Source: a virus. From it: a stretch of DNA of 64,000 nucleotides. The stretch covers positions 18,145 through 82,144 of IMG/VR virus record IMGVR_UViG_3300008050_005857, one strand, 5' to 3'. Position 1 is the first letter of the stretch. Each line of letters starts with the position of its first letter. Below, in pieces: positions 1 through 64,000 of this stretch. The notes beneath the pieces are model-generated. The model searched no databases. It was given only the letters and a program-made list of their open reading frames with translations, and was not told where the DNA came from. Both the position numbers and the translations under genes were made by a program.

Positions 1-1
1 A

Positions 2-40
2 AGTAATTGCGAAGGTCTTAAAACAAGCGAAGTAACATAA
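2..40 (+). CDS. 3' end of an upstream gene (partial)
   Basis: An open frame enters from the left edge and stops at TAA 38-40, three bases before the tape-measure start. Only twelve codons are visible (ending S-E-V-T), so no family can be named. The tight spacing to the next gene fits the tail operon, but the frame is too short to prove coding. Confidence 0.35.
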   Translation, partial: SNCEGLKTSEVT

Positions 41-43
41 CCA

Positions 44-3000
44 ATGCCTGCTGCTAAAAAAGGTAAAGGTCCTAACAAACCGCCTAAACAACAAAGCACT
101 AGTAAGGTGTGGCGGGAATCAATAAAGGCCGCTGGCGAATCTGAAAAAGCATGGAAAAAAGCTGAGAAAGCTGCTGAAAGTGGGGAAAAAGCTAAAATAG
201 CTGCTGCTAAAGCAGCAAAAGCTGCGTGGGATCAATCTATACAAACCTCTAAAGAGGCTAGAAAAGAATACTTCGTAGCTAGAAAATACGCAAATACCTT
301 TTATAATGAAGTTATGGCCGGAGCCAAAGCAATTGCCGATCAAGGCGGTGAGTTTGGTAAACTAACTGGAAAAGCCAAAAAAACCTGGGCATCTGCCGGT
401 GCAGCCGCACAAAAATATTATCAGAATGGTGATAAAGCTAATTTAAAATCAATGCGAGTTCTGAAGGACGTTGAAGACAAATTGAATTCAGCTCAAAATG
501 ATAAATCACAACTTACCGCTGCAAATCTTGCACTATTAGAAGCAGAAATTTTAACTAAAGATCAAATACTCCAATTAGATAAGGAAGATCAAGCTACTGC
601 TGAAAAAATTGTAGAAGTTCAAAAAGATAAGCTTGCTATTTTAAAACGAGAAGCAAAGTTACAAGACAAAATAAACGATGCTAAAACAGAAGGCCTAAAT
701 ATGGTTGAAAAAATGAAACAAGGCTTCCATAATTTAATGTCAGTTCAGGGCCTATTGTTGGCCGGTGTAACTGCACTTATTGCAGTATTAAAACAAGGCA
801 TTGTAAACACGAAGGCGATTAATACTCAATTAGGTGTAGGTGTTGCATCTTCTGCGGCAATGGCAAAAAATCTAGCATTTGCCGCTCCACTTGCAGCAGC
901 AGCTGGTTTCAGTGAAGAAATGTCATCTGCGGCAGCAAACGCAGCTTTAGTCTCAGGTAATCTAGATTTAGCAAAGAATGCCGCTATCGCAGTTAGCGAT
1001 GCAGCAATAGCTTTTCAGACTGGAATGGAGCCAGAACAAGTTGCTCAACTAGCAGAAAATTTAGCAATAACAACAGACCTATCAAGAGAAGGCGCTTCAG
1101 CAATGTTAGGATCAGTAGCATCTTTAGCTGAAATGAATAAAGTTGCACCTAAAAAGGTCTTAGAAGATTTAGCGAACAATGCAGAATCAATGGCAAAATT
1201 TACGGATGGAAGTGCAGAGAGCTTAGCTAAAGCAGCAGTTCAAGCCGCAAGACTTGGCATTGAACTTTCAAAATCTGCTGCTATCGGTGATAAGTTACTC
1301 GATCTTGAAGAATCTATTGCATCAGAATTTGAAGCATCTGTATTAATCGGGAAAGAATTAAATTATGATAGAGCTAGACAATTAGCTCTAAATAATGATA
1401 TTGAAGGTGCCGTTGGCGAAATTGTGAATCAATTAGGTTCTGAAGCAGAATTTAATAAAATGAACGCAATACAGAGACAGGCACTTGCAGATTCAATCGG
1501 TGTCGGCGTTGAGGATTTAGCGTCAATGGTTTCTAAACGTGGCAAAGCAGATTTAGATACAGGTAGCGATGTCCCGGCGAAACAATTAAAAACGCAAATG
1601 GATCTTGTCAAACAAGGTTATATTATGAGTGGTAAAGCAGAAGAGCATTTGGATTTATTAGGTAATATACTTTCTGCAATTATAGCTCTTGGTGCTGGCC
1701 AATTACTCGGTAAACTCACCGGTAGAATGGGAAAAGGAATAGGACGAGCAGTTACGAACATGTTAAGTAGAGGAAAAGCAGGAGCTAGACTCGCAAGAAT
1801 GAGCGGCGGAGGAAAATTTGCGCGCGCTAGAGGTATGATTCGAGGTGCTGCAGGCTCTGGTTTAGGTAAAGCTGTAGGAATTGCAGGAGCAGCTATTGAA
1901 GGATTTAAAGCGTTTGGTAATTTGAAAAAAGGTTTCTTTGACAAAGGTGTTCCTGAAGCTGAAAGAAATGAAGCCCGAGGTGCAGGTGTTGGTGGCGCTG
2001 CTGGACTTGCGATCGGTGCAGTATTAGGCGGTCCAATCGGTGCTGCAATAGGAGGTTTTGTCGGTAGAAAACTTGGCGGATATATGGGTAAGAATTGGAA
2101 GAGTATCAAAAAATTTGGTAAAAATTTAGGTGCTCTAACGAAAAAAGGATTCATAGCAGGTGTAAAAGGAATTAAAGCATACTACGGCGGAATATATGAT
2201 TTAGGTAAAAAAGGATTTGAAAAAGGTAAAGAAATATTAGGAGAGTTTGGACCTAAAGTAGTTGATATGGGTAAAAAGATTGGTGGATTTGGATTGAAAA
2301 TTCTTAAAACTGCAACACCAATTGGATTAGCTCAAAAAGCAATTGCTGGACTTAAAGATAATATGCCAGCAATCAAAGAAGGTTTATCAAAAGCACGAGA
2401 TACTTTTGTTAACGTGGCAAATTCTATAGGTGAGAAAGTCGGTTCAGGTTTAAAGACTGCAAAGGACAAATTTGTTAGCGTGGCAAATTCTATAGGTGAG
2501 AAAGTCGGTTCAGGTTTAATGGCTGCAAAGAACAAAGCTAACGAATTCAAAGAAAACGTTAAACAAAAATTCTCATCGGCTATCAACACTGCAAAAAGTA
2601 AAATGGCTGAATTAAGTTCAGCTACACACGAAGCTTTAGTTACGAAATTTCAAAGCGTAAAAACAAAAGTTCAGGAAGTTGCAAATGCTTTACCTGGACT
2701 AATTTCTGGAGCATTAAGTAAAGCTGGAGCTCTTCATGCGGCATTTGTTGAAAATGGCGGTTTAGTGGGCGCAGCAACTGATGCATGGAAGTTCGGGAAG
2801 GAATTTGTCTTTGGAAAAGAAAAACAAAAAGAAAAAGGTGGCCCAATTACTAAGTCAGGTACGTATCTTGTAGGTGAAGCAGGTCCTGAATTGGTTAATC
2901 TCTCTGCTGGATCCCATGTTGTTCCAAATAATAAACTACAAGGAGGTTTAGAACAAGGACAATACGGTGAAGTAGACCTTGAACCTTTAGTTGCAGCAAT

Positions 3001-3094
3001 AATGAGTTTAAAAACTGAATTACAGCAAATTAAAGGACATACTAAAAATACCTCAAAAGGCGTTTCTAATATTTCAATAGGGAGTACAACGTAA
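44..3094 (+). CDS. Tail tape-measure-like protein
   Basis: Probable tape measure protein, which sets tail length and passes through the tail tube during DNA entry. The 1016-residue product starts with about 230 residues of Lys/Ala/Glu-rich coiled coil. A hydrophobic stretch follows near 235-255, then a long Gly/Ala-rich section near 560-700 with further hydrophobic runs. Near residue 943 it carries GEAGPELVNL followed by a Pro-Asn-containing end, a C-terminal signature common in tape measure proteins. A 22-residue tandem repeat lies near residues 788-831. The stop overlaps the next start (TAATG). Assignment rests on architecture, the C-terminal motif and baseplate-like neighbours. A large internal virion protein is the alternative. 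Confidence 0.75.
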   Translation: MPAAKKGKGPNKPPKQQSTSKVWRESIKAAGESEKAWKKAEKAAESGEKAKIAAAKAAKAAWDQSIQTSKEARKEYFVARKYANTFYNEVMAGAKAIADQGGEFGKLTGKAKKTWASAGAAAQKYYQNGDKANLKSMRVLKDVEDKLNSAQNDKSQLTAANLALLEAEILTKDQILQLDKEDQATAEKIVEVQKDKLAILKREAKLQDKINDAKTEGLNMVEKMKQGFHNLMSVQGLLLAGVTALIAVLKQGIVNTKAINTQLGVGVASSAAMAKNLAFAAPLAAAAGFSEEMSSAAANAALVSGNLDLAKNAAIAVSDAAIAFQTGMEPEQVAQLAENLAITTDLSREGASAMLGSVASLAEMNKVAPKKVLEDLANNAESMAKFTDGSAESLAKAAVQAARLGIELSKSAAIGDKLLDLEESIASEFEASVLIGKELNYDRARQLALNNDIEGAVGEIVNQLGSEAEFNKMNAIQRQALADSIGVGVEDLASMVSKRGKADLDTGSDVPAKQLKTQMDLVKQGYIMSGKAEEHLDLLGNILSAIIALGAGQLLGKLTGRMGKGIGRAVTNMLSRGKAGARLARMSGGGKFARARGMIRGAAGSGLGKAVGIAGAAIEGFKAFGNLKKGFFDKGVPEAERNEARGAGVGGAAGLAIGAVLGGPIGAAIGGFVGRKLGGYMGKNWKSIKKFGKNLGALTKKGFIAGVKGIKAYYGGIYDLGKKGFEKGKEILGEFGPKVVDMGKKIGGFGLKILKTATPIGLAQKAIAGLKDNMPAIKEGLSKARDTFVNVANSIGEKVGSGLKTAKDKFVSVANSIGEKVGSGLMAAKNKANEFKENVKQKFSSAINTAKSKMAELSSATHEALVTKFQSVKTKVQEVANALPGLISGALSKAGALHAAFVENGGLVGAATDAWKFGKEFVFGKEKQKEKGGPITKSGTYLVGEAGPELVNLSAGSHVVPNNKLQGGLEQGQYGEVDLEPLVAAIMSLKTELQQIKGHTKNTSKGVSNISIGSTT
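2405..2536 (+). repeat. Tandem 66-bp duplication inside the tape measure gene
   Basis: Two adjacent 66-bp units (about 2405-2470 and 2471-2536) are nearly identical in DNA, not only in protein. Each encodes a 22-residue block containing VANSIGEKVGSGL. The frame is kept. Near-identity of the DNA points to a recent in-frame duplication, which in a tape measure gene would be expected to lengthen the tail slightly. Confidence 0.9.
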
Positions 3095-6000
3095 TGGCAT
3101 TAAAGGATTTCAACGCAAGTAAAATTAAAAGTTGGACATACCATGATACGTCTGCGAAAGAGCCACAAACATTTGATGACATCCATTCAGGTACTATCGT
3201 CACTGGACAAAGAGACAAAATTGAAGAGCAATATATGGAAGGTCTGAAAACAACTCAGGATGTATCCGCCTATGACATACAATCTGATCCTCCATCAGCC
3301 CAAACTTTTCAAGCAGGTACATATACGGTCACCGGTATTCGGGATTTAATTGAGGCGAAATTTTTAGAAGGTAATCCATTAACAAGTAAAAATAACGCTA
3401 CTACATTAGATGACGTAATCGGTTTTAAACCTGATACGGGACAAACATATAACGTTGGTCCCTACACTGTTACAGGTGATAAAACAAAAATAGAAACACT
3501 ATTAGATTCATTTGAAGCGGATCCGTTACAATATGTGGATTCATTGGCTGGATATAGTCAAGTTGTTGATCAAATTGATAGTGCGAACCCACAAATCTTT
3601 ACTATATCAAACAGTGCCGGAGAATATTCAATAACAGGTTTACATGGTTCTATTGTATTTGATGATTTAGATGATTTAAAAACAAAAAGTCTAGTTATAA
3701 AAACACTTGGTGATAAAATAGAATCTGCAACAATGCGTTCATGGGCTGCACCAGATGTTAATAGTGCACAAAAAGGGTGGAGACAGGTTCCAATTGGACT
3801 TAGAGATTTTGGAACAGGTGAACTTGATTCAACTCCAATTAAACTTGGTGGAGATGCGACATTCCCAGGGTTTACAGTATATCCTAAAACACCGCAATGG
3901 GCCCAATCTGTAACGGAAAACTATACAGATATTATAACAACAAATAGTTTTTATGGCAGATTCACTGGAAAATTATCTTCGCTCGCACTCGATAATCCAT
4001 CAGGTGGAGATTCCGTATTAGGTAACCCGTTTACGTCTGTTGATACACTATTTGGTTTATCAGCCGGCTTTTATTTAGGCATCCGCGGGATAACGTTAGG
4101 TAATATTTTAGGTAAACCTCAATATACTAAGCATACAACTATTTACGGGTATGATGAAAGTGGAGTTACAGGTGAAGCAGCTTTAGTAGAACCTGATGAA
4201 TGGGATGGTCAAAGTGACTTTGATCGCGATGAAATGCCAAAAATGATGTATCTGTATGATAAGTTCATTCTTGGACCCGATACAGTAGACGACCCACATG
4301 TGGAAGCTTACCAGTTTAAAGCCGGTCATTTAGGTTTTTCAAAAGACGCATTGCAAGGTGCATCAAATTTCGCAGCTGCTGGTGCAAGTTTCGTTATGAA
4401 CTGGATTCTTAGTTCATTTGATGAAAAATATCCTATAATTCCTACAAGGAATCAAGTTAATATGAAGGGTGCCGGCAAAGATTACTTGTCTCAAACTAGC
4501 ACAAAATATTTTGATTCTTCAAATGATAAAGCTTCAAGTGATACAAGCAAATCCGTTCCATCTTTAGCAACCATTGTATTAAACAGAGATGATTCACCGT
4601 TTATTTCACAGACTTTTCTTGATGCATCTGGAACTGATCCGTCAAAGCTTGAAGACGCAGACTTAAAAAATAAACCTTTATTAGTAACCTTATATAAAAA
4701 ATTAATACTAGATGGCAGTCAAATACTTGGTGATGAATATAAAACATTATTTGATAAATCTGCACATAAAAGCATGTTTCCAAATTCATCGGTATTACCA
4801 CAACATCCTCAAGGTGGAACAGCACAAGGTAAAGCATATACAGATTCTCAAAAATATGTTTCACAAGCCGAAAAACCTAGAACATATCAAGGCGATAAAG
4901 CAACAATAGCTGGAGGAGATAATCCATTTTTATTTTATTCAAAACACTCCACAACAAATTTACGATATGACGTAGACGGCGATACAGAATTATCATCAAG
5001 ATATGATACAAGTGAATTCGCAAAACATGAGGTTCTTAAAGGTTTTATTGCAACTGGAAGCTTAGACCATACGAAACCTATGAAAAGTAAACTTGTTGAT
5101 AAAATTGAAAATGATATCACATCGCCACTTGGCTTTACAGATGATGATTCAGCAGGTAAAATTCCAATCGTTGGACGTAAAAAATTAACAGAAAAGGGTC
5201 ATGCATTACCATATGACAAACTTGGAAAAGAAAAAAATAGAAAATATGGTGAAATATTAATGAGCCCAAGTGAATTCGCGGCGGTTGAAGAACTTCCAAC
5301 TGAAGTAGCTGGACTAGTTAAATTAAACGAGAATAAACAACTAGATATGACCAGTACAGAACCTAAATTTGCTAGAAATGAAGGAGCTAAAAAAGTTTAT
5401 AACATTGGAAAAAATGGTTTTGTTAAAATAGATCCGGCCAGTACACAGACAACCTCTGTATACGATGATGCACTTGGGTTAGTCAAATTAAGTGGTGATG
5501 GTGATAACAAGTATAAAACAGATCACATTGATAAAGTTAATATGGTTGCTTACCGGAATTCTGAGGATGATCATAGCGTTGGAACATATGAAGACTTAGA
5601 TTTTGTGCCATTAGTATTTCAAGATGTTTACAATGAAAAGGATATAGTATTTAGGGCTATCCTTGGTGCTATAGAAGATAAACATACCCCAGATTGGGAA
5701 GAACAGAGTTTTATCGGCAGACCAGTAAAGAGTCATGTATATAAAGGAGTCGATAGAGAAATAAGTTTTGACTTTAAAGTTTATCCTAAAACAAAACAAG
5801 AATTTCCTGTTTTGCTAGAAAAAGTAAATTATCTTTCAGGGTTAGCATATCCAAATTTAGATCAATATTATAGAATGTCTGGACCATTATGTAAATTAAC
5901 ACTTGGAGATATCTGTAAACGTCAATTAGGCTTCTTAAGTGATATTAGTGTTACATTTCCTGAAGACAGTCCTTGGGAAATTCAAAAAGGATTAAGATTT

Positions 6001-6201
6001 ACGAAACTGATCAATGTTGCCGTTACTTTCAAATATATTGGCGGATACATCCCAGTTTCAACCGGAAAACACTATGAATTAAATTGGCTTGACGGTGAGC
6101 ATTATAGTAAAACTGGTGTAGCATTTGGATCCGACGAAGTTGATAGAAGTAATGATTCAAATATGCAAAAGATATTCGCCTCAGCGACGAAGGTAACATA
6201 G
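3094..6201 (+). CDS. Large virion protein with tail-tube-initiator-like C-terminus
   Basis: A 1035-residue protein translationally coupled to the tape measure gene. The first 850 residues are not recognisable; repeated segments of the type Q-T-F-x-x-G-x-Y-T-V-T-G occur near the N-terminus. The last 170 residues (from about 855) contain FDFKVYPKTKQEF, then a Gly-Pro-Leu-x-K-L-T-L-G-D block and a region of the form 'L-S-D-I-S-V-T-F-P-E-D-S-P-W-E'. This pattern resembles the tube-contacting domain of T4 gp48/gp54-type baseplate proteins. That resemblance is from memory and is an inference. Position between tape measure and LysM genes supports a baseplate or tube-initiation role. Confidence 0.55.
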   Translation: MALKDFNASKIKSWTYHDTSAKEPQTFDDIHSGTIVTGQRDKIEEQYMEGLKTTQDVSAYDIQSDPPSAQTFQAGTYTVTGIRDLIEAKFLEGNPLTSKNNATTLDDVIGFKPDTGQTYNVGPYTVTGDKTKIETLLDSFEADPLQYVDSLAGYSQVVDQIDSANPQIFTISNSAGEYSITGLHGSIVFDDLDDLKTKSLVIKTLGDKIESATMRSWAAPDVNSAQKGWRQVPIGLRDFGTGELDSTPIKLGGDATFPGFTVYPKTPQWAQSVTENYTDIITTNSFYGRFTGKLSSLALDNPSGGDSVLGNPFTSVDTLFGLSAGFYLGIRGITLGNILGKPQYTKHTTIYGYDESGVTGEAALVEPDEWDGQSDFDRDEMPKMMYLYDKFILGPDTVDDPHVEAYQFKAGHLGFSKDALQGASNFAAAGASFVMNWILSSFDEKYPIIPTRNQVNMKGAGKDYLSQTSTKYFDSSNDKASSDTSKSVPSLATIVLNRDDSPFISQTFLDASGTDPSKLEDADLKNKPLLVTLYKKLILDGSQILGDEYKTLFDKSAHKSMFPNSSVLPQHPQGGTAQGKAYTDSQKYVSQAEKPRTYQGDKATIAGGDNPFLFYSKHSTTNLRYDVDGDTELSSRYDTSEFAKHEVLKGFIATGSLDHTKPMKSKLVDKIENDITSPLGFTDDDSAGKIPIVGRKKLTEKGHALPYDKLGKEKNRKYGEILMSPSEFAAVEELPTEVAGLVKLNENKQLDMTSTEPKFARNEGAKKVYNIGKNGFVKIDPASTQTTSVYDDALGLVKLSGDGDNKYKTDHIDKVNMVAYRNSEDDHSVGTYEDLDFVPLVFQDVYNEKDIVFRAILGAIEDKHTPDWEEQSFIGRPVKSHVYKGVDREISFDFKVYPKTKQEFPVLLEKVNYLSGLAYPNLDQYYRMSGPLCKLTLGDICKRQLGFLSDISVTFPEDSPWEIQKGLRFTKLINVAVTFKYIGGYIPVSTGKHYELNWLDGEHYSKTGVAFGSDEVDRSNDSNMQKIFASATKVT

Positions 6202-6204
6202 ACA

Positions 6205-6510
6205 ATGTTTAATAGATATAATAATGCAAGAATAAAAAGAGATGAAAAAACCCAATCTAGGTATTTTAAGCCGTCTTTTTACCCGGACATACCTGAAAAA
6301 GATACAGATATTTTTCATACTGTTAGACCTGGTGAACGTTTAGATTTATTAGCACATAAATACTATAAAGATGTCGGACTGTGGTGGATCATAAGTAGAG
6401 CAAATAGATTAGATCCATCTGATATAGGGTTACGAGCTGCAACTCAACTTAGAATACCTACCGATATTGGAGAAGTAATCCGATCTTTTAAATCTATAAA
6501 CATGGAGTAA
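6205..6510 (+). CDS. LysM-like baseplate wedge protein (gp53-like)
   Basis: A 101-residue protein with a LysM-type segment at about residues 32-70 (HTVRPGERLDLLAHKYY, then W-W-I-I-S-R-A-N-R-L). Small LysM proteins at this position are typical of contractile-tail baseplates, such as T4 gp53 and its counterparts in contractile injection systems, where the fold helps join wedges to the hub. The length is short for gp53, so only the core may be kept. It lies between two large baseplate-type genes. It starts at ATG three bases after the preceding stop. Confidence 0.65.
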   Translation: MFNRYNNARIKRDEKTQSRYFKPSFYPDIPEKDTDIFHTVRPGERLDLLAHKYYKDVGLWWIISRANRLDPSDIGLRAATQLRIPTDIGEVIRSFKSINME

Positions 6511-6514
6511 TTCA

Positions 6515-9460
6515 TTGGGAATATTCAGAAAAAATATAGATCGCAATATTCAGATCGGATTAAATGCACGAATAAACGCAATGAGTACTTATGGTGAGAC
6601 GCCCATCATAAATGATCAATTATCTTCTGTTTCAGATCCAGAGTTACAAGCCGCTGAATTTACATTAAGTAAAGAGGCCCAAATTGCAAAATCACCATTC
6701 GTACGCTTAATCGCTCCAGGTACACAAAATACTCATATCCTATATGGTATGTTTAATACGACTATTGAATCTTCTGGTGTAACTAAAGCTGAATTTGGAT
6801 CTTCTGCGGTAGATGCATTTACTTCTTTACAAGATAATGTTAAAGGCTCTGAACAAGCGTTTTATAATCTAGATGATGCAACAAATTCTCAATCTGCGGG
6901 TTATGAGTTCGGAAGACCAACACCTGGAATAACACAAGTATCTGTTGATTTTATTAAGACAGGAGGAGCCGTAAGGAAAGCCACGATTAATTGGACAGTA
7001 TTTGGACTTAGCGATTTAGAAAAATATCATGAAACTTTTTTGTCTTTAGGCAGGTATGTGATATTAGATTGGGGTTGGGTTAGGAGCGTTAAAGGATTAG
7101 ACAATATTCCTTCATTAGTTAAAACTGAAGGTTCGCGAACACAAGTCGATCCTTCTCTATTTAAAAAGGAAGAAAAAGAGATTGACGGTAAAAAAGTTTC
7201 TAATGGCCCTTCAATGTGGCAAAAAATGTTTACTGATTATTATGGCGATTGGTCCGGACTAGTTGGAGTTATATCAAAATTCGATTGGGAACAAAGAGAA
7301 GATGGCGGCTTCAATTGTACTACAGAAGTAATGGCCCAAGGAACTAGCATATTTCAACAAGATTTACCTAAAGTAAAAGATAAAGCACTACGTCAAGAAG
7401 TTTCGATGGACGTAAAAAGTTTTGACGATTTTATGCTGGATTTTGCAAACGATTTATCCGGAGCCGTTAGAGATCATGAAGGAAATCCAATGCGACTTGA
7501 TCCATCTAAAGTACAAGAGACTATGTCCGGTCCCAAATTAAATATTGTAGAACGTATTGCAAGTCTTGACGTTGAAATAATGGATAAATATTTCGGACAC
7601 ATTATTGCGGAAAGACTTGATCTATTATCTAGAGTTCAGTCTGGAGAATTAACTGCGGGTACAGAAGAGTATGAAGGAGACAGTACTTATGAATTACCTG
7701 GAGCATTTCTTTCTAACGATAAAAATATTGCAGCAATAATACACCCAACTAATACTACCATTCCTGGAGGTTATGTTGAACTGTTCAGTAGTGAAAACGA
7801 AGATTCGACTAAACGCGCAGCAGATTTTTCATCTAATATATGGGTCAAATGGGGTTGGTTTGAAGATAATGTCGTATCGTATTATTGTAGAACTAGATCA
7901 AAAGATGGTCCACGTGACATTGAATTTAGATCTATAATGCCAGAAAAATTAAACGGTCCAACACACGCAATACCAATATACAATTCACCAGAACTTTGGA
8001 CATATGATCCATCATTGTTCATACTCCCAGGCCAAACTAATGAAGAGTGGTTTCAGCAAACTATACCAAAAGATGAAAACGGAAAAAACGGACCGCCCAT
8101 AGCGTCTTTATACGAAAAATTAGCAAAAAAAATTAATTCAAATTGTGAACCATTTGGTAATGATGCAAAAGATGTCGGATATCTTAGAAATATGTATGTA
8201 AACTTAAAACTCATCCAAAATAATTTCACCGCCGGCGCTCAAAGTATTAATAGTGCAATGTTAAATGTTTGTAGAGCATTAAATTCCGGAATAAAAATTT
8301 GGGATTGGGAAACATATTCACAAGACAATTTAACAAATACTTTAGTTACTCAATTCATATATGATAAAAATGACCCACCACGAATAACGAAACCGGCAAC
8401 GGATTCTAGTAGCGATCCACTTCCATCATTTGATGACGACCCTAAAAAAGCTTACATTTTTGAAAATTACGGTTTTAATTCGATAATAAAAGACGTTACT
8501 GTTAAAACAGAAATATCGAGTAAAATGTCCGCAATGATGGGAATAAATAGAGGGAATCCGGATAGTGAAACTACTGACGCAATAAAAACAATAATTAGTA
8601 AACCGCCTGGAAGTAAAAGTGATGCAGAAGTAGAAGCTGAAGCTTATGCAAACTTTTTTTCATCATTTAACCAAACAGATAAAGATACGTTAGCTTCTGG
8701 CGTTATTTCTGAAGACGATTCTACTTATGGAAATTCTTCCGTTACCACTTCTTCTCCGGGAAATTTAAATATATCTGGATTAGATTCGGCAACTACAAAG
8801 TGGAATCACAATATAAATCCATTATTGATACGCGCTAATCCAACGTCAAAAGCCAACTTTGCAGAAATGGCAGAAAAAAAGATGCATGAACAATTAGCTT
8901 CACAAGAATCAGAAATAACAACTGCCAGTGGAGATAAAGTAAAAGTAAGTGGCAATGCATTACCTACAGTAAAAGGTTCAAGTCAAGATCAAACCATTTT
9001 ACTCGAATACAGAAAACCCTATGGACTTGATGGAAAAATGAGAGCTCATTTTATACGAACATTACAATGGTACCATGAAGATAGTCCAATGACAATGGTT
9101 AAAGCTTCTTCATCAGATATATTAATGCCGTTAAGCGTTGATATGACATTGGAGGGCTGCGGTGGAATTTATCCAGGAAATGTATTTAGACTTGCGTATT
9201 TACCGGAAAGATACGGTCAAGTACCCACACCAGGGCAACTTCCTAAAACAGGTTTTGTTATAATGGGTGTAAACCATGAAATAACTGATGGCGGTTGGGA
9301 GACAAAAATAGATGCTCAAATGTATATGATAAAAAATAATGATCCAAAATCTGGAGAATCATCAGGTGAAATAACAAAGCGCGAATTCTATGCAGAGAAT
9401 AAAAACAAAATTGATGCTGCATTTAAAAAGAATTTCCAAAAGATGATTGATTTAGAATAA
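6515..9460 (+). CDS. Large baseplate hub-type structural protein
   Basis: A 981-residue protein starting at TTG 6515, chosen because GGAG lies seven bases upstream at 6504-6507 and the first ATG is 22 codons further on. An early section (about residues 160-200) reads INWTVFGLSDLEKY, then L-D-W-G-W. The last 130 residues hold a pattern of the form 'LEGCGGIYPGNVFRL', then FVIMGVNHEITDGGW and a Q-M end, as seen at the C-termini of hub proteins of the gp27 or late-control type. The hub assignment is inferred from that end and from neighbours. It ends in a TAATG overlap with the next gene. Confidence 0.5.
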   Translation: MGIFRKNIDRNIQIGLNARINAMSTYGETPIINDQLSSVSDPELQAAEFTLSKEAQIAKSPFVRLIAPGTQNTHILYGMFNTTIESSGVTKAEFGSSAVDAFTSLQDNVKGSEQAFYNLDDATNSQSAGYEFGRPTPGITQVSVDFIKTGGAVRKATINWTVFGLSDLEKYHETFLSLGRYVILDWGWVRSVKGLDNIPSLVKTEGSRTQVDPSLFKKEEKEIDGKKVSNGPSMWQKMFTDYYGDWSGLVGVISKFDWEQREDGGFNCTTEVMAQGTSIFQQDLPKVKDKALRQEVSMDVKSFDDFMLDFANDLSGAVRDHEGNPMRLDPSKVQETMSGPKLNIVERIASLDVEIMDKYFGHIIAERLDLLSRVQSGELTAGTEEYEGDSTYELPGAFLSNDKNIAAIIHPTNTTIPGGYVELFSSENEDSTKRAADFSSNIWVKWGWFEDNVVSYYCRTRSKDGPRDIEFRSIMPEKLNGPTHAIPIYNSPELWTYDPSLFILPGQTNEEWFQQTIPKDENGKNGPPIASLYEKLAKKINSNCEPFGNDAKDVGYLRNMYVNLKLIQNNFTAGAQSINSAMLNVCRALNSGIKIWDWETYSQDNLTNTLVTQFIYDKNDPPRITKPATDSSSDPLPSFDDDPKKAYIFENYGFNSIIKDVTVKTEISSKMSAMMGINRGNPDSETTDAIKTIISKPPGSKSDAEVEAEAYANFFSSFNQTDKDTLASGVISEDDSTYGNSSVTTSSPGNLNISGLDSATTKWNHNINPLLIRANPTSKANFAEMAEKKMHEQLASQESEITTASGDKVKVSGNALPTVKGSSQDQTILLEYRKPYGLDGKMRAHFIRTLQWYHEDSPMTMVKASSSDILMPLSVDMTLEGCGGIYPGNVFRLAYLPERYGQVPTPGQLPKTGFVIMGVNHEITDGGWETKIDAQMYMIKNNDPKSGESSGEITKREFYAENKNKIDAAFKKNFQKMIDLE

Positions 9461-10122
9461 TGGCAATAGAACGAACAGACGGGCCCTTTTTAACGGGTGA
9501 TCATGAATTTCACTATATAGATAGTGATTTATGGGTATTACCCGAAACATCATATTTTGTCCATTATTCAACTAATAAAATAGTAACATATGAATTAGAA
9601 CAAACAAAAGAACAGATTGTCGCTATGCGCAAAAAACCTTTTGAAGTATATCAAAGGATAACTAATCGATTAAGAGATATTTACCCAAAGAAAATTTATC
9701 CAACGGTGAAAAAATTACCGTTTGGACAGAAATTTATATCAAGGGTTTTTACACAAAGCAAGCTAATCCCTGGCGCGGAAATATATGAAACTATCTCTAA
9801 AACAAAGACAGCTAGTTATCGATTTGTAAAATTGGAATGGCAAATATCAGGGGCTGCAAGTCAAGCTGAATTACATAATTTTAATGAATTACAAAAAGCG
9901 GAAGCAATAATACCTGGTATATCTGAAGTAATTCCGGTTCTTCAATTGCATAAGACAAAAATCAGACGCGAAAAAGATCCTGCAAATTTGATTAAAAAGA
10001 ACCATCTTTACGCTAATTCAGCTACTGATGAGGTTTTACAAAATTTAACATCCCCTACAAAAGAACAATCTAGAACGTTTAAAAAGAAACGCAAGAGAAG
10101 ACGAAAATCTAAAAAGAAATAA
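9460..10122 (+). CDS. Virion-associated protein of unknown function, basic tail
   Basis: A 220-residue protein coupled by TAATG to the hub-type gene. No family is recognised. The body is mixed alpha/beta in character, and the last 20 residues are almost entirely Lys/Arg, which would suit binding to nucleic acid or to an acidic partner. It is the last gene of the tail block, and a new promoter-like box follows. A structural or assembly role is inferred from position only. Confidence 0.6.
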   Translation: MAIERTDGPFLTGDHEFHYIDSDLWVLPETSYFVHYSTNKIVTYELEQTKEQIVAMRKKPFEVYQRITNRLRDIYPKKIYPTVKKLPFGQKFISRVFTQSKLIPGAEIYETISKTKTASYRFVKLEWQISGAASQAELHNFNELQKAEAIIPGISEVIPVLQLHKTKIRREKDPANLIKKNHLYANSATDEVLQNLTSPTKEQSRTFKKKRKRRRKSKKK

Positions 10123-10150
10123 AATAAGTCAGATTTTTCTCGAAAAAATT

Positions 10151-10162
10151 CATATATATTAA
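10151..10162 (+). promoter_or_regulatory. Late-type promoter box TATATATT
   Basis: The intergenic stretch holds an A/T-rich run and TATATATT at 10153-10160, with ATG of the next gene only four bases later. The same box precedes other transcription units in this window. If it is a T4-late-like -10 element, the message of the next gene would be leaderless or nearly so, which fits the absence of a Shine-Dalgarno sequence. Confidence 0.45.
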
Positions 10163-10164
10163 AA

Positions 10165-11460
10165 ATGGTTATAGAATCTCAATCAATGTATGATGACATG
10201 TTACGACATATTGCTGGCAAAGAGGTGTATGCAGTTGCGATAAGAGATGATTTTAGAACACATCCGGCCGAATCTATTCCTATTATTTTTTCAATATCTT
10301 GTGAAACTAAAATTTATGATATAGTATTTGACCATAGTGAATCAATGTCAAATAATTTAGATTTTACGCTATTATCATGTGCAAAACGTTTTTATGTTGA
10401 AGACATTAAACAGTTTTACCATCTCACAAAATTTAAAAACATATATGATGTCAAATTAAATTGCTGGATAAACGATAAACAATTTAAAGAAATAGAATTA
10501 CCAAAAGTATTCTCTCATATTTATTCTAATGCACCGGTAAATAGAGAGTCAAATAAAATAGTTCCACTATTTAAGGTTTTAGAGTATTCGCGTAACAAGC
10601 TTGCAAACGTTTTATTTCACTGTAATTCATTAGGCGTTTCTAAGCCGTTTTTAAAATATAACGATGCATTAATTCAATTGGCGATCGTGGAATCAAACGG
10701 TTTAAGAATTACTCCAGGATCCTATCATACTACTTTTAAAAACGGATATGCATTTAGTAATTACAATATACATACTGTAACCGGAAGACCTTCAAATACA
10801 TTTAATAATATTAATTTTGGTGCACTTAATAAATCTGATGGTACTAGGACCGCATTTATTTCTCGACATAAAAACGGCATGCTGATTGAAATGGACTATG
10901 ACGCATACCATTTAAGACTTTTAGCAGACATATTAGATTGGGATTTTCCCAAGCATAAGTCAGTACATCAATATTTTGCAGATGAAGTTTATCATTGTGA
11001 ATATAAAGAAGCAAAGAAATTATCATTTCAAATGTTATACGGTCAAATACAAACAACAGCTGAAAGAAACCCCTTTTTTTACGGTGTAGATAGGCTGTCT
11101 CAAGTACTGCTCGATTCTTTTACATCTGATAAATGTCTAAAATCTCATATTTATGGAAAAGAATTTTGTTTAAAGAATGTTGAAGATCTTAATAGGAGCA
11201 AACTATTAAATTATTTTATTCAATCTTTTGAAACTGAAAGAAACTTAAATGTGATAAAATCTGTCAACAAATTTCTTAAGACTAAGAGAACTAAAATGAC
11301 ATTATATACTTATGATAGTTTTTTGTTTGATTTTGATATTAATGAGGGACTAAATACATTGAAAGAATTAAAAGCACTATTAGAATCCGGCGGCTACCCT
11401 ATCAAAGCAAAAGCCGGTCAAACGTATCATGATATGAATGACATTACCGGGAGGTTATAA
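10165..11460 (+). CDS. Divergent family-A (Pol I-type) DNA polymerase-like protein
   Basis: A 431-residue protein with the core motifs of a family-A polymerase palm and fingers but no exonuclease domains. TGRPSN near 206-211 matches the conserved TGR-x-S segment. DYDAYHLRLLAD at 244-255 matches motif A (Asp244). KKLSFQMLYG at 284-293 matches the O-helix motif B. TYDSFLFDF near 382-390 takes the place of motif C, with Asp384 but Ser instead of the usual Glu. The N-terminal 190 residues are unlike known polymerase domains. A separate family-B replicative polymerase lies at 27.4-29.8 kb. Activity is uncertain because of the altered motif C. No Shine-Dalgarno is seen. Confidence 0.65.
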   Translation: MVIESQSMYDDMLRHIAGKEVYAVAIRDDFRTHPAESIPIIFSISCETKIYDIVFDHSESMSNNLDFTLLSCAKRFYVEDIKQFYHLTKFKNIYDVKLNCWINDKQFKEIELPKVFSHIYSNAPVNRESNKIVPLFKVLEYSRNKLANVLFHCNSLGVSKPFLKYNDALIQLAIVESNGLRITPGSYHTTFKNGYAFSNYNIHTVTGRPSNTFNNINFGALNKSDGTRTAFISRHKNGMLIEMDYDAYHLRLLADILDWDFPKHKSVHQYFADEVYHCEYKEAKKLSFQMLYGQIQTTAERNPFFYGVDRLSQVLLDSFTSDKCLKSHIYGKEFCLKNVEDLNRSKLLNYFIQSFETERNLNVIKSVNKFLKTKRTKMTLYTYDSFLFDFDINEGLNTLKELKALLESGGYPIKAKAGQTYHDMNDITGRL

Positions 11461-13667
11461 TGATACCAAAAAAATATAAAACTATGATAGCTGATGCACT
11501 AACTAGAGCATCTTATCGTACAAAAAATGGAATGATAGATCTATCAAACGATTTAGATTTATTCATAGTTGTTGAAGAATTACGTAAAGAATTTTCGGAA
11601 GATATAATTCAAAAAGCGTTATTTATTGAAATTTCTCAAAATGATGATGATTATACAAATATTGGCGGTTCTGGTTATGTATTGACAAAAGCTCTCCCAG
11701 ATGATTGGGACCAAGAAAAAGATGGTATCCCTTCTGATGCTCAACGGTTCACTAAAGGTAAAGATGGAAAATATAGTTCTTCAGGAAAGGAGAAGAAGGT
11801 GAAGGCTACATCACAAGCTTTAAGCCCACAGGATTTTCCAGAAATGGGAGACGAGGGTAAACCTGACGTTGATCCAAAACAAGTTGAAAAAGATAAGAAA
11901 AAAGCCGAAAAATTAGAAAGAGAAACAGAAGCTAAAAAAGAAGTTGTTAAAACTGAAACGAGTGGAACACTTGACCAGGTAGCATGGGAAAACGATACAG
12001 ATCAAGAAGAGTTTCAAACTGCATTTGATAAACTCGTCAATGGTGAAGAGCTCACTGAAGAAGAACTAGCAATGATAAATAAATATGCAGCCGTAAAAGA
12101 CAGCGATAGTGAAGCTGCCCTTTATTTGCCAAATCAAACGCCAGGTGATTTTAGACAAGGAGCAAGGGTTAAAGTAGAATTGGGAGGCAGTGCGGCAGCA
12201 AAAAGAGTATTGGCTCAAATGGTTGAAAATGGAATCCAAACTGCAGATCCTGTTACAACAGCTGAATCAGTACCAGCGAAATTGAAAACAAAAGATGCTA
12301 CATTAGGTAAAATATCGGGTGGAAAAACAAAATCACATACAATAACAACTGAAAAAGATAAAGACGGTAGGGTTATTTCTGTAACAGTTGCAGGTAAGGT
12401 TATGCGAAGGCAGCTTGAGCCTGATGCTGATGTACTCATTAAAGAAGTTGTTGAAATGATTGATCAAGGGAAATCTCCCGAAGACGCTGCACGTGAAGCG
12501 CAAAAAATCCTTGCTGGAATAAAACGATACAATAATTTAATTGATAAGTACGCATCTGCAGATCCTGCAGTAATGGAAACAGTTGAACTCGTCCCAGGCG
12601 CGGATGTATCTACACCAGAAGGAAGAAATAGAGTTGCTTCAGAAGGTCCAGGCATAGTAGCGGATGCATTAGAAAAAATGATAGATGACCCTACTGAAGC
12701 TGAACGGAAAGTACTTGATAGGATCAGAAAATTAGGTGATATTGAAGACGCAGAAGAATATGAACGTGAAGCCATGGCTATTTTAAAACGTATGGGTGAA
12801 ATTTCATCTATTAAAAAAGGAGCTCCTGATGTTGCTGAAGCATTAGTATTATGCGCAATGAATAAAAAGGGTATACCAACTGTAGCGCCAGCAGGAGAAA
12901 CTTTTAAGGTTGCAGATTTAATACAATTAGCTGAAGAAGATCTAGATCCTACAGATCCGGAATATTTACAAAAATTAGCAGCTGGTGGACCAGTTGTAGT
13001 ATTTATGACAACTGCTGGTGGATTAAGTGTTAAAAAAGATGGCGGCGCTGCATCAGGGTTTGAAGCAAAATTAGGAATGACAACGTTTAAGCTTCCTGAA
13101 ACAAAAAACATGCTAACAGCAATTTTAGACCACCACAATCATGGCATTGCAACTACAAAGAAGGGTGAAGAGTTATCTCCAACAAGAATAGCGACAGCAA
13201 AAAAGAAATTAGATGAAGTTGAAAAATGGGCCAGAGAAAATGATTTAGTTGATGATAACGATTTAAAATTTAAAGATGGTAGATCACCGGAAGAATGGGC
13301 AACTGATAGCGTTGCGGATTGGCAAGCAAAAGGTACATTACCACCAGATTGTCCAACAAAAAACGCTAAAGGTGAGTGCCTATCGGACGATAATAAGAAG
13401 AATTTGATCGACGGTCTTCACCAATACGCTCGGGGCGGGTTACTAGCTCAAGCAATTCACAATAACGATTTAGATTTCCAAGATTATCATAACGCAAACG
13501 CAAATACTAGAACTGGTGAAATTGAACTTAGTGATGGAATTGAGTGTTTAAATGATATGCAATTTTCTGCTAATCCAGGCTTTAAAATGAAAAAAGATAA
13601 AAACGGAAATTTTATAATGCGACCTAACGCTGTTTATGCCGGTAATTTACACAAGCGCTGCAGATGA
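11460..13667 (+). CDS. Acidic 735-residue protein of unknown function
   Basis: Coupled by TAATG to the polymerase-like gene. The product is rich in Glu, Asp, Lys and Ala, with a charged linker at about 100-180 and no membrane segment. The C-terminal 120 residues contain several Cys (C-P-T-K-N-A-K-G-E-C and a C-L-N-D block) and Asn/His-rich segments, and look like a separate folded domain. No family is recognised. Its place between tail genes and replication genes does not fix a function; a virion or DNA-metabolism role is possible. Confidence 0.7.
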   Translation: MIPKKYKTMIADALTRASYRTKNGMIDLSNDLDLFIVVEELRKEFSEDIIQKALFIEISQNDDDYTNIGGSGYVLTKALPDDWDQEKDGIPSDAQRFTKGKDGKYSSSGKEKKVKATSQALSPQDFPEMGDEGKPDVDPKQVEKDKKKAEKLERETEAKKEVVKTETSGTLDQVAWENDTDQEEFQTAFDKLVNGEELTEEELAMINKYAAVKDSDSEAALYLPNQTPGDFRQGARVKVELGGSAAAKRVLAQMVENGIQTADPVTTAESVPAKLKTKDATLGKISGGKTKSHTITTEKDKDGRVISVTVAGKVMRRQLEPDADVLIKEVVEMIDQGKSPEDAAREAQKILAGIKRYNNLIDKYASADPAVMETVELVPGADVSTPEGRNRVASEGPGIVADALEKMIDDPTEAERKVLDRIRKLGDIEDAEEYEREAMAILKRMGEISSIKKGAPDVAEALVLCAMNKKGIPTVAPAGETFKVADLIQLAEEDLDPTDPEYLQKLAAGGPVVVFMTTAGGLSVKKDGGAASGFEAKLGMTTFKLPETKNMLTAILDHHNHGIATTKKGEELSPTRIATAKKKLDEVEKWARENDLVDDNDLKFKDGRSPEEWATDSVADWQAKGTLPPDCPTKNAKGECLSDDNKKNLIDGLHQYARGGLLAQAIHNNDLDFQDYHNANANTRTGEIELSDGIECLNDMQFSANPGFKMKKDKNGNFIMRPNAVYAGNLHKRCR

Positions 13668-13687
13668 TTAAACTAAAAGGCATATTA

Positions 13688-14065
13688 ATGGAAGATAAGA
13701 TTGTGGATACCGCCGGTATAATAGTACGTTCAGATGCCGGCATTATTTTATGTAAAGAAAGAAATAGTGATTATCAATGGGGAATTCCAAAGGGTAAAGT
13801 TGACCCAGGTGAAACACCGATACATGCGGCATGCCGTGAGACGCTTGAAGAAGCTTCAATATTAGTTAAAGTAAATGGAAGCCATTTAAACACACCGGTC
13901 GAGGAAGTTAAAATTGCAAAAAATTCTAGAGGAGGTAAGTTTTTTATCTATGAATGCACTTTAAAACTATCAATAATACCAAATAAAAGTTTAGAACACG
14001 ATGAAGTAAAATATTTTAGAAACCTTCCAGAAAATATTGACACACGATTAGAAGGATTATTATAA
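13688..14065 (+). CDS. Nudix hydrolase
   Basis: A MutT/Nudix hydrolase that would cleave nucleoside diphosphates linked to another moiety, for housecleaning or nucleotide-pool control. The Nudix box GKVDPGETPIHAACRETLEE is intact apart from Ser in the final Gly position. ATG 13688 is preferred because AAAAGG lies seven bases upstream. An in-frame ATG at 13664 overlaps the previous stop but has no Shine-Dalgarno and would add eight residues. The gene ends in TAATG with the next gene. The exact substrate cannot be read from sequence. Confidence 0.88.
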   Translation: MEDKIVDTAGIIVRSDAGIILCKERNSDYQWGIPKGKVDPGETPIHAACRETLEEASILVKVNGSHLNTPVEEVKIAKNSRGGKFFIYECTLKLSIIPNKSLEHDEVKYFRNLPENIDTRLEGLL

Positions 14066-14454
14066 TGAAAACACAATTACTATGCACTTTTTGCGTAAAA
14101 CACGAATTTGACACAACTGTTGACCTAATATCTTTAGCTGCAAACGTTGTATTTAATAAAATATATGCGTTTGAAAATCTAGACGATCCTCAGCAAATAA
14201 TTTGTACTTATAATGTAGAAAAATTGGATGACTTTGTTCAAAACAATAAAACAATGGCGATCCACCGGAAAAAAGAAACTAATACTTTATATACTATAAA
14301 TGCTTTAAATGAAGCAATTCGTGAGAATAATGATGGAGTATTAGATAAGTCTTTTTCTTTAGACTGGTCAATGTATCAAAACAGTTTACTTCTTACGAAC
14401 GATAAAGGTCTTAACGTTGTAAAAACAAAATTATATAAAATTGTAAACGTCTAG
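14065..14454 (+). CDS. Conserved-looking phage protein, function unknown
   Basis: A 129-residue soluble protein coupled to the Nudix gene by TAATG. It opens with TQLLCTFCVKHEFD, and the two early Cys are spaced CTFC, so metal binding is possible. The centre contains AIHRKKETNTLYTINALN. No domain with known function is recognised. It lies directly before the selenoprotein-like gene, with eight bases between them. Confidence 0.7.
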   Translation: MKTQLLCTFCVKHEFDTTVDLISLAANVVFNKIYAFENLDDPQQIICTYNVEKLDDFVQNNKTMAIHRKKETNTLYTINALNEAIRENNDGVLDKSFSLDWSMYQNSLLLTNDKGLNVVKTKLYKIVNV

Positions 14455-14462
14455 GACCTCCC

Positions 14463-14696
14463 ATGGAAATTTCAATCGAATATTGTATGCAATGAAATTA
14501 CGAGCCACGAGCCTTCAGGTTGAGGGACGAACTTGGAATTAAATATCCGAATATTGATGATTTTGATATGATACAATCAAAGGGCGGAGTATTCGAAATT
14601 AAACAAATAAACTCATCTAGCGATGAAATATTGCTATTTAGTAAAATTGCCACAGGAAGATTTCCACATCAAGATGAAATAAAAATAAAGTTATAA
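14463..14696 (+). CDS. SelW/Rdx-family protein with in-frame TGA (candidate selenoprotein)
   Basis: Reading through TGA 14493-14495 gives a 77-residue protein of the Rdx (SelW/SelT/SelH) thioredoxin-like family. The redox motif is Cys8-Met-Gln-TGA11, so the stop sits exactly at the Sec/Cys position of the family CxxU/CxxC motif. It is preceded by ISIEY and followed by YEPRA. Downstream, KGGVFEI and LFSKIATGRFP match the second half of the family. AGGA lies six bases before the ATG. A nonsense mutation of a Cys codon is the alternative, but the rest of the frame is intact. Normal stop decoding would leave ten residues. Confidence 0.75.
14496..14529 (+). promoter_or_regulatory. Candidate SECIS-like hairpin after the in-frame TGA
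   Basis: Immediately 3' of TGA 14493-14495, CCTT (14512-14515) can pair with GAGG (14522-14525) around a CAGGTT apical loop. GC/GC pairs below it follow a small internal loop. Bacterial SECIS elements lie within about 40 bases of the UGA and present a conserved G-containing apical loop to SelB. The loop here starts 21 bases after the TGA. The stem is short, so this is suggestive only. Confidence 0.35.
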
Positions 14697-14720
14697 AAAA
14701 CCTGCTTTTCGCCTTTTAAT

Positions 14721-14735
14721 ATTATATATATTTTA
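14721..14735 (+). promoter_or_regulatory. TATATATT promoter-like box
   Basis: TATATATT at 14725-14732 lies in the gap after the SelW-like gene, 77 bases before the next possible start. It matches the box seen before the polymerase-like, SSB, RHH-like and GT2 genes. No -35 element is evident. Confidence 0.35.
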
Positions 14736-14808
14736 TTACACTTACAAATGTAATAGTTTTTTGAAAATTTGAATTTTTTGGAAAGTACAGAGGAGTAATT
14801 AACTCTGT

Positions 14809-15036
14809 ATGGGATTGGCCGAACAATGAGTGGATGAAGAAGCTCATAAGGCAATCTACCTTCAGATCTATAGTGGATCGGTATTCGGGCAAAATGCACA
14901 ATATCTTACGACAGTATTGAGGGCTAATGTACTTCTAGAAAAACTTAAAGAACAGCGATTCTTTGACCTTGTTGTGGGTAAGGGTAATACCGAAATCCCA
15001 CCAAGCTGGCTGAATAATCCAAACTTAGAGGGATAA
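14809..15036 (+). CDS. Small ORF interrupted by TGA, or GTG-started 68-residue protein
   Basis: AGAGGAG lies about 13 bases before ATG 14809, which opens M-G-L-A-E-Q and then meets TGA at 14827-14829. The same frame continues from GTG 14830 for 68 residues to TAA 15034-15036 (LTTVLRANVLLEKLKEQ, then a Pro-containing end), which looks like real protein. Options are a short leader with re-initiation at the adjacent GTG, UGA recoding as in the gene 330 bases upstream, or a nonsense mutation. No family is recognised, and no redox Cys flanks this TGA. Base composition is richer in GC than neighbouring genes. Confidence 0.4.
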
Positions 15037-15184
15037 GGCTCCTAACAGAGGTTGTGCTCGCTCAAATGTAAGGTAACACTTATGAGGAGAATCGACTTAA
15101 CCGTCGGGGAAAGGGAACAAGGTAGAAAAATCTAAGCTAGAAGTTGTAGTGTAATCGCAAATCCTACATCCTACCAAATAATTC
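15037..15184. other. Non-coding stretch of atypical composition
   Basis: This stretch between the TGA-interrupted ORF and the SSB promoter has no convincing ORF. It is less AT-rich than its surroundings and contains short pairable segments (GGTAG near 15119 with CTACC near 15170). It does not fold into a tRNA by eye. It may be an RNA leader or a gene remnant; no function is assigned. Confidence 0.3.
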
Positions 15185-15216
15185 AGATTTTGACAATGTA
15201 ACTGTATATATATTAA
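15185..15216 (+). promoter_or_regulatory. Promoter of the ssDNA-binding protein gene
   Basis: AGATTTTGACA at 15184-15194 is followed by TATATATATT at 15205-15214, about 43 bases before the SSB start, leaving room for a leader with AGGAG. Similar TTTTGAC plus TATATAT pairs precede the dCMP-hydroxymethylase-like gene. Confidence 0.5.
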
Positions 15217-15256
15217 TGTAAATAAACAATGACAAATAAAAATAGGAGTAAATGTT

Positions 15257-16012
15257 ATGGATATTACCGCCATTAAGGCTCGCCTTAATCAACTTCAACA
15301 AGTTAATACAAGAACCTCTTCACTGTGGAAACCTTCACCAGGAAAATCTCAAGTGCGTATAGTACCTTATAAGCACAATCCGGATTCGCCATTTATTGAA
15401 TTATATTTCCATTATGATATCGGTGAAAGATCATACTTGTCACCTGCATCATTTGGCCGTCCAGATCCAATTGAAGAATTTGCAGTTAAGTTGAAAACAT
15501 CTGGAAATAAAGACGATTACAAATTAGGAAGAAAAATCGAGGCTAAAATGCGTACTTTCGCACCTGTTATAGTCCGCGGTGAAGAATCCGAAGGTGTAAA
15601 GTTTTGGGGTTTTGGTAAAACAGTTTATCAAGAGCTTCTTTCTATCATTGCAGATCCAGATTATGGTGATATTACTGATCCAGTAAGTGGTCGCGATATT
15701 GTAGTTGAGTTTAAAACTAAAGAAGAAACTGGTAAGTCATTTCCAATGACGGCTGTTCGTGCAAAACCAAATCAAACTCCGGTAACGGAAGATCCTGAGG
15801 TTATGAAGACAATCAAAGACACTCAAAAACAAATTACTGAGATTTACCAAGAGCAATCTTATGATGATTTAAAAGAAGTCCTAAGTGGATTTCTAAATCA
15901 AGAATCAGAGCTCAGTGATAGTGACTTAAATACTGATGCAGTAAAGACTCCAGTTAAAGCTGGTAAAACTGAAGATGTATCGAGTGCTTTTGACGATCTA
16001 TTCAACAACTAG
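15257..16012 (+). CDS. Single-stranded DNA-binding protein (gp32-like)
   Basis: A gp32-type SSB that would coat single-stranded DNA at the fork and during recombination. The 251-residue product opens with a basic helix, then WKPSPGKSQVRIVPYK at about 24-39 and FIELYFHYDIGERSYLSPASFG, the block typical of gp32-like proteins in marine T4-like phages. It ends in an acidic tail with DVSSAFDDLF that would recruit replication partners. It is shorter than T4 gp32, and no Zn-binding Cys cluster is seen. AGGAG precedes the start. A perfect palindrome lies after the gene and UvsX follows. Confidence 0.85.
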   Translation: MDITAIKARLNQLQQVNTRTSSLWKPSPGKSQVRIVPYKHNPDSPFIELYFHYDIGERSYLSPASFGRPDPIEEFAVKLKTSGNKDDYKLGRKIEAKMRTFAPVIVRGEESEGVKFWGFGKTVYQELLSIIADPDYGDITDPVSGRDIVVEFKTKEETGKSFPMTAVRAKPNQTPVTEDPEVMKTIKDTQKQITEIYQEQSYDDLKEVLSGFLNQESELSDSDLNTDAVKTPVKAGKTEDVSSAFDDLFNN

Positions 16013-16026
16013 AAACAAATAAACGA

Positions 16027-16052
16027 TTCGGAGCCCTAATTAGGGCTCCGAA
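16027..16052 (+). terminator. 26-bp perfect palindrome between SSB and UvsX genes
   Basis: The sequence from TTCGGAGCCC to GGGCTCCGAA around a central TAATTA is self-complementary along all 26 bases. It would form a strong hairpin in RNA. There is no T-run after it, so partial termination, processing or stabilisation of the abundant SSB message is as likely as full termination. Confidence 0.6.
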
Positions 16053-16069
16053 CTACAAAGGGGAATAAT

Positions 16070-17176
16070 ATGCCTAAAAAGAACAAAGATTCATTGGCGG
16101 TTGATTTAGCGGCTTCATTGAATAGTAAATTTAAAGGTCAAAAAGTTGCGTATTTCTTAGATGGAAAACACCAAACACCTACAGATGTAACAGACTTTAT
16201 CTCAACCGGTTCATCAATGCTAGATTTAGCAATATCTAATCAAGCGGATGGTGGAATAGCCGTAGGAAGAATTACAGAAATTAACGGTTTATCTTCAACA
16301 GGTAAATCTTTATTAGGTGCACACATACTTGCTGAAACACAAAAGAACGATGGTGTTGCCGTTTATATTGATACTGAAACATCTGTAAGTCGACAATTTT
16401 TAGAAGCCATTGGATGTGATATTCCAAATTTACTTTATCTTCATATTGAAACAGTAGAACAAATTTTTCAAGCAATAGAAGATATTATTTTAAAAGTTAG
16501 AGAGTCTGATAAAGACAAACAGGTTACAATTCTTGTAGATAGTTTAGCTGCAGCATCAACTGATGTCGAAATGGAATCAGATTACGGTAAAGACGGTTGG
16601 GCAACAACCAAAGCTCTTATTGTTTCAAAAGCTCTACGAAAACTTACACAGCTAATTGGACGACACAAAATTACTTTAGTTTTTACAAATCAATTAAGAC
16701 AAAAATTAGGTGTTATGTTCGGTGATCCATATACTACAAGTGGTGGACTTGCTTTACCATTTCATTCGTCAACGCGTATCAGACTTAAAAATATGGGCCA
16801 GATAAAAGATAAAGAAAAAAATGTTATCGGTGTTAAATGTAGAGCTCAAATTATTAAAAATAGAATTGGACCTCCAATGAGAACTGCGGATTATGACATG
16901 TATTTCGATCGTGGCATTGATGATGAAGGTGGATGGTTACAAGTTTTAAAAGGATTAGGCTACGCTAAAAGTAGTGGAGCATGGTGGACAATTGACTATA
17001 AAGGTGAACTTAAAAAATTCATGTCTAAAGATTTTGTCGAAATGCTAAATGATGATTCTGAATTTAAACAATATCTTTACGAGCTAATATGCAGTGAATC
17101 TATCCTCGAATATCAAGAACAACGAGGAATAGATGACGTTGAATTCACAGATGAAGTGATCAACGAAGATGCGTAA
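16070..17176 (+). CDS. uvsX: UvsX/RecA-like recombinase
   Basis: A 368-residue RecA-fold ATPase that would drive strand exchange in recombination-dependent replication and repair. Walker A is GLSSTGKS at 73-80. Walker B is TILVDSLAAAS near 157-167. A segment with VFTNQLRQ and G-L-A-L-P-F-H-S-S matches the recombinase core. It lies between the gp32-like and FEN-like genes, as expected for T4-type replication clusters. A GGGG-containing ribosome site precedes the ATG. The 3' end overlaps the next gene by eight bases. Confidence 0.9.
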   Translation: MPKKNKDSLAVDLAASLNSKFKGQKVAYFLDGKHQTPTDVTDFISTGSSMLDLAISNQADGGIAVGRITEINGLSSTGKSLLGAHILAETQKNDGVAVYIDTETSVSRQFLEAIGCDIPNLLYLHIETVEQIFQAIEDIILKVRESDKDKQVTILVDSLAAASTDVEMESDYGKDGWATTKALIVSKALRKLTQLIGRHKITLVFTNQLRQKLGVMFGDPYTTSGGLALPFHSSTRIRLKNMGQIKDKEKNVIGVKCRAQIIKNRIGPPMRTADYDMYFDRGIDDEGGWLQVLKGLGYAKSSGAWWTIDYKGELKKFMSKDFVEMLNDDSEFKQYLYELICSESILEYQEQRGIDDVEFTDEVINEDA

Positions 17177-18182
17177 GCGATATGCCGACATTTTAAAACA
17201 AATCAATTCGACAGTTAACGTCACATCTACATTAGATGATCATGTTTTACTTGTTGATGGTTTGAATAACTTCATCCGGGCTTGGTCTGCTTCCCCTGCG
17301 ACCAACTCGGATGGAGATCATATTGGTGGAATGCTTGGCTTCTTACAAAGTGTTGGATTAGCAATTCGGACTATCCGACCAACAAGAGTCATCATTGCTT
17401 TTGATGGTCCTGGTGGAAGTCAACGAAGACGTAAAATCTATCCAGGTTATAAAGATAAACGAAAACCGCCAAAACGTCCTCATAGATTTAGGGAAATGGA
17501 TAATGAAGATGATCAAGAAAGTCTAAGTAGACAGATAAAACGATTAGGCGAATACCTCCAAAATCTTCCACTAACTTCAGTAACAATACCAAATATCGAA
17601 GCAGACGATACTATTGGCTACATAGCAAAGTCTCTTCTCAGTAATTCTAAGATAACTATAATGTCTTCGGATAAAGATTTTTTACAATTAGTCGATGACA
17701 GAATAACCGTATGGTCTCCGACTAAAAAAATCTTATTTGATAGAGCAAAAACAGAATCTGAGTATGAAATGCTTTCAGAGAATTTAGTATATTATAGAAT
17801 TATCGATGGAGACAAGTCTGATAATATTCCAGGTATAAAGGGTTACGGATTAAAAACAATACTAAAAAAAGTGCCATTTTTGAAAGATACGAAAATAACT
17901 AATATTAGTGACTTTATTGTAAATTCCGGACTAACATTGCATAAAGAGCTATTAGAAAGAAATTATACACTAATGCAGTTACATGACGTAAATATATCAG
18001 GAAATGCAAAATCAAACATAATGGAAATAGTCTCTGCACAGCCAAGCAGATTAGTGAAATATAAGTTGCATACAATGTTTTTAGAAGATAAAATTAATCA
18101 ATCAATTCGAAATCCGGATGTATGGCTTCAAGATACTTTTAACGCGTTAGACTTAGTGATCGCAAATGCCTCCAGTAATTGA
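17169..18182 (+). CDS. FEN/5'-3' exonuclease (T4 RNase H-like)
   Basis: A 337-residue member of the 5' nuclease superfamily that would remove RNA primers and flaps on the lagging strand. Visible signatures are LLVDGLNNFIRAW, IIAFDGPGGSQRRRKIYPGY, the acidic metal-site motif IEADDTIGYI, SSDKDFLQLVDD and the helix-hairpin-helix block GDKSDNIPGIKGYG. The start lies inside the end of uvsX, and the 3' end overlaps the helicase gene by 17 bases, so the three genes form one translational unit. Confidence 0.9.
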   Translation: MRKRYADILKQINSTVNVTSTLDDHVLLVDGLNNFIRAWSASPATNSDGDHIGGMLGFLQSVGLAIRTIRPTRVIIAFDGPGGSQRRRKIYPGYKDKRKPPKRPHRFREMDNEDDQESLSRQIKRLGEYLQNLPLTSVTIPNIEADDTIGYIAKSLLSNSKITIMSSDKDFLQLVDDRITVWSPTKKILFDRAKTESEYEMLSENLVYYRIIDGDKSDNIPGIKGYGLKTILKKVPFLKDTKITNISDFIVNSGLTLHKELLERNYTLMQLHDVNISGNAKSNIMEIVSAQPSRLVKYKLHTMFLEDKINQSIRNPDVWLQDTFNALDLVIANASSN

Positions 18183-19545
18183 TTCATTACAAAAATTTGG
18201 AACAGGATTCCAAACAAAGGTTATAACGTGTATTCTTGTAGACGAAGAGTTTATACAAACAATTTATGATATGATTCAACCTGAACAACTTGATACTGAA
18301 GCTAAGCAGTGGATTGTTCGAGAAATCAAATCATATTTTTATGAGTATAAACACGTCCCAACACTTGATAGTTTAAAAGTAAAATTAAATTCTGTTAAAA
18401 GTGAGATATTAAAAGAGGCAATAATAGACGAACTTCGTCAAGTTATGAAGTACGTTGAAGCAACCGATTTAGCATTTGTAAAGGATCAGACATTAGAATT
18501 TTGTAAAAATCAAGCACTTAAAGCCGCAATAATGCAATCAGTTGACCTGTTACATCAGCAACGATATGATGAAATAAAACGTGTAGTTGATAATGCATTA
18601 CGAGCTGGAACACGAAGAGATATAGGTTTAAATTATGTAAAAGATTTTGATACTATATTAGAAGATGTTTCAAGATTGACGGTAAGTACTGGCTGGGACG
18701 CTGTAGATGGTATTACAGATGGCGGTTTAGCAGGAGGTGAATTAGGAATCGTTGTTGCACCTTCTGGTGTTGGTAAAAGCTGGTTATTGCAAGCGCTAGG
18801 TGCGAATGCGTTAAGAGCCGGAAAAAATGTTATGCATTATACACTTGAATTAAATCAAGCGTATGTTGGTTTGAGATATGCGGCGATATTTTCTAAGCTT
18901 GAAACTTCACAAATTAAAGAGCAAAAAGATAAAGTCAAAAAAATGATTACAGATCAAGTTAAAGGTGAATTGCTCATTAAATATTGGCCTTCAAAATCCG
19001 CAACTGTACAGACCGTGTTTACACATCTAAAGACCGCGGAATTATTAGGCCATTCTCCAGATATAATACTATTAGATTATGCGGATTTACTAAATGATAC
19101 TTCAGGTCAAGGGGAAATCCGTCATCAGCTTGGAACAATTTATGAAGATTTACGAGGTTTAAGTGGAGAATTTAATGTTCCAATTTGGACCGCATCGCAA
19201 TCAAATCGTTCAAGTATTGATTCAGAAACAATTGGAGCTGAAAAAATCGCAGAATCTTATAATAAAATAATGACCGCGGATTTCGTAATGAGTTTATCTC
19301 GAAAAGTTGAAGATAAAATCGCAAATACCGGTAGAGTACATATAATTAAGAATAGATTCGGTCCCGATGGTTTAACATTTCCAACAACAATGAATACCTC
19401 TAATGGCCAAATAGACGTTTATGAAGCCGGCAGCGGTAGCGGTGTTCAAGTGCAAAATAAAATGAAAAATGGGAATGAATATGTTAGGAAATTACTTAAA
19501 AAACGTTATGATGAATTTGAAACTGTTATTAATGAACCCGATTAA
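18166..19545 (+). CDS. Replicative DnaB-type helicase (gp41-like)
   Basis: A 459-residue hexameric helicase of the DnaB/gp41 family that would unwind DNA at the fork. The N-terminal 150 residues form a helical domain. Walker A is APSGVGKS at 198-205. H-Y-T-L-E-L-N-Q follows, and the Walker B strand is IILLDYADLL with Asp304. TASQSNRSS near 340 matches the DnaB motif 3 region. It starts inside the end of the FEN gene. No separate primase gene is visible in this window. Confidence 0.9.
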   Translation: MPPVIDSLQKFGTGFQTKVITCILVDEEFIQTIYDMIQPEQLDTEAKQWIVREIKSYFYEYKHVPTLDSLKVKLNSVKSEILKEAIIDELRQVMKYVEATDLAFVKDQTLEFCKNQALKAAIMQSVDLLHQQRYDEIKRVVDNALRAGTRRDIGLNYVKDFDTILEDVSRLTVSTGWDAVDGITDGGLAGGELGIVVAPSGVGKSWLLQALGANALRAGKNVMHYTLELNQAYVGLRYAAIFSKLETSQIKEQKDKVKKMITDQVKGELLIKYWPSKSATVQTVFTHLKTAELLGHSPDIILLDYADLLNDTSGQGEIRHQLGTIYEDLRGLSGEFNVPIWTASQSNRSSIDSETIGAEKIAESYNKIMTADFVMSLSRKVEDKIANTGRVHIIKNRFGPDGLTFPTTMNTSNGQIDVYEAGSGSGVQVQNKMKNGNEYVRKLLKKRYDEFETVINEPD

Positions 19546-19563
19546 AAGTTAAGGAGAGTTATT

Positions 19564-21537
19564 ATGAATGAAAAATTTACGTTGTCACTTGGGTTTATAG
19601 ATAAGTACAAAAGAAAAAAACCACCATTCGGATTTAATGGATTAGGAGAGTTAGTTTATATGCGGACCTATTCTCGCATAAAAGATGACGGTAAAAATGA
19701 AATGTGGTGGGAAACTATTCAACGAGTTGTAGAAGGCACATATTCTATGCAAAAAAGTTGGATTGACCAACATCAACTTGGTTGGAATCCTTGGCAAGCA
19801 CAAGCGTCTGCTCAAGAAATGTATGACAGAATGTTTAACATGAAGTTTTTACCTCCTGGTCGGGGGTTATGGGCGATGGGAACCGCGATAACAGAAGAAA
19901 AGAATCTTTACGCAGCGCTTAATAATTGTGCATTTGTATCTACAAAAACACTAAAAGAAGATCACGCAAAACCGTTTTGTTTTTTGATGGATGCGTCAAT
20001 GTTAGGTGTAGGGGTCGGTTTTGATACAAAAGGTGCCGGCGAGATAATGATAAAAGGTATCGCGACTAACAGAGATGTACAACAGTATGAAATACCAGAT
20101 ACTCGTGAGGGGTGGGTAGATTCTGTTAGAATTCTATTAGAAAGTTATTTCCATGGAACTGCTCCAATTGAATTTGATTATACAAAAATAAGACCTGCAG
20201 GAATTCCAATTAAAGGTTTTGGAGGACAGTCAAGTGGACCGGATCCGTTAAAAGAAGTTCATGAAAAAATCCGGATAACTTTAGAAACCAATACTGGAGA
20301 TCCAATTACAATAACTACAATCGTCAACATAATGAACCTTATTGGCAAGTGTGTAGTAGCAGGAAACGTAAGAAGAACTGCTGAGATCGTGTTTGGAGAT
20401 CCAGATTCTGAAGAATATCTAGATCTTAAAAATTATAAAGTTAATCCTGAGAGAGAAGAATTTGGATGGACGTCAAATAATTCTATATTTGCAGAACTTG
20501 GTATGGATTATACCGAATCAGCAAAAAGAATTATAGATAATGGTGAACCAGGATTCGCATGGTTAGAAAACATGAGAAAATATTCTCGCATGAAAAATGG
20601 TGGAGACAATAAAGATCATCGTGCTATGGGTGGTAATCCTTGTTTAGAGCAAACATTAGAGTCTTATGAATTATGTTGTCTTGTTGAAACTTTTCCAAAT
20701 AATCATGAGTCTTTGGATGATTATGCTAGAACATTAAAATACGCATATTTGTATGCAAAAACCGTCACTCTTGGTAAAACACAGTGGTCTGAAACAAATC
20801 GTGTAATGTTAAGAGATCGAAGAATAGGATGTTCAGTGAGTGGCGTTGCTCAATTTATCACCAATCACGGTTTAGGAGAATTAAAGACTTGGTTAAATTC
20901 TGGATATGACGTTATACAAGAATGGGACAAAATGTATTCTGATTGGTTTGCAGTACCACGTTCAATCAAAACTACATCTGTTAAACCTAGCGGTACAGTT
21001 TCACTCCTCGCGGGAGCAACACCTGGATTACATTACCCAGAAAGTCGATTCTATATACGAAGGATCCGATTAGGAATCAATTCAGAATTAATTATGCCAC
21101 TAGAAAAAGCCGGATATAAAATAGAACCCGCATTCGGTTCAGAATCTACTACAGTTGTTGTTGAAGTTCCAGTCGATGCCGGTCAAGGTATCAGAACAGT
21201 TAATGACTTATCTATTTGGGAACAATTCAGTTTAGCTGCATTTATGCAAAGACATTGGGCCGATAATCAGGTGAGCTGCACAGTCACATTTGATCCTAAA
21301 ACAGAAGGCGTAGAATTACCTCAAGCATTAACTTACTTTCAATATCATTTAAAAGGAATCAGTTGTTTACCGAAACATGATTCTGGTGCTTATCGTCAAA
21401 TGCCGTATGAAGAAATAGATAAAAAAACTTATAAAGGTATGCTTTTAAAATTAAAAAAATTAAGCTTTAGAAAAGTCAAAGGTAATGAGGCTATTGTTGA
21501 AAAATTTTGCGATGGAGATACGTGTGAACTTGAATAA
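19564..21537 (+). CDS. Class II (adenosylcobalamin-dependent) ribonucleotide reductase
   Basis: A monomeric class II ribonucleoside-triphosphate reductase of 657 residues that would make dNTPs with a B12 cofactor and without an oxygen-dependent partner subunit. LPPGRGLWAMGT and LNNCAFVSTK hold the first active-site Cys. GNPCLEQTLESYELC carries the N-x-C-x-E catalytic loop. TTSVKPSGTVSLLAGATPG is the phosphate-binding loop. The C-terminus has two Cys five apart (C-D-G-D-T-C), matching the thiol shuttle pair of the Lactobacillus type. AAGGAGAG precedes the ATG. No NrdA/NrdB genes are seen, so this is the phage's visible reductase. Confidence 0.92.
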   Translation: MNEKFTLSLGFIDKYKRKKPPFGFNGLGELVYMRTYSRIKDDGKNEMWWETIQRVVEGTYSMQKSWIDQHQLGWNPWQAQASAQEMYDRMFNMKFLPPGRGLWAMGTAITEEKNLYAALNNCAFVSTKTLKEDHAKPFCFLMDASMLGVGVGFDTKGAGEIMIKGIATNRDVQQYEIPDTREGWVDSVRILLESYFHGTAPIEFDYTKIRPAGIPIKGFGGQSSGPDPLKEVHEKIRITLETNTGDPITITTIVNIMNLIGKCVVAGNVRRTAEIVFGDPDSEEYLDLKNYKVNPEREEFGWTSNNSIFAELGMDYTESAKRIIDNGEPGFAWLENMRKYSRMKNGGDNKDHRAMGGNPCLEQTLESYELCCLVETFPNNHESLDDYARTLKYAYLYAKTVTLGKTQWSETNRVMLRDRRIGCSVSGVAQFITNHGLGELKTWLNSGYDVIQEWDKMYSDWFAVPRSIKTTSVKPSGTVSLLAGATPGLHYPESRFYIRRIRLGINSELIMPLEKAGYKIEPAFGSESTTVVVEVPVDAGQGIRTVNDLSIWEQFSLAAFMQRHWADNQVSCTVTFDPKTEGVELPQALTYFQYHLKGISCLPKHDSGAYRQMPYEEIDKKTYKGMLLKLKKLSFRKVKGNEAIVEKFCDGDTCELE

Positions 21538-21542
21538 AAATT

Positions 21543-21571
21543 CGATTTTGACGAAAATAAAATATATATAA
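21543..21571 (+). promoter_or_regulatory. Promoter before the ThyA-fold cassette
   Basis: CGATTTTGACG at 21543-21553 and TATATATA at 21563-21570 lie in the short gap before the dCMP-hydroxymethylase-like gene. The arrangement resembles the SSB promoter. GAGG lies further on, as the ribosome site for ATG 21586. This marks the start of a likely transcription unit. Confidence 0.45.
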
Positions 21572-21585
21572 AATAAAGAGGTTAT

Positions 21586-22455
21586 ATGCAAGGTTTTAAA
21601 AATCTTAATGAAATGTATTGGTATCTTTTAGCGGATCTTGATAGTGAAGGGCTAGAAGTTAGCAGTAGAGGTTCAAATCAAAAAGAAAAAATATATGTTC
21701 AATGTGGATTTAATGATCCAACTGATTTACAAGTACTATATCCAAGTAGAAAATTTAATCAGGAATATGCAATGACTGAATGGTTGTGGTATTGTTCACT
21801 TGATTCAAACGTAAAAAACATAGGAAAATTGGCTCAACTATGGAAACGCATATCAGATGACAATAATCACGTTGAATCTAATTATGGTCCTTATTTCTTT
21901 AATCCCATTAATCAACCACATTTTCAAGGTAGTCAATGGGAATGGGTTAAAGAAGAACTAATTAATGATCCAGATAGTAGAAGAGCCTCGATTGTTATTA
22001 ATCAACCATATCATAAAGGAAAAAATCCATTAGACGTTCCATGTACACAATATGTTCAATTTTTCATTCGCCAAAATAAATTACACTTAGGCGTTTCAAT
22101 GAGATCAAATGATATTGTTTATGGTTTAACCAATGATGCGTTTACATTCAGTTTATTTCAGCAGATGATGTATAATGAGTTAAAACTTAAAATGCCAGAT
22201 TTAGAGCTTGGAACGTATAATCATTTTGCTGGATCGATGCATGTGTATGAAATGCATTATGAAATGGCAAGCAAAATCTTATCAGAATCCGAATATATCA
22301 ATGAGAAAACTGATAGGAAATTTAAGCTTAAAGAAGATATCACATGGAATGTTATGATGAAAGATATAAATCCAAAATCAAAACTTATTGCGGATTCTCC
22401 TAAAGACGAAATTTTAGAGTATGTTAAAGAAAAAGAAAAGGAATTATTTGAATGA
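21586..22455 (+). CDS. dCMP hydroxymethylase-like ThyA-fold enzyme
   Basis: A thymidylate synthase superfamily enzyme of 289 residues. Catalytic Cys153 lies in DVPCTQYVQF, the phosphate-binding Arg lies in DPDSRRASIV, and MRSNDIVYGLTND spans 172-184. The residue eight after Asp176, which is Asn in thymidylate synthases and reads dUMP, is Asp184 here. That Asn-to-Asp change is the hallmark of dCMP-specific members such as T4 gp42, whose MRSND segment this one closely resembles from memory. It would make 5-hydroxymethyl-dCMP or a related C5-modified dCMP. It heads a cassette and overlaps the kinase gene (ATGA). Confidence 0.8.
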   Translation: MQGFKNLNEMYWYLLADLDSEGLEVSSRGSNQKEKIYVQCGFNDPTDLQVLYPSRKFNQEYAMTEWLWYCSLDSNVKNIGKLAQLWKRISDDNNHVESNYGPYFFNPINQPHFQGSQWEWVKEELINDPDSRRASIVINQPYHKGKNPLDVPCTQYVQFFIRQNKLHLGVSMRSNDIVYGLTNDAFTFSLFQQMMYNELKLKMPDLELGTYNHFAGSMHVYEMHYEMASKILSESEYINEKTDRKFKLKEDITWNVMMKDINPKSKLIADSPKDEILEYVKEKEKELFE

Positions 22456-22946
22456 TAGTATTTGTTGAAGGTTTATCAAAATCCGGAAAAACTCTTTTAA
22501 TAAATAAATATTGTAAAAAATATCCTGATGCTGTAAGGTTCAAGGGAGCCGGACAAATTGTCATAGGATATGGCAATCGTTGGGATGAATACAATTATTG
22601 GATGCATAATATTGTTGAGCGAATGGACGAATTAAATGATTACAAAAAAGTAATACTTTGGGACAGAGGACTTACTGAATCTGTATATGGTAATTCTCAA
22701 GTTGAGCGTTATGCAAAATGCCACATACATAAAATGGCCGCTTTTATTGATATTCCATTTAAAATTCTTGCAGAAAGGGGAACAAAGGAAGGTGTCGAAA
22801 CAGAACGTCACTTTCAAAAATATGAAAAAACGCTTTCAAAATTTGACACCGTACATCTTTTTTCAGATCAGCCAACTCATCATATAACGAACCGTATGAT
22901 TGAAACTTTACATGAGGAAATAAAATGCAGATTAGCGATTATTTAG
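22452..22946 (+). CDS. P-loop nucleotide kinase-like protein
   Basis: A 164-residue P-loop protein with Walker A GLSKSGKT at 7-14, a D-R-G-L-T-E-S segment of the type found in nucleoside-monophosphate kinases, and a basic lid-like region near 118-128. The start overlaps the dCMP-hydroxymethylase-like stop, so the two are co-translated. A role in phosphorylating modified dCMP, or a base already in DNA, is the simplest reading; both kinds of kinase occur beside ThyA homologues in hypermodifying phages. A general thymidylate-kinase-like role cannot be excluded. Confidence 0.7.
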   Translation: MIVFVEGLSKSGKTLLINKYCKKYPDAVRFKGAGQIVIGYGNRWDEYNYWMHNIVERMDELNDYKKVILWDRGLTESVYGNSQVERYAKCHIHKMAAFIDIPFKILAERGTKEGVETERHFQKYEKTLSKFDTVHLFSDQPTHHITNRMIETLHEEIKCRLAII

Positions 22947-24190
22947 ACCGAATTAATTCCATATCATCTGCAAGAAATGTAGAAGATAAAGCACATCTTG
23001 CTCGACATGTCAAAAACATAACTGTTATAATTACAGGTTCTCGTGGGGGTTCTTCGCTATTCAAAGAGGCACTTACCAGGTCTCCAGAATTATTGTTCAC
23101 TTCCGGAGAAGAATCACCATTTTTAGCTCTTACGCAAAATGAATTCCCGTTTGTTCCTTCGGATTTTCTTCAATCCAACAACATACAGTATAAAGATGAA
23201 TTAATAAGTAATATATTAGATGATCTTGGTTTAAGAATTGAAGATGGTGATTTATCAATGAATGCGTTTATTGAGCAAATGAGAAAACGCTTACTCCTTC
23301 AACTTCCAATTGAAGATTTTGATTTTAGTAAAGAACATTTAGAATCCATATTTTTTAAAATTTTTGAAGACCATAGATTTTGGGCTGGAAATTATGACGA
23401 ATTAATCAGGAAATTTTTAATTGAATTCACAGCCGGCAAAAATAAGCCATGGTTATACTATTATGATACTTTTTTAAACGGACCCGAAGAACATTATCCA
23501 CTTGATTGGAAAGTTGAAGATACGCCATTTGTTGTACCAAAATTAAAACAGCCATTAACAAAAAGCGATCTCGAGAAACATTCTTTAGTTTTTAAAACTC
23601 CTCAAAACGTTTATAGAGCCGGCATGTTTGAAACCTTATTTCCACGTGCCAAAGTAAAATATCTTCACATGACAAGGGGTTTTGCTCAATCTGTCAACGG
23701 ATTAATGGATGGATGGTTACATGATAAAGGGTTTTTCGCTAAAAATCTTGCTATGGATGGACATACGTTAAATATAAAAGGATATTCCGACATAAAAGAA
23801 TACGGCGATAAGTGGTGGAAATTTGATTTACCTCCTAATTGGGAAAATTTTAAAAATAATGCGTTATATGAAGTATGTGCTAATCAATGGGCTTCCGCAC
23901 ATGAACACGCACTAAACATTAAAATACTCAATAGCCCAGAGAACTATATGCAATTAAAATTTGAAGACTTTTTAGATTATCCACAGAAAATGATGAATGA
24001 GGTAACTGAATTTATAAACATAAAACCAATCAGTGTTGCAAATTTACCATTAGTTATGATAACAAACAAGCCTAGAAAATATAGATGGCATAAAAGAAAA
24101 AAGTTAATACGAGAATTAGCAGATCAACCAAGAATTAAATCATTAATGAAAGCATTAAAATATAGCATGGAGGAAAATACATGGATATAG
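22925..24190 (+). CDS. Sulfotransferase-fold protein
   Basis: A 421-residue protein with the two halves of a PAPS-dependent sulfotransferase. GSRGGSSLF at 38-46 is in the 5'-phosphosulfate loop position. HMTRGFAQSVNGLMDGW lies after a strand and stands in the 3'-phosphate-binding position, with Arg and Ser. The rest is helical, with many aromatic residues. It overlaps the kinase gene by 22 bases. In this cassette the acceptor could be a modified nucleotide, but glycan or protein sulfation is equally compatible. The family also includes proteins without sulfotransferase activity. Confidence 0.6.
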   Translation: MQISDYLDRINSISSARNVEDKAHLARHVKNITVIITGSRGGSSLFKEALTRSPELLFTSGEESPFLALTQNEFPFVPSDFLQSNNIQYKDELISNILDDLGLRIEDGDLSMNAFIEQMRKRLLLQLPIEDFDFSKEHLESIFFKIFEDHRFWAGNYDELIRKFLIEFTAGKNKPWLYYYDTFLNGPEEHYPLDWKVEDTPFVVPKLKQPLTKSDLEKHSLVFKTPQNVYRAGMFETLFPRAKVKYLHMTRGFAQSVNGLMDGWLHDKGFFAKNLAMDGHTLNIKGYSDIKEYGDKWWKFDLPPNWENFKNNALYEVCANQWASAHEHALNIKILNSPENYMQLKFEDFLDYPQKMMNEVTEFINIKPISVANLPLVMITNKPRKYRWHKRKKLIRELADQPRIKSLMKALKYSMEENTWI

Positions 24191-25092
24191 GAGTCAATAG
24201 CGAATTTGGAAAATTAAAATCGGTATTATTACATGTCCCAACACGAGAAGAATTTGCATTTAATTCTGCAGAAGACATGATGTTTTTAGAAGAACCAAAT
24301 TATGATAAAGTTTTATATGAAATAAATGCATACATTGAATTATTGGAATCTTTAGATATTACGGTTTATACGGATATAGGATTTCCTCTTAGAACATCAA
24401 TGGCTGTTGAATTTCCAAATCTTATTTACATGAAAGATTTAGCAATAGCAACTCCTGATCAGTTGATTCTTTGTCGTCCACATCACGATGTACGTAAAGG
24501 TGAAGAAGTATATTTACACAAGCTATTAAAACACATTGGCGTAACGGATGATCAGATCAATTTTATTCCAGTAGGGGATCATGAAGGAGCAGATATTGTA
24601 TGGTTAAATCCAAAAAAGATCATGATAAATGAAGGTTATCGTACAACTTTTAAAGCATCCGAAGAAATATCTAGATTTTTTAATTCACGATATGATATTG
24701 ATTCTCATAAAATTGAAGGTAATAAACATCACCAAATACCTCAACATATTCAAGGATCAAAGCATATTTTTTCATTGACCAATGCTGCATACAGAAAAGA
24801 ACTCGAGCCGTGGGACATGGATTTTGAAAATACATACGCGTTTAGTGAAACAGAAGAAATTGTAAAAGGCTTTTCATTAAACGTTATTACAGTGAATGAA
24901 AATGAAATTATAATGCCATCTGAATGTCCTGAAACTAAGGCAGCTTATGAATCTTTAGGTGTTAAATGTCACGAGTCTCCAATGAGCGAAATAACAAAGG
25001 GCGCTGGTGGATTTGCATGCATGACACTATTTTTAAATAGAGAAAAAGTATGGATGGGATTACTTCCGGAAGGATTACCAAATGAATATTAA
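24181..25092 (+). CDS. Amidinotransferase/pentein-family enzyme
   Basis: A 303-residue pentein of the glycine amidinotransferase/DDAH/arginine deiminase type. VNSEFGKLKSVLLHVPTREE is the usual opening. HEGADIVWLNPKKIMI near residue 134 holds the substrate-binding acidic residues, and GGFACMTL near residue 280 holds the nucleophilic Cys. Such enzymes move an amidino group from arginine or hydrolyse guanidino groups. It overlaps the sulfotransferase-like gene and the second ThyA-fold gene. Making a guanidinylated modification is an attractive inference but is not shown. Confidence 0.75.
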   Translation: MDIGVNSEFGKLKSVLLHVPTREEFAFNSAEDMMFLEEPNYDKVLYEINAYIELLESLDITVYTDIGFPLRTSMAVEFPNLIYMKDLAIATPDQLILCRPHHDVRKGEEVYLHKLLKHIGVTDDQINFIPVGDHEGADIVWLNPKKIMINEGYRTTFKASEEISRFFNSRYDIDSHKIEGNKHHQIPQHIQGSKHIFSLTNAAYRKELEPWDMDFENTYAFSETEEIVKGFSLNVITVNENEIIMPSECPETKAAYESLGVKCHESPMSEITKGAGGFACMTLFLNREKVWMGLLPEGLPNEY

Positions 25093-25840
25093 AACTTGTA
25101 ATACTGCAGGTGAAGCATTTGAATGGATGAGAGACGCCGTTAAGACTCGCGGATATGTCCATGAATCCCGTGGTAAACGCACTAAAGAATTAATGCATGT
25201 AATGGTTGAAATAAAACGTCCTGACATGTCAGTTGTATGTATACCAAGTTTCAAGTGGGATTTTATTTCACAGGAAGTTAGAGATATAATGACTGAAAAT
25301 GATGTTAGTGCAATTCATTCAAAAGAAATGTTGGAATATACCATGGGCAGCCCTGATGCAAAATTCTTCTTCGGTGCTGAAGTCCGCGAAGCATTATCAC
25401 CATGGTCTCTTGATGCAATATTTGAGTTGTTTAAACAAGATAAAGATACTCGAAAAGCCGTATTAGATTTAGGAAATCGTAAACCTGAAGAGCATATTCC
25501 CTGTCTTTCGTTCGCCCACTTAGTAATTAGAGATAACAAGTTACATTGCACCCTTGAAACACGCAGTACAGATTTAGCATTTGGGTATCCATACGATACA
25601 GTTTTATTTACAGTTATGCAAAGATATATGTTACACAGATTGCAAGAAATATATCCTGAGTTAAAATTAGGTTCATTCTTTTATAAAAGTATTTGCATGC
25701 ATTATTACTTAAAGAATAATGATACACCACTAAAAGATTTAAACTTAACAACTAATGATCCAGAGGATTGCTGGTTACCTCCAGATACTCAAGGCTGGTT
25801 TGAAGATTGCATCATATCAGGAGATCCAAATCATGCCTAG
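25082..25840 (+). CDS. Second ThyA-fold enzyme with dCMP-type specificity residue
   Basis: A 252-residue divergent thymidylate synthase-fold protein. Cys141 in EEHIPCLSF is in the catalytic position. RSTDLAFGYPYD spans 161-172. Eight residues after Asp164 there is Asp172 where thymidylate synthase has Asn, the same change as in the gene at 21.6 kb. MHYYLKN takes the place of the GDxHxYxNH motif. The N-terminal 110 residues are shorter than usual. It may act on dCMP, or on modified dCMP or DNA, as the second step of one pathway. It overlaps genes on both sides. Confidence 0.7.
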   Translation: MNIKTCNTAGEAFEWMRDAVKTRGYVHESRGKRTKELMHVMVEIKRPDMSVVCIPSFKWDFISQEVRDIMTENDVSAIHSKEMLEYTMGSPDAKFFFGAEVREALSPWSLDAIFELFKQDKDTRKAVLDLGNRKPEEHIPCLSFAHLVIRDNKLHCTLETRSTDLAFGYPYDTVLFTVMQRYMLHRLQEIYPELKLGSFFYKSICMHYYLKNNDTPLKDLNLTTNDPEDCWLPPDTQGWFEDCIISGDPNHA

Positions 25841-26696
25841 AAATTCAACTAAAATAGAAATAATAGACGATAAAAAAGTTATGGTCAAAACAATGTCTAC
25901 AAAACTTTATAATCCGGCAATTTATGATTGGCAAAATGAAGTACATGACCATTTTTTAGATAATACTGGTTTTTACATCAATAAAGTTTTAGGTCACAGT
26001 AATGGAGTTTTGCATTTAGACTATATTGATTATAAGTCAAAACCTACTACAAATAAAGATTTACAGTTATTTGGTAAGTCAATGGCTAAATTACACAATT
26101 CTGGAAGAGACTGGAATTTTTCATGGACAATGGCGCGAAATGGTGATGCTGGATGGATAAAAACCAGTCTTCCATATAAAGATGAAACATATAGCACCAT
26201 GGCGTCGTGGAATAATATACGTAGAAATGATTGGCTATTTTTAAAATCAAAAGGTATACGCAAAGAAATATTCGAAACATTAAAAACATTAGATAAATTA
26301 CCTGATCAGCCGAAATCTAAACTCCATAGAGATTTTAGATTGCACAATATTTTGTATGACGAACGCGGTTACCATTTAATAGATTTTGATTTTGCTTCAA
26401 TTGATTTTATATCATTAGAAGTAATGGGGTTATTTACGGACTTATATGAGCTTGTTCCTGAAATGGCACGACAATTTTTGATTGGTTATCATAGTGAGTC
26501 AAAAGATTGGGAATGGTCAAGTGGAATGGTTGATTTATTTTTGTGCTATCTTTGTACAAATACATTTCCATTTTCAATGTCAAGTCATATGGATAAAAAT
26601 GAAGTAGAAGCTTTAGCCGATGAACGAAATGCAAGACTAAGAATTATTTATGAAAATAAAGAAAACATATTAAAAATGATTGAGGAAATAAAATGA
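25833..26696 (+). CDS. Aminoglycoside-phosphotransferase-fold kinase
   Basis: A 287-residue protein of the APH/choline-kinase fold. The catalytic loop reads KLHRDFRLHNILY and the metal-binding Asp lies in YHLIDFDFASIDF. ATG 25833 is chosen because AGGAGA lies just upstream and the start overlaps the ThyA-like stop by eight bases. Family members phosphorylate small hydroxylated or aminated molecules. Placement between a ThyA-fold enzyme and dUTPase suggests a nucleotide or modified-base substrate, but this is inference. The gene overlaps dUTPase by four bases. Confidence 0.75.
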   Translation: MPRNSTKIEIIDDKKVMVKTMSTKLYNPAIYDWQNEVHDHFLDNTGFYINKVLGHSNGVLHLDYIDYKSKPTTNKDLQLFGKSMAKLHNSGRDWNFSWTMARNGDAGWIKTSLPYKDETYSTMASWNNIRRNDWLFLKSKGIRKEIFETLKTLDKLPDQPKSKLHRDFRLHNILYDERGYHLIDFDFASIDFISLEVMGLFTDLYELVPEMARQFLIGYHSESKDWEWSSGMVDLFLCYLCTNTFPFSMSSHMDKNEVEALADERNARLRIIYENKENILKMIEEIK

Positions 26697-27136
26697 AAAT
26701 AAGTAAAATACGAGACGTTAAAACGCCAGTACGAGCAAATGGTAATGATGCCGGCATAGATTTTTTTATACCAAACAAATGGAATATCGGCAATGAATAT
26801 CATCTATCACCAGGCCAACAAGCACTAATACCTTCAGGTGTCAAAGTAAATGTTCCAGAAGGTTATGCATTAATTGCGTTTAATAAATCAGGCATTGCCA
26901 CTAAAAAACAATTGATTGCTGGCGCTGCAGTAGTAGATGAAGGTTATCAAGGGGAGCTTCATATACACGTAATCAATGCTGGTTCAACTGTTCAGACATT
27001 GATCGCCGGCGACAAAATAATGCAATTTATTTTAGTACCTATGTTTTATGATTCAATTGAAGAAGTAGATGCATCAGTATTATTTGAAGATAATTCAACT
27101 AGGGGTGCTGGCGGATTTGGTTCAACCGGTGAATAA
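26693..27136 (+). CDS. dut: dUTPase
   Basis: A trimeric dUTPase of 147 residues that hydrolyses dUTP to dUMP and keeps uracil out of DNA. All five motifs are recognisable, including NDAGIDFF (motif 1), NKSGIA (motif 2), AGAAVVDEGYQGELHI (motif 3) and the C-terminal RGAGGFGSTG (motif 5). The length fits the family. ATGA overlap couples it to the APH-like kinase. tRNA genes follow, so it probably ends the cassette transcript. Confidence 0.95.
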   Translation: MKISKIRDVKTPVRANGNDAGIDFFIPNKWNIGNEYHLSPGQQALIPSGVKVNVPEGYALIAFNKSGIATKKQLIAGAAVVDEGYQGELHIHVINAGSTVQTLIAGDKIMQFILVPMFYDSIEEVDASVLFEDNSTRGAGGFGSTGE

Positions 27137-27151
27137 TTGACCTATTTCAAT

Positions 27152-27224
27152 GGGGCTGTAGCTCAGTTGGGAGAGCGCCGCACTTGCACTGCGGAGGTCG
27201 CAGGTTCGATCCCTGTCAGCTCCA
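27152..27224 (+). tRNA. tRNA-Ala (UGC)
   Basis: A 73-nt cloverleaf. The acceptor stem GGGGCTG pairs with CAGCTCC and contains the G3:U70 wobble, the alanine identity element. The D arm is GCTCAGTTGGGAGAGC, the anticodon loop CTTGCAC gives UGC, and the T arm carries GGTTCGATCC. The discriminator is A and no CCA is encoded. It lies 15 bases after dut. Confidence 0.97.
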
Positions 27225-27229
27225 CAAAT

Positions 27230-27300
27230 GTAGAGGTGTCCGAATGGCTAGGTAACGGATTGCAACCCCGTGTATGTGAGTTCGAATCTCATCCTCTACT
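27230..27300 (+). tRNA. tRNA-Cys (GCA)
   Basis: A 71-nt tRNA, five bases after tRNA-Ala. The acceptor stem GTAGAGG pairs with CCTCTAC. The anticodon loop TTGCAAC gives GCA, the T arm carries GTTCGAATC, and the discriminator is U as in cysteine tRNAs. CCA is not encoded. One A-C mismatch closes the anticodon stem. Confidence 0.93.
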
Positions 27301-27311
27301 CAAAATAAAAC

Positions 27312-27367
27312 AAAAAAGTACTTTGGTTTTACGTAAAAAAGTATTAGGTTATACCAACAATAATAAA
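27312..27367 (+). promoter_or_regulatory. Diverged copy of the early promoter repeat before DNA polymerase
   Basis: CTTTGG at 27321 and TTAGGTTA at 27344 are separated by exactly the same distance as in the near-identical repeats at 54-62 kb, and ACC then ACAATAATAAA follows in place of ACCGTACAATAAA. The left part has drifted. It lies just before the polymerase start, so this is probably the same promoter class outside the early cluster. Confidence 0.5.
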
Positions 27368-27375
27368 GGATTTAT

Positions 27376-29826
27376 ATGTCATTTGAACTAACCCGCATTG
27401 CTTCTAAGTTCAATAAAGGTCAATTTAAAATGTTTTTAACAGGCTATGAAGATGGAAAGCGTGTAACAAAGTATGATATGTTTCAAGATTATTTCTATTA
27501 TGATACTGAACATATTTCTGACGTTGAAAGCAAGCCCGGGTTTACAGTTGATAAGACTTCTGAAATAAAAACCATTGACGATAAAAAGGGCTATAAAGTA
27601 AATTATACATCAATCGTCAATAAGAAAAGATTTATCAGAAAACATACGGACAGATCATATATTGCCGATGTATCACCTGAATTCAAATATATTCAAGATA
27701 AGAATCTGAAATGGTCACATAAACGTAACATATGTTTTTTTGATATTGAAACGTGGTATGATCCTGATAATCCAAGAGCAAACAAACCTGATAATGCCCA
27801 AATGCCTATTACATCAATGGTTGCATATGCAGTTGATACTGAAAAATATTTTGTATTTTCTTGGCATCCTGAACATACTAAAAATGATGAAAAACCTAGA
27901 CGTGAAGATAAAGATAATGTTGCATTCATCTATCTAAAAGACGAAGAAACCATGATCGAAGCGTTTCTTTATTATGTTAAGAAAAACAATGTAGATGTTC
28001 TCACAGGATGGTATTCATCGCAATTTGATTTACCATACATTATAAACCGGTGCAAAAACTTAGATATTGATTATTCCAAGCTTTCTCCAGTTGGTTACAT
28101 TAAAATGTATAAAAAACAAGATTATTTTAAATTAACAGTCAATGGTCTTGACTGTATTGATCTTATGGATTCTATGCAAGACCTTGGATTTAAACTCACA
28201 AATTGGAAACTTGATACAGCTGCGAAAGAAGTTGTTGGAACAGTAGAAAAAATGACAGAGTTTACATGGAAAGACTGGCTTGAAAATTATGAAGGGTTTT
28301 TAGAATATAATATACAAGACGTAAAAATACTTCTTGAAATAGAAAAGAAATTAAATATTTTTTCTTTGTATTGTATTATTCAAGAGATTGCGGGTCTTGA
28401 AGCTTTTAAGTTTATATTCTTTAAATCGATGCTAGTTGACTATTACATTCTTAAAGCCTTTAACGGCAAAATGCTTTTTCCAACACAACAAGTAAAACAG
28501 CGACAATCATTTGCAGGCGCCATTGTATTAGATCCACAAGAGCCGGGAGGCCATGAAGATGTTGCAACATTAGATTATACATCTCTATATCCAACAAGCA
28601 TAATGGCATTTAATATTAGCCCTGAAACTTTTATTTGCAGTGAAGAAAATGCCATAGAAGAAACCGGAATGACAATCGATCAAATCGCCAGCGAGTTAAA
28701 AACTAGGAAGATTGATTTCATAGATACTGGTCATGATGCAACCTTATTCGGCAAACGCTATCTGTTTTTTGGTCACTCTCACAGACTGGGTATTATGCCC
28801 TTTCTGTTGAAAACGTTATTCTTAATGCGTAAAGATATTAATGCAAAGTTAGACGCTGGTGAAATACCTGAAAAAGATAGAGTTGCAAACGAACGCAAAC
28901 AGCGAGCTATTAAATTAATTCTTAATTCCGCATATGGGGCTATGGGTTTTAATTATTTTAGAATGTATAAGCCTGAATGCGCTGATGCAACAACGTATTT
29001 CGGTAGACAAGCGTTATTGTACGCTGTTGATACAATGAAAAATGAGTATGACATGCCAGTTTTATATGGCGATACTGATTCAACTTTTGTAAAACAAAAT
29101 GGCAAATCTATTAATCAAATTGTAGATTTACTTGAAGGTGATTTTACAGATAAACTTAGAAATGTATTTGTTCCAAAGTACTCAACAACAGTTAATGACG
29201 ATTACTTTTATCTTGATCTTAAATTTGAAAAAGATCTTGAACATGTATATTTTGGTAATGCTAAAAAACGTTATTATGGTATTGAACGAACCTCCGGTAA
29301 GCGGTACATCCGTGGCCTAAACATTATTCGTAAAGACGCTCCAACATATTGTAAAAAGATACTCGACACCCTTGCAGAAAAAGCTGTAAGAGGCAAGTTA
29401 ACAGCGGATGATCTTATACGTATACGTAAAGAGATTGCTCAAGTACCGTTAAGTCAAATTGGTATTGTCAAAAGTTTTAGTAAACGATTTGAAGAGTATA
29501 TTAAAAGTAAACCTCAACATCTTACAGCGTGCCAATGGGCTAATGAAATATTTGACATCAGCATCAATAATATGGACAAGCCATTACTGTTTTATGCTAC
29601 AGCGCTACAAGAAGATCACTTAAAACCTAAAAAACGTCATCGTGCAATATGTGTACTTGACGATCAATTAGATCTTTTAAAGAAAGAAAATGAATTTTTC
29701 AAACTCGATTATGATACATTTTTTAAAAAGCAAATTTACGAACAACTAGAAGAATTTAGTCAAATACCCTATATTGAAACTATTTTAAAGGAATATGATG
29801 AAACGGCGAAGACTATTAACTTTTAA
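27376..29826 (+). CDS. Family-B replicative DNA polymerase (gp43-like)
   Basis: An 816-residue B-family polymerase with 3'-5' exonuclease. Exo I is FFDIET with Asp123 and Glu125. Exo II is near WYSSQFDLPY, and Exo III near YNIQDVKIL. Polymerase motif A is LDYTSLYPTS (Asp400), motif B is KLILNSAYGAMG, and motif C is YGDTDS (Asp566, Asp568). It is slightly shorter than T4 gp43 (about 900 residues). AAAGGA precedes the ATG. It is the likely main replicase; the family-A-like ORF at 10.2 kb is separate. Confidence 0.95.
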   Translation: MSFELTRIASKFNKGQFKMFLTGYEDGKRVTKYDMFQDYFYYDTEHISDVESKPGFTVDKTSEIKTIDDKKGYKVNYTSIVNKKRFIRKHTDRSYIADVSPEFKYIQDKNLKWSHKRNICFFDIETWYDPDNPRANKPDNAQMPITSMVAYAVDTEKYFVFSWHPEHTKNDEKPRREDKDNVAFIYLKDEETMIEAFLYYVKKNNVDVLTGWYSSQFDLPYIINRCKNLDIDYSKLSPVGYIKMYKKQDYFKLTVNGLDCIDLMDSMQDLGFKLTNWKLDTAAKEVVGTVEKMTEFTWKDWLENYEGFLEYNIQDVKILLEIEKKLNIFSLYCIIQEIAGLEAFKFIFFKSMLVDYYILKAFNGKMLFPTQQVKQRQSFAGAIVLDPQEPGGHEDVATLDYTSLYPTSIMAFNISPETFICSEENAIEETGMTIDQIASELKTRKIDFIDTGHDATLFGKRYLFFGHSHRLGIMPFLLKTLFLMRKDINAKLDAGEIPEKDRVANERKQRAIKLILNSAYGAMGFNYFRMYKPECADATTYFGRQALLYAVDTMKNEYDMPVLYGDTDSTFVKQNGKSINQIVDLLEGDFTDKLRNVFVPKYSTTVNDDYFYLDLKFEKDLEHVYFGNAKKRYYGIERTSGKRYIRGLNIIRKDAPTYCKKILDTLAEKAVRGKLTADDLIRIRKEIAQVPLSQIGIVKSFSKRFEEYIKSKPQHLTACQWANEIFDISINNMDKPLLFYATALQEDHLKPKKRHRAICVLDDQLDLLKKENEFFKLDYDTFFKKQIYEQLEEFSQIPYIETILKEYDETAKTINF

Positions 29827-30271
29827 ACGAATATTAAAAGCCCTTGAGTACTCATCGACATGTGCAAAAATAAAAGTTGCGGCAATTGTTGTTAAAGAAG
29901 GAAGAGTTATATCGACCGGCTGGAACGGTTCTCCATCTGCAATGCCACATTGTGAAGATGTTTTTAAAGGTAAAGATCTCGGTCGGCCAGGCGATAAAAC
30001 GAAATTATCAAACGAACACCATGATTTCGCAGTACACAATGAAATACACGCCGAAATGAATGCAATATCGTTTGCTGCAAGATATGGAACATCAACTGAT
30101 GGTGCAACATTGATTTGTTCATGGTCACCATGCCTTGAATGTGCAAAGATAGTTGTAGGTTCTGGAATTAAAGAAGTATATTATACTAATTTGTATGGGC
30201 GTCAACCTGAAGGAATAGACTTTTTAGAAAAATGCGGAATTAAGACGCAATATATAGGAAAGAAACAATAA
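29795..30271 (+). CDS. dCMP deaminase
   Basis: A zinc-dependent deoxycytidylate deaminase of 158 residues that converts dCMP to dUMP. HAEMNAI supplies the zinc His and catalytic Glu, and SPCLECAK supplies the two Cys ligands. An insert with HCEDVF and a second Cys/His set matches the phage dCMP deaminase type. The start overlaps the polymerase 3' end by 32 bases. With dUTPase it feeds dUMP synthesis, competing with the dCMP-directed ThyA-fold enzymes for substrate. Confidence 0.92.
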   Translation: MMKRRRLLTFKRILKALEYSSTCAKIKVAAIVVKEGRVISTGWNGSPSAMPHCEDVFKGKDLGRPGDKTKLSNEHHDFAVHNEIHAEMNAISFAARYGTSTDGATLICSWSPCLECAKIVVGSGIKEVYYTNLYGRQPEGIDFLEKCGIKTQYIGKKQ

Positions 30272-30291
30272 ATTTAATTAAGGAGAATAAG

Positions 30292-30669
30292 ATGAAAACT
30301 ATAAAAGATACATCACATTCATTACCAAAATCGCCCGCTGAATCTATTTTAGATAATGCTTATCCACAAATGATAGCAGAATTTAAAAAGGTTCAACAAG
30401 AACAATTTGATCTCTTCTGTAAAAAACAACACGATTACGGTCCAGGAAACATTTCTGTAGGCACTCAACTTCAAACCGAAGATGAAATAAAGCTTTCACT
30501 AACCGGACTTTGGTTCAGGATTAATGACAAATGCCAGAGATTAAAGAATCTTTTAATGAGCGGTAGACAACCTGCTGTAACTGACGAACCAATGGAAGAC
30601 GCGTATCTTGATATATCGAATTATGGTATCATGGCGACAATTGTTGCTAGAGGAAAATGGGGTAAATAA
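30292..30669 (+). CDS. DUF1599-type nucleotide-modification-associated protein
   Basis: A 125-residue protein with FCKKQHDYGPGNIS, GLWFRINDKCQRLKNLL and DAYLDISNYGIMA. These match the DUF1599 family, which has been linked by genome context to phage nucleotide modification. The biochemical function is not established to my knowledge. AAGGAG precedes the ATG. It sits after dCMP deaminase and overlaps the tiny membrane ORF by one base (TAATG). Confidence 0.75.
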   Translation: MKTIKDTSHSLPKSPAESILDNAYPQMIAEFKKVQQEQFDLFCKKQHDYGPGNISVGTQLQTEDEIKLSLTGLWFRINDKCQRLKNLLMSGRQPAVTDEPMEDAYLDISNYGIMATIVARGKWGK

Positions 30670-30752
30670 TGGTAATGTTTACTATGGTATTTATTGGTAG
30701 TTTAATAATGTGGTTTTTAATAGAACAAGAATCAAAGAGGCGAAGAAAATGA
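30669..30752 (+). CDS. 27-residue single-pass membrane peptide
   Basis: This short ORF starts in a TAATG overlap with the DUF1599-type gene and stops in an ATGA overlap with glutamine synthetase. The product has a hydrophobic stretch of about 18 residues (MFTMVFIGSLIMWFL) followed by E-Q-E-S-K-R-R-R-K, so the basic tail should stay in the cytoplasm. The double overlap with real genes is the main support. It may only be a coupling element. Confidence 0.55.
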   Translation: MVMFTMVFIGSLIMWFLIEQESKRRRK

Positions 30753-31792
30753 AAACATATTTAGAATATATTTGGATTGACGGTACTATTCCAACAAGTA
30801 AATTAAGAGCTAAAACAAAAATTTTGAGTGAGCCTATTAAAGATATTCAAGATATTCCTATTTGGGGTTTTGATGGTAGCTCAACAAATCAAGCGTCCGG
30901 TGATAGTTCCGATTGTGTTCTTAAACCTGTAAAAATGGTTAAAGATCCATTTAGAATTTGTGGTGAAGATGAACAAGCTTTACTAGTATTGTGTGAAGTA
31001 TACGATGTACCAAAGACGGCTTTTGGAATCGACGAAGTTGCACACACAACAAATACCAGAATGGAGTTATTAATGACGATGATGCAATATAATACGACTT
31101 CAGCGTGGGTAGGGTTCGAACAAGAATATACATTGTTTAAAGATGGACGCCCATTAGGCTGGCCTGAAAAAGGCTATCCACCTCCACAGGGTCCATTTTA
31201 TTGTGGAATAGGTGCAGATGAGGTTTACGGTCGTGATATTGTTGAGGAACATTTATTTGCATGTCACTACGCAGATTTAGCAGTTTGCGGTGTTAATGCA
31301 GAAGTAATGCCTGGTCAATGGGAATATCAAGTTGGTGCTGGAGATTTATTGGTAATGTGTGATGATTTATGGTTGTCTCGTTATATCCTGTATCGTATAG
31401 CGGAAAAACATGACGTTGTAGTTACACTTCATCCAAAGCCCGTAGCAGGAGATTGGAATGGTGCGGGAATGCATACAAATTTTTCAACTGCTCAAATGAG
31501 AGAACCTGGCGGTTATACCAAAGAAATTATACCAGCAATGGATAAGTTGAAAAATAACGTGGATCATTGTATTGCTGCGTATGGACAAGACAACAACTTA
31601 AGACTTACAGGCCTTCATGAAACGTGTGACATTAATACTTTCAAGTGGGGAGTATCAGACAGAGGAGCATCAATTAGAATTCCTTGGCAAGTTGTTAAAG
31701 ACGGTAGAGGATATTTCGAAGATAGAAGACCATCCGCTAATGCAGATCCTTATTTAGTTGCATCTGTAATATTAGATACAGTATCTGAATAA
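30749..31792 (+). CDS. Glutamine synthetase, type II
   Basis: A 347-residue GSII (eukaryotic-type) glutamine synthetase that joins ammonia to glutamate using ATP. It shows IWGFDGSSTNQA, FEQEYTLF, GPFYCGIGADEVYGR, AGDWNGAGMHTNFST and the end DRGASIRIPWQ with FEDRRPSANADPY. Length and motif order match complete GSII enzymes. ATG 30749 is chosen because GAGGCGAAG precedes it and it overlaps the small ORF's stop. It could serve nitrogen metabolism during infection or supply glutamine for an amido-transfer step. It is an auxiliary metabolic gene. Confidence 0.93.
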   Translation: MKTYLEYIWIDGTIPTSKLRAKTKILSEPIKDIQDIPIWGFDGSSTNQASGDSSDCVLKPVKMVKDPFRICGEDEQALLVLCEVYDVPKTAFGIDEVAHTTNTRMELLMTMMQYNTTSAWVGFEQEYTLFKDGRPLGWPEKGYPPPQGPFYCGIGADEVYGRDIVEEHLFACHYADLAVCGVNAEVMPGQWEYQVGAGDLLVMCDDLWLSRYILYRIAEKHDVVVTLHPKPVAGDWNGAGMHTNFSTAQMREPGGYTKEIIPAMDKLKNNVDHCIAAYGQDNNLRLTGLHETCDINTFKWGVSDRGASIRIPWQVVKDGRGYFEDRRPSANADPYLVASVILDTVSE

Positions 31793-32160
31793 TGTACGGT
31801 TACAATGGATTTGAAAAAGCTGCAATGAGAATAATGGTCTTGATTGTTCTTGGATGTGTACTGTTGCTTTATTTGCAATTGATATCATGTACAAATTCAC
31901 CTAACGGTGCAATTAATTTAAGTCCAAAGAATCCTAAAGGTCCGCAGGGTTATGAGCTTAAGGGTTTCCATGGTCAAATGCATAGATATAAAGAAGACAT
32001 CAGTGCTATTCCATTATCTGATTTTCCAAGTGTTAACAGATATTTAACGCAGTTTTGTTTAAACCATCATAGTACAGAATGTATATCATTAAGAATTACA
32101 AATATTAATAATGAAAAGAAAACAAATTACATAATGAATGATTGTAGAGGTCGTAAGTAA
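31792..32160 (+). CDS. Small lipoprotein-like membrane protein
   Basis: A 122-residue protein coupled by TAATG to glutamine synthetase. Residues 13-33 are hydrophobic and end in LISC, a plausible lipobox, so the mature protein may be lipid-anchored outside the inner membrane. An internal ATG before the hydrophobic stretch (R-I-M-V-L-I-V-L-G) could be the true start and would give a more standard signal. The rest contains three further Cys and no recognised domain. A host envelope or superinfection-related role is possible but unproven. Confidence 0.6.
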   Translation: MYGYNGFEKAAMRIMVLIVLGCVLLLYLQLISCTNSPNGAINLSPKNPKGPQGYELKGFHGQMHRYKEDISAIPLSDFPSVNRYLTQFCLNHHSTECISLRITNINNEKKTNYIMNDCRGRK

Positions 32161-32161
32161 T

Positions 32162-33025
32162 ATGCAAAAAATAAGTTGGTCACAATATTCGGCATGGAAA
32201 TCATGTCCTCAAAAATGGAAGCTTCGCTACATCGATAAACAGAAAATCTATACGGATTCTATATACACTGTTTATGGTAAAGCTTTCCATGAAGTATTAC
32301 AAACGTACCTTACTGTAATGTATTCAGAGTCAATAAAGGCTGCAGACGAATTAGATTTGGGTAATATGCTCGTTGAATCGCTTAGAAAGATTTACTCAGA
32401 AGCTGTAGCATCAATGGGAGGCTCTCATTTTTCAAAAAAATCTGAACTTATAGAGTTTTGCATCCAGGGCGCAAAGGCTTTAGATTGGTTTAAAAAGAAA
32501 CGGGCTCATTATTTTACAAAAAATGGTTGGGAACTTTTAGGTATTGAAGTACCATTGGAAGACGAATACAACGGTGTAAAAGTTTTAGGGTATATTGATA
32601 TTCTTATGAAAAATATAGATACCGGCCGAATAAGGGTTATAGACATTAAGACTTCAACCCGAGGATGGAAAAAAGAAAAAAAAGATCCAATGAAACGCGG
32701 CCAATTATTATTTTATAAAAAATTTATTGCGGACAAATATGAGTGTGATCTTAGCATGGTAGATGTTGAATTTCTTATCTTTAAACGTTTACTTTGGGAA
32801 AATTCGGATTTTCCACAAAAATGGGTACAATCATTTGAACCACCGTCTGCAAATGTGTCTATTAACAGAACTTTTAAAGAGATTGACATATTTATTAGTG
32901 AATGTTTCAATCCAGATGGAAGTTATAATACTGAAGCACAATATGAACAATTAGGCATAGAGAGTGGATGCAAATGGTGTGAATTTAAAGACAAACCACT
33001 TTTGTGTGATAGGAGCGGCAGATGA
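32162..33025 (+). CDS. PD-(D/E)XK nuclease (Cas4/RecB-like)
   Basis: A 287-residue nuclease of the PD-(D/E)XK superfamily. SWSQYSAWKSCPQKWKLRY is the usual opening of Cas4/RecB-type phage nucleases, GKAFHEVLQ gives the His motif, GYIDIL supplies the catalytic Asp, and VIDIKTSTRGW gives the D-x-K motif. A C-terminal Cys set (S-G-C-K-W-C ... C) may bind an iron-sulfur cluster with Cys16. ATG 32162 is chosen over an in-frame ATG 24 bases upstream because AGAGG lies about 11 bases before it. Probable role in DNA recombination or processing. It overlaps the next gene by four bases. Confidence 0.85.
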   Translation: MQKISWSQYSAWKSCPQKWKLRYIDKQKIYTDSIYTVYGKAFHEVLQTYLTVMYSESIKAADELDLGNMLVESLRKIYSEAVASMGGSHFSKKSELIEFCIQGAKALDWFKKKRAHYFTKNGWELLGIEVPLEDEYNGVKVLGYIDILMKNIDTGRIRVIDIKTSTRGWKKEKKDPMKRGQLLFYKKFIADKYECDLSMVDVEFLIFKRLLWENSDFPQKWVQSFEPPSANVSINRTFKEIDIFISECFNPDGSYNTEAQYEQLGIESGCKWCEFKDKPLLCDRSGR

Positions 33026-33456
33026 TACCAGAAGTAAAGATTAGAGGATTAGATTTTATTAGTACTGAATATGAGGAAGCTGTATGGTCTTATATTTCTA
33101 ATATTCAACATGATATAAGAGGCGAGTTTATTATCACATTTCACGGCGAATCAAGTGATGAAATAAAGATTATTTCTGCTTCAGCTATCAAGCATGCAAA
33201 TTCATTAAGAATACGAACAAACATAGTATTGTCTAGATTATGTCGTAAATTTGTATTTTTAGATATAACGTCAAACGATACTATAGACAATAGTTCTGAG
33301 TTTAGATTTCAAATACGAAAGGAAGCTCCAGTAAATATTATACACGGCTTGCGCTTTATAAAAGATCACATGAACCATATTGCAACTCCAATACATCATT
33401 CTAATGAAAAGCGGCAAAAAAGAAATGACTCATCCGAATTTAATTACAATAAATAA
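33022..33456 (+). CDS. Unknown 144-residue protein
   Basis: Starts in an ATGA overlap with the nuclease gene. The product is a mixed alpha/beta soluble protein (GEFIITFHGESSDEIKIISA, then VLSRLCRKFVFLDIT) with a polar, basic C-terminus. No family is recognised. The last 32 bases overlap the nucleotidyltransferase gene, so the two are co-translated. Confidence 0.6.
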   Translation: MIPEVKIRGLDFISTEYEEAVWSYISNIQHDIRGEFIITFHGESSDEIKIISASAIKHANSLRIRTNIVLSRLCRKFVFLDITSNDTIDNSSEFRFQIRKEAPVNIIHGLRFIKDHMNHIATPIHHSNEKRQKRNDSSEFNYNK

Positions 33457-33949
33457 CAGTATACAAAAAGTCATATCTTTCATTGTAGAGGATTTAGAGA
33501 TGGGAAATGAAGGATTGTACGATATACAATTATGCGGTAGTTATGTGAATGGCTTTGTAGATGATAAGAGCGATATAGATATTGTATTTATAGTAGAAGA
33601 CGTGGATAAATGGAGGCAGAAAATATCCTCTAGACTCAAAAGAAAGATTAAATCTGAGGATAATGTGGACATTTTAATGGTCTCAAAAAACCGTTATTTA
33701 AAAGTTAAACATCTGTTACGGAATTATTCATTAACTAAAAATAAGTTTTTATACAATGAAGAACATGAATATATGCCGACTATTTTTCCTGGACCTAGAA
33801 TACGGTCAAGTACAGCTGACTATACGCTAAAAATAAAACGTAGCAAAATAAAAAGATTAAAACAAGCATACAAGGATGACAAAATATTTTTTCCGACAAA
33901 ACAACTTGAACAAGAGTGGCTAGAATTGTTAGATAAAACAACCAAGTAA
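33425..33949 (+). CDS. Nucleotidyltransferase-fold protein
   Basis: A 174-residue protein with the Pol-beta-type nucleotidyltransferase signature GSYVNGFVDDKSDIDIVF (the G-S ... D-x-D motif), as in MNT-type and aminoglycoside nucleotidyltransferases. The rest is Lys-rich helix. Several in-frame ATGs exist upstream (33380, 33407); 33425 is chosen to limit overlap with the preceding gene, with modest confidence. Family members transfer AMP or another NMP to a small molecule, RNA or protein. The target here cannot be read from sequence. Confidence 0.7.
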   Translation: MTHPNLITINNSIQKVISFIVEDLEMGNEGLYDIQLCGSYVNGFVDDKSDIDIVFIVEDVDKWRQKISSRLKRKIKSEDNVDILMVSKNRYLKVKHLLRNYSLTKNKFLYNEEHEYMPTIFPGPRIRSSTADYTLKIKRSKIKRLKQAYKDDKIFFPTKQLEQEWLELLDKTTK

Positions 33950-33974
33950 CATTGAATTTCAGAAAAAGTAGTTT

Positions 33975-34003
33975 TTTGCTAAAGTTTTTCATATATATTA
34001 ATA
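33975..34003 (+). promoter_or_regulatory. TATATATT promoter-like box
   Basis: TTTTTTGC and AAAGTTTTTC are followed by TATATATT at 33992-33999, twenty bases before the next gene. This is the same box as at 10.15, 15.2 and 38.5 kb, and it lies in the only real gap between 27.4 and 38.5 kb. It probably drives the RHH-like gene and the glycan cluster. Confidence 0.5.
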
Positions 34004-34019
34004 ATAAATATGAGACGTT

Positions 34020-34217
34020 ATGATGATAAAATCACTATGGAAACTTACATCAATCAAATTATTATCTGAGCTTTATGCCGAATTTAAAACTAATTCGGAC
34101 ATAACACTACAAAAACTTGTTAACAGAGCAATGTTTTTATATTTGAATGATGAATCCTTTGCAGAAAAAATCAGAAACACAAAAGATTTAAAAGAAAACT
34201 TTAAAACTGGTTATTAA
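34020..34217 (+). CDS. Small helical protein, RHH-like
   Basis: A 65-residue basic protein. After a short N-terminal stretch, SDITLQKLVNRAMFLYL has the helical spacing of a ribbon-helix-helix DNA-binding protein, though the fold is uncertain. GAGACG lies before two consecutive ATG codons. As first gene after a promoter-like box, a regulator of the following glycan genes would make sense, but this is inference. Confidence 0.5.
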   Translation: MMIKSLWKLTSIKLLSELYAEFKTNSDITLQKLVNRAMFLYLNDESFAEKIRNTKDLKENFKTGY

Positions 34218-34237
34218 TAATAATTTAAGGAGGTTAT

Positions 34238-35722
34238 ATGTTTAAAATTGGAGATATTCGAAATGGATATCCGGTCCTTCCTCGGGAAGAACGTAAAACA
34301 ATGCTTCTATTATCAGATGATTTTAGAATGACATCTGGTGTAGGTAATGTATCCCGGGAGTTTGTATTGGGAACTTGTCATAGATTCAATTGGGTGCAAA
34401 TTGGTGGGGCCATAAAGCATCCTGAAGCAGGGAATGCAATTGACATGAATGATGATCTGATAGAACGTACAGGTGTTCCGGAAGTAGAATGTAAAATTCA
34501 TCCAGTAGATGGTTATGGAAATCCTGATATTGTACGTGGAGCAATGGCGCACTACAATTTGTCTGGCATAATGATTTATACGGATCCACGATTTTGGGAA
34601 TGGTTATTTCAAATGGAACGAGAAGTCCGTCAATTTTTACCTATAATGTATTATAACATATGGGATGATCTTCCGTATCCAATGTGGAATCAAAAGTATT
34701 ATGATTCTGTAGATGCATTGTTTAATATTTCAAAACAAACATGCAATATTGTGCGAAATGTTAGATCATCATATGAGGATTGGCAAGTAACGTATATTCC
34801 TCATGGAATAAATAAAAAAGATTATTTTCCGCTTCCAGTTAACTATGAAAAAGCCGATCAGTTTAATAAATTTAAAAATGAAGGATTTGACGGAAAAGAT
34901 AAAGATTTTGTTATACTATTTAATGCTCGTAATATTAGAAGAAAATTACCAGCAGATATTATTTACGCGTATAGAACATTTTGTGATTCTATTTCAAAAG
35001 AGGATGCGTCAAAATGCTTACTAGTAATGCACTGCAATCCGCAAGACGAAAACGGCACAAATTTACCAGAAGTTGCAACTCAACTTGCAGGTGAGTATGA
35101 TGTTGCATTTTCACCGAATAAGTTTGAACGCGAACAAATAAATTGGTTATACAATACAGCAGATGTAACCATATTAATAAGCTCCAACGAGGGATTTGGC
35201 TTATCAGGCGCAGAATCATTGATGTGTGGAACTCCAATAATTGTTAACGTATCTGGTGGAATGCAAGATTATTGTGGATTCAAAAAAGAAGATGGAACTT
35301 ATTTAACACATGAAGATTATACCCCTGAATGGGGATCTAATCATGATGGTCGATATAAAGATCATGGTGAATGGGTATTTCCAGTGTGGGCAACAAGTAG
35401 ATCCTTACAGGGCTCTATGCCAACACCATATATTTCAGATGACAGACCGGATTTTCAAGATATAGCAATACAAATGAAAAAAGCATGGTCTGAAAGAGGT
35501 GAAAAGTTAAACGCTAGGGGAATGGCTGGGAGAAAGTACGTTACAAATCCAGAATTTGGATTTGAATCGGATGAAATGAATAAGCGGTTTACTCATGACA
35601 TTGAAAATACACTTAAAATGTGGAAACCTAGATCGAGAATCGATATTCATGATGCTAGTAAATGGGAAATTCCAAAAAACAAATACAATGGGCTAACATT
35701 GACAAAGGAAATTGAAGTATGA
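34238..35722 (+). CDS. GT4-type glycosyltransferase
   Basis: A 494-residue GT-B-fold glycosyltransferase. The N-terminal part has KTMLLLSDDFRMTSGVG. The C-terminal Rossmann half shows YIPHGINKKDYFPL, ILFNARNIRRK and NEGFGLSGAESLMCGTPII, the E-x7-E nucleotide-sugar site of GT4 enzymes. AAGGAGG precedes the ATG. It opens a cluster of some dozen glycan-related genes and overlaps the next glycosyltransferase by four bases. Donor and acceptor are unknown. Confidence 0.85.
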   Translation: MFKIGDIRNGYPVLPREERKTMLLLSDDFRMTSGVGNVSREFVLGTCHRFNWVQIGGAIKHPEAGNAIDMNDDLIERTGVPEVECKIHPVDGYGNPDIVRGAMAHYNLSGIMIYTDPRFWEWLFQMEREVRQFLPIMYYNIWDDLPYPMWNQKYYDSVDALFNISKQTCNIVRNVRSSYEDWQVTYIPHGINKKDYFPLPVNYEKADQFNKFKNEGFDGKDKDFVILFNARNIRRKLPADIIYAYRTFCDSISKEDASKCLLVMHCNPQDENGTNLPEVATQLAGEYDVAFSPNKFEREQINWLYNTADVTILISSNEGFGLSGAESLMCGTPIIVNVSGGMQDYCGFKKEDGTYLTHEDYTPEWGSNHDGRYKDHGEWVFPVWATSRSLQGSMPTPYISDDRPDFQDIAIQMKKAWSERGEKLNARGMAGRKYVTNPEFGFESDEMNKRFTHDIENTLKMWKPRSRIDIHDASKWEIPKNKYNGLTLTKEIEV

Positions 35723-37014
35723 TAAAAAGTGCAGTTAAATCAAAACCAAAAGTACTAGTGACGGCACCAGTCGGTACAAGATCGGGTTATGGTTCTAGAT
35801 CAAGAGATATTGTTAGAGCATTAGTTTCACTTGATAAATATGATGTTGCTGTCAATCCTGTCCCATGGGGAAATACGCCTCAAAATGCACTTGACAAAAC
35901 AGACGAAAAAGATCTTATAATTATTAATAGAATACGACAAGTTACAGAAAAACCCGACGTACATATTCACATTGTAGTACCCAATGAATTTGCTTCAATA
36001 GGAACATATAATATTGGCATTACAGCGGGATTAGAAACTACTCTTATACCGCAGCCATGGATTGAAGGCTGCAATAGAATGGATCTTGTCTTAACAAGTT
36101 CAGCGTTTGCAAAAGATAGTATGGTTGGCACTGAATATACGAATTCAGAAACACAAGAATCTTTGAAGGTTGAAACCCCTGTCGAAGTATTATTTGAAGG
36201 TGCAGACCTTGAAACATATTTTCCGACGTCTTCATGTTCAAAGATTTTGGCAGATGAAATGGAGAAAATTGAGACTGATTGGAATTATTTATTTGTTGGC
36301 CATTGGCTCCAAGGGGCTCTCGGTCATGATCGTAAAGATGTTGGAATGTTAGTTAAAGTGTTTATGGAAACATTTTCTGATAAAAGTAATGTTGGACTAA
36401 TATTAAAGACTAGTGGTGCAACTCCTTCAATAATGGACATTGAAGATATTAGTAGAAAAATTTTCGAAATCAAATCAACCGTCAAAAACCCAAACCCACC
36501 ATCAGTTTATTTTATGTCAGCAGATCTACATGATAGTGAAATGAATGATTTATATAATCATCCGAAAGTAAAAGCTCATATTTCATTTACTCATGGAGAA
36601 GGATTTGGAAGACCATTGTTGGAAGCTTCTTTATCAGAAAAACCAGTTCTGGTACCAAAATTTAGTGGACATGTTGATTTTTTACGCGGTAAACAACAAA
36701 AATGGCTACCCGGTGGACTAATTAATGTTGAACAAGATGCATTTCCAGATGGTATGTGGATTGAAGGTCAACAGTGGTTCGGTGTTAATTATGGCGCTGC
36801 AGCTGATATGATGAAACATCTTAAATTCAACTATAGAAAAGCTAAACTTTGGGCTAAAAAGCTAGCAGCAAACAATAGATCCAAATTTTCAATGCGTGCC
36901 ATGGAAATTAAATTGAATTCTATTTTAGATTCAAAATTACCTGAATTTACACAAACTGTTGGATTAAATTTGCCAAAATTAAATTTGCCAAAACTAGAAA
37001 AGGTTAAGGAATAA
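35719..37014 (+). CDS. GT4-type glycosyltransferase
   Basis: A 431-residue GT-B glycosyltransferase. APVGTRSGYGSRSRDIVRAL is the glycine-rich N-terminal loop. LFEGADLETYFP and FTHGEGFGRPLLEASLSEKP form the C-terminal nucleotide-sugar site. It ends with a short NLPKL repeat and a Lys-rich tail. It starts in an ATGA overlap with the previous glycosyltransferase, so the two probably act in sequence on one glycan. Confidence 0.85.
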   Translation: MIKSAVKSKPKVLVTAPVGTRSGYGSRSRDIVRALVSLDKYDVAVNPVPWGNTPQNALDKTDEKDLIIINRIRQVTEKPDVHIHIVVPNEFASIGTYNIGITAGLETTLIPQPWIEGCNRMDLVLTSSAFAKDSMVGTEYTNSETQESLKVETPVEVLFEGADLETYFPTSSCSKILADEMEKIETDWNYLFVGHWLQGALGHDRKDVGMLVKVFMETFSDKSNVGLILKTSGATPSIMDIEDISRKIFEIKSTVKNPNPPSVYFMSADLHDSEMNDLYNHPKVKAHISFTHGEGFGRPLLEASLSEKPVLVPKFSGHVDFLRGKQQKWLPGGLINVEQDAFPDGMWIEGQQWFGVNYGAAADMMKHLKFNYRKAKLWAKKLAANNRSKFSMRAMEIKLNSILDSKLPEFTQTVGLNLPKLNLPKLEKVKE

Positions 37015-37015
37015 C

Positions 37016-37465
37016 ATGGAAAGAGTAGTACAATGCGCCCATTGCGCAACAGAAGACCATTGCTTTGAAGAAATGCAAGAAACCTATAGTTCGTTTATGT
37101 GTTTCAATTGTGGATTTATGAGTGATACTAGATTCACTAAAAAAAATGAAGAAAAACTCACTCCGGATTCTACAATATTAGTGAATAAATTAAAAATATT
37201 TGATAAAGAAAGAAAGATATGGTGGTTCCCAGCCGTAGTCAATATGGGTAAACTAGGAATCATATTTCCTGAAGGTACAGAAGAAGCGTGGAACTGGAAA
37301 TATGCAAAGGCTATTAAAGTTTCAGAAGAAAAGAAAGAAGAAATCGGCGATTTTGAGATGATGTTAGATACAGAAAATGCAGAGAGTTATGAAAAATTTG
37401 ATTTTTTAAGTGCGTGTCAAGACATGGGTATTGCTAAAGATCTTACCCTAGCATCAGATGGCTAA
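37016..37465 (+). CDS. Zinc-ribbon protein of unknown function
   Basis: A 149-residue protein whose first 40 residues hold two CxxC pairs (CAHC and CFNC), a likely zinc ribbon. The remaining domain (IWWFPAVVNMGKLGIIFPEG) is not recognised. It begins one base after the preceding stop and overlaps the following gene by eight bases. It could be a DNA- or RNA-binding factor, or a small structural protein in the glycan cluster. Confidence 0.65.
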   Translation: MERVVQCAHCATEDHCFEEMQETYSSFMCFNCGFMSDTRFTKKNEEKLTPDSTILVNKLKIFDKERKIWWFPAVVNMGKLGIIFPEGTEEAWNWKYAKAIKVSEEKKEEIGDFEMMLDTENAESYEKFDFLSACQDMGIAKDLTLASDG

Positions 37466-37940
37466 AGTAAGAATTACGTGGTCAAATGTTACAGCTGGCG
37501 ATGTAGTACAATTTCGATACAAGGGGAAATCAGGTAAGAGTCGTCTTAGAACTTGCCTTATACTTAACGAAAAATTTATGTATAAACGAGTTAAAGATGG
37601 TAAAAGAGTTAGACTTGTTCATGCACTACAACTCAATGCACAACCGAAGCCTCCTAAGTCTAAACGAATTACAGAGAGTCAATATAAGAAAATGTTTCAA
37701 AAAGTAGGTGGTCTTGAACTTCGAGATCAACGGTATGGAGTTGATACTGAAAGAGCCCAAGCAAAACAAACATATTCTAAATTGGCTAGTCTTATAAAGG
37801 GCAGAGGAATTTATAGAACATTTAGCTGGCATGTATTACGGACAAGAGCCGCGTTTGTTCCAGACGATTTTAAATGGCCTAATCAGTTATTAAAAGAATT
37901 ACAGGATAGTATCCCAGAAGTTGATGAAGAAATGTTATAG
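37458..37940 (+). CDS. Unknown basic 160-residue protein
   Basis: Starts inside the zinc-ribbon gene. The N-terminus (TAGDVVQFRYKGKSGKSRLR) looks like a small beta-barrel, and the rest is Lys/Arg-rich helix, which would suit nucleic-acid binding. AGGAGG follows the stop and serves the methyltransferase. No family is recognised. Confidence 0.6.
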   Translation: MAKVRITWSNVTAGDVVQFRYKGKSGKSRLRTCLILNEKFMYKRVKDGKRVRLVHALQLNAQPKPPKSKRITESQYKKMFQKVGGLELRDQRYGVDTERAQAKQTYSKLASLIKGRGIYRTFSWHVLRTRAAFVPDDFKWPNQLLKELQDSIPEVDEEML

Positions 37941-37948
37941 GAGGTAAA

Positions 37949-38518
37949 ATGGCCCATATAGAGCAATGGGATTTTTGTAAAGAAGTTAAACGTAACTTCC
38001 CACAGTTTTTTAAAAATGTTAAGGTTTTAGATATTGGATCTTTTGATGTAAACGGAAACGAAGAATTTTTATTTGACGATTCGGATTTTTCTGGATTAGA
38101 TTTAATGGAAGGTCCAGGAGTTGATATCGTTTGTACTGCACAAGAATACGACGCTCCTGATGAAACATACGATACAATTATTTCATGTGAGTGTTGGGAA
38201 CATAATCCTTACTATGCAGAAAGTATGCAAAATGCTGTAAGAATGTTAAAGTCAAAAGGCTTTTTTATTTTTACATGTGCAACGACTGGCCGACCTGTTC
38301 ATGGAACGCTATCTCTTGAAGAGACAAGTAAAGAAGAACATGAAAATTGGAAAACTATGCCTAATGTTAGAAGACCAAATTGGGATAACGAATACTATAG
38401 AAACGTCACAGAAGAAATGGTAAGAGAGGCAATTGATATTGAAAATACCTTTTCAGAGTTTGAATTTTCTATCCACGAAGAACATTCTGATTTGTACTTT
38501 TGGGGAATAAAAAAATAA
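37949..38518 (+). CDS. Class I SAM-dependent methyltransferase
   Basis: A 189-residue Rossmann-fold methyltransferase. VKVLDIGSFDVNGNE is motif I, the following acidic strand ends in SGLDLMEG, and TYDTIISCECWEH plus MLKSKGFFIFTCAT complete the fold. The motif set is that of small-molecule or sugar methyltransferases (Methyltransf_11 type) and not of DNA methylases, which would show a catalytic NPPY or PC motif. AGGAGG precedes the start. It probably caps or decorates the glycan. Confidence 0.75.
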   Translation: MAHIEQWDFCKEVKRNFPQFFKNVKVLDIGSFDVNGNEEFLFDDSDFSGLDLMEGPGVDIVCTAQEYDAPDETYDTIISCECWEHNPYYAESMQNAVRMLKSKGFFIFTCATTGRPVHGTLSLEETSKEEHENWKTMPNVRRPNWDNEYYRNVTEEMVREAIDIENTFSEFEFSIHEEHSDLYFWGIKK

Positions 38519-38523
38519 TTTTT

Positions 38524-38550
38524 GAACAACCAAACTTATATATATTATAA
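38524..38550 (+). promoter_or_regulatory. TATATATT promoter-like box with leaderless start
   Basis: TTTTTGAAC is followed by TATATATATT at 38537-38546 and TATAA, then ATG at 38551 with no Shine-Dalgarno. The arrangement copies that at 10.15 kb, where the box also almost touches the start codon. Confidence 0.45.
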
Positions 38551-39180
38551 ATGAAAATAAGTTACGCCGTTACAACACATAATGAGCACAAAGAAATAGA
38601 ACAGCTCATACCTTTTATATTAGAATTTAAAGACGATGAAGATGAATTAGTTATAATTGATGATGGTTCTGACCATAAAACCTGGGCGGTTTTTGACAAA
38701 TATATTCACGATAAAAGCAATAACATAAACTTTGTTGAGCGTGGATTTAACGGGGATTTTTCTGTTCACAAAAATTTTATGATGTCACAATGTAGTGGTG
38801 ATTGGATTTTCAATTTAGATGCTGATGAAATACCTCACGAAATATTAATGTTAAACGCAAAAAACTTTATAAAAGCAAATCCAATAATAGAATTATTTTG
38901 GGTTCCAAGATGGAATACGGTTGAGGGAATTACAGAGGAGCACGCAAAGAGATGGGGCTGGAATGTTGACGGCTTAGGTAGGATCAATTGGCCAGATCCT
39001 CAACAAAGGTTATGGAAGAATGAATCGCACATCAAGTGGCAGAGGCGGGTTCATGAGAGATTAACCGGCCCCACTCATGATACTACATTACCTTTTGAAG
39101 AAGACTATTGCATCTACCATCACAAAACAATAAACAAACAGGAAGAACAAAATGCACATTACGAGAGGTTAATGAGATGA
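38551..39180 (+). CDS. GT2-type glycosyltransferase
   Basis: A 209-residue GT-A-fold glycosyltransferase. ISYAVTTHNEHKEIEQLI opens the domain, LVIIDDGSDHKT gives the first Asp pair and WIFNLDADEIPHE gives the DxD metal motif. The WQRRVHERLTG end is typical of short GT2 enzymes of the WaaE-like type. The start follows a promoter-like box and has no ribosome site. It overlaps the next gene (ATGA). Confidence 0.82.
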   Translation: MKISYAVTTHNEHKEIEQLIPFILEFKDDEDELVIIDDGSDHKTWAVFDKYIHDKSNNINFVERGFNGDFSVHKNFMMSQCSGDWIFNLDADEIPHEILMLNAKNFIKANPIIELFWVPRWNTVEGITEEHAKRWGWNVDGLGRINWPDPQQRLWKNESHIKWQRRVHERLTGPTHDTTLPFEEDYCIYHHKTINKQEEQNAHYERLMR

Positions 39181-40226
39181 TAGACGTTAAGGTAAGAATT
39201 TTAACAAACGATTACCACACTTTTAGACCATACATAAAATCTTTTAATCAATTAGCAACGTATGGAATTGAATTAGTTGATTCAGATGCTAAAGATTATG
39301 ATATTACAATGGTTGGACATTCATTATTCCAGGATAAAAAATTAGGATCGTTTGAAGCGAGTGTCCAAAAAGGGCTAGATTTTTTAGATAAAATTGAAGG
39401 ACCTTATATTTTACTTGACAGTCAAGATTCTTCATCAGTAATTGGAGCGTGGGAAACTTTCATTGAATCACGAGCTATATGTTTACTTAAAGACACGTTA
39501 CTAAAGGATAGATCGCTATATAAAGAAGGATGGGTTGGTGGAAGATGGTATTGGGGTAAATCTGAAGACTGGGGTATACCTGATCAAAACTATATTCCAA
39601 AAGATTGGGATATTCATGAAGATAAACTTTTTTTATCTGGAAAAAACTGGCTTGGTGTAGAAGATTATAATTTCAATATAGACTGGAAATCAATCGATAA
39701 ATTATTTGATCTTTCTTTAATGTTTCAATATCCACATCCTGAATGTCATGAATTTGATTTAAAACCTTCTCAAGATTTTTATTATAATGCATACAGAAAA
39801 AGAATATTTGATAAGACTAAAGATTCTCAATACATGATTGCAAAATTAAACAACGGTAAACGATTAGACGGGCAAGAATGGTCAAAGTATCAAGCATCGT
39901 CAAAAGTTATTTTATCACCGTTTGGTTATGGAGCATACGGAGCTCCACGAGATATTGCTGCAGTTACGTTAGGATCAATATTGCTTAAAGAAGACTTAAG
40001 TTATTTAGACACTTATCCAAATGTTTATCGTCCTGATGAAACATACATTGCATGTAAAAACGATTTTAGCGATCTTGAAGAAAAGATCGAATACTGTGTC
40101 GAAAACTTTACAGCTCTCAGATCAGAATTAGTAAACAATATGATAACCGCTTATAATCAAGCATATCATCCTGAATATTTAGCCCAATACACTCATAAAC
40201 TGTTTAAAAATATAGGAGTGATGTAA
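39177..40226 (+). CDS. Probable glycosyltransferase (GT-B-like)
   Basis: A 349-residue protein starting at ATG 39177, which overlaps the stop of the GT2 gene and follows GAGAGG. The C-terminal half has KVILSPFGYGAYGAPRDIAA, then L-K-E-D-L-S-Y-L and a D-L-E-E-K-I-E-Y end, the pattern of the nucleotide-sugar half of exostosin-like or GT1-like enzymes. The N-terminal half is less clear. It is coupled by TAATG to the next gene. Confidence 0.6.
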   Translation: MIDVKVRILTNDYHTFRPYIKSFNQLATYGIELVDSDAKDYDITMVGHSLFQDKKLGSFEASVQKGLDFLDKIEGPYILLDSQDSSSVIGAWETFIESRAICLLKDTLLKDRSLYKEGWVGGRWYWGKSEDWGIPDQNYIPKDWDIHEDKLFLSGKNWLGVEDYNFNIDWKSIDKLFDLSLMFQYPHPECHEFDLKPSQDFYYNAYRKRIFDKTKDSQYMIAKLNNGKRLDGQEWSKYQASSKVILSPFGYGAYGAPRDIAAVTLGSILLKEDLSYLDTYPNVYRPDETYIACKNDFSDLEEKIEYCVENFTALRSELVNNMITAYNQAYHPEYLAQYTHKLFKNIGVM

Positions 40227-41254
40227 TGGATACGGATAAAGTAATAATCTTTGGTCCATGGGTTGGAGAATTTAGTTATGAACTTAGTTGGTGGAATCCG
40301 GAGTGTAGAAAAATTAGAGAAGATTATCCAGATCATTGGGCAGTATGTTTAGGATTTAATGGACGAAATGTCGCGTATGGAGATTTTATTGATGAATATA
40401 TTCCACACCCATCGGAATTAGAAGCTTCACTCACATATCCTGCTACATTCGGCGAACACCAAGATAAAACTCTTTCAGGTGATATACCTGTCGTAACGGG
40501 CGGAGTTGGAGACGATGTAATTCCTAAACGATTTGTAGATCATCTTGAAAAAATCATTAAAGAATTTCAATTTAGAGGGTTTAAAGATATAGTTGTTCAT
40601 AAACCTGGTGATGTTCCTATAACAAGAGAACGATGTTTATCTGATTATCCTTTTGGTCGATATGTACACTATGAAGTAAATAACACTTTATTGTACGATG
40701 TAAAAAGCAAAATAAATTCTTATTTTGATAATGATGATCCTACAATATTTTTAATGGCAAGACTTAGAAGCCGGGATGACGAACCATGTTATTTAGATTG
40801 GCATCCAGATAACTGGCCACTTTTTACTAAAAAAGTTATTGAAGAATTAGGCGTTAATGTTATTAGTTTATCGATCAAAACACAAGGTAGCCGCGGTGGA
40901 GCACAGGGACTTGCGGGTCATGAATTATTTAAAGATTTACAACATAAGATAATGAATTATGAAATGGAAAAAGATAATCCTAATTCATTAGAAGAACAGT
41001 TAGCTATTTTGAAAAGTACAAAGTGTAGTATTTATGGTGCAAGTGGAGCTGCAGTGGTACCATTTTTTGTTAATACACCATCATTTACTCAACAAACAAA
41101 GGAAGAAGGTTTTCGTTTAGAATTGGGTTGGGAAAAGGATTTAATGGACTTCAAACACTTTAAAAACTTTGATAAGTATCATAATAATGATATCTACAAT
41201 TCACCTGTTGAAGAACTATTTAAAGAGTTTGTAGATTTCTACAAGGAGTTATAA
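40226..41254 (+). CDS. Glycan-cluster protein of unknown function
   Basis: A 342-residue protein beginning IIFGPWVGEFSYELSWWNP. Later it has LMARLRSRDD and STKCSIYGASGAAVVPFFVN. The second half resembles the donor-binding side of some glycosyltransferases, but I cannot assign a family with confidence. Couplings on both sides place it in the same pathway as its neighbours. Confidence 0.6.
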   Translation: MDTDKVIIFGPWVGEFSYELSWWNPECRKIREDYPDHWAVCLGFNGRNVAYGDFIDEYIPHPSELEASLTYPATFGEHQDKTLSGDIPVVTGGVGDDVIPKRFVDHLEKIIKEFQFRGFKDIVVHKPGDVPITRERCLSDYPFGRYVHYEVNNTLLYDVKSKINSYFDNDDPTIFLMARLRSRDDEPCYLDWHPDNWPLFTKKVIEELGVNVISLSIKTQGSRGGAQGLAGHELFKDLQHKIMNYEMEKDNPNSLEEQLAILKSTKCSIYGASGAAVVPFFVNTPSFTQQTKEEGFRLELGWEKDLMDFKHFKNFDKYHNNDIYNSPVEELFKEFVDFYKEL

Positions 41255-41255
41255 C

Positions 41256-42359
41256 ATGGAAATAAGAGAAAAAATGCTACCAGTCTTAGGACCTAAGGGT
41301 GGAGTTGAAGAAGTTGACGCTCTTAGAGAAGTAATAGAAAGTGGTTGGTGGGGTAAAGGACCCAAGGTTGCAGAGTTTGAAGAAAAGTTTGCAGAAATGG
41401 TAGGACATAAATATGCATGTGCCGTTACAAGTGCTTCCCATGGTCAAGATTTAGTTATGAAAGCTATGGGTTGGAAAGGTATTGATGTTATTAATCCTGC
41501 AATGTCGTTTATCGCTACTGCAATGATTCCATTATGGAACGGTTATACATCTAATATTGTTGATGTGACAAGAGATACATTATGTATAGACCCAGTTGAG
41601 GTTGAGAAATGGAAAAAACCTAATAGTGAGTTACTGATTGCTGTAAATGAAGCAGGTGTTCCAGCAGATTATGAAGCTTTAAGAAAAGCATTCGGTGGAT
41701 TTATACTTGAAGATACAGCACACAGTTGTTATACTCCAGGTGCAGGACAAGGAGGAGACTGTGCAGTATGGAGTTTTCAAGCAGTGAAAACAATGCCTTG
41801 TGGTGATGGAGGAATGATAACAAGTAATGATAAAGAATTAATTGAAAAATGTAGAGAAATGACATGGTTTGGAGTTTCATCAACATGGAGTAGAGCACAG
41901 GGTGCAAGTGGAAAACCTGGATATTCATGGGATTATCAGGTAGATTTAATAGGTTACAAATACTATATGATAGATATTATGGCCGCAATATGCCTTGAAC
42001 AAATGAAAAAACTTCCAGCTCATTTGGAATTTCGTAGACATGTTCAATCCCGATATAATGCTGAATTACCAGAAATTATGGAAAGACCACCACATTCAGA
42101 GACAGTACAATATTACGTGTCAAGAGTTCCCGAAGAACATAGAGATAAATTGATTGATTATTTAGGCGATAAAAAAATACACACATCTGTACACTTTAAA
42201 CCGTTATATCTTTATGGACCATTACTTCAAGATAGAAGTTATCCAGTTTGTGATTCAGAATGGACAAAACTAATAACTCTTCCTTGTCATAACAGAATGA
42301 CTGAAGAAGATATTGACTATGTAATTTATTGGGTCAAAAAGTATTTCGGAGAGAGTTAG
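41256..42359 (+). CDS. DegT/DnrJ/EryC1-family sugar aminotransferase
   Basis: A 367-residue PLP-dependent aminotransferase acting on nucleotide-linked keto-sugars. It shows GWWGKGPKVAEFEEKFA, the substrate-site AVTSASHGQDL, LEDTAHSC with the pyridine-N Asp, and SFQAVKTMPCGDGGM with the PLP lysine. TSVHFKPLY near the C-terminus is the family end motif. AAGGAG precedes the ATG. It would supply an amino sugar, or transfer to a keto-sugar, for the glycan made by this cluster. Its stop overlaps a radical-SAM remnant by one base. Confidence 0.88.
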   Translation: MEIREKMLPVLGPKGGVEEVDALREVIESGWWGKGPKVAEFEEKFAEMVGHKYACAVTSASHGQDLVMKAMGWKGIDVINPAMSFIATAMIPLWNGYTSNIVDVTRDTLCIDPVEVEKWKKPNSELLIAVNEAGVPADYEALRKAFGGFILEDTAHSCYTPGAGQGGDCAVWSFQAVKTMPCGDGGMITSNDKELIEKCREMTWFGVSSTWSRAQGASGKPGYSWDYQVDLIGYKYYMIDIMAAICLEQMKKLPAHLEFRRHVQSRYNAELPEIMERPPHSETVQYYVSRVPEEHRDKLIDYLGDKKIHTSVHFKPLYLYGPLLQDRSYPVCDSEWTKLITLPCHNRMTEEDIDYVIYWVKKYFGES

Positions 42360-42424
42360 TGCAATTAGATAGATACTGTTTAGAAATAACCACAAAGATA
42401 GGTTGTTCTAATGTTTGTGAGTAA
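42359..42424 (+). pseudogene. Decayed radical-SAM start (21 codons)
   Basis: From GTG 42359 the frame reads LDRYCLEITTKIGCSNVCE and then meets TAA 42422-42424. This is the opening of a radical-SAM protein, cut off after the second Cys of the CxxxCxxC cluster motif. The rest of the gene is missing, and a different gene starts in the same TAATG. A deletion that fused this start to the next gene is the simplest reading. A tiny translated coupling peptide is the alternative. Confidence 0.6.
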
Positions 42425-43302
42425 TGAATGGCGAACTAAAAAGGGTTATAGAAATGAATGACTTGTATAAAATTGAAGGTACATTGAACCATGATAATCA
42501 TCAATGCTATAATAATCCGAATACGTTTCCACAATTTCAGGAAGGTCTTGAACATTTTAAAACCCACATAAAACAACTCGTTGATACTAATTCAAGTGCA
42601 ACGTTTTATAAATTCGGCGATGGAGATTATAGGTTTCTAAATCAAATACCTGAAGGGAGTGCTAAACCCGGACAGCGAGCATTAAGTTTACCTTATGATA
42701 AAATTGATATTGAAGCACATAGAAAAGGTGCACAGTTATGTGACTTTTATACATGTGAATTGTATCCTGAGAATCAAAAATGGTTTTCTGAAGTTATCAA
42801 TAAAGATATAAATTATCCAGCAGAATACGGATATGGACTTGTTGCAAATAGATGGTTTACAAAAACGTTTGATAGTATAGGATTAATCGGTGCAGGACCT
42901 AAAATGGTAATTACCGAGACGTTAATGCACTATCGGGAATACAAAGAGTATTTGGGCTTGGATCACTTCACAGATTATATTTATTTTCCTCAAAAATTTG
43001 CTGCGGATGATCTTGATAAGTTAGAACGTTTAATGAAACCTAGAATTGAACAGTCAAAATCTAAATTGTTTTTAGTTGGTATAGGTCATGCAAAAAGTGG
43101 AATATTACACAAATTCAAAGAATGGACTGATGCAGTATTTTTAGATGTAGGTGGAGGTATTGATATGTTAGCTGGCTGTATTAACACAAGACGACCATTT
43201 GCCGGCGAATGGAAAAATTTCAGACATCCACAATTTAATTATGATACGATTGATTATATGAATTATAATCATGGTAATGAAAAAATGGTAAAAGGATTAT
43301 GA
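42424..43302 (+). CDS. GT-D-like glycosyltransferase
   Basis: A 292-residue protein. YKFGDGDYRFL near residue 60 matches the (D-G-E/D) metal motif of the GT-D fold, and LFLVGIGHAKSGILHKF with AVFLDVGGGIDML resembles the second conserved block of that family. ATG 42424 overlaps the radical-SAM remnant's stop; an internal ATG at 42454 could be the original start. It overlaps the next gene by four bases. The assignment is from motif shape and context. Confidence 0.55.
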   Translation: MNGELKRVIEMNDLYKIEGTLNHDNHQCYNNPNTFPQFQEGLEHFKTHIKQLVDTNSSATFYKFGDGDYRFLNQIPEGSAKPGQRALSLPYDKIDIEAHRKGAQLCDFYTCELYPENQKWFSEVINKDINYPAEYGYGLVANRWFTKTFDSIGLIGAGPKMVITETLMHYREYKEYLGLDHFTDYIYFPQKFAADDLDKLERLMKPRIEQSKSKLFLVGIGHAKSGILHKFKEWTDAVFLDVGGGIDMLAGCINTRRPFAGEWKNFRHPQFNYDTIDYMNYNHGNEKMVKGL

Positions 43303-44015
43303 AGAATTTAGTTTACATTGTAGCAATCGGAATGGAAGTAAAAGAACATACTGAAAAGGCATGGAAATTTTATTGTGAAAAGTATAATTGCGATTTTAAA
43401 GTTATAACTAAAGCATCAAGAAAAAATATGGCTCCACATTGGGAACGGTATACTATATTTGAAAAGTATCCTGGCTATGACAAATACTTATATGTAGATG
43501 CAGATGCTATGGTAAAATGGGATGCGCCAAACTTTTTTGAAACGGTGCATTATACACCATCCGCGATTCACGCCGTTAAAGACATTGGATCACTCGAGTG
43601 GGTTTATAACAGTATTTTAGGTTATCAGGACTTATTCCCAAATCAAGACTTGAAATGGTGGGAATATGTCACAACCGGATGGTTACTGTTCGATAATACA
43701 CTAAAAGATTTTTTTACTAAAGTAATGAAATTCCATGCGGAGAATAATGAAGAACTTAATTTGCGACAATACAATACATTAAAGAAAGGCTTCGATCAAA
43801 CACCAGTAAATTATCTTATTAGACAAGAGAATATTCAGTTAAAAGTATTACCTGAGGTTTTTTCTCTTGCACACTTACATAAAAAAGATATTTTTCAAAA
43901 TGGAATGTTTGTAAATCTTCCGGCATATATTTGGCAGTTCAATGGCATACCAAAAGAACAGCTTCCATATATTATGGAACAATTATGGAATCATGTAAAG
44001 GATCAATACAAATGA
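43299..44015 (+). CDS. GT8-like glycosyltransferase
   Basis: A 238-residue GT-A-type enzyme. LVYIVAIGMEVKEHTEKAW opens the fold. KYLYVDADAMVKWDAP gives the DxD metal motif. AHLHKKDIFQNGMF near the end holds the C-terminal His region. The layout fits GT8-related or nucleotide-diphospho-sugar transferases. It starts in an ATGA overlap with the GT-D-like gene and ends the same way with the next. Confidence 0.75.
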   Translation: MKNLVYIVAIGMEVKEHTEKAWKFYCEKYNCDFKVITKASRKNMAPHWERYTIFEKYPGYDKYLYVDADAMVKWDAPNFFETVHYTPSAIHAVKDIGSLEWVYNSILGYQDLFPNQDLKWWEYVTTGWLLFDNTLKDFFTKVMKFHAENNEELNLRQYNTLKKGFDQTPVNYLIRQENIQLKVLPEVFSLAHLHKKDIFQNGMFVNLPAYIWQFNGIPKEQLPYIMEQLWNHVKDQYK

Positions 44016-44848
44016 TGACTTTTTGTATATCTACGTATAACAATTTAGACTATTTGAAGCTAGCTGTTAAATCTGTTAGAAAAAACTCATATTATAAAGA
44101 TGCTCCTTTTATTGTTCACGCTGAAAACTGTAATGATGGAACTGATAATTGGTTAGATTCAAATTTCAAAAAATACAATTTAGAGTACTACATAGATAAA
44201 AATGACCCTCCTTTAGGAATTGGCGGCGGAATGAATTTTTGTGCCGATAAGGTACAAACTGAATTCATAAACTTTTTACATTCAGATTTCTATGTAACAA
44301 AAAATTGGGATAAAGCCTTAATGGATATATTTGAAAAGTATCCAGAAGAAAAATTATGGGTAAATTCACATAGAATAGAGCCTCAAATGTTTTCCGATTC
44401 AGAATCTAGACCTGGAACACTTGTCGTATCACAGAATACGTTTGGAGCATATTATAACGATTTTGATACTGACTTGTTTGATGAATGGTCAAGTGAATTT
44501 GTAAAAATTAATAATTTTGAAATAGCAAAAGGTGAAGGAGTTAGTGGGTTAATAAGAAAAAAAGATTGGGACGAAATAGGTGGAAATGATCCGCTGTTCG
44601 CCCCGGCTAGTTGGGAAGACATGGATTTATTTTTAAGAATGTTAAACAAAGGCTTTAAGTTTGTTTTACCTTCAACGTCATTAATATGGCATTTTGGCGC
44701 TCGAGGAAGTCACAGACTTGAAGAAAACGAAGGTCAAAGTTCTGAGAGACAAATAAAGGCAGAACAAGACAACGAAACTAAATGGTTAAAAAAATGGGGT
44801 AGAATGCCTCAATACGATGAAATAGGATTTATATGCGGACTTCAATGA
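44012..44848 (+). CDS. GT2-type glycosyltransferase
   Basis: A 278-residue GT-A enzyme starting at ATG 44012 in an ATGA overlap. FCISTYNNLDYLKLAVKSV is the opening strand, FINFLHSDFYV is the DxD-like position, and APASWEDMDLFLRMLNKG is the acceptor-site ED motif of GT2 enzymes. The N-terminal 27 codons of the longer frame overlap the previous gene and are rejected. The 3' end overlaps the epimerase gene by 16 bases. Confidence 0.82.
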   Translation: MMTFCISTYNNLDYLKLAVKSVRKNSYYKDAPFIVHAENCNDGTDNWLDSNFKKYNLEYYIDKNDPPLGIGGGMNFCADKVQTEFINFLHSDFYVTKNWDKALMDIFEKYPEEKLWVNSHRIEPQMFSDSESRPGTLVVSQNTFGAYYNDFDTDLFDEWSSEFVKINNFEIAKGEGVSGLIRKKDWDEIGGNDPLFAPASWEDMDLFLRMLNKGFKFVLPSTSLIWHFGARGSHRLEENEGQSSERQIKAEQDNETKWLKKWGRMPQYDEIGFICGLQ

Positions 44849-45291
44849 TATGGCCCGTCAAAAGACATAATACTTTTGAGGATAATAGAGGATCGTTTAC
44901 TCCAATGACTGCAGATTTGGATGGAGTAAAATGGGATCAGTTTAATGTTGTAACAAATAATAACGCATGGGTTTTTAGGGGAATGCACTATCAAACTGAT
45001 CCTCCACAAACGAAATCTATTCATGTTATCAAAGGTGAAATTTTAGATTTTGTTTATGATCTTGAAACAAAAGAAATACAACACTTTCATTTGACACCGA
45101 ATGAATATTTGCACGTTCCAGATTGTAAGGCTCATGGATATTGTACAATAGTTCCAAATACTATAGTTGCATATTTTGTTAAAGGAGCTTATTCTCCCGA
45201 TTCAGAACATACAATACCATGGCATACACTTCCTGAGATAAAAGAACACCTTCCAATTAGCAGAATAACAACATCAGATAAGGATAGTTAA
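44833..45291 (+). CDS. RmlC-like sugar 3,5-epimerase (cupin)
   Basis: A 152-residue cupin of the dTDP-4-dehydrorhamnose 3,5-epimerase type. DNRGSFTPM near the start, RGMHYQTDPPQTKSIHVIKG with the catalytic-loop His, and VKGAYSPDSEHTIPWH at the end match RmlC, shortened by about 30 residues. AGGA lies six bases before ATG 44833. It would set sugar stereochemistry for the glycan pathway. 3-epimerase-only or sugar isomerase activity is also possible. Confidence 0.82.
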   Translation: MRTSMIWPVKRHNTFEDNRGSFTPMTADLDGVKWDQFNVVTNNNAWVFRGMHYQTDPPQTKSIHVIKGEILDFVYDLETKEIQHFHLTPNEYLHVPDCKAHGYCTIVPNTIVAYFVKGAYSPDSEHTIPWHTLPEIKEHLPISRITTSDKDS

Positions 45292-45292
45292 A

Positions 45293-46468
45293 ATGGTAAG
45301 TTTAATAGCACCTTCTTATAATAATTTAAGACATTTAAAAAATTTGGTTGAATCATATAATAAATGGGGCCCTGATGATTCGGAATTAATTATTGTTGAT
45401 GATTATAGTGACGACGGAACAGAAGAATGGGTTACGTCAATAGTAACGGACAAGATTAGATTTTATAGGAATAATGATAGGAGAGTTGGACATACAGTAT
45501 TATACGATTGGGGTATTGAAAAAGCAAAAGGCGATGTTGTAGGTATTCTTCACGCTGATATGATTTTAGGTAAAAATTGTATTGAGAATATGCTTAAGCA
45601 TTTACGCCCCGGAAGTGTAGTGTGCGCTACAAGAGTTGAACCACCATTACATCCTCCATCTCCTGAAAAAATAATTAAACCTTTTGGAATAGATTTTGAT
45701 ACTTTAGATATACCAATGTTTGATAAGTTTGTAGATCATGCATTAGTTGAATATAAAGATTTAGTTTCTCAGGGAATGTTTGCTCCATGGATATTATACA
45801 AAAAAGATTGGGATGAAGTTGGAGGTCATGATCACGTCCTTGCGCCTTTTCCGTTTGAAGATTCCGATATATTTCAAAGATGGCTTATCCATCAATTTCA
45901 ATTGCTTCAAAGTAAAGATGCCATTGTTTATCATCTTACGTGTAGAGGCCATAAATGGAACAAAAAACTTAATGTTGAAGATGACGGATTTGAAGTATTT
46001 CAAAGAAACGCTAGTAGAAATTTTACTCGAAAATGGGGAACATGGATTGAAAATGATGAACACTATCATCCTATAGTACATAATAAATATGACATTGGAT
46101 TTGTAATAAAAAACTGTACAAAGGCAATCCTTACAGGGCTAGAGATATGGGCTTCTGATATCTATGTGGATTGTACTAGCGATGACATACAATCATATGT
46201 CAAAGAAGAACAACAGACTACAATGTACGATTTAGAATCGAGAGTTCATTCTATAGACGTGGAAAAGTTAAATGATGTTATTATACATTTTGACGCGGAT
46301 AAGCTGACTAATGAAAACATTTTATACCCAAACATGTTTAACAAAATACTTGACGATTCAGGTACAATTGGATCCTTCAAACTTGATATTTTCGATATTA
46401 AGATCAAAGAATTAAATCCATTAGTAGAAGATCAATTGCACGTATTTAAAAAGAATGTCGATATTTAA
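45293..46468 (+). CDS. GT2 glycosyltransferase with extra C-terminal domain
   Basis: A 391-residue protein. Residues 1-260 are a GT2 domain: LIAPSYNNLRHLKNLVESY, LIIVDDYSDDGTEEW, GILHADMI and PFEDSDIFQRW. About 130 further residues (after K-W-G-T-W) form a second, acidic domain that is not recognised. It starts one base after the epimerase stop and ends the glycan cluster, with 24 bases before the nuclease gene. Confidence 0.82.
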   Translation: MVSLIAPSYNNLRHLKNLVESYNKWGPDDSELIIVDDYSDDGTEEWVTSIVTDKIRFYRNNDRRVGHTVLYDWGIEKAKGDVVGILHADMILGKNCIENMLKHLRPGSVVCATRVEPPLHPPSPEKIIKPFGIDFDTLDIPMFDKFVDHALVEYKDLVSQGMFAPWILYKKDWDEVGGHDHVLAPFPFEDSDIFQRWLIHQFQLLQSKDAIVYHLTCRGHKWNKKLNVEDDGFEVFQRNASRNFTRKWGTWIENDEHYHPIVHNKYDIGFVIKNCTKAILTGLEIWASDIYVDCTSDDIQSYVKEEQQTTMYDLESRVHSIDVEKLNDVIIHFDADKLTNENILYPNMFNKILDDSGTIGSFKLDIFDIKIKELNPLVEDQLHVFKKNVDI

Positions 46469-46492
46469 TACTATACACATAGGAGAGTTGCA

Positions 46493-46984
46493 ATGGCTAA
46501 AAAACCAGCGCCGTTTGAATATAACGGTACATTGATAAAAGTTTTAGATGGAGATACAATTGATTGTTTCATTGATTTAGGTTTCGATTTAAAAATCAAG
46601 AAAAGAATTAGATACATGGGCATCGATACTTGGGAAAGTAGAACTCGTGATAAAGAAGAGAAAGTAAAAGGTCTTGCAGCTAAAGCTCGTAATAAAGAGT
46701 TATTAGAAGCTGGAGTTTTTAAAATTGTATCTTTTGGAACGGGTAAATTCGGAAGAGTTTTAGGTGAAATATTTGTTTCTCCTGATGCTGTAGGACATGA
46801 GATATCAGAAGGTGTTGATACCATTGCCGGCGGATTAGTAAGTATAAATGACATACTAATTGCAGAAGGTCATGCCTATGAATATCATGGCGGAAAGAAA
46901 AAAGATTTTGAAAAAGAAATTGCAAAAGAAAAAGCCGCTAAAAAAGAAGACTTAATCGATAAACCTGCAGAGGAATCTGCATAG
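46493..46984 (+). CDS. Staphylococcal-nuclease-like (SNase) protein
   Basis: A 163-residue thermonuclease-fold protein without a signal peptide. VLDGDTIDCFIDLGF opens the OB-fold, RYMGIDTWES carries catalytic Arg and Glu, and GKFGRVLGEIF supplies the second Arg, so the active site looks complete. The C-terminus is a Lys/Glu helix. AGGAGAG precedes the ATG. It could degrade host DNA or RNA, or act in DNA processing. Absence of a secretion signal suggests action in the cytoplasm. Confidence 0.88.
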   Translation: MAKKPAPFEYNGTLIKVLDGDTIDCFIDLGFDLKIKKRIRYMGIDTWESRTRDKEEKVKGLAAKARNKELLEAGVFKIVSFGTGKFGRVLGEIFVSPDAVGHEISEGVDTIAGGLVSINDILIAEGHAYEYHGGKKKDFEKEIAKEKAAKKEDLIDKPAEESA

Positions 46985-46996
46985 CAAAGGAAAGTG

Positions 46997-47134
46997 ATGA
47001 GAAGTATTTCTCAACGCGAGGAAGCTATCTTACGACAACAGTTATTTCTATTATATGGTAGGAATCCAGGAAAACCGTATATCTGGACACGAGTTATAAC
47101 GCGCTTCATGAAATGTTTAAACATTCGTAAATGA
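46997..47134 (+). CDS. Small basic 45-residue protein
   Basis: ATG 46997 follows AAAGGAAAG, 12 bases after the nuclease gene. The product is Arg-rich (R-S-I-S-Q-R-E-E-A-I-L-R-Q-Q) with a short aromatic core and ends R-K. No family is recognised. The gap of 185 bases otherwise empty of genes, together with the ribosome site, supports it. Its stop falls inside the degenerate promoter repeat. Confidence 0.5.
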   Translation: MRSISQREEAILRQQLFLLYGRNPGKPYIWTRVITRFMKCLNIRK

Positions 47135-47168
47135 CTTTGGGGTCTGAAAGATCTTTGTTAGGTTAGTG
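47126..47168 (+). promoter_or_regulatory. Degenerate copy of the early promoter repeat
   Basis: CGTAAATG then CTTTGGG at 47126-47141, and TTAGGTTAG at 47158-47166, keep the same 32-base register as the repeats at 54-62 kb. The -10-like ACCGTACAAT is absent and the next gene's ATG comes at once. It looks like a decayed or partly rebuilt copy. Confidence 0.5.
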
Positions 47169-47169
47169 T

Positions 47170-47418
47170 ATGCCGACTACATATTATATTATGCTACCAG
47201 AAGACGGACAAAATGAATTGCTTTATGAGTCAAATACTTTAGGCGATGAAAGCTTTGGAACATTTTACGCAAATAGTGGAATGAATTCATTATATGAAAT
47301 CGTAAACAACCATCCCGAGTTATTACCACATACACAAATCGTAGACCAAACCGGTGTAAAATTCACAATTACAGAATTCATGGATAAATTAAATGAATGG
47401 AAATTAAGGTTCAACTGA
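47170..47418 (+). CDS. Small phage protein, function unknown
   Basis: An 82-residue acidic protein (TYYIMLPEDGQNELLYES, later FTITEFMDKLNEWKL). No known domain is seen. It starts right after the TTAGGTTAG element of the degenerate promoter repeat and has no clear Shine-Dalgarno. The next gene follows 11 bases later with a good ribosome site. Confidence 0.6.
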   Translation: MPTTYYIMLPEDGQNELLYESNTLGDESFGTFYANSGMNSLYEIVNNHPELLPHTQIVDQTGVKFTITEFMDKLNEWKLRFN

Positions 47419-47429
47419 GGAGAAAGATT

Positions 47430-47597
47430 ATGAGCCAACATTGGACACACTACGTAGAAGAGTACGAAGAATTAGAACAAAAAGAGCATGTTGATGCGAT
47501 AAAACATAAAAAACCAAAACTTGGTCATAAAAAAGCCAAACAAATAAAGGAAACAAAAAAAAATGGGGTCAAATATCCTAAAAAACCTAAGCGTTAG
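47430..47597 (+). CDS. Lys-rich 55-residue protein
   Basis: ATG 47430 follows GAGGAGAAAG. The first half is acidic with aromatic residues (S-Q-H-W-T-H-Y-V-E-E-Y-E-E), and the second half is strongly basic (KKPKLGHKKAKQ and a P-K-K-P-K-R end). Such a tail would bind nucleic acid. No family is recognised. Its 3' end overlaps the lipoprotein gene by 35 bases. Confidence 0.6.
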   Translation: MSQHWTHYVEEYEELEQKEHVDAIKHKKPKLGHKKAKQIKETKKNGVKYPKKPKR

Positions 47598-48084
47598 TTT
47601 CTTATTTTTATTTACTATCGGGTGTGAAGATACTCGTATGGAAGATCCGGGAAATTTTGACGATTCCTACGGCACAGTATATGTTTCAGTTGACTCTATA
47701 CCTGAAATTGTAATAAATGAATCTTCATGGCAAACTCTAAAAACAATATGGGGAGAGTTGACATCTGATATTGATGTAACTTATACAAGAGTTGAATGGG
47801 ATTCTGATATGTTTTGGGTAATAAATGATACGACCGGATATTTTAAAGCTAATTGTAAAAAATGTACGGTTGGATTATGGTACGATAATGACGGTACAAC
47901 TCAGGCAATGGAATATGATTTTCATACTATGGCTCCTGTAACTAATCAAGTCTCGATTGTAAACGATGAAAGTAAATTTGGTAATGTTCTTGCGCCTGTA
48001 AAAGCAATGCGCGGTGATAAAATGTGGCTGTGGTGGTCTATAGCAGGCGTTTATACGGACTCAATGCAAATTGAATTAAATTAA
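47563..48084 (+). CDS. Lipoprotein-like exported protein
   Basis: A 173-residue protein with a short N-terminal Lys, a hydrophobic core (VSFLFLFTIGC) and a Cys at position 21 in a lipobox-like context, so it is probably lipid-anchored in the envelope. The mature part is rich in Asp, Thr and Trp and has a Cys pair (C-K-K-C). It looks like a beta-sandwich but no family is recognised. Phage lipoproteins often block superinfection; that is a guess here. Confidence 0.6.
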   Translation: MGSNILKNLSVSFLFLFTIGCEDTRMEDPGNFDDSYGTVYVSVDSIPEIVINESSWQTLKTIWGELTSDIDVTYTRVEWDSDMFWVINDTTGYFKANCKKCTVGLWYDNDGTTQAMEYDFHTMAPVTNQVSIVNDESKFGNVLAPVKAMRGDKMWLWWSIAGVYTDSMQIELN

Positions 48085-48097
48085 TGGGAGAAATATA

Positions 48098-48364
48098 GTG
48101 AAATGGATTTTAGTCAATCGACGAGATGAGATAGTAGATTCATGTGAAATTGCTAGCCAAGTTGGAGTATCTGGGGCTAGAACATATTTTAAAGGTATAA
48201 AACAAATGCAAGACGATAAAGCCTTTGATTCATTGTGGAAAGTAATGTCAAGGGCTGAGTATGATAGAATACTGGAGATGGGGTTAAGGAAGCCATCATC
48301 ACATGGACAAGTAGAATGGTGGAAAGAAGATAAAGAAATAATAGATGAGGAATTAGGTTCGTGA
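48098..48364 (+). CDS. 88-residue protein, function unknown
   Basis: A small soluble protein (WILVNRRDEIVDSCEIASQVG, then SRAEYDRILEMGLRKP). GGGAGAAATA precedes the ATG. It overlaps the oxygenase gene by four bases (GTGA), which suggests joint translation. The N-terminal half has the alternating pattern of a small DNA-binding or adaptor protein, but nothing firm can be said. Confidence 0.6.
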   Translation: MKWILVNRRDEIVDSCEIASQVGVSGARTYFKGIKQMQDDKAFDSLWKVMSRAEYDRILEMGLRKPSSHGQVEWWKEDKEIIDEELGS

Positions 48365-49137
48365 TCAATAATACATTTGAATGGTGGAAAGAAAATCATC
48401 AAAAATATATGTCAGAAGAGCCGTTTAAACATTGGGAAATAAACGGATTCTTTAAAGATGAAATATTAAGTCCTATTGCAACCGAACAACGCTTTCAGGA
48501 CGCGTGGGAAATGGCCCTGGAAACAGGTCAGGGTGTTGCGCACTTTCTCGGTGAATACGAAAGAAAAATGGGCTTTAATAATGTATTAGACCCAGAAATG
48601 TTAAGCATATTAAAGTATTTAAATAGTGAAGAGATGCTTGATTTTTTAAGACACATCACAGGCATTCCAGATCTCATTGGGGATGATACTTTTTCAGGTG
48701 GTGGCGGTCATCTTATTCCTGTTAATGGTAAATTAGGTGTACACATAGATTTTTCAATACATGATGACATAAAATTTAAAGGTTATTGGCGAAGAGCAAA
48801 TGTATTATTATATTTAAATAAAGAATGGAAACAAGAATGGAATGGACAATTAGAACTATGGGATAAACTCAGTAAAAAAGGAGGTAAATGTGTAAAAAAA
48901 ATAAATCCGGATTTTAACAAGATGATAATTTTTGGTACTTTACGGAATTCATGGCATGGACACCCTATCGCGTTAAAATGTCCTGAAGATAGGAACAGAA
49001 TATCACTGGCTACGTATTATTACTCAAAACAACCAAGCAATGACAAATCACATCACTCTACCTTGTTTGCTGAGAATGATCAACAAATAGAATGGTACGA
49101 AAACGAACTTGACCGTATACAAGGTGAAGAGGTATGA
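48361..49137 (+). CDS. 2-oxoglutarate/Fe(II)-dependent oxygenase
   Basis: A 258-residue oxygenase of the 2OG-Fe(II) superfamily, starting at GTG 48361 in a GTGA overlap. GVHIDFSIHDD provides the H-x-D iron ligands, SWHGHP the distal His, and NRISLATYYYS the Arg that binds 2-oxoglutarate. GHLIPVNGKLG and W-N-G-Q-L-E-L-W complete the double-stranded beta-helix. Substrates could be protein residues, sugars or bases in DNA. Given the ThyA-fold genes, base oxidation is worth considering, but the sequence looks more like a prolyl-hydroxylase-type enzyme. Confidence 0.85.
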   Translation: MINNTFEWWKENHQKYMSEEPFKHWEINGFFKDEILSPIATEQRFQDAWEMALETGQGVAHFLGEYERKMGFNNVLDPEMLSILKYLNSEEMLDFLRHITGIPDLIGDDTFSGGGGHLIPVNGKLGVHIDFSIHDDIKFKGYWRRANVLLYLNKEWKQEWNGQLELWDKLSKKGGKCVKKINPDFNKMIIFGTLRNSWHGHPIALKCPEDRNRISLATYYYSKQPSNDKSHHSTLFAENDQQIEWYENELDRIQGEEV

Positions 49138-49155
49138 TTTATATGGAGATAACAT

Positions 49156-49890
49156 ATGAACCGCAAGTACAAGTCAACAATAGGAGCTATCCCTAAGATA
49201 GTTAACAATTTTGAACCCAAAACAGAAAATCAACAATTGTTTCATTCGAAACTCGGATACGAGGAGAATCAACTCGTATTGTGTCACGGAATTGCCGGTA
49301 CCGGAAAAACATATGTCTCAATTTATAAAGCATTGCAAGACGTTTTAAGACGCGGTACCGTTTACGATAAATTAATTATAATAAATCCTACTGTTGATGT
49401 TGGCAATGAAGATAAATTAGGCTTTTTACCCGGAGAGCTTGACAAAAAGATCCAGCAATATAACGAATCAACATTTACCATCCTTGATAAAATCGTAGGT
49501 AAAGATAAAGCTCTAAAATTAGTAGAAAGAAATAAAGTACAAATTGGTGTACTTAATTTTCTTAGAGGCGTTAACCTTGAAAACTGTTACGTAATACTCG
49601 ATGAAGCACAAAATGTTTCGCCAATGCAAATCAAAACACTTGTTACCAGAATTTCAGAAAATTGCAAAATGATAATTCAAGGAGACATGTCACAGTGTGA
49701 TAAATACAAGAATAATGGGGAACCTGCGTTTGAAAAGAGCGGATTTTGGGACATGTGGTTTCGTACAAACGGTGTAAAAGGTGTAGATCACATGGCATTC
49801 AATCGCGAAGATTGTATTAGGCACCCAATTGTCAAAAGAATACTGTTAACATATGAAGAATCTCAACCAATCAATTTAACATTATCGTAA
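49156..49890 (+). CDS. phoH: PhoH-like ATPase
   Basis: A 244-residue PhoH-family P-loop ATPase. CHGIAGTGKTYVS is Walker A, LGFLPGELDKKIQQY is a PhoH-specific motif, YVILDEAQNVSP is Walker B, and MIIQGDMSQCD is the sensor segment. PhoH genes are very common in marine phages; the role is debated (RNA metabolism or phosphate stress). GGAG lies before the preceding short gap and the gene starts with ATG 49156. Confidence 0.93.
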   Translation: MNRKYKSTIGAIPKIVNNFEPKTENQQLFHSKLGYEENQLVLCHGIAGTGKTYVSIYKALQDVLRRGTVYDKLIIINPTVDVGNEDKLGFLPGELDKKIQQYNESTFTILDKIVGKDKALKLVERNKVQIGVLNFLRGVNLENCYVILDEAQNVSPMQIKTLVTRISENCKMIIQGDMSQCDKYKNNGEPAFEKSGFWDMWFRTNGVKGVDHMAFNREDCIRHPIVKRILLTYEESQPINLTLS

Positions 49891-49904
49891 CATGCAACAT
49901 ATTG

Positions 49905-49937
49905 GTACACATGTTCAAAAGTGTACATATATAATGT
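49905..49937 (+). promoter_or_regulatory. Inverted repeat with TATATAAT box
   Basis: GTACAC (49905-49910) and GTGTAC (49921-49926) form an inverted repeat with a 10-base spacer, followed directly by ATATATAATG. This looks like an operator next to a -10 element. A further short direct repeat, CATGCAACA, occurs at 49891 and near 49996. The rest of the 233-base gap holds a second promoter and no gene. Confidence 0.4.
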
Positions 49938-50043
49938 AACATTTTGATAATATGACCGTTCAGTAAATCCCATTAGAATAAACTCGGTAAAACACATGCA
50001 ACAATATCAGCATTTATAGTTTTACTGTTTAAATCCCTGATTT

Positions 50044-50072
50044 TTGGCATACTTTTTTCACTATAATATATA
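50044..50072 (+). promoter_or_regulatory. Sigma70-like promoter of the pilin-like operon
   Basis: TTGGCA (50044-50049) and TATATA (50067-50072) are separated by 17 bases, a standard sigma70 layout. About 50 bases of leader with AAGGAGA follow before the first prepilin-like gene. This differs from the TATATATT and repeat-type promoters elsewhere and suggests use of host polymerase. Confidence 0.5.
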
Positions 50073-50123
50073 AGAAAGGCATTTGGCTGATCTTGAACTG
50101 AAAAAAGTAAAAGGAGAACTGAA

Positions 50124-50783
50124 ATGTTCGAAACAATAAAAAAACTCGTAAAATCTTTTATGAGAAACATTAAAAGTACTAAAGGTAATTCACTTGCTGA
50201 ATTTGCTGTTACCACCGCTATGATGGCAACTCTCGCGACAACTGCTGCACCCAAATTTGGTAATATTGGCGCAGGAGCTAAAGAAAAGAAATCAATGGCA
50301 AATATTGATAAAATCTTAACAGTCGCTAACAACTATTACAATCAAACTGTATCTGAAGAAGGTAAGGGCAGATTTCCTGGCCAATCCAAATATGATGTTG
50401 CGGTAGGTGGTATTGAGCTAGGTGAAGGTGAAACAACAGATCAAGTATTAGAAGTATACATTGAAACGATATTAGAAAGCAAAGTTGGTTATACAGCCGG
50501 ACTGTCTGAATTCGTTTATACATTTTCACCGGCAGTTGACGATGATGATGCATTGCAAGGTGAATGGATGAACCTTGAAACAGATGTTGGTTTTTCTGAG
50601 ACAGGTGCAAACGATTTCAAAAAAGACTTTGGTAATAAGGGAATCAAATCACCTTTTCAGGACGGTTCATATTGCTACCTAGTAATACCCGGAAGCGGTA
50701 GCGGTACAGATGCACAAGCGCCGGCATGTGTCGTAATTGATACAGAAAACCCAGCAAAACTATTTAAAACATTAGTACCGTAA
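50124..50783 (+). CDS. Type IV prepilin-like protein
   Basis: A 219-residue protein with a class III-type prepilin leader. A basic N-terminus ends in Lys20-Gly21, followed by NSLAEFAVTTAMMATLATTA. Glu26 is at +5 of the predicted mature chain, as pilin assembly requires. The globular part is acidic, has two late Cys and a Gly/Ser-rich segment (GSGSGT), and resembles no pilin I know. AAGGAGA precedes the ATG. A host or phage prepilin peptidase would be needed. It begins a four-gene surface operon. Confidence 0.75.
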   Translation: MFETIKKLVKSFMRNIKSTKGNSLAEFAVTTAMMATLATTAAPKFGNIGAGAKEKKSMANIDKILTVANNYYNQTVSEEGKGRFPGQSKYDVAVGGIELGEGETTDQVLEVYIETILESKVGYTAGLSEFVYTFSPAVDDDDALQGEWMNLETDVGFSETGANDFKKDFGNKGIKSPFQDGSYCYLVIPGSGSGTDAQAPACVVIDTENPAKLFKTLVP

Positions 50784-50802
50784 ATTATAAGGAAAAAATA
50801 CA

Positions 50803-51249
50803 ATGAAGAATATATTAAAAAATACGAATAAAGGTTTCACTTTGATTGAACTGGTAATGGTTACAATCATATTAGGAATCTTAGCTGCAGTTGCAATACC
50901 GCGTTATACACAAACAGTTGATAATGCTGAAGCTGCAACCGAAAAAGCATTCGTTGATATGATATGGGCTGGATTAGAAGAAGAGGCTAGTCAAAGAAGG
51001 TTAGAATCAGGACTTGAATCTTGGCCGTATAATCCGCTATCAGTAATTGGTAGAACTCGGAACATTGTATTGACCATGTATGACGGTGTACCTGATGAAG
51101 ATGGTGAATGGCAGTTTAGTATAGATGCAGTTGGAGATCCAGCAGTATTCCATCATAGAAGAAATGATGAAATTTACTACTTTTCTTACGATTCAACCGC
51201 ATTTGAACTAGACGAAATACCTACTTTATATACACAAGACTCAGAGTAA
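50803..51249 (+). CDS. Type IV pilin/pseudopilin-like protein
   Basis: A 148-residue protein with a textbook prepilin start: N-K-Gly11, then FTLIELVMVTIILGILAAVA with Phe at +1 and Glu16 at +5, then I-P-R-Y. The remainder is small and acidic, like a GspG/GspH-type minor pseudopilin. It lies 19 bases after the first prepilin-like gene. Such a protein could join host type IV pili or type II secretion pseudopili, or block them. I do not know a described phage system with this pair. Confidence 0.85.
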   Translation: MKNILKNTNKGFTLIELVMVTIILGILAAVAIPRYTQTVDNAEAATEKAFVDMIWAGLEEEASQRRLESGLESWPYNPLSVIGRTRNIVLTMYDGVPDEDGEWQFSIDAVGDPAVFHHRRNDEIYYFSYDSTAFELDEIPTLYTQDSE

Positions 51250-51678
51250 GTGACGTTTAATCAGTTATTAGAATACGGACTCATCACGGCTATCGGAGTC
51301 GTGTTGAGTTTCGTGTTTTTAATAGGAGATGATCCTGGTTTTGTAGATCTAAAAATCGAGCCTACAATGGAAGAGTTTTATGAATACCCTTTACAGGTTT
51401 GGATGGGTAATGACGGTGATGGTGACGTAGTTTTAGTTCGTTATCTTGTAACTAGAGAAAAAACAAAACTTTATATGTATAATAGACATGGCAAAGTGGT
51501 TCACAAGCAACATATAGCATTAAGTCCGCATAAGGATGGTAGAGAACGAATCGAGATATATACTTGGAAATTATATCGAACCGAATGGACGGATAGAATC
51601 GGTCCTGGTCAGTATTTAATAATTGTTGGAACAACTCACGATAAAAACGGAGATTCAATTGAAATTACTATACCTTAG
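51250..51678 (+). CDS. Membrane-anchored protein with beta-rich outer domain
   Basis: A 142-residue protein starting at GTG 51250, directly after the pilin stop. One membrane segment lies near residues 8-26 (YGLITAIGVVLSFVFLI). The outer part is beta-rich (YEYPLQVWMGNDGDGDVVLV, later RIGPGQYLIIVGT), somewhat like FlgD-type Ig domains. It ends inside the next gene's signal sequence. Its placement suggests work with the pilin-like proteins at the cell surface. Confidence 0.6.
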   Translation: MTFNQLLEYGLITAIGVVLSFVFLIGDDPGFVDLKIEPTMEEFYEYPLQVWMGNDGDGDVVLVRYLVTREKTKLYMYNRHGKVVHKQHIALSPHKDGRERIEIYTWKLYRTEWTDRIGPGQYLIIVGTTHDKNGDSIEITIP

Positions 51679-52297
51679 TTTTTTACTAAGCGTCATATAT
51701 TCTCAAGATACATTGGTCACTATTCAATGGCCTCACATTAACCGTACATCTAATTTTAAGACGTCCGTATTCCAAGGAAAACCCTGCGATGATACAGAAT
51801 ATCGCGATGAAAACGGATCACCGGCGTGGAAGAATTATGGCGGATGGTTGAGTGAGTGTGATTCTATACGGACTGTCGAATTTGATAGAGAGTTCGCGCT
51901 GCGAGATAAACTTAGAAAAAAACAGCAAGCAAAAAAAGATAGTCTTGATAATGTAGAGTTTGCGAACTTAGACCTTGACGTAGAATTAGATTTGGATGCT
52001 ATGTGGGAAAATACAGTTTGGAATGAGATAACAGATATTGGTGAAGAATATGTTGGTGAGGTAGAACAGATAACAGCGGTTGCAGGTGTTCGTGGAGCAG
52101 AAGCAGAAGATGAAGCATTGCAACATTTATATTATAGAAGGTCAATGAAACAATTAGCGTTGATAGATTTACAAAAAGCATATGGAAAATTAACAATTAA
52201 AAAAGACAAATTAATCCGACTTAAACGGCCTACCAAAAAAATTGATGAATATTTATCTATGATAGATCGCAAAATAAAATCTAGAACTAGAAGCTAA
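51659..52297 (+). CDS. Secreted protein of unknown function
   Basis: A 212-residue protein best started at TTG 51659. GGAG lies six bases upstream and the start yields a clean signal peptide (KLLYLSFLLSVIYSQD) with cleavage near Ser-Gln. A longer in-frame ATG lacks this. The mature part is charged, with two early Cys and a coiled-coil-like C-terminal half (L-R-K-K-Q-Q-A-K-K ... K-L-T-I-K-K-D-K-L). It overlaps the upstream gene by 20 bases and closes the pilin-like operon. Confidence 0.65.
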   Translation: MKLLYLSFLLSVIYSQDTLVTIQWPHINRTSNFKTSVFQGKPCDDTEYRDENGSPAWKNYGGWLSECDSIRTVEFDREFALRDKLRKKQQAKKDSLDNVEFANLDLDVELDLDAMWENTVWNEITDIGEEYVGEVEQITAVAGVRGAEAEDEALQHLYYRRSMKQLALIDLQKAYGKLTIKKDKLIRLKRPTKKIDEYLSMIDRKIKSRTRS

Positions 52298-52334
52298 TAT
52301 TACCAAAATAAAATAAAACAAAAGAGAAACATAC

Positions 52335-52676
52335 ATGGAACAGATTCTACAAAAGGTTGTAGGAGAATATTCATGGTTACTTATATCAGGGATTGCATTA
52401 TTATTGTTTAATGCAACTATACAGGAAGCTGTTGAGGGGATTATGATATTCCTCGGCAATGATTATAACGAAGATGATGTTGTTGAAGTTGATGGCTCAC
52501 CAGGCCGCATAGTAAGAGTCGGTGTATGGAAAACTGTATTCTTTATTTATCACATAGTAAATGGAAAAATAGTAGGTGGTTCTAAATTAGTTGTTGTAAA
52601 TTCAAAATTAAAAGATTTAAAAATAGAAAAACCGTTACCGACATTAGATTTGTCTAAATATCAAGACAACGATTAA
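52335..52676 (+). CDS. Mini MscS-like membrane protein
   Basis: A 113-residue protein with one hydrophobic segment near residues 14-36 (WLLISGIALLLFNATI) followed by GIMIFLGNDYNEDDVVEVDG. S-P-G-R-I-V-R-V-G-V-W-K-T and V-V-V-N-S-K-L come next. That order matches the pore helix and beta domain of small mechanosensitive channels (MscS), without their first two helices and the C-terminal cage. It might form a channel or interfere with host MscS. Its 3' end overlaps the convergent minus-strand ORF by four bases. Confidence 0.65.
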   Translation: MEQILQKVVGEYSWLLISGIALLLFNATIQEAVEGIMIFLGNDYNEDDVVEVDGSPGRIVRVGVWKTVFFIYHIVNGKIVGGSKLVVVNSKLKDLKIEKPLPTLDLSKYQDND

Positions 52677-52774
52677 GTTTCATTCCACCAAATTTTTGCA
52701 AATATCACAAAAACAATTAGACCTACAATGGTTGGGGACCAATCATATAACCACTGTCCAATTAACGATAACAT
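52673..52774 (-). CDS. 33-residue single-pass membrane peptide
   Basis: On the minus strand AGGAGATAGAG precedes an ATG (complement of 52772-52774). The product has a W/Y-rich N-terminus, then a hydrophobic segment (TIVGLIVFVIFAKIWW) and a short polar end. It follows the 73-residue minus-strand gene, with two hairpins between them. Size and ribosome site suggest a small membrane peptide, possibly lysis-related or toxic, but no family is recognised. Confidence 0.6.
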   Translation of the reverse strand: MLSLIGQWLYDWSPTIVGLIVFVIFAKIWWNET

Positions 52775-52789
52775 CTCTATCTCCTAAAA

Positions 52790-52829
52790 TAGCGAGATAC
52801 CGCTACCGGTAGTCTTCCGTACCTCGCTA
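52790..52829 (-). other. Hairpin between the two minus-strand genes
   Basis: TAGCGAG (52790-52796) pairs with CTCGCTA (52823-52829) and encloses CTACCGGTAG (52803-52812), itself a palindrome. On the minus transcript the structure ends just before the ribosome site of the 33-residue ORF. It may control that ORF's translation or transcript stability. Confidence 0.5.
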
Positions 52830-52849
52830 AGTAAATTATTCACGTTACA

Positions 52850-52877
52850 AATTCGCGGGCCAAATGACCCGCGAATT
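52850..52877 (-). terminator. Terminator-like hairpin after the 73-residue gene
   Basis: AATTCGCGGG (52850-52859) and CCCGCGAATT (52868-52877) form a perfect 10-bp stem with an 8-base loop, nine bases past the stop of the minus-strand gene. There is no good T-run on either strand, so it may only partly terminate or protect the message. Confidence 0.55.
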
Positions 52878-52886
52878 CTGATTCCG

Positions 52887-53108
52887 TTACTTACGGAACA
52901 AACCTACTAACACAAGCATTGCTACTAAACCTGCGAATCCAGAGGATCCGAAAGTACCAATGATTTTAGTTAGATTTCCAATAACATTTACTCCGAAGAC
53001 GCCACTGCCAAAGAGGACTTCTGACATAGCACCGACTGCTACAAAGGACATGAGTAGATGAGCTAAATCATCCATCCATCCTTTGACCATTGTTATTGCT
53101 TCTTTCAT
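52887..53108 (-). CDS. 73-residue two-helix membrane protein
   Basis: One of only two genes seen on the minus strand. AGGAGAATAACCTT precedes the ATG. The product has a short amphipathic start, then hydrophobic segments near 18-34 (LLMSFVAVGAMSEVLF) and 54-71 (GFAGLVAMLVLVGLF) joined by a Gly-rich turn, and ends R-K. The shape could suit a holin, a small pore or a VirB2-like subunit. I cannot choose. It stands between a terminator-like hairpin upstream and another downstream. Confidence 0.75.
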   Translation of the reverse strand: MKEAITMVKGWMDDLAHLLMSFVAVGAMSEVLFGSGVFGVNVIGNLTKIIGTFGSSGFAGLVAMLVLVGLFRK

Positions 53109-53137
53109 AAGGTTATTCTCCTAGTTGTTCCTTAACG

Positions 53138-53169
53138 CAAAAAGGACCATGCGACAGTCGCATAGTCCT
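53138..53169 (-). terminator. Attenuator/terminator hairpin upstream of the minus-strand gene
   Basis: AGGACCATGCGA (53143-53154) pairs with TCGCATAGTCCT (53158-53169) with one mismatch and a three-base loop. On the minus strand it is followed by TTTTT, a proper intrinsic terminator, and then within 30 bases by the ribosome site of the 73-residue gene. No minus-strand gene lies upstream to be terminated, so a regulated attenuator or a short non-coding transcript is likely. Confidence 0.6.
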
Positions 53170-53238
53170 CTTATTACTACTAAATATTCGTATATAAGAG
53201 TTCAAAGTGATACTTATAATAAAAGGACTGGAGTCTTT

Positions 53239-53562
53239 ATGGACCAAGATGGCAAATATTATCGTACTGATAGATTGTTTTTATTAACTGGAGAACAGCT
53301 TAATGTAACAATTTGGGCAATAAAATTATTGATTGAAGACTTCCCACCAGGATCTGAAAGTAGAAGCGTTTTAAGTACTGTATTGGCAGCTCTAGAACGA
53401 AAAGAATCTTATGAAAAACTATTAGATAGAATGGGTGCATCATTGCAAGCCCCAACAGAAGATGAAGTTAAAAAGAATTCAGAAAATGATAGCGACATAA
53501 CTTGGAAAACATATCTAGCATCATTCGGATTAAAGCCCCCAGAAGTTGACGAGAGAAATTAA
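53239..53562 (+). CDS. 107-residue soluble protein, function unknown
   Basis: ATG 53239 follows CTGGAG and a divergent spacer with TATATAAG and TTATAATAAA, likely promoter elements. The product is helical and charged (LLTGEQLNVTIWAIKLLIED, then SVLSTVLAALERK). The longer upstream frame runs into the hairpin region and is rejected. It abuts the next gene (TAAATG). No family is recognised. Confidence 0.6.
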   Translation: MDQDGKYYRTDRLFLLTGEQLNVTIWAIKLLIEDFPPGSESRSVLSTVLAALERKESYEKLLDRMGASLQAPTEDEVKKNSENDSDITWKTYLASFGLKPPEVDERN

Positions 53563-54213
53563 ATGGATGTAGGAGTTGTTGCTGGACATCTAGCGTTCGG
53601 ATTAATAGCGTTTTCGTTTTTAGTAAAAGATATTTTATGGTTAAGACTTATGTCTGTACTTGCAAGTCTATTCTCTGTATTTTACAATTATGTTATACCG
53701 CCAGATCCTATGTGGATTCCGATAGGTTGGAATTTCGTATTCGTTGCAGTTAATTTATATCATATCGCAATAATATTCTATGAAAAACGCCCAGTCAAAA
53801 TGGACGATAAAGATACAGAGTTATACGAAACACTATTTAAAGACATGTCTCCTGTTGAATATTTAAAGATTAGTAAAGTTGCCCAATGGAACACATATAA
53901 ATCAGGGCATCATATCACAAAAGAAGGATCATTAGTACATAACCTAATATTGATTTACAACGGAACAGTTGACGTTGCAGTTAAAGGTAGAAAGGTTGCA
54001 GAATTACGAGATGGTCAATTTGTTGGTGAAATGTCTTTCCTTACAGAGAAACCCGCTACAGCAACTTGTGTAGTAAAACATCCATGCGAGTGTTTAGTAT
54101 GGAAACAAAAAGAATTTAAAGAGTTATTGAAACGGAATCCATCGCTTTATTTTACACTACAATCATTATTAAGTGCTCAAGTATCGAGCAATCTTGTCGG
54201 AAAAAACGAATAA
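53563..54213 (+). CDS. Membrane protein with cyclic-nucleotide-binding-like domain
   Basis: A 216-residue protein. Residues 1-75 hold about three membrane segments. Residues 95-205 form a cNMP-binding (CAP/Popeye-like) beta-barrel with YKSGHHITKEGS, LILIYNGTVDVAV and LRDGQFVGEMSFL, then P-A-T-A-T. The phosphate-binding Arg usual in CAP-type domains is missing, as in Popeye-type domains, so cyclic-nucleotide binding is uncertain. It may sense or disturb a host second messenger at the membrane. The neighbours encode other membrane proteins. Confidence 0.75.
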   Translation: MDVGVVAGHLAFGLIAFSFLVKDILWLRLMSVLASLFSVFYNYVIPPDPMWIPIGWNFVFVAVNLYHIAIIFYEKRPVKMDDKDTELYETLFKDMSPVEYLKISKVAQWNTYKSGHHITKEGSLVHNLILIYNGTVDVAVKGRKVAELRDGQFVGEMSFLTEKPATATCVVKHPCECLVWKQKEFKELLKRNPSLYFTLQSLLSAQVSSNLVGKNE

Positions 54214-54218
54214 TATAT

Positions 54219-54271
54219 CGTAAATGTCTTTGGGTTGTCGTTTTTTATGCTTAGGTTAGACCGTACAATAA
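54219..54271 (+). promoter_or_regulatory. Early promoter repeat, copy 1
   Basis: A 53-bp element of the form CGTAAATGTCTTTGGG ... TTGTCG ... TTAGGTTAGACCG, ending in TACAATAAA. It is identical to the copy at 62.3 kb up to the A-run, and close to those at 55.6, 60.0 and 61.7 kb. TACAAT is a good -10 box. TTGTCG lies 23 bases upstream of it, too far for ordinary sigma70, so an activator or phage factor may be needed. Confidence 0.8.
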
Positions 54272-54288
54272 ATAAGGAAAACTATCAA

Positions 54289-54510
54289 ATGGCAAAAAAA
54301 GCAAATCTAAAAGAAGTAAAAAACTTATTAGTCGAAAAAATAAACGACGATAAGAAGTATAAGAACATTACACTTGAAAATTACGAATATCTTCCAGAAA
54401 GTTATAAAGTTGAAATGTTGAGAGAAGTTCGATCTGACAATAAAGGAAACATGGATATTTGGAGAGCGGTAGCTAGGTTGATTCAAAGTTTAAACACTAA
54501 AAAATATTAA
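54289..54510 (+). CDS. 73-residue early-type protein
   Basis: ATG 54289 follows AATAAGGAAAAC, the leader shared with the copy at 61.7 kb. A longer frame starting inside the promoter repeat is rejected. The product is Lys/Glu-rich and helical (LKEVKNLLVEKINDDKKYKN). No family is recognised. It is the first gene of a short operon with the next four. Confidence 0.65.
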   Translation: MAKKANLKEVKNLLVEKINDDKKYKNITLENYEYLPESYKVEMLREVRSDNKGNMDIWRAVARLIQSLNTKKY

Positions 54511-54524
54511 AAAAGAGGTTACAT

Positions 54525-54758
54525 ATGTCATTACAAACAATAACAATTCCAAAAGATGCCCACCCGGCATTACCGAATTCTTTCTCAGTTGATTTCCATT
54601 GGGGAAAGAATGGTTTAAATATTTTATCTTTAACTGACGCACCATTTACAATGAATGAAGTACTTCATGAAAATCACACAACTGGCGCGAAATATTACTT
54701 CAAATATCTCATAGACGATTTTATTCAAGGCGTTTCAGAATTAGGAGAGATATCATAA
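54525..54758 (+). CDS. 77-residue protein, function unknown
   Basis: AGAGG precedes the ATG. The product is small and mixed (IPKDAHPALPNSFSVDFHWG, then YYFKYLIDDFIQGVSEL). No domain is recognised. Its stop overlaps the proposed ATC start of the HAD phosphatase gene (TAATC), and AGGAGAG near its end supplies that gene's ribosome site. Confidence 0.6.
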   Translation: MSLQTITIPKDAHPALPNSFSVDFHWGKNGLNILSLTDAPFTMNEVLHENHTTGAKYYFKYLIDDFIQGVSELGEIS

Positions 54759-55228
54759 TCAAATACGGAACAAACATTAAAAATACTATTATATTTGATC
54801 TTGATGGAACTCTTGCTGACATAGAAATTCGCCGCAAGCATTGCACGAAACCAAATGGTAAACTCGATTGGGATAAATTTTTTGATCCTAAACATATAAA
54901 ATTAGATAAACCGAATCTTCCTGTTATAGCAATGGCTAAAGCATTTTGGGACAAGGGCTATCGTTTAGTAATATTTTCAGGTCGGTCTGCATCAACTCAA
55001 TTTGAAACTGAAAGATGGTTGGATAGTCACGATATAAAATACGATATGTTGAAAATGCGTCCTACACACAAGAAATGGTTTCCAGATGATATATTAAAAA
55101 AAGAAATGCTTGATAGATTTGTTGATAAAAAAAGCGTGTTCTTAGTAGTCGATGATAGACAGAAAGTTGTTGACATGTGGAGAAAAGAAGGCTTAACGTG
55201 TTTTCAGGTCGCAGAAGGTAACTTTTAG
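54758..55228 (+). CDS. HAD-family phosphatase (Pnk 3'-phosphatase-like), non-canonical start
   Basis: A 156-residue HAD phosphatase. IIFDLDGTLADIEIRR is the catalytic motif near residue 11, IFSGRSAS is motif II, and VFLVVDDRQKVVDMW is motif III. The set resembles the 3'-phosphatase half of T4 polynucleotide kinase. The catalytic motif lies upstream of the first ATG in frame. No ATG, GTG or TTG precedes it before the ribosome site AGGAGAG (54743-54749), so translation probably starts at ATC 54758 (or ATA 54755). It could repair 3' ends of nucleic acid or act on nucleotides. Confidence 0.8.
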   Translation: MKYGTNIKNTIIFDLDGTLADIEIRRKHCTKPNGKLDWDKFFDPKHIKLDKPNLPVIAMAKAFWDKGYRLVIFSGRSASTQFETERWLDSHDIKYDMLKMRPTHKKWFPDDILKKEMLDRFVDKKSVFLVVDDRQKVVDMWRKEGLTCFQVAEGNF

Positions 55229-55416
55229 TGAGATTATTCAAATGGCTAATAAAGAAACGGTATAAACATAGCCCAGTTTGCAATTGTGGTTGGACTATGA
55301 AACCATTTGAAAGATATACTGATAGATATCAATGGAAATGTATTTGGAAAAAATGTGGTTGGGAAGCATTCGACAATGGTGATAGTAAATTGCATTGGTG
55401 GTGGAGGTATAAATGA
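55228..55416 (+). CDS. 62-residue zinc-ribbon protein
   Basis: Starts at GTG 55228, overlapping the HAD stop by one base. The N-terminus is basic (RLFKWLIKKRYKHS). C-N-C-G-W and later C-I-W-K-K-C-G-W form a probable zinc ribbon, and the C-terminus is Trp-rich. It overlaps the next gene by four bases. Probably a small nucleic-acid-binding protein. Confidence 0.6.
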   Translation: MRLFKWLIKKRYKHSPVCNCGWTMKPFERYTDRYQWKCIWKKCGWEAFDNGDSKLHWWWRYK

Positions 55417-55643
55417 TGACCGTAGTTGAAAGGTTGCTGCCAATTATCATAGACTTAAAGAGACACAGTCCTATGTTAGCAGAACAGAGACTACAGAATG
55501 TCTGTGGAGAAATTATATATGGGTTAAAATGTGCAAAACGAATCCACGCAGGAAATTACAAAAAAGAGGAGTATCCCAAATTGAATCAGTCAATAAAACG
55601 TTCCTTTGAATTAATAGGAAATTATTTTCATTTATTTTCGTAA
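55413..55643 (+). CDS. 76-residue helical protein
   Basis: Starts in an ATGA overlap with the zinc-ribbon gene. The product is a helical protein (VVERLLPIIIDLKRHSPML, then LNQSIKRSFELIGNY) with no recognised domain. Its stop lies inside the first bases of the next promoter repeat. Confidence 0.6.
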   Translation: MMTVVERLLPIIIDLKRHSPMLAEQRLQNVCGEIIYGLKCAKRIHAGNYKKEEYPKLNQSIKRSFELIGNYFHLFS

Positions 55644-55691
55644 AGGTCTTTGGCTTGTCGTTTTTTTATGTTAGGTTAGACCGTACAATAA
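55639..55691 (+). promoter_or_regulatory. Early promoter repeat, copy 2
   Basis: Same element as at 54.2 kb in the AAAGGTCTTTGGC version, which matches the copy at 61.7 kb. The spacer between TTGTCG and TACAAT is again 23 bases, although the T-run is one longer and the following block one shorter. It drives the VWA/HEXXH gene. Confidence 0.8.
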
Positions 55692-55716
55692 AACACGCAA
55701 ATAAAGGTTATACTAA

Positions 55717-57765
55717 ATGAAAAATTTTAACACAAACTCAAACTATTGGATCGGTAATCTAACTGGCTCATTAGATGATGCATGGTGGAGAGAAGACGAT
55801 GCAGATAAACCAAAAGGTAAAGATTTAGTCGCTCTCGCTGGCTATAAAAAAGCTATTTCAAATTTTGTTAATATCGTTACTACTCGAAGCGACATTCCAG
55901 TCGTATATAATTCAAAAGGTGGATCTTACACGAACGGAAAAAAAGTTGTTCTTTCTGGCAGAATGAACGATAAGAATTTTGATTCTTCAGTTGGACTTGC
56001 TCTTCACGAAGGCAGTCATATTGTTCATACTGATTTTGATCTTCTTAAAGATATTAGAAATATTGTAAGAGAAGAACTTAAGTTAAGAAATTACACTTGG
56101 GAAGAAAGACAAGAATTAGCTGAACATACTCGTAAAGTTAAAGATCTTCTTAATTACGTAGAAGATAGAAGAATTGATTATATCATTTTCAAATCTGCGC
56201 CAGGTTATAAGAATTATTACCACGCAATGTATAAAAAATATTTTGAATTTAAAGTTATCAATAAAGCCCTTAAAACTGGTCAATATACTGATGATACTTC
56301 TTACGATTCATACGAATTTCGCATTATTAATTTTCTTAATCAATTTACAGATTTAGATGCATTACCTGGCTTAAGAGAAATTTATAAGACAATTAATTTC
56401 AAAAATATTTCAAGATTAAATAACACCCGCGAAGCGCTTGATGTAGCACTTGAAATGTATAAAATCATTCTAGCGAATCTTAAACCTGCACCTAAAGTGC
56501 AGCAACCAGATGATCAGCAAACAGACGATGATCAACAAGAATCTGCTCAAGATGGTGATACCTCAGATAGCGAATCTTCAACTTCCAATAACGCTTCAAG
56601 TTCTGAAGATCCTAATTCTGATTCACCATCTGAGCAGCTCACCGAAGCTTCAGATGAAACAGCAGATGAAACAGCAGATGAAACATCCGCGAATAAACCA
56701 GTTGAATTGTCTGATAAAGAGAAAAAGTCTTTAGCAAAAGCAATCGAACAACAAAAAGCTTTTACTTCAGGCGCAGTTAAAAAATCAAATCTTACGAAAA
56801 AAGACAATCAAACTCTTAAAGCTGTAGAAGATTCTCAAGCTTATACTCAGTCAGTTGGTACGAAAAGCGGAAAAACGGATTGTATAGTTGTTCCAAGATT
56901 AACTAAATCGATGATACCTAAAAGCTGGGGAGACGGAGCATATAACTTTTTAAGATTCAGATCAGACGACTATCTCGATAGAGCTATTCAAGAAGGAATC
57001 GTATTAGGTAAAAGACTTGGTAAAAAGCTTCAAGTTAGAAATGAATCACGTGAAACCAAATGGACTCGTCAAGACTCAGGTCGTATCGATAAAAGATTAA
57101 TTGCAGAGCTTGGATTTGATAACAGAAATGTTTTTTCTCAAGTATCAATCGACAAATATAACGATGCATTCATTCACATTTCAGTTGACGCATCAGGTTC
57201 AATGTCAGGAGACAATTGGAATAACGCGATGAAATCAGCTGCAGCAATTGCACAAGCTTCTAGCATGTGTGGTAACATCCACGTTCAAGTTTCTATCAGA
57301 ACAACGCAATCTACCGGTAAAGATCATATGCCAATTATCGCTATAATTTACGATTCAAACGTTAATAAGATTATCCACATAAAACAAATTTGGAAATTCT
57401 TAACAGCCGGCGGTACTACTCCAGAAGGACTTTGCTTCGAAGCAATTGAAAAACAGATCTTAAAAGACGCTAACGGAAGAGATTCTTATTTCTTAAATCT
57501 TTCAGACGGTCAACCTTACTTTTCAACTAAGAGTTTTTGGTACTCTGGAGATTCTGCATATTCTCATACAAGATCTAAAGTTGATAATTTTAAGAAAGCT
57601 GGTATTAAAGTACTATCATTTTTTATTACAAGCGGTTACTACCAACCTAGAGATGGTGTTCTATCGGCGTTTAAAACGATGTACGGAAAAGACGCCGTAA
57701 CTATCGATCCAACGTCTTTAGTAAGTTTAGCTAAAGTTTTAAATGCTAAATTTTTAGAAGCTTAA
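55717..57765 (+). CDS. VWA-domain protein with HEXXH motif (CobT-like)
   Basis: A 682-residue protein. Residues 93-105 contain HEGSH, a zinc-type HEXXH motif, followed by LLNYVEDRRIDYIIF, as in the putative metallopeptidase half of VWA-like proteins. An acidic Ser/Asp/Glu linker with a short D-E-T-A repeat lies near 260-340. The C-terminal VWA domain has the MIDAS motif DASGSMSGD near 491 and a T-T-P-E-G-L loop. With the AAA+ gene at 60.1 kb it forms a CobS/CobT- or MoxR/VWA-like pair, expected to be an ATP-driven metal-chelating or remodelling complex. Actual cobalamin synthesis is unlikely. Confidence 0.8.
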   Translation: MKNFNTNSNYWIGNLTGSLDDAWWREDDADKPKGKDLVALAGYKKAISNFVNIVTTRSDIPVVYNSKGGSYTNGKKVVLSGRMNDKNFDSSVGLALHEGSHIVHTDFDLLKDIRNIVREELKLRNYTWEERQELAEHTRKVKDLLNYVEDRRIDYIIFKSAPGYKNYYHAMYKKYFEFKVINKALKTGQYTDDTSYDSYEFRIINFLNQFTDLDALPGLREIYKTINFKNISRLNNTREALDVALEMYKIILANLKPAPKVQQPDDQQTDDDQQESAQDGDTSDSESSTSNNASSSEDPNSDSPSEQLTEASDETADETADETSANKPVELSDKEKKSLAKAIEQQKAFTSGAVKKSNLTKKDNQTLKAVEDSQAYTQSVGTKSGKTDCIVVPRLTKSMIPKSWGDGAYNFLRFRSDDYLDRAIQEGIVLGKRLGKKLQVRNESRETKWTRQDSGRIDKRLIAELGFDNRNVFSQVSIDKYNDAFIHISVDASGSMSGDNWNNAMKSAAAIAQASSMCGNIHVQVSIRTTQSTGKDHMPIIAIIYDSNVNKIIHIKQIWKFLTAGGTTPEGLCFEAIEKQILKDANGRDSYFLNLSDGQPYFSTKSFWYSGDSAYSHTRSKVDNFKKAGIKVLSFFITSGYYQPRDGVLSAFKTMYGKDAVTIDPTSLVSLAKVLNAKFLEA

Positions 57766-57851
57766 TATTTATCTATGAAAAAACAAAATGTATTATTACA
57801 AAAGGTTCAAATGCTATAAATTAATTAATAAATAAACATAGGTACTGAAGC

Positions 57852-58133
57852 ATGAACGCCAAAGACAAGCAAGATTTAGAACTAGTACATTATAGATTAG
57901 ATGAGTTAGATAAGAAATTTGACACAATGAAGCATGACATGTCTATGGCGAATGGAAAAACGGATGCATCACTAAGGTTTATCAAAGAAAATTTATTCAA
58001 TCCAAATGAAGGGTTATGGGCCGAGACAAAACAAAATTCATTATTTAGAGTTAACTCACAAAAATGGAGAGGAATTGTCGGAGCTGGATTTGTTGCTCTA
58101 ATAGTCGATAAAATTTGGAGTATGTTTACATAA
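57852..58133 (+). CDS. Coiled-coil protein with C-terminal membrane anchor
   Basis: A 93-residue protein. Residues 5-45 form a charged helix (LELVHYRLDELDKKFDTM). The C-terminus has one hydrophobic segment (GIVGAGFVALIVDKIW). The layout resembles small XhlA-like or spanin/holin-accessory proteins, but function is not shown. An 86-base AT-rich gap precedes it with no clear ribosome site. Confidence 0.6.
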   Translation: MNAKDKQDLELVHYRLDELDKKFDTMKHDMSMANGKTDASLRFIKENLFNPNEGLWAETKQNSLFRVNSQKWRGIVGAGFVALIVDKIWSMFT

Positions 58134-58142
58134 GGAGTTACA

Positions 58143-58382
58143 ATGGCTATAAAAATAGTTGCAAATAGAGTCCCACCTGGAGATAGATGGGTACTCACCA
58201 ATGAAGTTACATCGGACCAATCAGTTATATCATCACTCACTGAAACTTTAAACACGATTTATCAACAGACAGAGGATCGTATCTTTACAGTTGATGCAGT
58301 TAAAGGTGAGATTCAAGTAGATACTGAAATACAAGAAGGACCACGCAAATGGGACCTATACGGAGAATACGGCGATGAGTAA
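58143..58382 (+). CDS. 79-residue protein, function unknown
   Basis: AAGGAG precedes the ATG. The product has VANRVPPGDRWVLTNEVTSD and an acidic C-terminus. No domain is recognised. It overlaps the next gene by eight bases, and the run 57.85-59.15 kb looks like one operon of very small genes. Confidence 0.6.
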   Translation: MAIKIVANRVPPGDRWVLTNEVTSDQSVISSLTETLNTIYQQTEDRIFTVDAVKGEIQVDTEIQEGPRKWDLYGEYGDE

Positions 58383-58650
58383 AATAATGAACGCTAGCGA
58401 ATTAATTGAACACAATAGACATTTGTCTGCAGAGATAGATTATTGGGTTGCTCAACGATCTGAAGCATTAGCGATATTAGACTCGCTGTTTAATCGAACT
58501 AGTGTTATTGGAGAAACTGGTGCAATACAAGATGAAATTCATAAATGGACGTCAACCTTAAGTACTGCAGTACAAAATCTCGAAAATCTTAAAACGTATT
58601 TCGATCGAGGCGGAGAAGTAAAGCCAGTTAAATCACTATTACAAGGATAA
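58375..58650 (+). CDS. 91-residue helical protein
   Basis: Starts inside the previous gene. The product is a two-helix, probably coiled-coil protein (ASELIEHNRHLSAEIDYWV, then STAVQNLENLKTYF). No family is recognised. The next gene starts four bases after its stop. Confidence 0.6.
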   Translation: MSKIMNASELIEHNRHLSAEIDYWVAQRSEALAILDSLFNRTSVIGETGAIQDEIHKWTSTLSTAVQNLENLKTYFDRGGEVKPVKSLLQG

Positions 58651-58653
58651 GTT

Positions 58654-58887
58654 ATGAATCAACAACAATCACAAGTACAAATAGACCCATCACAAGGGGA
58701 GCTCGTAAAATGTGAGTCTCTCAATTGTAAAGGAGCCGGCAAAGGTCATTGGGATCAAAAGTTAACAGTCAAGCGGTTATCCGCTATTACCAGTCCGACA
58801 GGAAAAGAGATGTACATTCAAGTACCTATCATGACGTGCACGGATTGCGGCGACGAGTTTCCAGCACCGTCAAGTTTGGACGCGTAA
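58654..58887 (+). CDS. 77-residue zinc-ribbon protein
   Basis: A Gln-rich start is followed by C-E-S-L-N-C and, about 40 residues later, C-T-D-C-G-D. This would form a zinc ribbon with four Cys. It ends in TAATG with the following short ORF. Composition rises in GC towards its end, which marks the start of the GC-richer segment. Confidence 0.6.
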   Translation: MNQQQSQVQIDPSQGELVKCESLNCKGAGKGHWDQKLTVKRLSAITSPTGKEMYIQVPIMTCTDCGDEFPAPSSLDA

Positions 58888-58985
58888 TGAACGGCGCGCC
58901 ACCGACAACTAACGTTCGACCGACCACCGGCAGGACCTCCACTAAAAAACTGGGTACCCACACTCACCCGTCATGCAATACTTAA
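58887..58985 (+). CDS. 32-residue Pro/Thr-rich ORF
   Basis: ATG 58887 lies in a TAATG overlap with the zinc-ribbon gene. The product is rich in Pro, Thr, Arg and Gly (NGAPPTTNVRPTTGRTS) and would be unstructured. Coupling and lack of another gene support it, but the length is short and the local sequence is unusually GC-rich. Confidence 0.4.
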   Translation: MNGAPPTTNVRPTTGRTSTKKLGTHTHPSCNT

Positions 58986-59155
58986 TAGCTTTCGCTAAGC
59001 TCATTGGCCAGGCACTTGCATTCTGGGTTATCATGTGGCTCTTAATCCATTTAGTAATAGCTTCACTCTATATTTGGGGTGCCATTCTATTATTAGTTTC
59101 CATAGTAGTACTAATAGAAGACACAAGGAAGCTCGGAAATACACACAGCAATTAA
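58973..59155 (+). CDS. 60-residue two-helix membrane protein
   Basis: A strongly hydrophobic protein with two membrane segments (LIGQALAFWVIMWLLIHLVI and LYIWGAILLLVSIVVL) and a short polar end. It overlaps the Pro/Thr-rich ORF by 13 bases. No family is recognised. Holin-like behaviour is possible. Confidence 0.6.
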   Translation: MQYLIAFAKLIGQALAFWVIMWLLIHLVIASLYIWGAILLLVSIVVLIEDTRKLGNTHSN

Positions 59156-59475
59156 TTCGGTCCATCCCCGATACCTATCGCTTGGATGGCTCAGTTGAGT
59201 GCGGTAGGTAAATAACTTCGTGTGCCCCTTGGTGCCCGTGTGACTCCGTATAATATAGCCCCTAAGTTGATCCCGATTCGAAGCACCCCAATCTACCATA
59301 TCTGTAAATTAACATACATTAGTGACTGTGATATAGGGCTATTGGATTCGTTAATGCCCCCTTCATGTGCTATACCGGCAAGATCCCCAGTGATATAGAT
59401 TCCTGTCCCTACCGGTATTGTGATGCTAACTTATTAAGGTTGTGTGATACTTATAGCTAAACAAGGAGTAGAATA
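59156..59475. other. GC-richer gap with short direct repeats
   Basis: About 320 bases without a convincing gene. It contains GTGATATAG twice (59328-59336, 59390-59398) and TACCGG twice (59373-59378, 59410-59415) in the same order, spaced like operator sites, upstream of the HTH gene. Composition differs from the AT-rich genome. A regulatory region is the likely role. Confidence 0.4.
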
Positions 59476-59541
59476 GTGATCGTAAGTAACTCATGCAAAT
59501 ACCGTGCCAGCGGCAGTCCGGCCAGATTCGGGGTGTCATAA
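59476..59541 (+). CDS. 21-residue leader peptide coupled to the HTH gene
   Basis: AAGGAG (59463-59468) is well placed for GTG 59476. The frame runs 21 codons (I-V-S-N-S-C-K-Y-R ...) and its TAA overlaps the HTH gene's ATG (TAATG). The HTH gene has no ribosome site of its own, so this short ORF may control it by translational coupling. Confidence 0.45.
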   Translation: MIVSNSCKYRASGSPARFGVS

Positions 59542-59906
59542 TGTCACAAGGTTTGCCGCGTTATATGACAAAACATGAAGTCGCCAAAGCACTTCACGTG
59601 GTCGTTCGTACCATAGATCGGTGGCGTAGGCAGGGAATACTGCCGTATGTTAAGATGGGAGCTCAATCTAATGCTCAAGTACTATTTGAAGAAAAGGATA
59701 TCCAGGATTTTATGGATAGAAGGAAGCATAATACGTTCTTGAGAGGGCATGGCGATGGCTGGCAATATAATAGTGGATTTCTACCCGGTCAAGATAAGGT
59801 TGTAGTAACAGGATCGAAGGCTGAAAGAGAGGTAGTTGATAATACCGAAGAGTTTGAGCATACAGATGACAGAGACTACTCGGACGCTCCTCCATTGATA
59901 TACTAG
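59541..59906 (+). CDS. HTH_17/MerR-like DNA-binding protein
   Basis: A 121-residue regulator or excisionase-like protein. YMTKHEVAKALHVVVRTIDR, then WRRQGILPYVKMG, is a winged-helix HTH of the MerR/Xis type, with a C-terminal acidic tail (TEEFEHTDDRDYSD). ATG 59541 is chosen because it couples to the leader peptide; the upstream in-frame extension lacks a ribosome site. It may regulate the nearby genes through the repeats in the gap before it. Confidence 0.8.
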   Translation: MSQGLPRYMTKHEVAKALHVVVRTIDRWRRQGILPYVKMGAQSNAQVLFEEKDIQDFMDRRKHNTFLRGHGDGWQYNSGFLPGQDKVVVTGSKAEREVVDNTEEFEHTDDRDYSDAPPLIY

Positions 59907-59977
59907 GCGGCTGCCAGCTGGTACCTCCGGCACTGAGGGAGCAATCCTAATTTAGTCCCATTATTACAGAATAGTTG

Positions 59978-60030
59978 CGTAAATGTCTTTGGGTTGTCGT
60001 TATTATGTGTTAGGTTAGACCGTACAATAA
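59978..60030 (+). promoter_or_regulatory. Early promoter repeat, copy 3
   Basis: The same element, with TTATT in place of the T-run and ATGTG before TTAGGTTAGACCG. Spacing from TTGTCG to TACAAT is still 23 bases. It drives the AAA+ gene, partner of the VWA gene behind copy 2. Confidence 0.8.
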
Positions 60031-60052
60031 AACAAATAGATAAAGGTTACAC

Positions 60053-61186
60053 ATGAAAACAATAGTAGTTATTAAGAGAGATCGGATGAATAAGCTTTTT
60101 GCATCCGATGTTATAACAGGCAAAAAGGTTACCGTACCTAAAGGCGCACTCAGACGTGGTCATAACGGTACTGGTTATTTAGAGTCTACCCCTAAGGGAT
60201 GGAAGCAAGTTGAATATGAACAACCAGCACTAGAAGCTGCCCCAGATAAACCGGCTCCGGGTAGCCCCGCTGCTAAGCACGCTGAAGAGCTGGAGATGAT
60301 CCATTCTAGCTATTCGATTAAACCCAAGTCACTTATGATGAGTGAAATTAAGTGGAAGTATCTTATCCGCTCAGCTGTTAGAGGTAAGAATATCATGATG
60401 ACTGGCCCAGCAGGTTGTGGTAAAACCATGGCTGCTAAATCACTAGTTAATAGCCTTGACCGTCCAGACTTTTATTTTAACTTAGGAGCAACCCAGGATC
60501 CTCGAGCATCACTAATAGGTAACACCCATTACAATAAAGAGAAAGGTACATACTTCTCAGAGTCCTTATTCGTTAAGGCTATCAAGACTGAGAATGCCGT
60601 TATACTCTTAGATGAGCTATCCAGAGCCCATCCAGAAGCTTGGAACATCCTAATGACCGTGTTAGACGAAGGACAAAGATACCTTCGGTTGGATGAAGCT
60701 TCTGGCCAGACAACTGTTAAGGTTGCACCTGGCGTCACTTTCGTAGCGACAGCTAATATAGGTAATGAGTATACCGCTACCAGAGTGATGGACAGAGCGC
60801 TTATAGACCGCTTTACCCAAATTGAAATGGACGTGCTTAACAAAGACGAGGAAGGTACATTATTATCATCACTATACCCCCACGTTGATAACGCCACTAG
60901 AGAGAACATAGCTGAATTAGCGTGGATCACTCGACAAGAATCATCCCAAGAAGAAGGGAAGCTCTCCACACACATATCCACCAGAACCAGCGTAGAGCTG
61001 ACCGGCTTAGTATACGACGGCTTCACACTAGACGAAGCAGCTCAAGTATCCGTGCTACCCAAGTTCGACTCAGCTGGTGGCTTAGAGAGTGAGAGAACAT
61101 TCGTCAAACAGCTTCTCCAGAAGTATACCTCAGATGGATCATCCGATGAGCTCTTTACAGATGTAGAAGATGAAGATAACAACTAA
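60053..61186 (+). CDS. AAA+ ATPase (CobS/MoxR-like)
   Basis: A 377-residue AAA+ ATPase. After a 90-residue N-terminal region with RMNKLFASDVITGKKV, the ATPase core has Walker A MTGPAGCGKTMAA near 115-127, Walker B AVILLDELSRAHPEAW, sensor 1 TFVATANIGNEYT and the Arg finger DRALIDRF. MoxR/CobS ATPases act with VWA partners; the phage's VWA/HEXXH gene lies 2.3 kb upstream behind the same promoter. Codon use and GC content are higher than in most of the window, suggesting recent transfer. The C-terminus is acidic. Confidence 0.88.
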   Translation: MKTIVVIKRDRMNKLFASDVITGKKVTVPKGALRRGHNGTGYLESTPKGWKQVEYEQPALEAAPDKPAPGSPAAKHAEELEMIHSSYSIKPKSLMMSEIKWKYLIRSAVRGKNIMMTGPAGCGKTMAAKSLVNSLDRPDFYFNLGATQDPRASLIGNTHYNKEKGTYFSESLFVKAIKTENAVILLDELSRAHPEAWNILMTVLDEGQRYLRLDEASGQTTVKVAPGVTFVATANIGNEYTATRVMDRALIDRFTQIEMDVLNKDEEGTLLSSLYPHVDNATRENIAELAWITRQESSQEEGKLSTHISTRTSVELTGLVYDGFTLDEAAQVSVLPKFDSAGGLESERTFVKQLLQKYTSDGSSDELFTDVEDEDNN

Positions 61187-61218
61187 TAGATATATAGTGT
61201 AACCTCACTATTGTACAC

Positions 61219-61265
61219 AAGCTGCCCAGGTTAATAGGTACCGAGATGCCTCACCTGGGCAGCTT
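61219..61265 (+). terminator. 13-bp inverted repeat after the AAA+ gene
   Basis: AAGCTGCCCAGGT (61219-61231) and ACCTGGGCAGCTT (61253-61265) are perfect complements around a 21-base loop. It lies 33 bases past the AAA+ stop and could end that transcript, although a T-run is lacking. It is directly followed by the structured GC-rich element. Confidence 0.65.
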
Positions 61266-61319
61266 CGTGTCGAGTGCCCACCAGCTTCCCAACCTACCAG
61301 CTTCCCAGTGCAGGCCAGT

Positions 61320-61415
61320 GCAGGCCCGGGCAGGCATGCCCCCAGTGACCGCTTTGCGGGTAAGTTTGCCTGGAAACCGCAAAGCGTTTGCGTTTCGGCT
61401 CAGCGCCGGGCCTGC
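61320..61415. other. Nested inverted repeats, candidate structured element
   Basis: Outer arms GCAGGCCCGG (61320-61329) and CCGGGCCTGC (61406-61415) enclose GGGC...GCCC (61328-61343) and a second perfect pair, CGCTTTGCGG (61350-61359) with CCGCAAAGCG (61377-61386). Together they can fold as a three-way junction. The DNA is far richer in GC than the genome. It could be a non-coding RNA, an origin or a packaging/recombination site. No ORF explains it. Confidence 0.6.
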
Positions 61416-61744
61416 TAGGGTATCAGGACTGGCCCAGAGCTAGTAGGACAGTATATATGCTTACTCATAATGAGTGGGATCACGGGATAGTTCTTGGTCC
61501 TCTTTCTTGGTCATGGCCAACATTATATTACGTAGTCCGTTAATATCAGAAAGTGGTATTAACTGTACTTGGAATATGACTCCGGTTTGTAATACTCAAA
61601 TTAGTATTAATTCTTATAGTGCAATATCTAAATTTTATATTATTCTGATAGTGTAATATCTAAAAAGTATAATAAAACAACCATTAGGGATTAATCCATA
61701 TATGGACATCCCATATTCAATTTACAGTATACTAGAAATAGTTT
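61416..61744. other. Gene-free gap with palindrome and direct repeat
   Basis: Composition falls back to AT-rich. ACTCAT-A-ATGAGT (61463-61475) is a short palindrome. A 17-base direct repeat, ATAGTGCAATATCTAAA at 61616-61632 and ATAGTGTAATATCTAAA at 61648-61664, follows. The short ORFs here have no ribosome sites. The stretch ends at promoter repeat copy 4. Confidence 0.4.
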
Positions 61745-61798
61745 CGTAAAGGTCTTTGGCTTGTCGTTTTTTTATGTTAGGTTAGACCGTACAATAAA
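61745..61798 (+). promoter_or_regulatory. Early promoter repeat, copy 4
   Basis: Matches copy 2 through AAAGGTCTTTGGC, the T-run and TTAGGTTAGACCGTACAATAAA, and shares with copy 1 the downstream AATAAGGAAAAC leader. It drives the KOW-like gene. Confidence 0.8.
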
Positions 61799-61815
61799 TA
61801 AGGAAAACAAACAAC

Positions 61816-62079
61816 ATGACTAAAACACTATTAAAACAACTTGACCGCTTAGACTATAACGGACTTATGGCTCTTAACCGTAACGTAATTGACCGGATGA
61901 GAGATATAGCCGCTTCTGATAGATTAAGATTCGCCGTAGGTGATAAAGTGACTATTAAACATAATGGCACCCTCGAAGGTAAGGTAATTAAGATCATGCG
62001 TAAGAACGTTAAAGTGCAAGTCGGTAGTAGGATTTATAGAGTTACCCCGCTGCTTCTCTCCAAAGGATGGAATATATAA
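61816..62079 (+). CDS. 87-residue protein with KOW/SH3-like domain
   Basis: A helical N-terminal half (LLKQLDRLDYNGLMALNRNV) is followed by VGDKVTIKHNGTLEGKVIKI and a further beta strand, the shape of a KOW/SH3-like barrel that binds RNA or proteins. AAGGAAAAC lies before the ATG. It ends in TAATG with the next gene. Such small early proteins often bind host polymerase or ribosomes; this is inference. Confidence 0.65.
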   Translation: MTKTLLKQLDRLDYNGLMALNRNVIDRMRDIAASDRLRFAVGDKVTIKHNGTLEGKVIKIMRKNVKVQVGSRIYRVTPLLLSKGWNI

Positions 62080-62312
62080 TGAAAAATGATGAAATATTAG
62101 AGATGCTGGAATCAATAGAAAATGATCTAGATGATGCTAACAATTCTTTACCAGACTACCCTGGCACCAGTGATTCACGAAGTTATATTGACGGCGCCAG
62201 ATGTAGTCTTTACTATTTAAAAGATGAGATAGAGAAATCGATTATAGATGAACCAGATGTACCTCTTGATGAGGTTATGAATACTTCACCAAGCTTAGCT
62301 AAAGGATTATAA
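62079..62312 (+). CDS. 77-residue acidic protein
   Basis: ATG 62079 lies in a TAATG overlap with the previous gene; a longer frame four codons upstream is not preferred. The product is acidic and helical (EILEMLESIENDLDDANNSL), with a C-terminus rich in Asp and Pro. No family is recognised. Confidence 0.6.
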   Translation: MKNDEILEMLESIENDLDDANNSLPDYPGTSDSRSYIDGARCSLYYLKDEIEKSIIDEPDVPLDEVMNTSPSLAKGL

Positions 62313-62322
62313 CGTTTTTATT

Positions 62323-62375
62323 CGTAAATGTCTTTGGGTTGTCGTTTTTTATGCTTAGGTTAGACCGTACAATAA
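62323..62375 (+). promoter_or_regulatory. Early promoter repeat, copy 5
   Basis: Identical to copy 1 from CGTAAATG through TACAATAAA. It begins 11 bases after the acidic-protein stop and drives the next small operon. Confidence 0.8.
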
Positions 62376-62387
62376 AAGAGGTTATAA

Positions 62388-62777
62388 ATGACTAAACAAA
62401 TACAACAAGATAAATTATCAACATGCTGTGCAGCACCAATCACTTATTGTGATATATGTGCTAACTGCTTAGAACACGCAGATGTTATGGACATCTCAGC
62501 GGATGACTATAGAAATGAGGATCCTAGGTATTATCAAATAATGGAACATTCAAAAGACCAGTTCGGCAATAACGTCGTTAAACCCGTCAGAATGGAATTT
62601 GTATCTACTGAAATAGATTTAGACAGAGAGATACCAGAACCAGAAGTTGACGAAGACGATTTTTGGAACACTTACTGCGATGAACATCCAGATTTTAATG
62701 CTGCGATGAATGGACATCCAGATTACGTTGATTACACTGGATTCGAATCTTATTTAGAAAAACACTTAATAGCTTAA
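62388..62777 (+). CDS. 129-residue acidic protein with Cys cluster
   Basis: AGAGG lies before the ATG. The N-terminus has C-C-A-A-P-I-T-Y-C-D-I-C-A-N-C, a likely zinc-binding cluster. The rest is strongly acidic (EIPEPEVDEDDFWNTYCDE). The acidic surface resembles DNA-mimic or polymerase-binding early proteins, but this is only a similarity in charge. Confidence 0.65.
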   Translation: MTKQIQQDKLSTCCAAPITYCDICANCLEHADVMDISADDYRNEDPRYYQIMEHSKDQFGNNVVKPVRMEFVSTEIDLDREIPEPEVDEDDFWNTYCDEHPDFNAAMNGHPDYVDYTGFESYLEKHLIA

Positions 62778-62791
62778 CAGGAAGGAACACT

Positions 62792-63142
62792 ATGGCTGCA
62801 AACCCACAATATACAGACTGGATCCGAATTGACGGAAAACTGGTTCATGACCCAGACCACAAGATTCGTGGTAAAAAGGAACTTTTAGAAAAGACTGATC
62901 GTAAAGATTGGAAAAAATGGACCGTTGAAGAACGAGCCGCGTTGTATGATATCTTAGCGAGTAAGATGAAGAACCCGCGAAGGTTAATTACTTTTGAATC
63001 AGTCGATCAACAATTCAGAATGGCCGGTTTCAAGGGCCTACGTAAAGTACATGTTGAACTCACAAAGCAATATGTAAAATATGGCGATAGAGAGAACGCA
63101 ATCAAGGGTAAGTCTTTATCTCAGATTGCAAACAAGACGTAA
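62792..63142 (+). CDS. 116-residue basic protein
   Basis: AGGAAGG precedes the ATG, 14 bases after the previous stop. The product is Lys-rich (KKELLEKTDRKDWKKWTVEE) and helical at the C-terminus. No domain is recognised; nucleic-acid binding would fit its charge. Confidence 0.65.
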   Translation: MAANPQYTDWIRIDGKLVHDPDHKIRGKKELLEKTDRKDWKKWTVEERAALYDILASKMKNPRRLITFESVDQQFRMAGFKGLRKVHVELTKQYVKYGDRENAIKGKSLSQIANKT

Positions 63143-63148
63143 CCTTGT

Positions 63149-63517
63149 ATGACTTGGAATAAACATCACACAGACGACATGTGGAGTAGAAGGAACAAGA
63201 ATACTTCACCGGATGAAGGTGACATGCGTAAATCAAAAGCCCTGGTTCTGAGAATACTTAGATGGGCTGAGGCAGCCAAGTCAGATAAAACCGGCCAAGA
63301 GTTTGTATGCTTTGGCGAAGAGTTTAAGAAAGATCTCCATTCAGCAGTAGTAATAGATAACTATGAAACCTCTAAGACTGGTCTTTCAAAGAATGAAAAA
63401 AGAGAAGCTAACATATTATGGAAAAAATACTCAATTTTAGGAAGGATATGTGATGAGAAAAAATACGGACAAACCTTTTCCACAAAACTGGATTCACGGC
63501 ATGTCGTTAGAACTTAA
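63149..63517 (+). CDS. 122-residue basic protein
   Basis: Starts six bases after the previous stop. The product is charged (KSKALVLRILRWAEAAKSDK) with a single central Cys and no recognised family. Its 3' end overlaps the next small membrane protein gene by 65 bases, so one of the two frames may be longer than real; both look coding. Confidence 0.55.
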   Translation: MTWNKHHTDDMWSRRNKNTSPDEGDMRKSKALVLRILRWAEAAKSDKTGQEFVCFGEEFKKDLHSAVVIDNYETSKTGLSKNEKREANILWKKYSILGRICDEKKYGQTFSTKLDSRHVVRT

Positions 63518-63644
63518 GCGCGCAAACAACTCCAGAAGAGCCCGACTCCATCGTGAAAAGGTTCTCATGAGATTGAAGTATGCAGTTGGAGTTCTAACGA
63601 TTGTAATGCTTGTATTTGTACTGGTTAGTACATACATATTATAA
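63453..63644 (+). CDS. 63-residue C-terminally anchored membrane protein
   Basis: ATG 63453 follows AGGAAGGAT. The first 40 residues are basic (SLELKRANNSRRARLHREK). The end is one membrane segment (YAVGVLTIVMLVFVLVSTYI). The basic part should face the cytoplasm. It may recruit DNA or protein to the membrane. It overlaps the previous gene. Confidence 0.6.
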   Translation: MRKNTDKPFPQNWIHGMSLELKRANNSRRARLHREKVLMRLKYAVGVLTIVMLVFVLVSTYIL

Positions 63645-63658
63645 AACGGAGAGTAACA

Positions 63659-64000
63659 ATGAGTTTCAATGGAAAGAAGTTAGGTTGGACGATGGCAAAG
63701 TGCTCAGAAGCCGCATATCTAAGCGGTAAGGAAGCTAAAGCCTCATTTAAGTCTATGGGATTTTCAAGACATAAATATTTTGATAAAGGTGGCGCTCAGG
63801 CTCATGCAGCATATAACGATGAATACTTTATACTCGCATTCAGGGGTACGGAAGTTAAATCATGGTCCGATATTAAAGCCGATTTAAATGTTGATTCTGT
63901 AGAGGCTAAGCATGCGTTTGGTAAGGTACATAAGGGATTTGAAAAGGAAGTTGATAAACTTTGGATTGATATACGAGACTATGTTATAAAACAACTTAAA
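63659..64000 (+). CDS. Class-3 lipase-like protein (partial, runs off the window)
   Basis: ACGGAGAG precedes ATG 63659. The 114 visible residues read like the start of a Lipase_3 alpha/beta hydrolase: MAKCSEAAYLSG, then EYFILAFRGTEVKSWSDIKA and GKVHKGFEKEVDKLW. The catalytic G-x-S-x-G should follow just beyond the edge, so activity cannot be judged. It may attack membrane lipid, possibly in lysis or in defence against competing phages. Confidence 0.75.
   Translation, partial: MSFNGKKLGWTMAKCSEAAYLSGKEAKASFKSMGFSRHKYFDKGGAQAHAAYNDEYFILAFRGTEVKSWSDIKADLNVDSVEAKHAFGKVHKGFEKEVDKLWIDIRDYVIKQLK

Follow-up and report, generated by a model that had tools for sequence, protein, structure and literature searches.

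Early promoters of phage T4, as described in the excerpted text of PMC1524935, have GTTTAC at -36 to -31, an A-rich stretch at -40 to -44, and conserved -11A and -7T. In T4-type phages (T4, RB69, RB49, RB43, Aeh1, 44RR), the -35 element of early promoters lies 18 bases before a -10 with a conserved A and T, and many copies stand 5' of small genes (excerpts of PMC1524935 and PMC2988021); these properties are shared by the repeats analysed here. T4 middle promoters have, according to the same excerpts, a MotA box, (a/t)3TGCTTtA, 11-13 bases 5' of TAtaAT. Promoter early stem-loop (PeSL) cassettes of T4-like phages, as far as the excerpted text of PMC4503421 goes, share with our repeats the reiteration of early promoters and an apparent gene swap behind one promoter copy.

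The repeats are located in a 64,000-nucleotide stretch of an IMG/VR record (the window), which belongs to a large marine virus of bacteria with ten promoter-like copies or more 5' of non-structural genes. Judged from the DNA sequence, they probably constitute one family of sigma70-type promoters with T4 early geometry in a distant T4-like marine myovirus (probability about 0.82). With the T4 early consensus as given in the excerpted PMC1524935, the 18 bases from GTTTAC to -12 are present at 10 of 10 loci, and TAGGTT supplies T-12, A-11 and T-7 at all ten. GTTTAC-like -35 letters are not found: unlike T4 early promoters with TTTAC and TATAAT, all ten sites carry CTTTGG and TAGGTT. The A-rich upstream stretch of T4 is matched at site 27321 and in related phages, where it is there by selection, but most copies have GTAAA alone and lack a long A-tract. 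A further difference from T4 is near-identity through the spacer in seven of the ten copies; in the divergent ones the spacer has changed, with both hexamers and the distance between them kept.

Copies in the window and their invariant parts

The five copies originally predicted begin where they were reported, on the coding strand just 5' of genes (Table 1). TTGTCG-N23-TACAAT, the pair on which that prediction was built, is exact in all five, and the length compensation noted between the two blocks is genuine, with 10 bases each in TTTTTTATGC, TTTTTTTATG and TTATTATGTG. The stretch TTAGGTTAGACCGTACAATAAA is also exact in 5/5 (chance expectation 0), and nothing more was obtained at up to three mismatches. 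For TTGTCG-N23-TACAATAAA, exact in 5/5 as well, the remaining six of 11 scan matches have two to three mismatches (5.34 expected by chance).

Table 1. Repeated promoter-like elements in the window
Element	Position	Strand	CTTTGG	TAGGTT	Other parts	Setting
Copy 1	54219..54272	+	54228-54233	54252-54257	spacer 18; TACAAT 54264-54269, near predicted start	before ORF 54289-54510 (73 aa)
Copy 2	55639..55692	+	55648-55653	55672-55677		before CobT/VWA-like gene 55717-57765
Copy 3	59978..60031	+	59987-59992	60011-60016		before CobS-like AAA ATPase gene 60053-61186
Copy 4	61745..61798	+	61754-61759	61778-61783		before ORF 61816-62079 (87 aa)
Copy 5	62323..62376	+	62332-62337	62356-62361		before ORF 62388-62777 (129 aa)
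Site 27321 (new; putative DNA polymerase promoter, class member)	27302..27350	+	27321-27326	27345-27350	A-rich stretch; spacer 18; without TTGTCG, without TACAAT	between two tRNA genes and DNA polymerase gene 27376-29826
Site 47135 (new)	47126..47167	+	47135-47140	47159-47164	CGTAAATGA; spacer 18; without TTGTCG, without TACAAT	before ORF 47170-47418, ATG at about predicted +1

The set of five is real and incomplete. A search for CTTTGG-Nx-TAGGTT with x from 5 to 40 in approximately 125 kb (G000 with its G001 extension) yielded 10 matches, every one with x = 18 and on the coding strand, and none on the opposite strand. Seven are in the window (0.00 expected), two of them new (27321 and 47135), and three lie beyond it on a contig from the same metagenome. 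The count of 10/10 for the invariant pair includes 27321 and 47135, which share the pattern by construction since they were found with it; their placement before ORFs and the zero chance expectation are not by construction. Of the ten loci in total, six have TTGTCG-N23-TAYAAT. Three have no TTGTCG and three no TAYAAT, so that neither block, exact as both are in the five copies, is invariant once the further loci are included.

No match was obtained when GenBank phages were searched with one 61-base copy. Scans of IMG/VR with TTGTCG..TTAGGTTAGACCG, GTCTTTGG..TTAGGTTAGAC and CTTTGG-N17-TTAGGTTAGA recovered two contigs of the same metagenome; hits in 12 other IMG/VR stretches and in L006 appeared to be chance matches in coding sequence, judged by eye from their surroundings. 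A scan with AAAGCCTTTACTTTNTC gave, among the matches listed, mostly unrelated contigs, and L171, L195, L222 and L234 alone were used.

For the gene behind copy 2, which we call CobT/VWA-like by resemblance, the family is phrog_1576, of unknown function. In L023 and L021, the same type of element was seen by eye 5' of a gene whose product has a comparable N-terminal sequence. Copy 3 has a counterpart of equal geometry at the cobS genes of relatives. Copy 5 reappears in G001, where the promoter and the first 8 codons stand 5' of a different gene.

This last arrangement, together with near-identity across 55 bases, could indicate a transcribed regulatory RNA or a recombination cassette that is not mainly a promoter. 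We regard this as very improbable: the spacer changes in divergent copies while hexamers and spacing stay, Rfam matches were two tRNAs only, and the fold is no better than in shuffles, with nothing unusual in z values of -1.17 to +0.50 for the five full leaders and +1.10 for a 43-base piece. Unlike PeSL cassettes, the five copies have no adjoining terminator-like stem-loop in a consensus scan; six terminator-like sites were found in 53800-62500 (5.4 expected), one on the + strand (59064) and none at a copy.

Related elements in other phages

Nine related IMG/VR records (G003-G011) were used for comparison. Sites at most 55 bases from a locus end or at most 12 from a start were left out before counting, as were identical duplicates. 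Of the 72 sites kept, 36 have at least six A in the nine bases before the core and the other 36 served as control. Anchored on the A-tract/-35 side only, TA[AGT][AG]TT follows the TTTAC/TGTAC core at 18 or 19 in 34/36 sites and in 1/36 of the control. These sites are not independent, since the nine records include close kin and 31 short regions were chosen by a pattern match on the -35 side; this selection accounts for the -35 letters TAC but not for the -10 letters. The -10 forms are TAGATT, TATATT and TAAGTT, and the two sites without a -10 are L017:9204 and the minus strand of L285. Two families are apparent, CTTTAC (14/34) with a spacing of 18 in 13/14, and ATGTAC (20/34) with 19 in 18/20.

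As in our phage, the relatives' elements are found before cobS (7/8 loci shown) and cobT-like genes, their spacing is fixed per family, and the downstream AGAGGTTAC is common to both. Alignments of 59987 with L021:12972 and of 27321 with L022:3760 place CTTTGG opposite CTTTAC and TAGGTT opposite TAGATT/TAAGTT. Likeness to the relatives is clear for several copies: the best score beats all 100 shuffle rounds for five of the ten. The margin is narrow for 61754, 55648 and the L008rc 9848 copy (score reached in 4, 1 and 1 of 100 rounds), and neither site 47135 nor the L007 copy stands above shuffles (21 and 36 of 100).

Contact points and predicted reader

The elements are promoter-like, constrained in length and located 5' of non-structural genes, and a single protein machine therefore probably touches them at two fixed positions. 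To this extent the original reading of the compensation as protein contact at two ends holds, but TTGTCG and TACAAT are not supported as the two points; the invariant pair is CTTTGG-N18-TAGGTT. A model in which TTGTCG and TACAAT, 23 apart, are bound by a dedicated sigma factor, or by an activator plus sigma, could draw on the length compensation, on the spacing of 23 in six of ten loci, and on one divergent copy with a TATAAT variant. It is nevertheless quite improbable. One or both blocks are missing in four of ten loci, and a one-mismatch search of the pair adds no locus to the six. In the clearest homologue, L021:12972, the distance between the blocks is 21, with 18 kept from -35 to -10; a spacer length that varies in relatives was named with the original prediction as evidence against it. 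TAYAAT follows the -10 in just 11/34 of the relatives' sites. Moreover, if TACAAT were the -10, a Shine-Dalgarno-like stretch (offset 16) would precede +1 (offset 18), and thus be truncated, in five of seven copies. The relatives' fixed -10 spacing, the value of 21 in L021:12972 and the T4 early geometry together indicate a location within the spacer for TTGTCG and close to the start site for TACAAT.

In the favoured sigma70-type reading, -35 would be CTTTGG and -10 TAGGTT, 18 apart (17 when the -35 is taken as TTTGGN). This is a normal -35/-10 geometry. A spacing beyond the reach of a sigma70-type enzyme is not supported, nor, in consequence, is the need for a dedicated sigma factor or an activator. 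The likely reader would be the host's RNA polymerase carrying the principal sigma factor. Sigma should contact both hexamers simultaneously, which would hold the spacer at a constant length and leave its letters, TTGTCG and the T-run among them, free to drift. TACAATAAA would surround the transcription start, directly 5' of an intact Shine-Dalgarno sequence, and the seven near-identical copies may stem from gene conversion or from copying in the recent past. From this arrangement we infer that the elements are active as promoters, read with the host sigma factor and used early.

Several observations count against it. TAGGTT agrees with TATAAT at 3/6 positions, CTTTGG makes a weak -35, and scanning for the plain sigma70 consensus listed none of the five copies and gave 27 sites versus 27.1 in shuffles. 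TACAATAAA is conserved in most copies beyond start-site needs, and at site 47135 an ATG lies at about +1. As a speculation, TACAAT might serve at the start site as a second -10 that induces pausing.

The poor match of CTTTGG to a sigma70 -35 could also mean that sigma uses TAGGTT (or TACAAT) as -10 and that a phage or host protein on CTTTGG..TTGTCG replaces a good -35, in a MotA-like manner. CGTAAA, conserved upstream in most copies, and an HTH_17/MerR-like gene (59493-59906) immediately 5' of copy 3 are consistent with such an activator. However, the T4 early -35, TTTAC, is at the same place in relatives, and a MotA box 11-13 bases before a -10 is absent: TGCTTA occurs in two of five window copies, 10 bases from TACAAT, and TGCTT is missing in the other three. 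Activator dependence is therefore considered unlikely.

Profiles phrog_234 (T4 gp55 family) and PF04542 were unmatched in 7/7 records including G000, G001 and G002, where remote homologues can escape; because gp55-type sigma factors diverge, the missing match is weak evidence. PF00562 had no match in G000, G001 and G002, and the PF00940 profile search was run without a working control. The element was judged by eye to have neither GC at the -12 position of sigma54 promoters nor an AAC/CGT pair at the right distance for ECF sigma factors. The T4 late promoter motif is TATAAATA. It occurs once in the window, on the minus strand (11.1 expected), and in no element.

Promoter letters in this phage and its relatives

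The two promoter codes are mutually exclusive between the 125 kb of this phage and the relatives' loci searched. CTTTGG-N17..19-TA[AGT][AG]TT was absent from 43 loci of relatives, which have CTTTAC or ATGTAC with TAGATT, TATATT or TAAGTT, and the relatives' promoter type was absent from the approximately 125 kb with CTTTGG/TAGGTT. This difference in letters may reflect a promoter code that has changed specifically in one lineage. With the hexamers masked, site 27321 is closer to a relative's promoter (17) than to its near-identical sisters in this phage (12). That the whole class was recoded from CTTTAC/TAGATT to CTTTGG/TAGGTT, with two or more promoter lineages affected, is conceivable but doubtful.

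Divergent copies and relatives reveal the invariant part, and the odd spacer then becomes unremarkable, leaving what would be a common type of phage promoter whose letters deviate slightly from the usual. A promoter code has been worked out for large marine phages of a group about which little is known. The ten loci, among them those in front of the CobS/CobT-like genes and the DNA polymerase gene, are likely to be switched together. If true, recoding would imply a change in trans, either in the host, by a shift in sigma specificity, or by a phage protein that alters how RNA polymerase reads promoters; parallel recoding, if real, would be a natural record of changed RNA polymerase specificity.

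Repeat copies in the window and in overlapping contigs

The window spans positions 18145-82144 of an IMG/VR virus record 82,144 bases long. All five promoter-like repeats of the window lie on the + strand, at the positions originally predicted, and the core TTAGGTTAGACCGTACAATAAA is exact in each of them (0 expected by chance in a window scan). TTGTCG and TACAAT are indeed always 23 bases apart, and the length compensation between them is real: the spacer occurs in three forms, TTTTTTATGC, TTTTTTTATG and TTATTATGTG, whose mutual shifts cancel out. Two contigs of metagenome 3300025133 contain the same genome region, G002 (132,165 bases) and G001 (48,230 bases), the latter extending 42.9 kb beyond the window. 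Past the window end, G001 harbors three more loci: one near-identical, one variant with TACATAAAT replacing TACAATAAA, and one divergent, in which TATAAT is present and TTGTCG absent. Therefore, neither TTGTCG nor TACAAT is essential.

The pair CTTTGG-N18-TAGGTT has seven exact matches in the window versus 0.00 expected, the five copies and two further sites. When spacers from 5 to 40 were allowed in about 125 kb, CTTTGG and TAGGTT occurred together ten times, always at 18, and not at all on the other strand; TTGTCG and TAYAAT were found six times at 23 and once each at 21 and 36. With one mismatch, the window's own record and both contigs yielded no convincing additional site; the three extra CTTTGG-N18-TAGGTT matches run antisense to the genes, and two of these represent a single locus present in two records. 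The 23-spaced pair of the original prediction gave no new locus with one mismatch.

Repeat copies and other features (window positions)
Feature	Position	CTTTGG	Remarks
Copy 1	54219	54228	
Copy 2	55639	55648	CobT-like gene behind
Copy 3	59978	59987	CobS-like gene behind
Copy 4	61745	61754	
Copy 5	62323	62332	gene at 62388
Further site		27321	flanked by two tRNA genes and DNA polymerase gene; A-rich stretch upstream
Further site	47135-47200	47135	directly before ORF 47170; downstream ATG at about predicted +1
Cyclic-nucleotide-binding-domain protein	53563-54213		immediately ahead of copy 1
HTH_17/MerR-like protein	59493-59906		immediately ahead of copy 3
Mostly non-coding stretches	58890-59490, 61190-61740		either side of CobS-like gene
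Thymidylate-synthase-like genes	21586-22455, 25082-25840		dUTPase and dCMP deaminase nearby
Phage protein with pilin-like N terminus	50803-51249		phrog_3433, E 1.5e-7
ATATATATTA	10152, 15206, 33991, 38538		closely upstream of genes; also in the full record before the window

Proposed promoter assignment

The phage encodes a tail sheath, tape measure, UvsX-like recombinase, single-strand binding protein, DnaB-like helicase and ribonucleotide reductase. Its DNA polymerase finds its best GenBank matches mostly in T4-like cyanophages, at about 25% identity; we take the phage to be a distant T4-like myovirus. The thymidylate-synthase-like pair with its neighbors possibly forms a modified-base pathway. 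In T4 early promoters, GTTTAC occupies -36 to -31, A-rich DNA lies at -40 to -44, and the A at -11 and the T at -7 are conserved (PMC1524935); they are described as a strong UP/-35/TGn/-10 type that host sigma70 polymerase reads (PMC2988021). CTTTGG-N18-TAGGTT has a geometry equal to that of the T4 early promoter; the argument that the spacing is too long for sigma70 is not supported. Judged from sequence, the repeats are probably sigma70-type promoters (probability roughly 0.8) with CTTTGG as -35 and TAGGTT as -10. TTGTCG and the T-run would lie inside the spacer, where length alone would matter, and the compensation would be what sigma70-type binding demands. TACAATAAA would be located at about +1 to +9 of the predicted transcript, and the ribosome-binding site would be kept within it. 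If TACAAT is taken as -10, the SD-like stretch starts before +1 in five of the seven TAYAAT-bearing copies. The gene behind site 47135 may be leaderless, or its start may be misassigned.

Against this assignment, both hexamers match the standard consensus poorly, a consensus scan did not list the copies, and TACAATAAA is conserved beyond what a start-site region needs. Searches for a phage sigma factor and for a large RNA polymerase subunit gave no match, although such searches can miss remote ones; the one for a single-subunit polymerase lacked a working control. The proteins encoded ahead of copies 1 and 3 are possible regulators.

The ATATATATTA sites are candidates for a second promoter class; TATATATTA alone is in modest excess over chance (5 versus 2.59), and TATAAATA is below it (1 versus 11.1 expected). 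The mostly non-coding stretches around the CobS-like gene are GC-richer, with 2 kb bins at about 42% versus 33-35% ahead of them, and gave no match in an Rfam search.

Promoter families in related records

Among IMG/VR candidates, the CobS-like gene has 244 relatives (80 of the 244 loci listed) and the CobT-like gene 44. Of eight of the closest records among the matches listed, inspected over the 110 bases upstream of cobS, seven contain a promoter-like element, and in the eighth (L024) just its downstream part falls inside the stretch. These records have their own repeat families, consisting of an A-tract, CTTTAC or ATGTAC, 18 or 19 bases, and TAGATT, TATATT or TAAGTT, often followed by TATAATAAA and AGAGGTTAC ahead of ATG. 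When sites were anchored solely on the A-tract and -35 side, the -10 was found at 18 or 19 in 34/36 cases versus 1/36 in a control of weak-A-tract sites. The distance was 18 in 13 of 14 CTTTAC sites and 19 in 18 of 20 ATGTAC sites; fixed spacing is therefore a property of the family. TAYAAT followed the -10 in 11/34 sites, always 4 bases beyond it.

Copy 3 and a relative's site, L021:12972, have CTTT, TTGTCG, ATTATGTG, TAG.TT and GTACAATAAA in common in an alignment; in the latter, TTGTCG and TACAAT are 21 and not 23 bases apart, which also argues against these two blocks as the contact points. Site 27321 aligns with L022:3760 over 55 bases without gaps. For five copies (27321, 54228, 59987, 62332 and the G001 copy at L008rc 8454), the best score against relatives was higher than in any of 100 shuffle rounds; the best scores of 55648 and L008rc 9848 were reached in one round each and that of 61754 in four. 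For 47135 and the L007 copy they were reached in 21 and 36 of 100 rounds, so homology to relatives is unsupported by this test.

Mutually exclusive promoter codes

The codes of this phage and its relatives are mutually exclusive. In 43 relatives' loci, which partly overlap and total 267 kb with both strands included, neither CTTTGG-N17..19-TA[AGT][AG]TT nor a TAC-type -35 followed by TAGGTT occurs, and 125 kb of this phage contain no CTTTAC or ATGTAC with TA[AGT][AG]TT at 18 or 19. When the hexamers are masked, site 27321 scores highest against the divergent G001 copy (19), followed by a relative's site (17) and the near-identical copies (12); for the divergent copy itself, a near-identical copy scores higher (20) than a relative does (15). 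Parallel recoding across several promoter lineages is possible on these comparisons, at a rather low probability. Seven of the copies are nearly identical. The gene of copy 5 and an unrelated G001 gene at L008 (reverse strand) 9904 share the same promoter copy and begin with the same eight codons, MTKQIQQD, as though genes had been exchanged behind one promoter. Near-identity and shared codons point to recent copying; such copying could also have spread one altered promoter.
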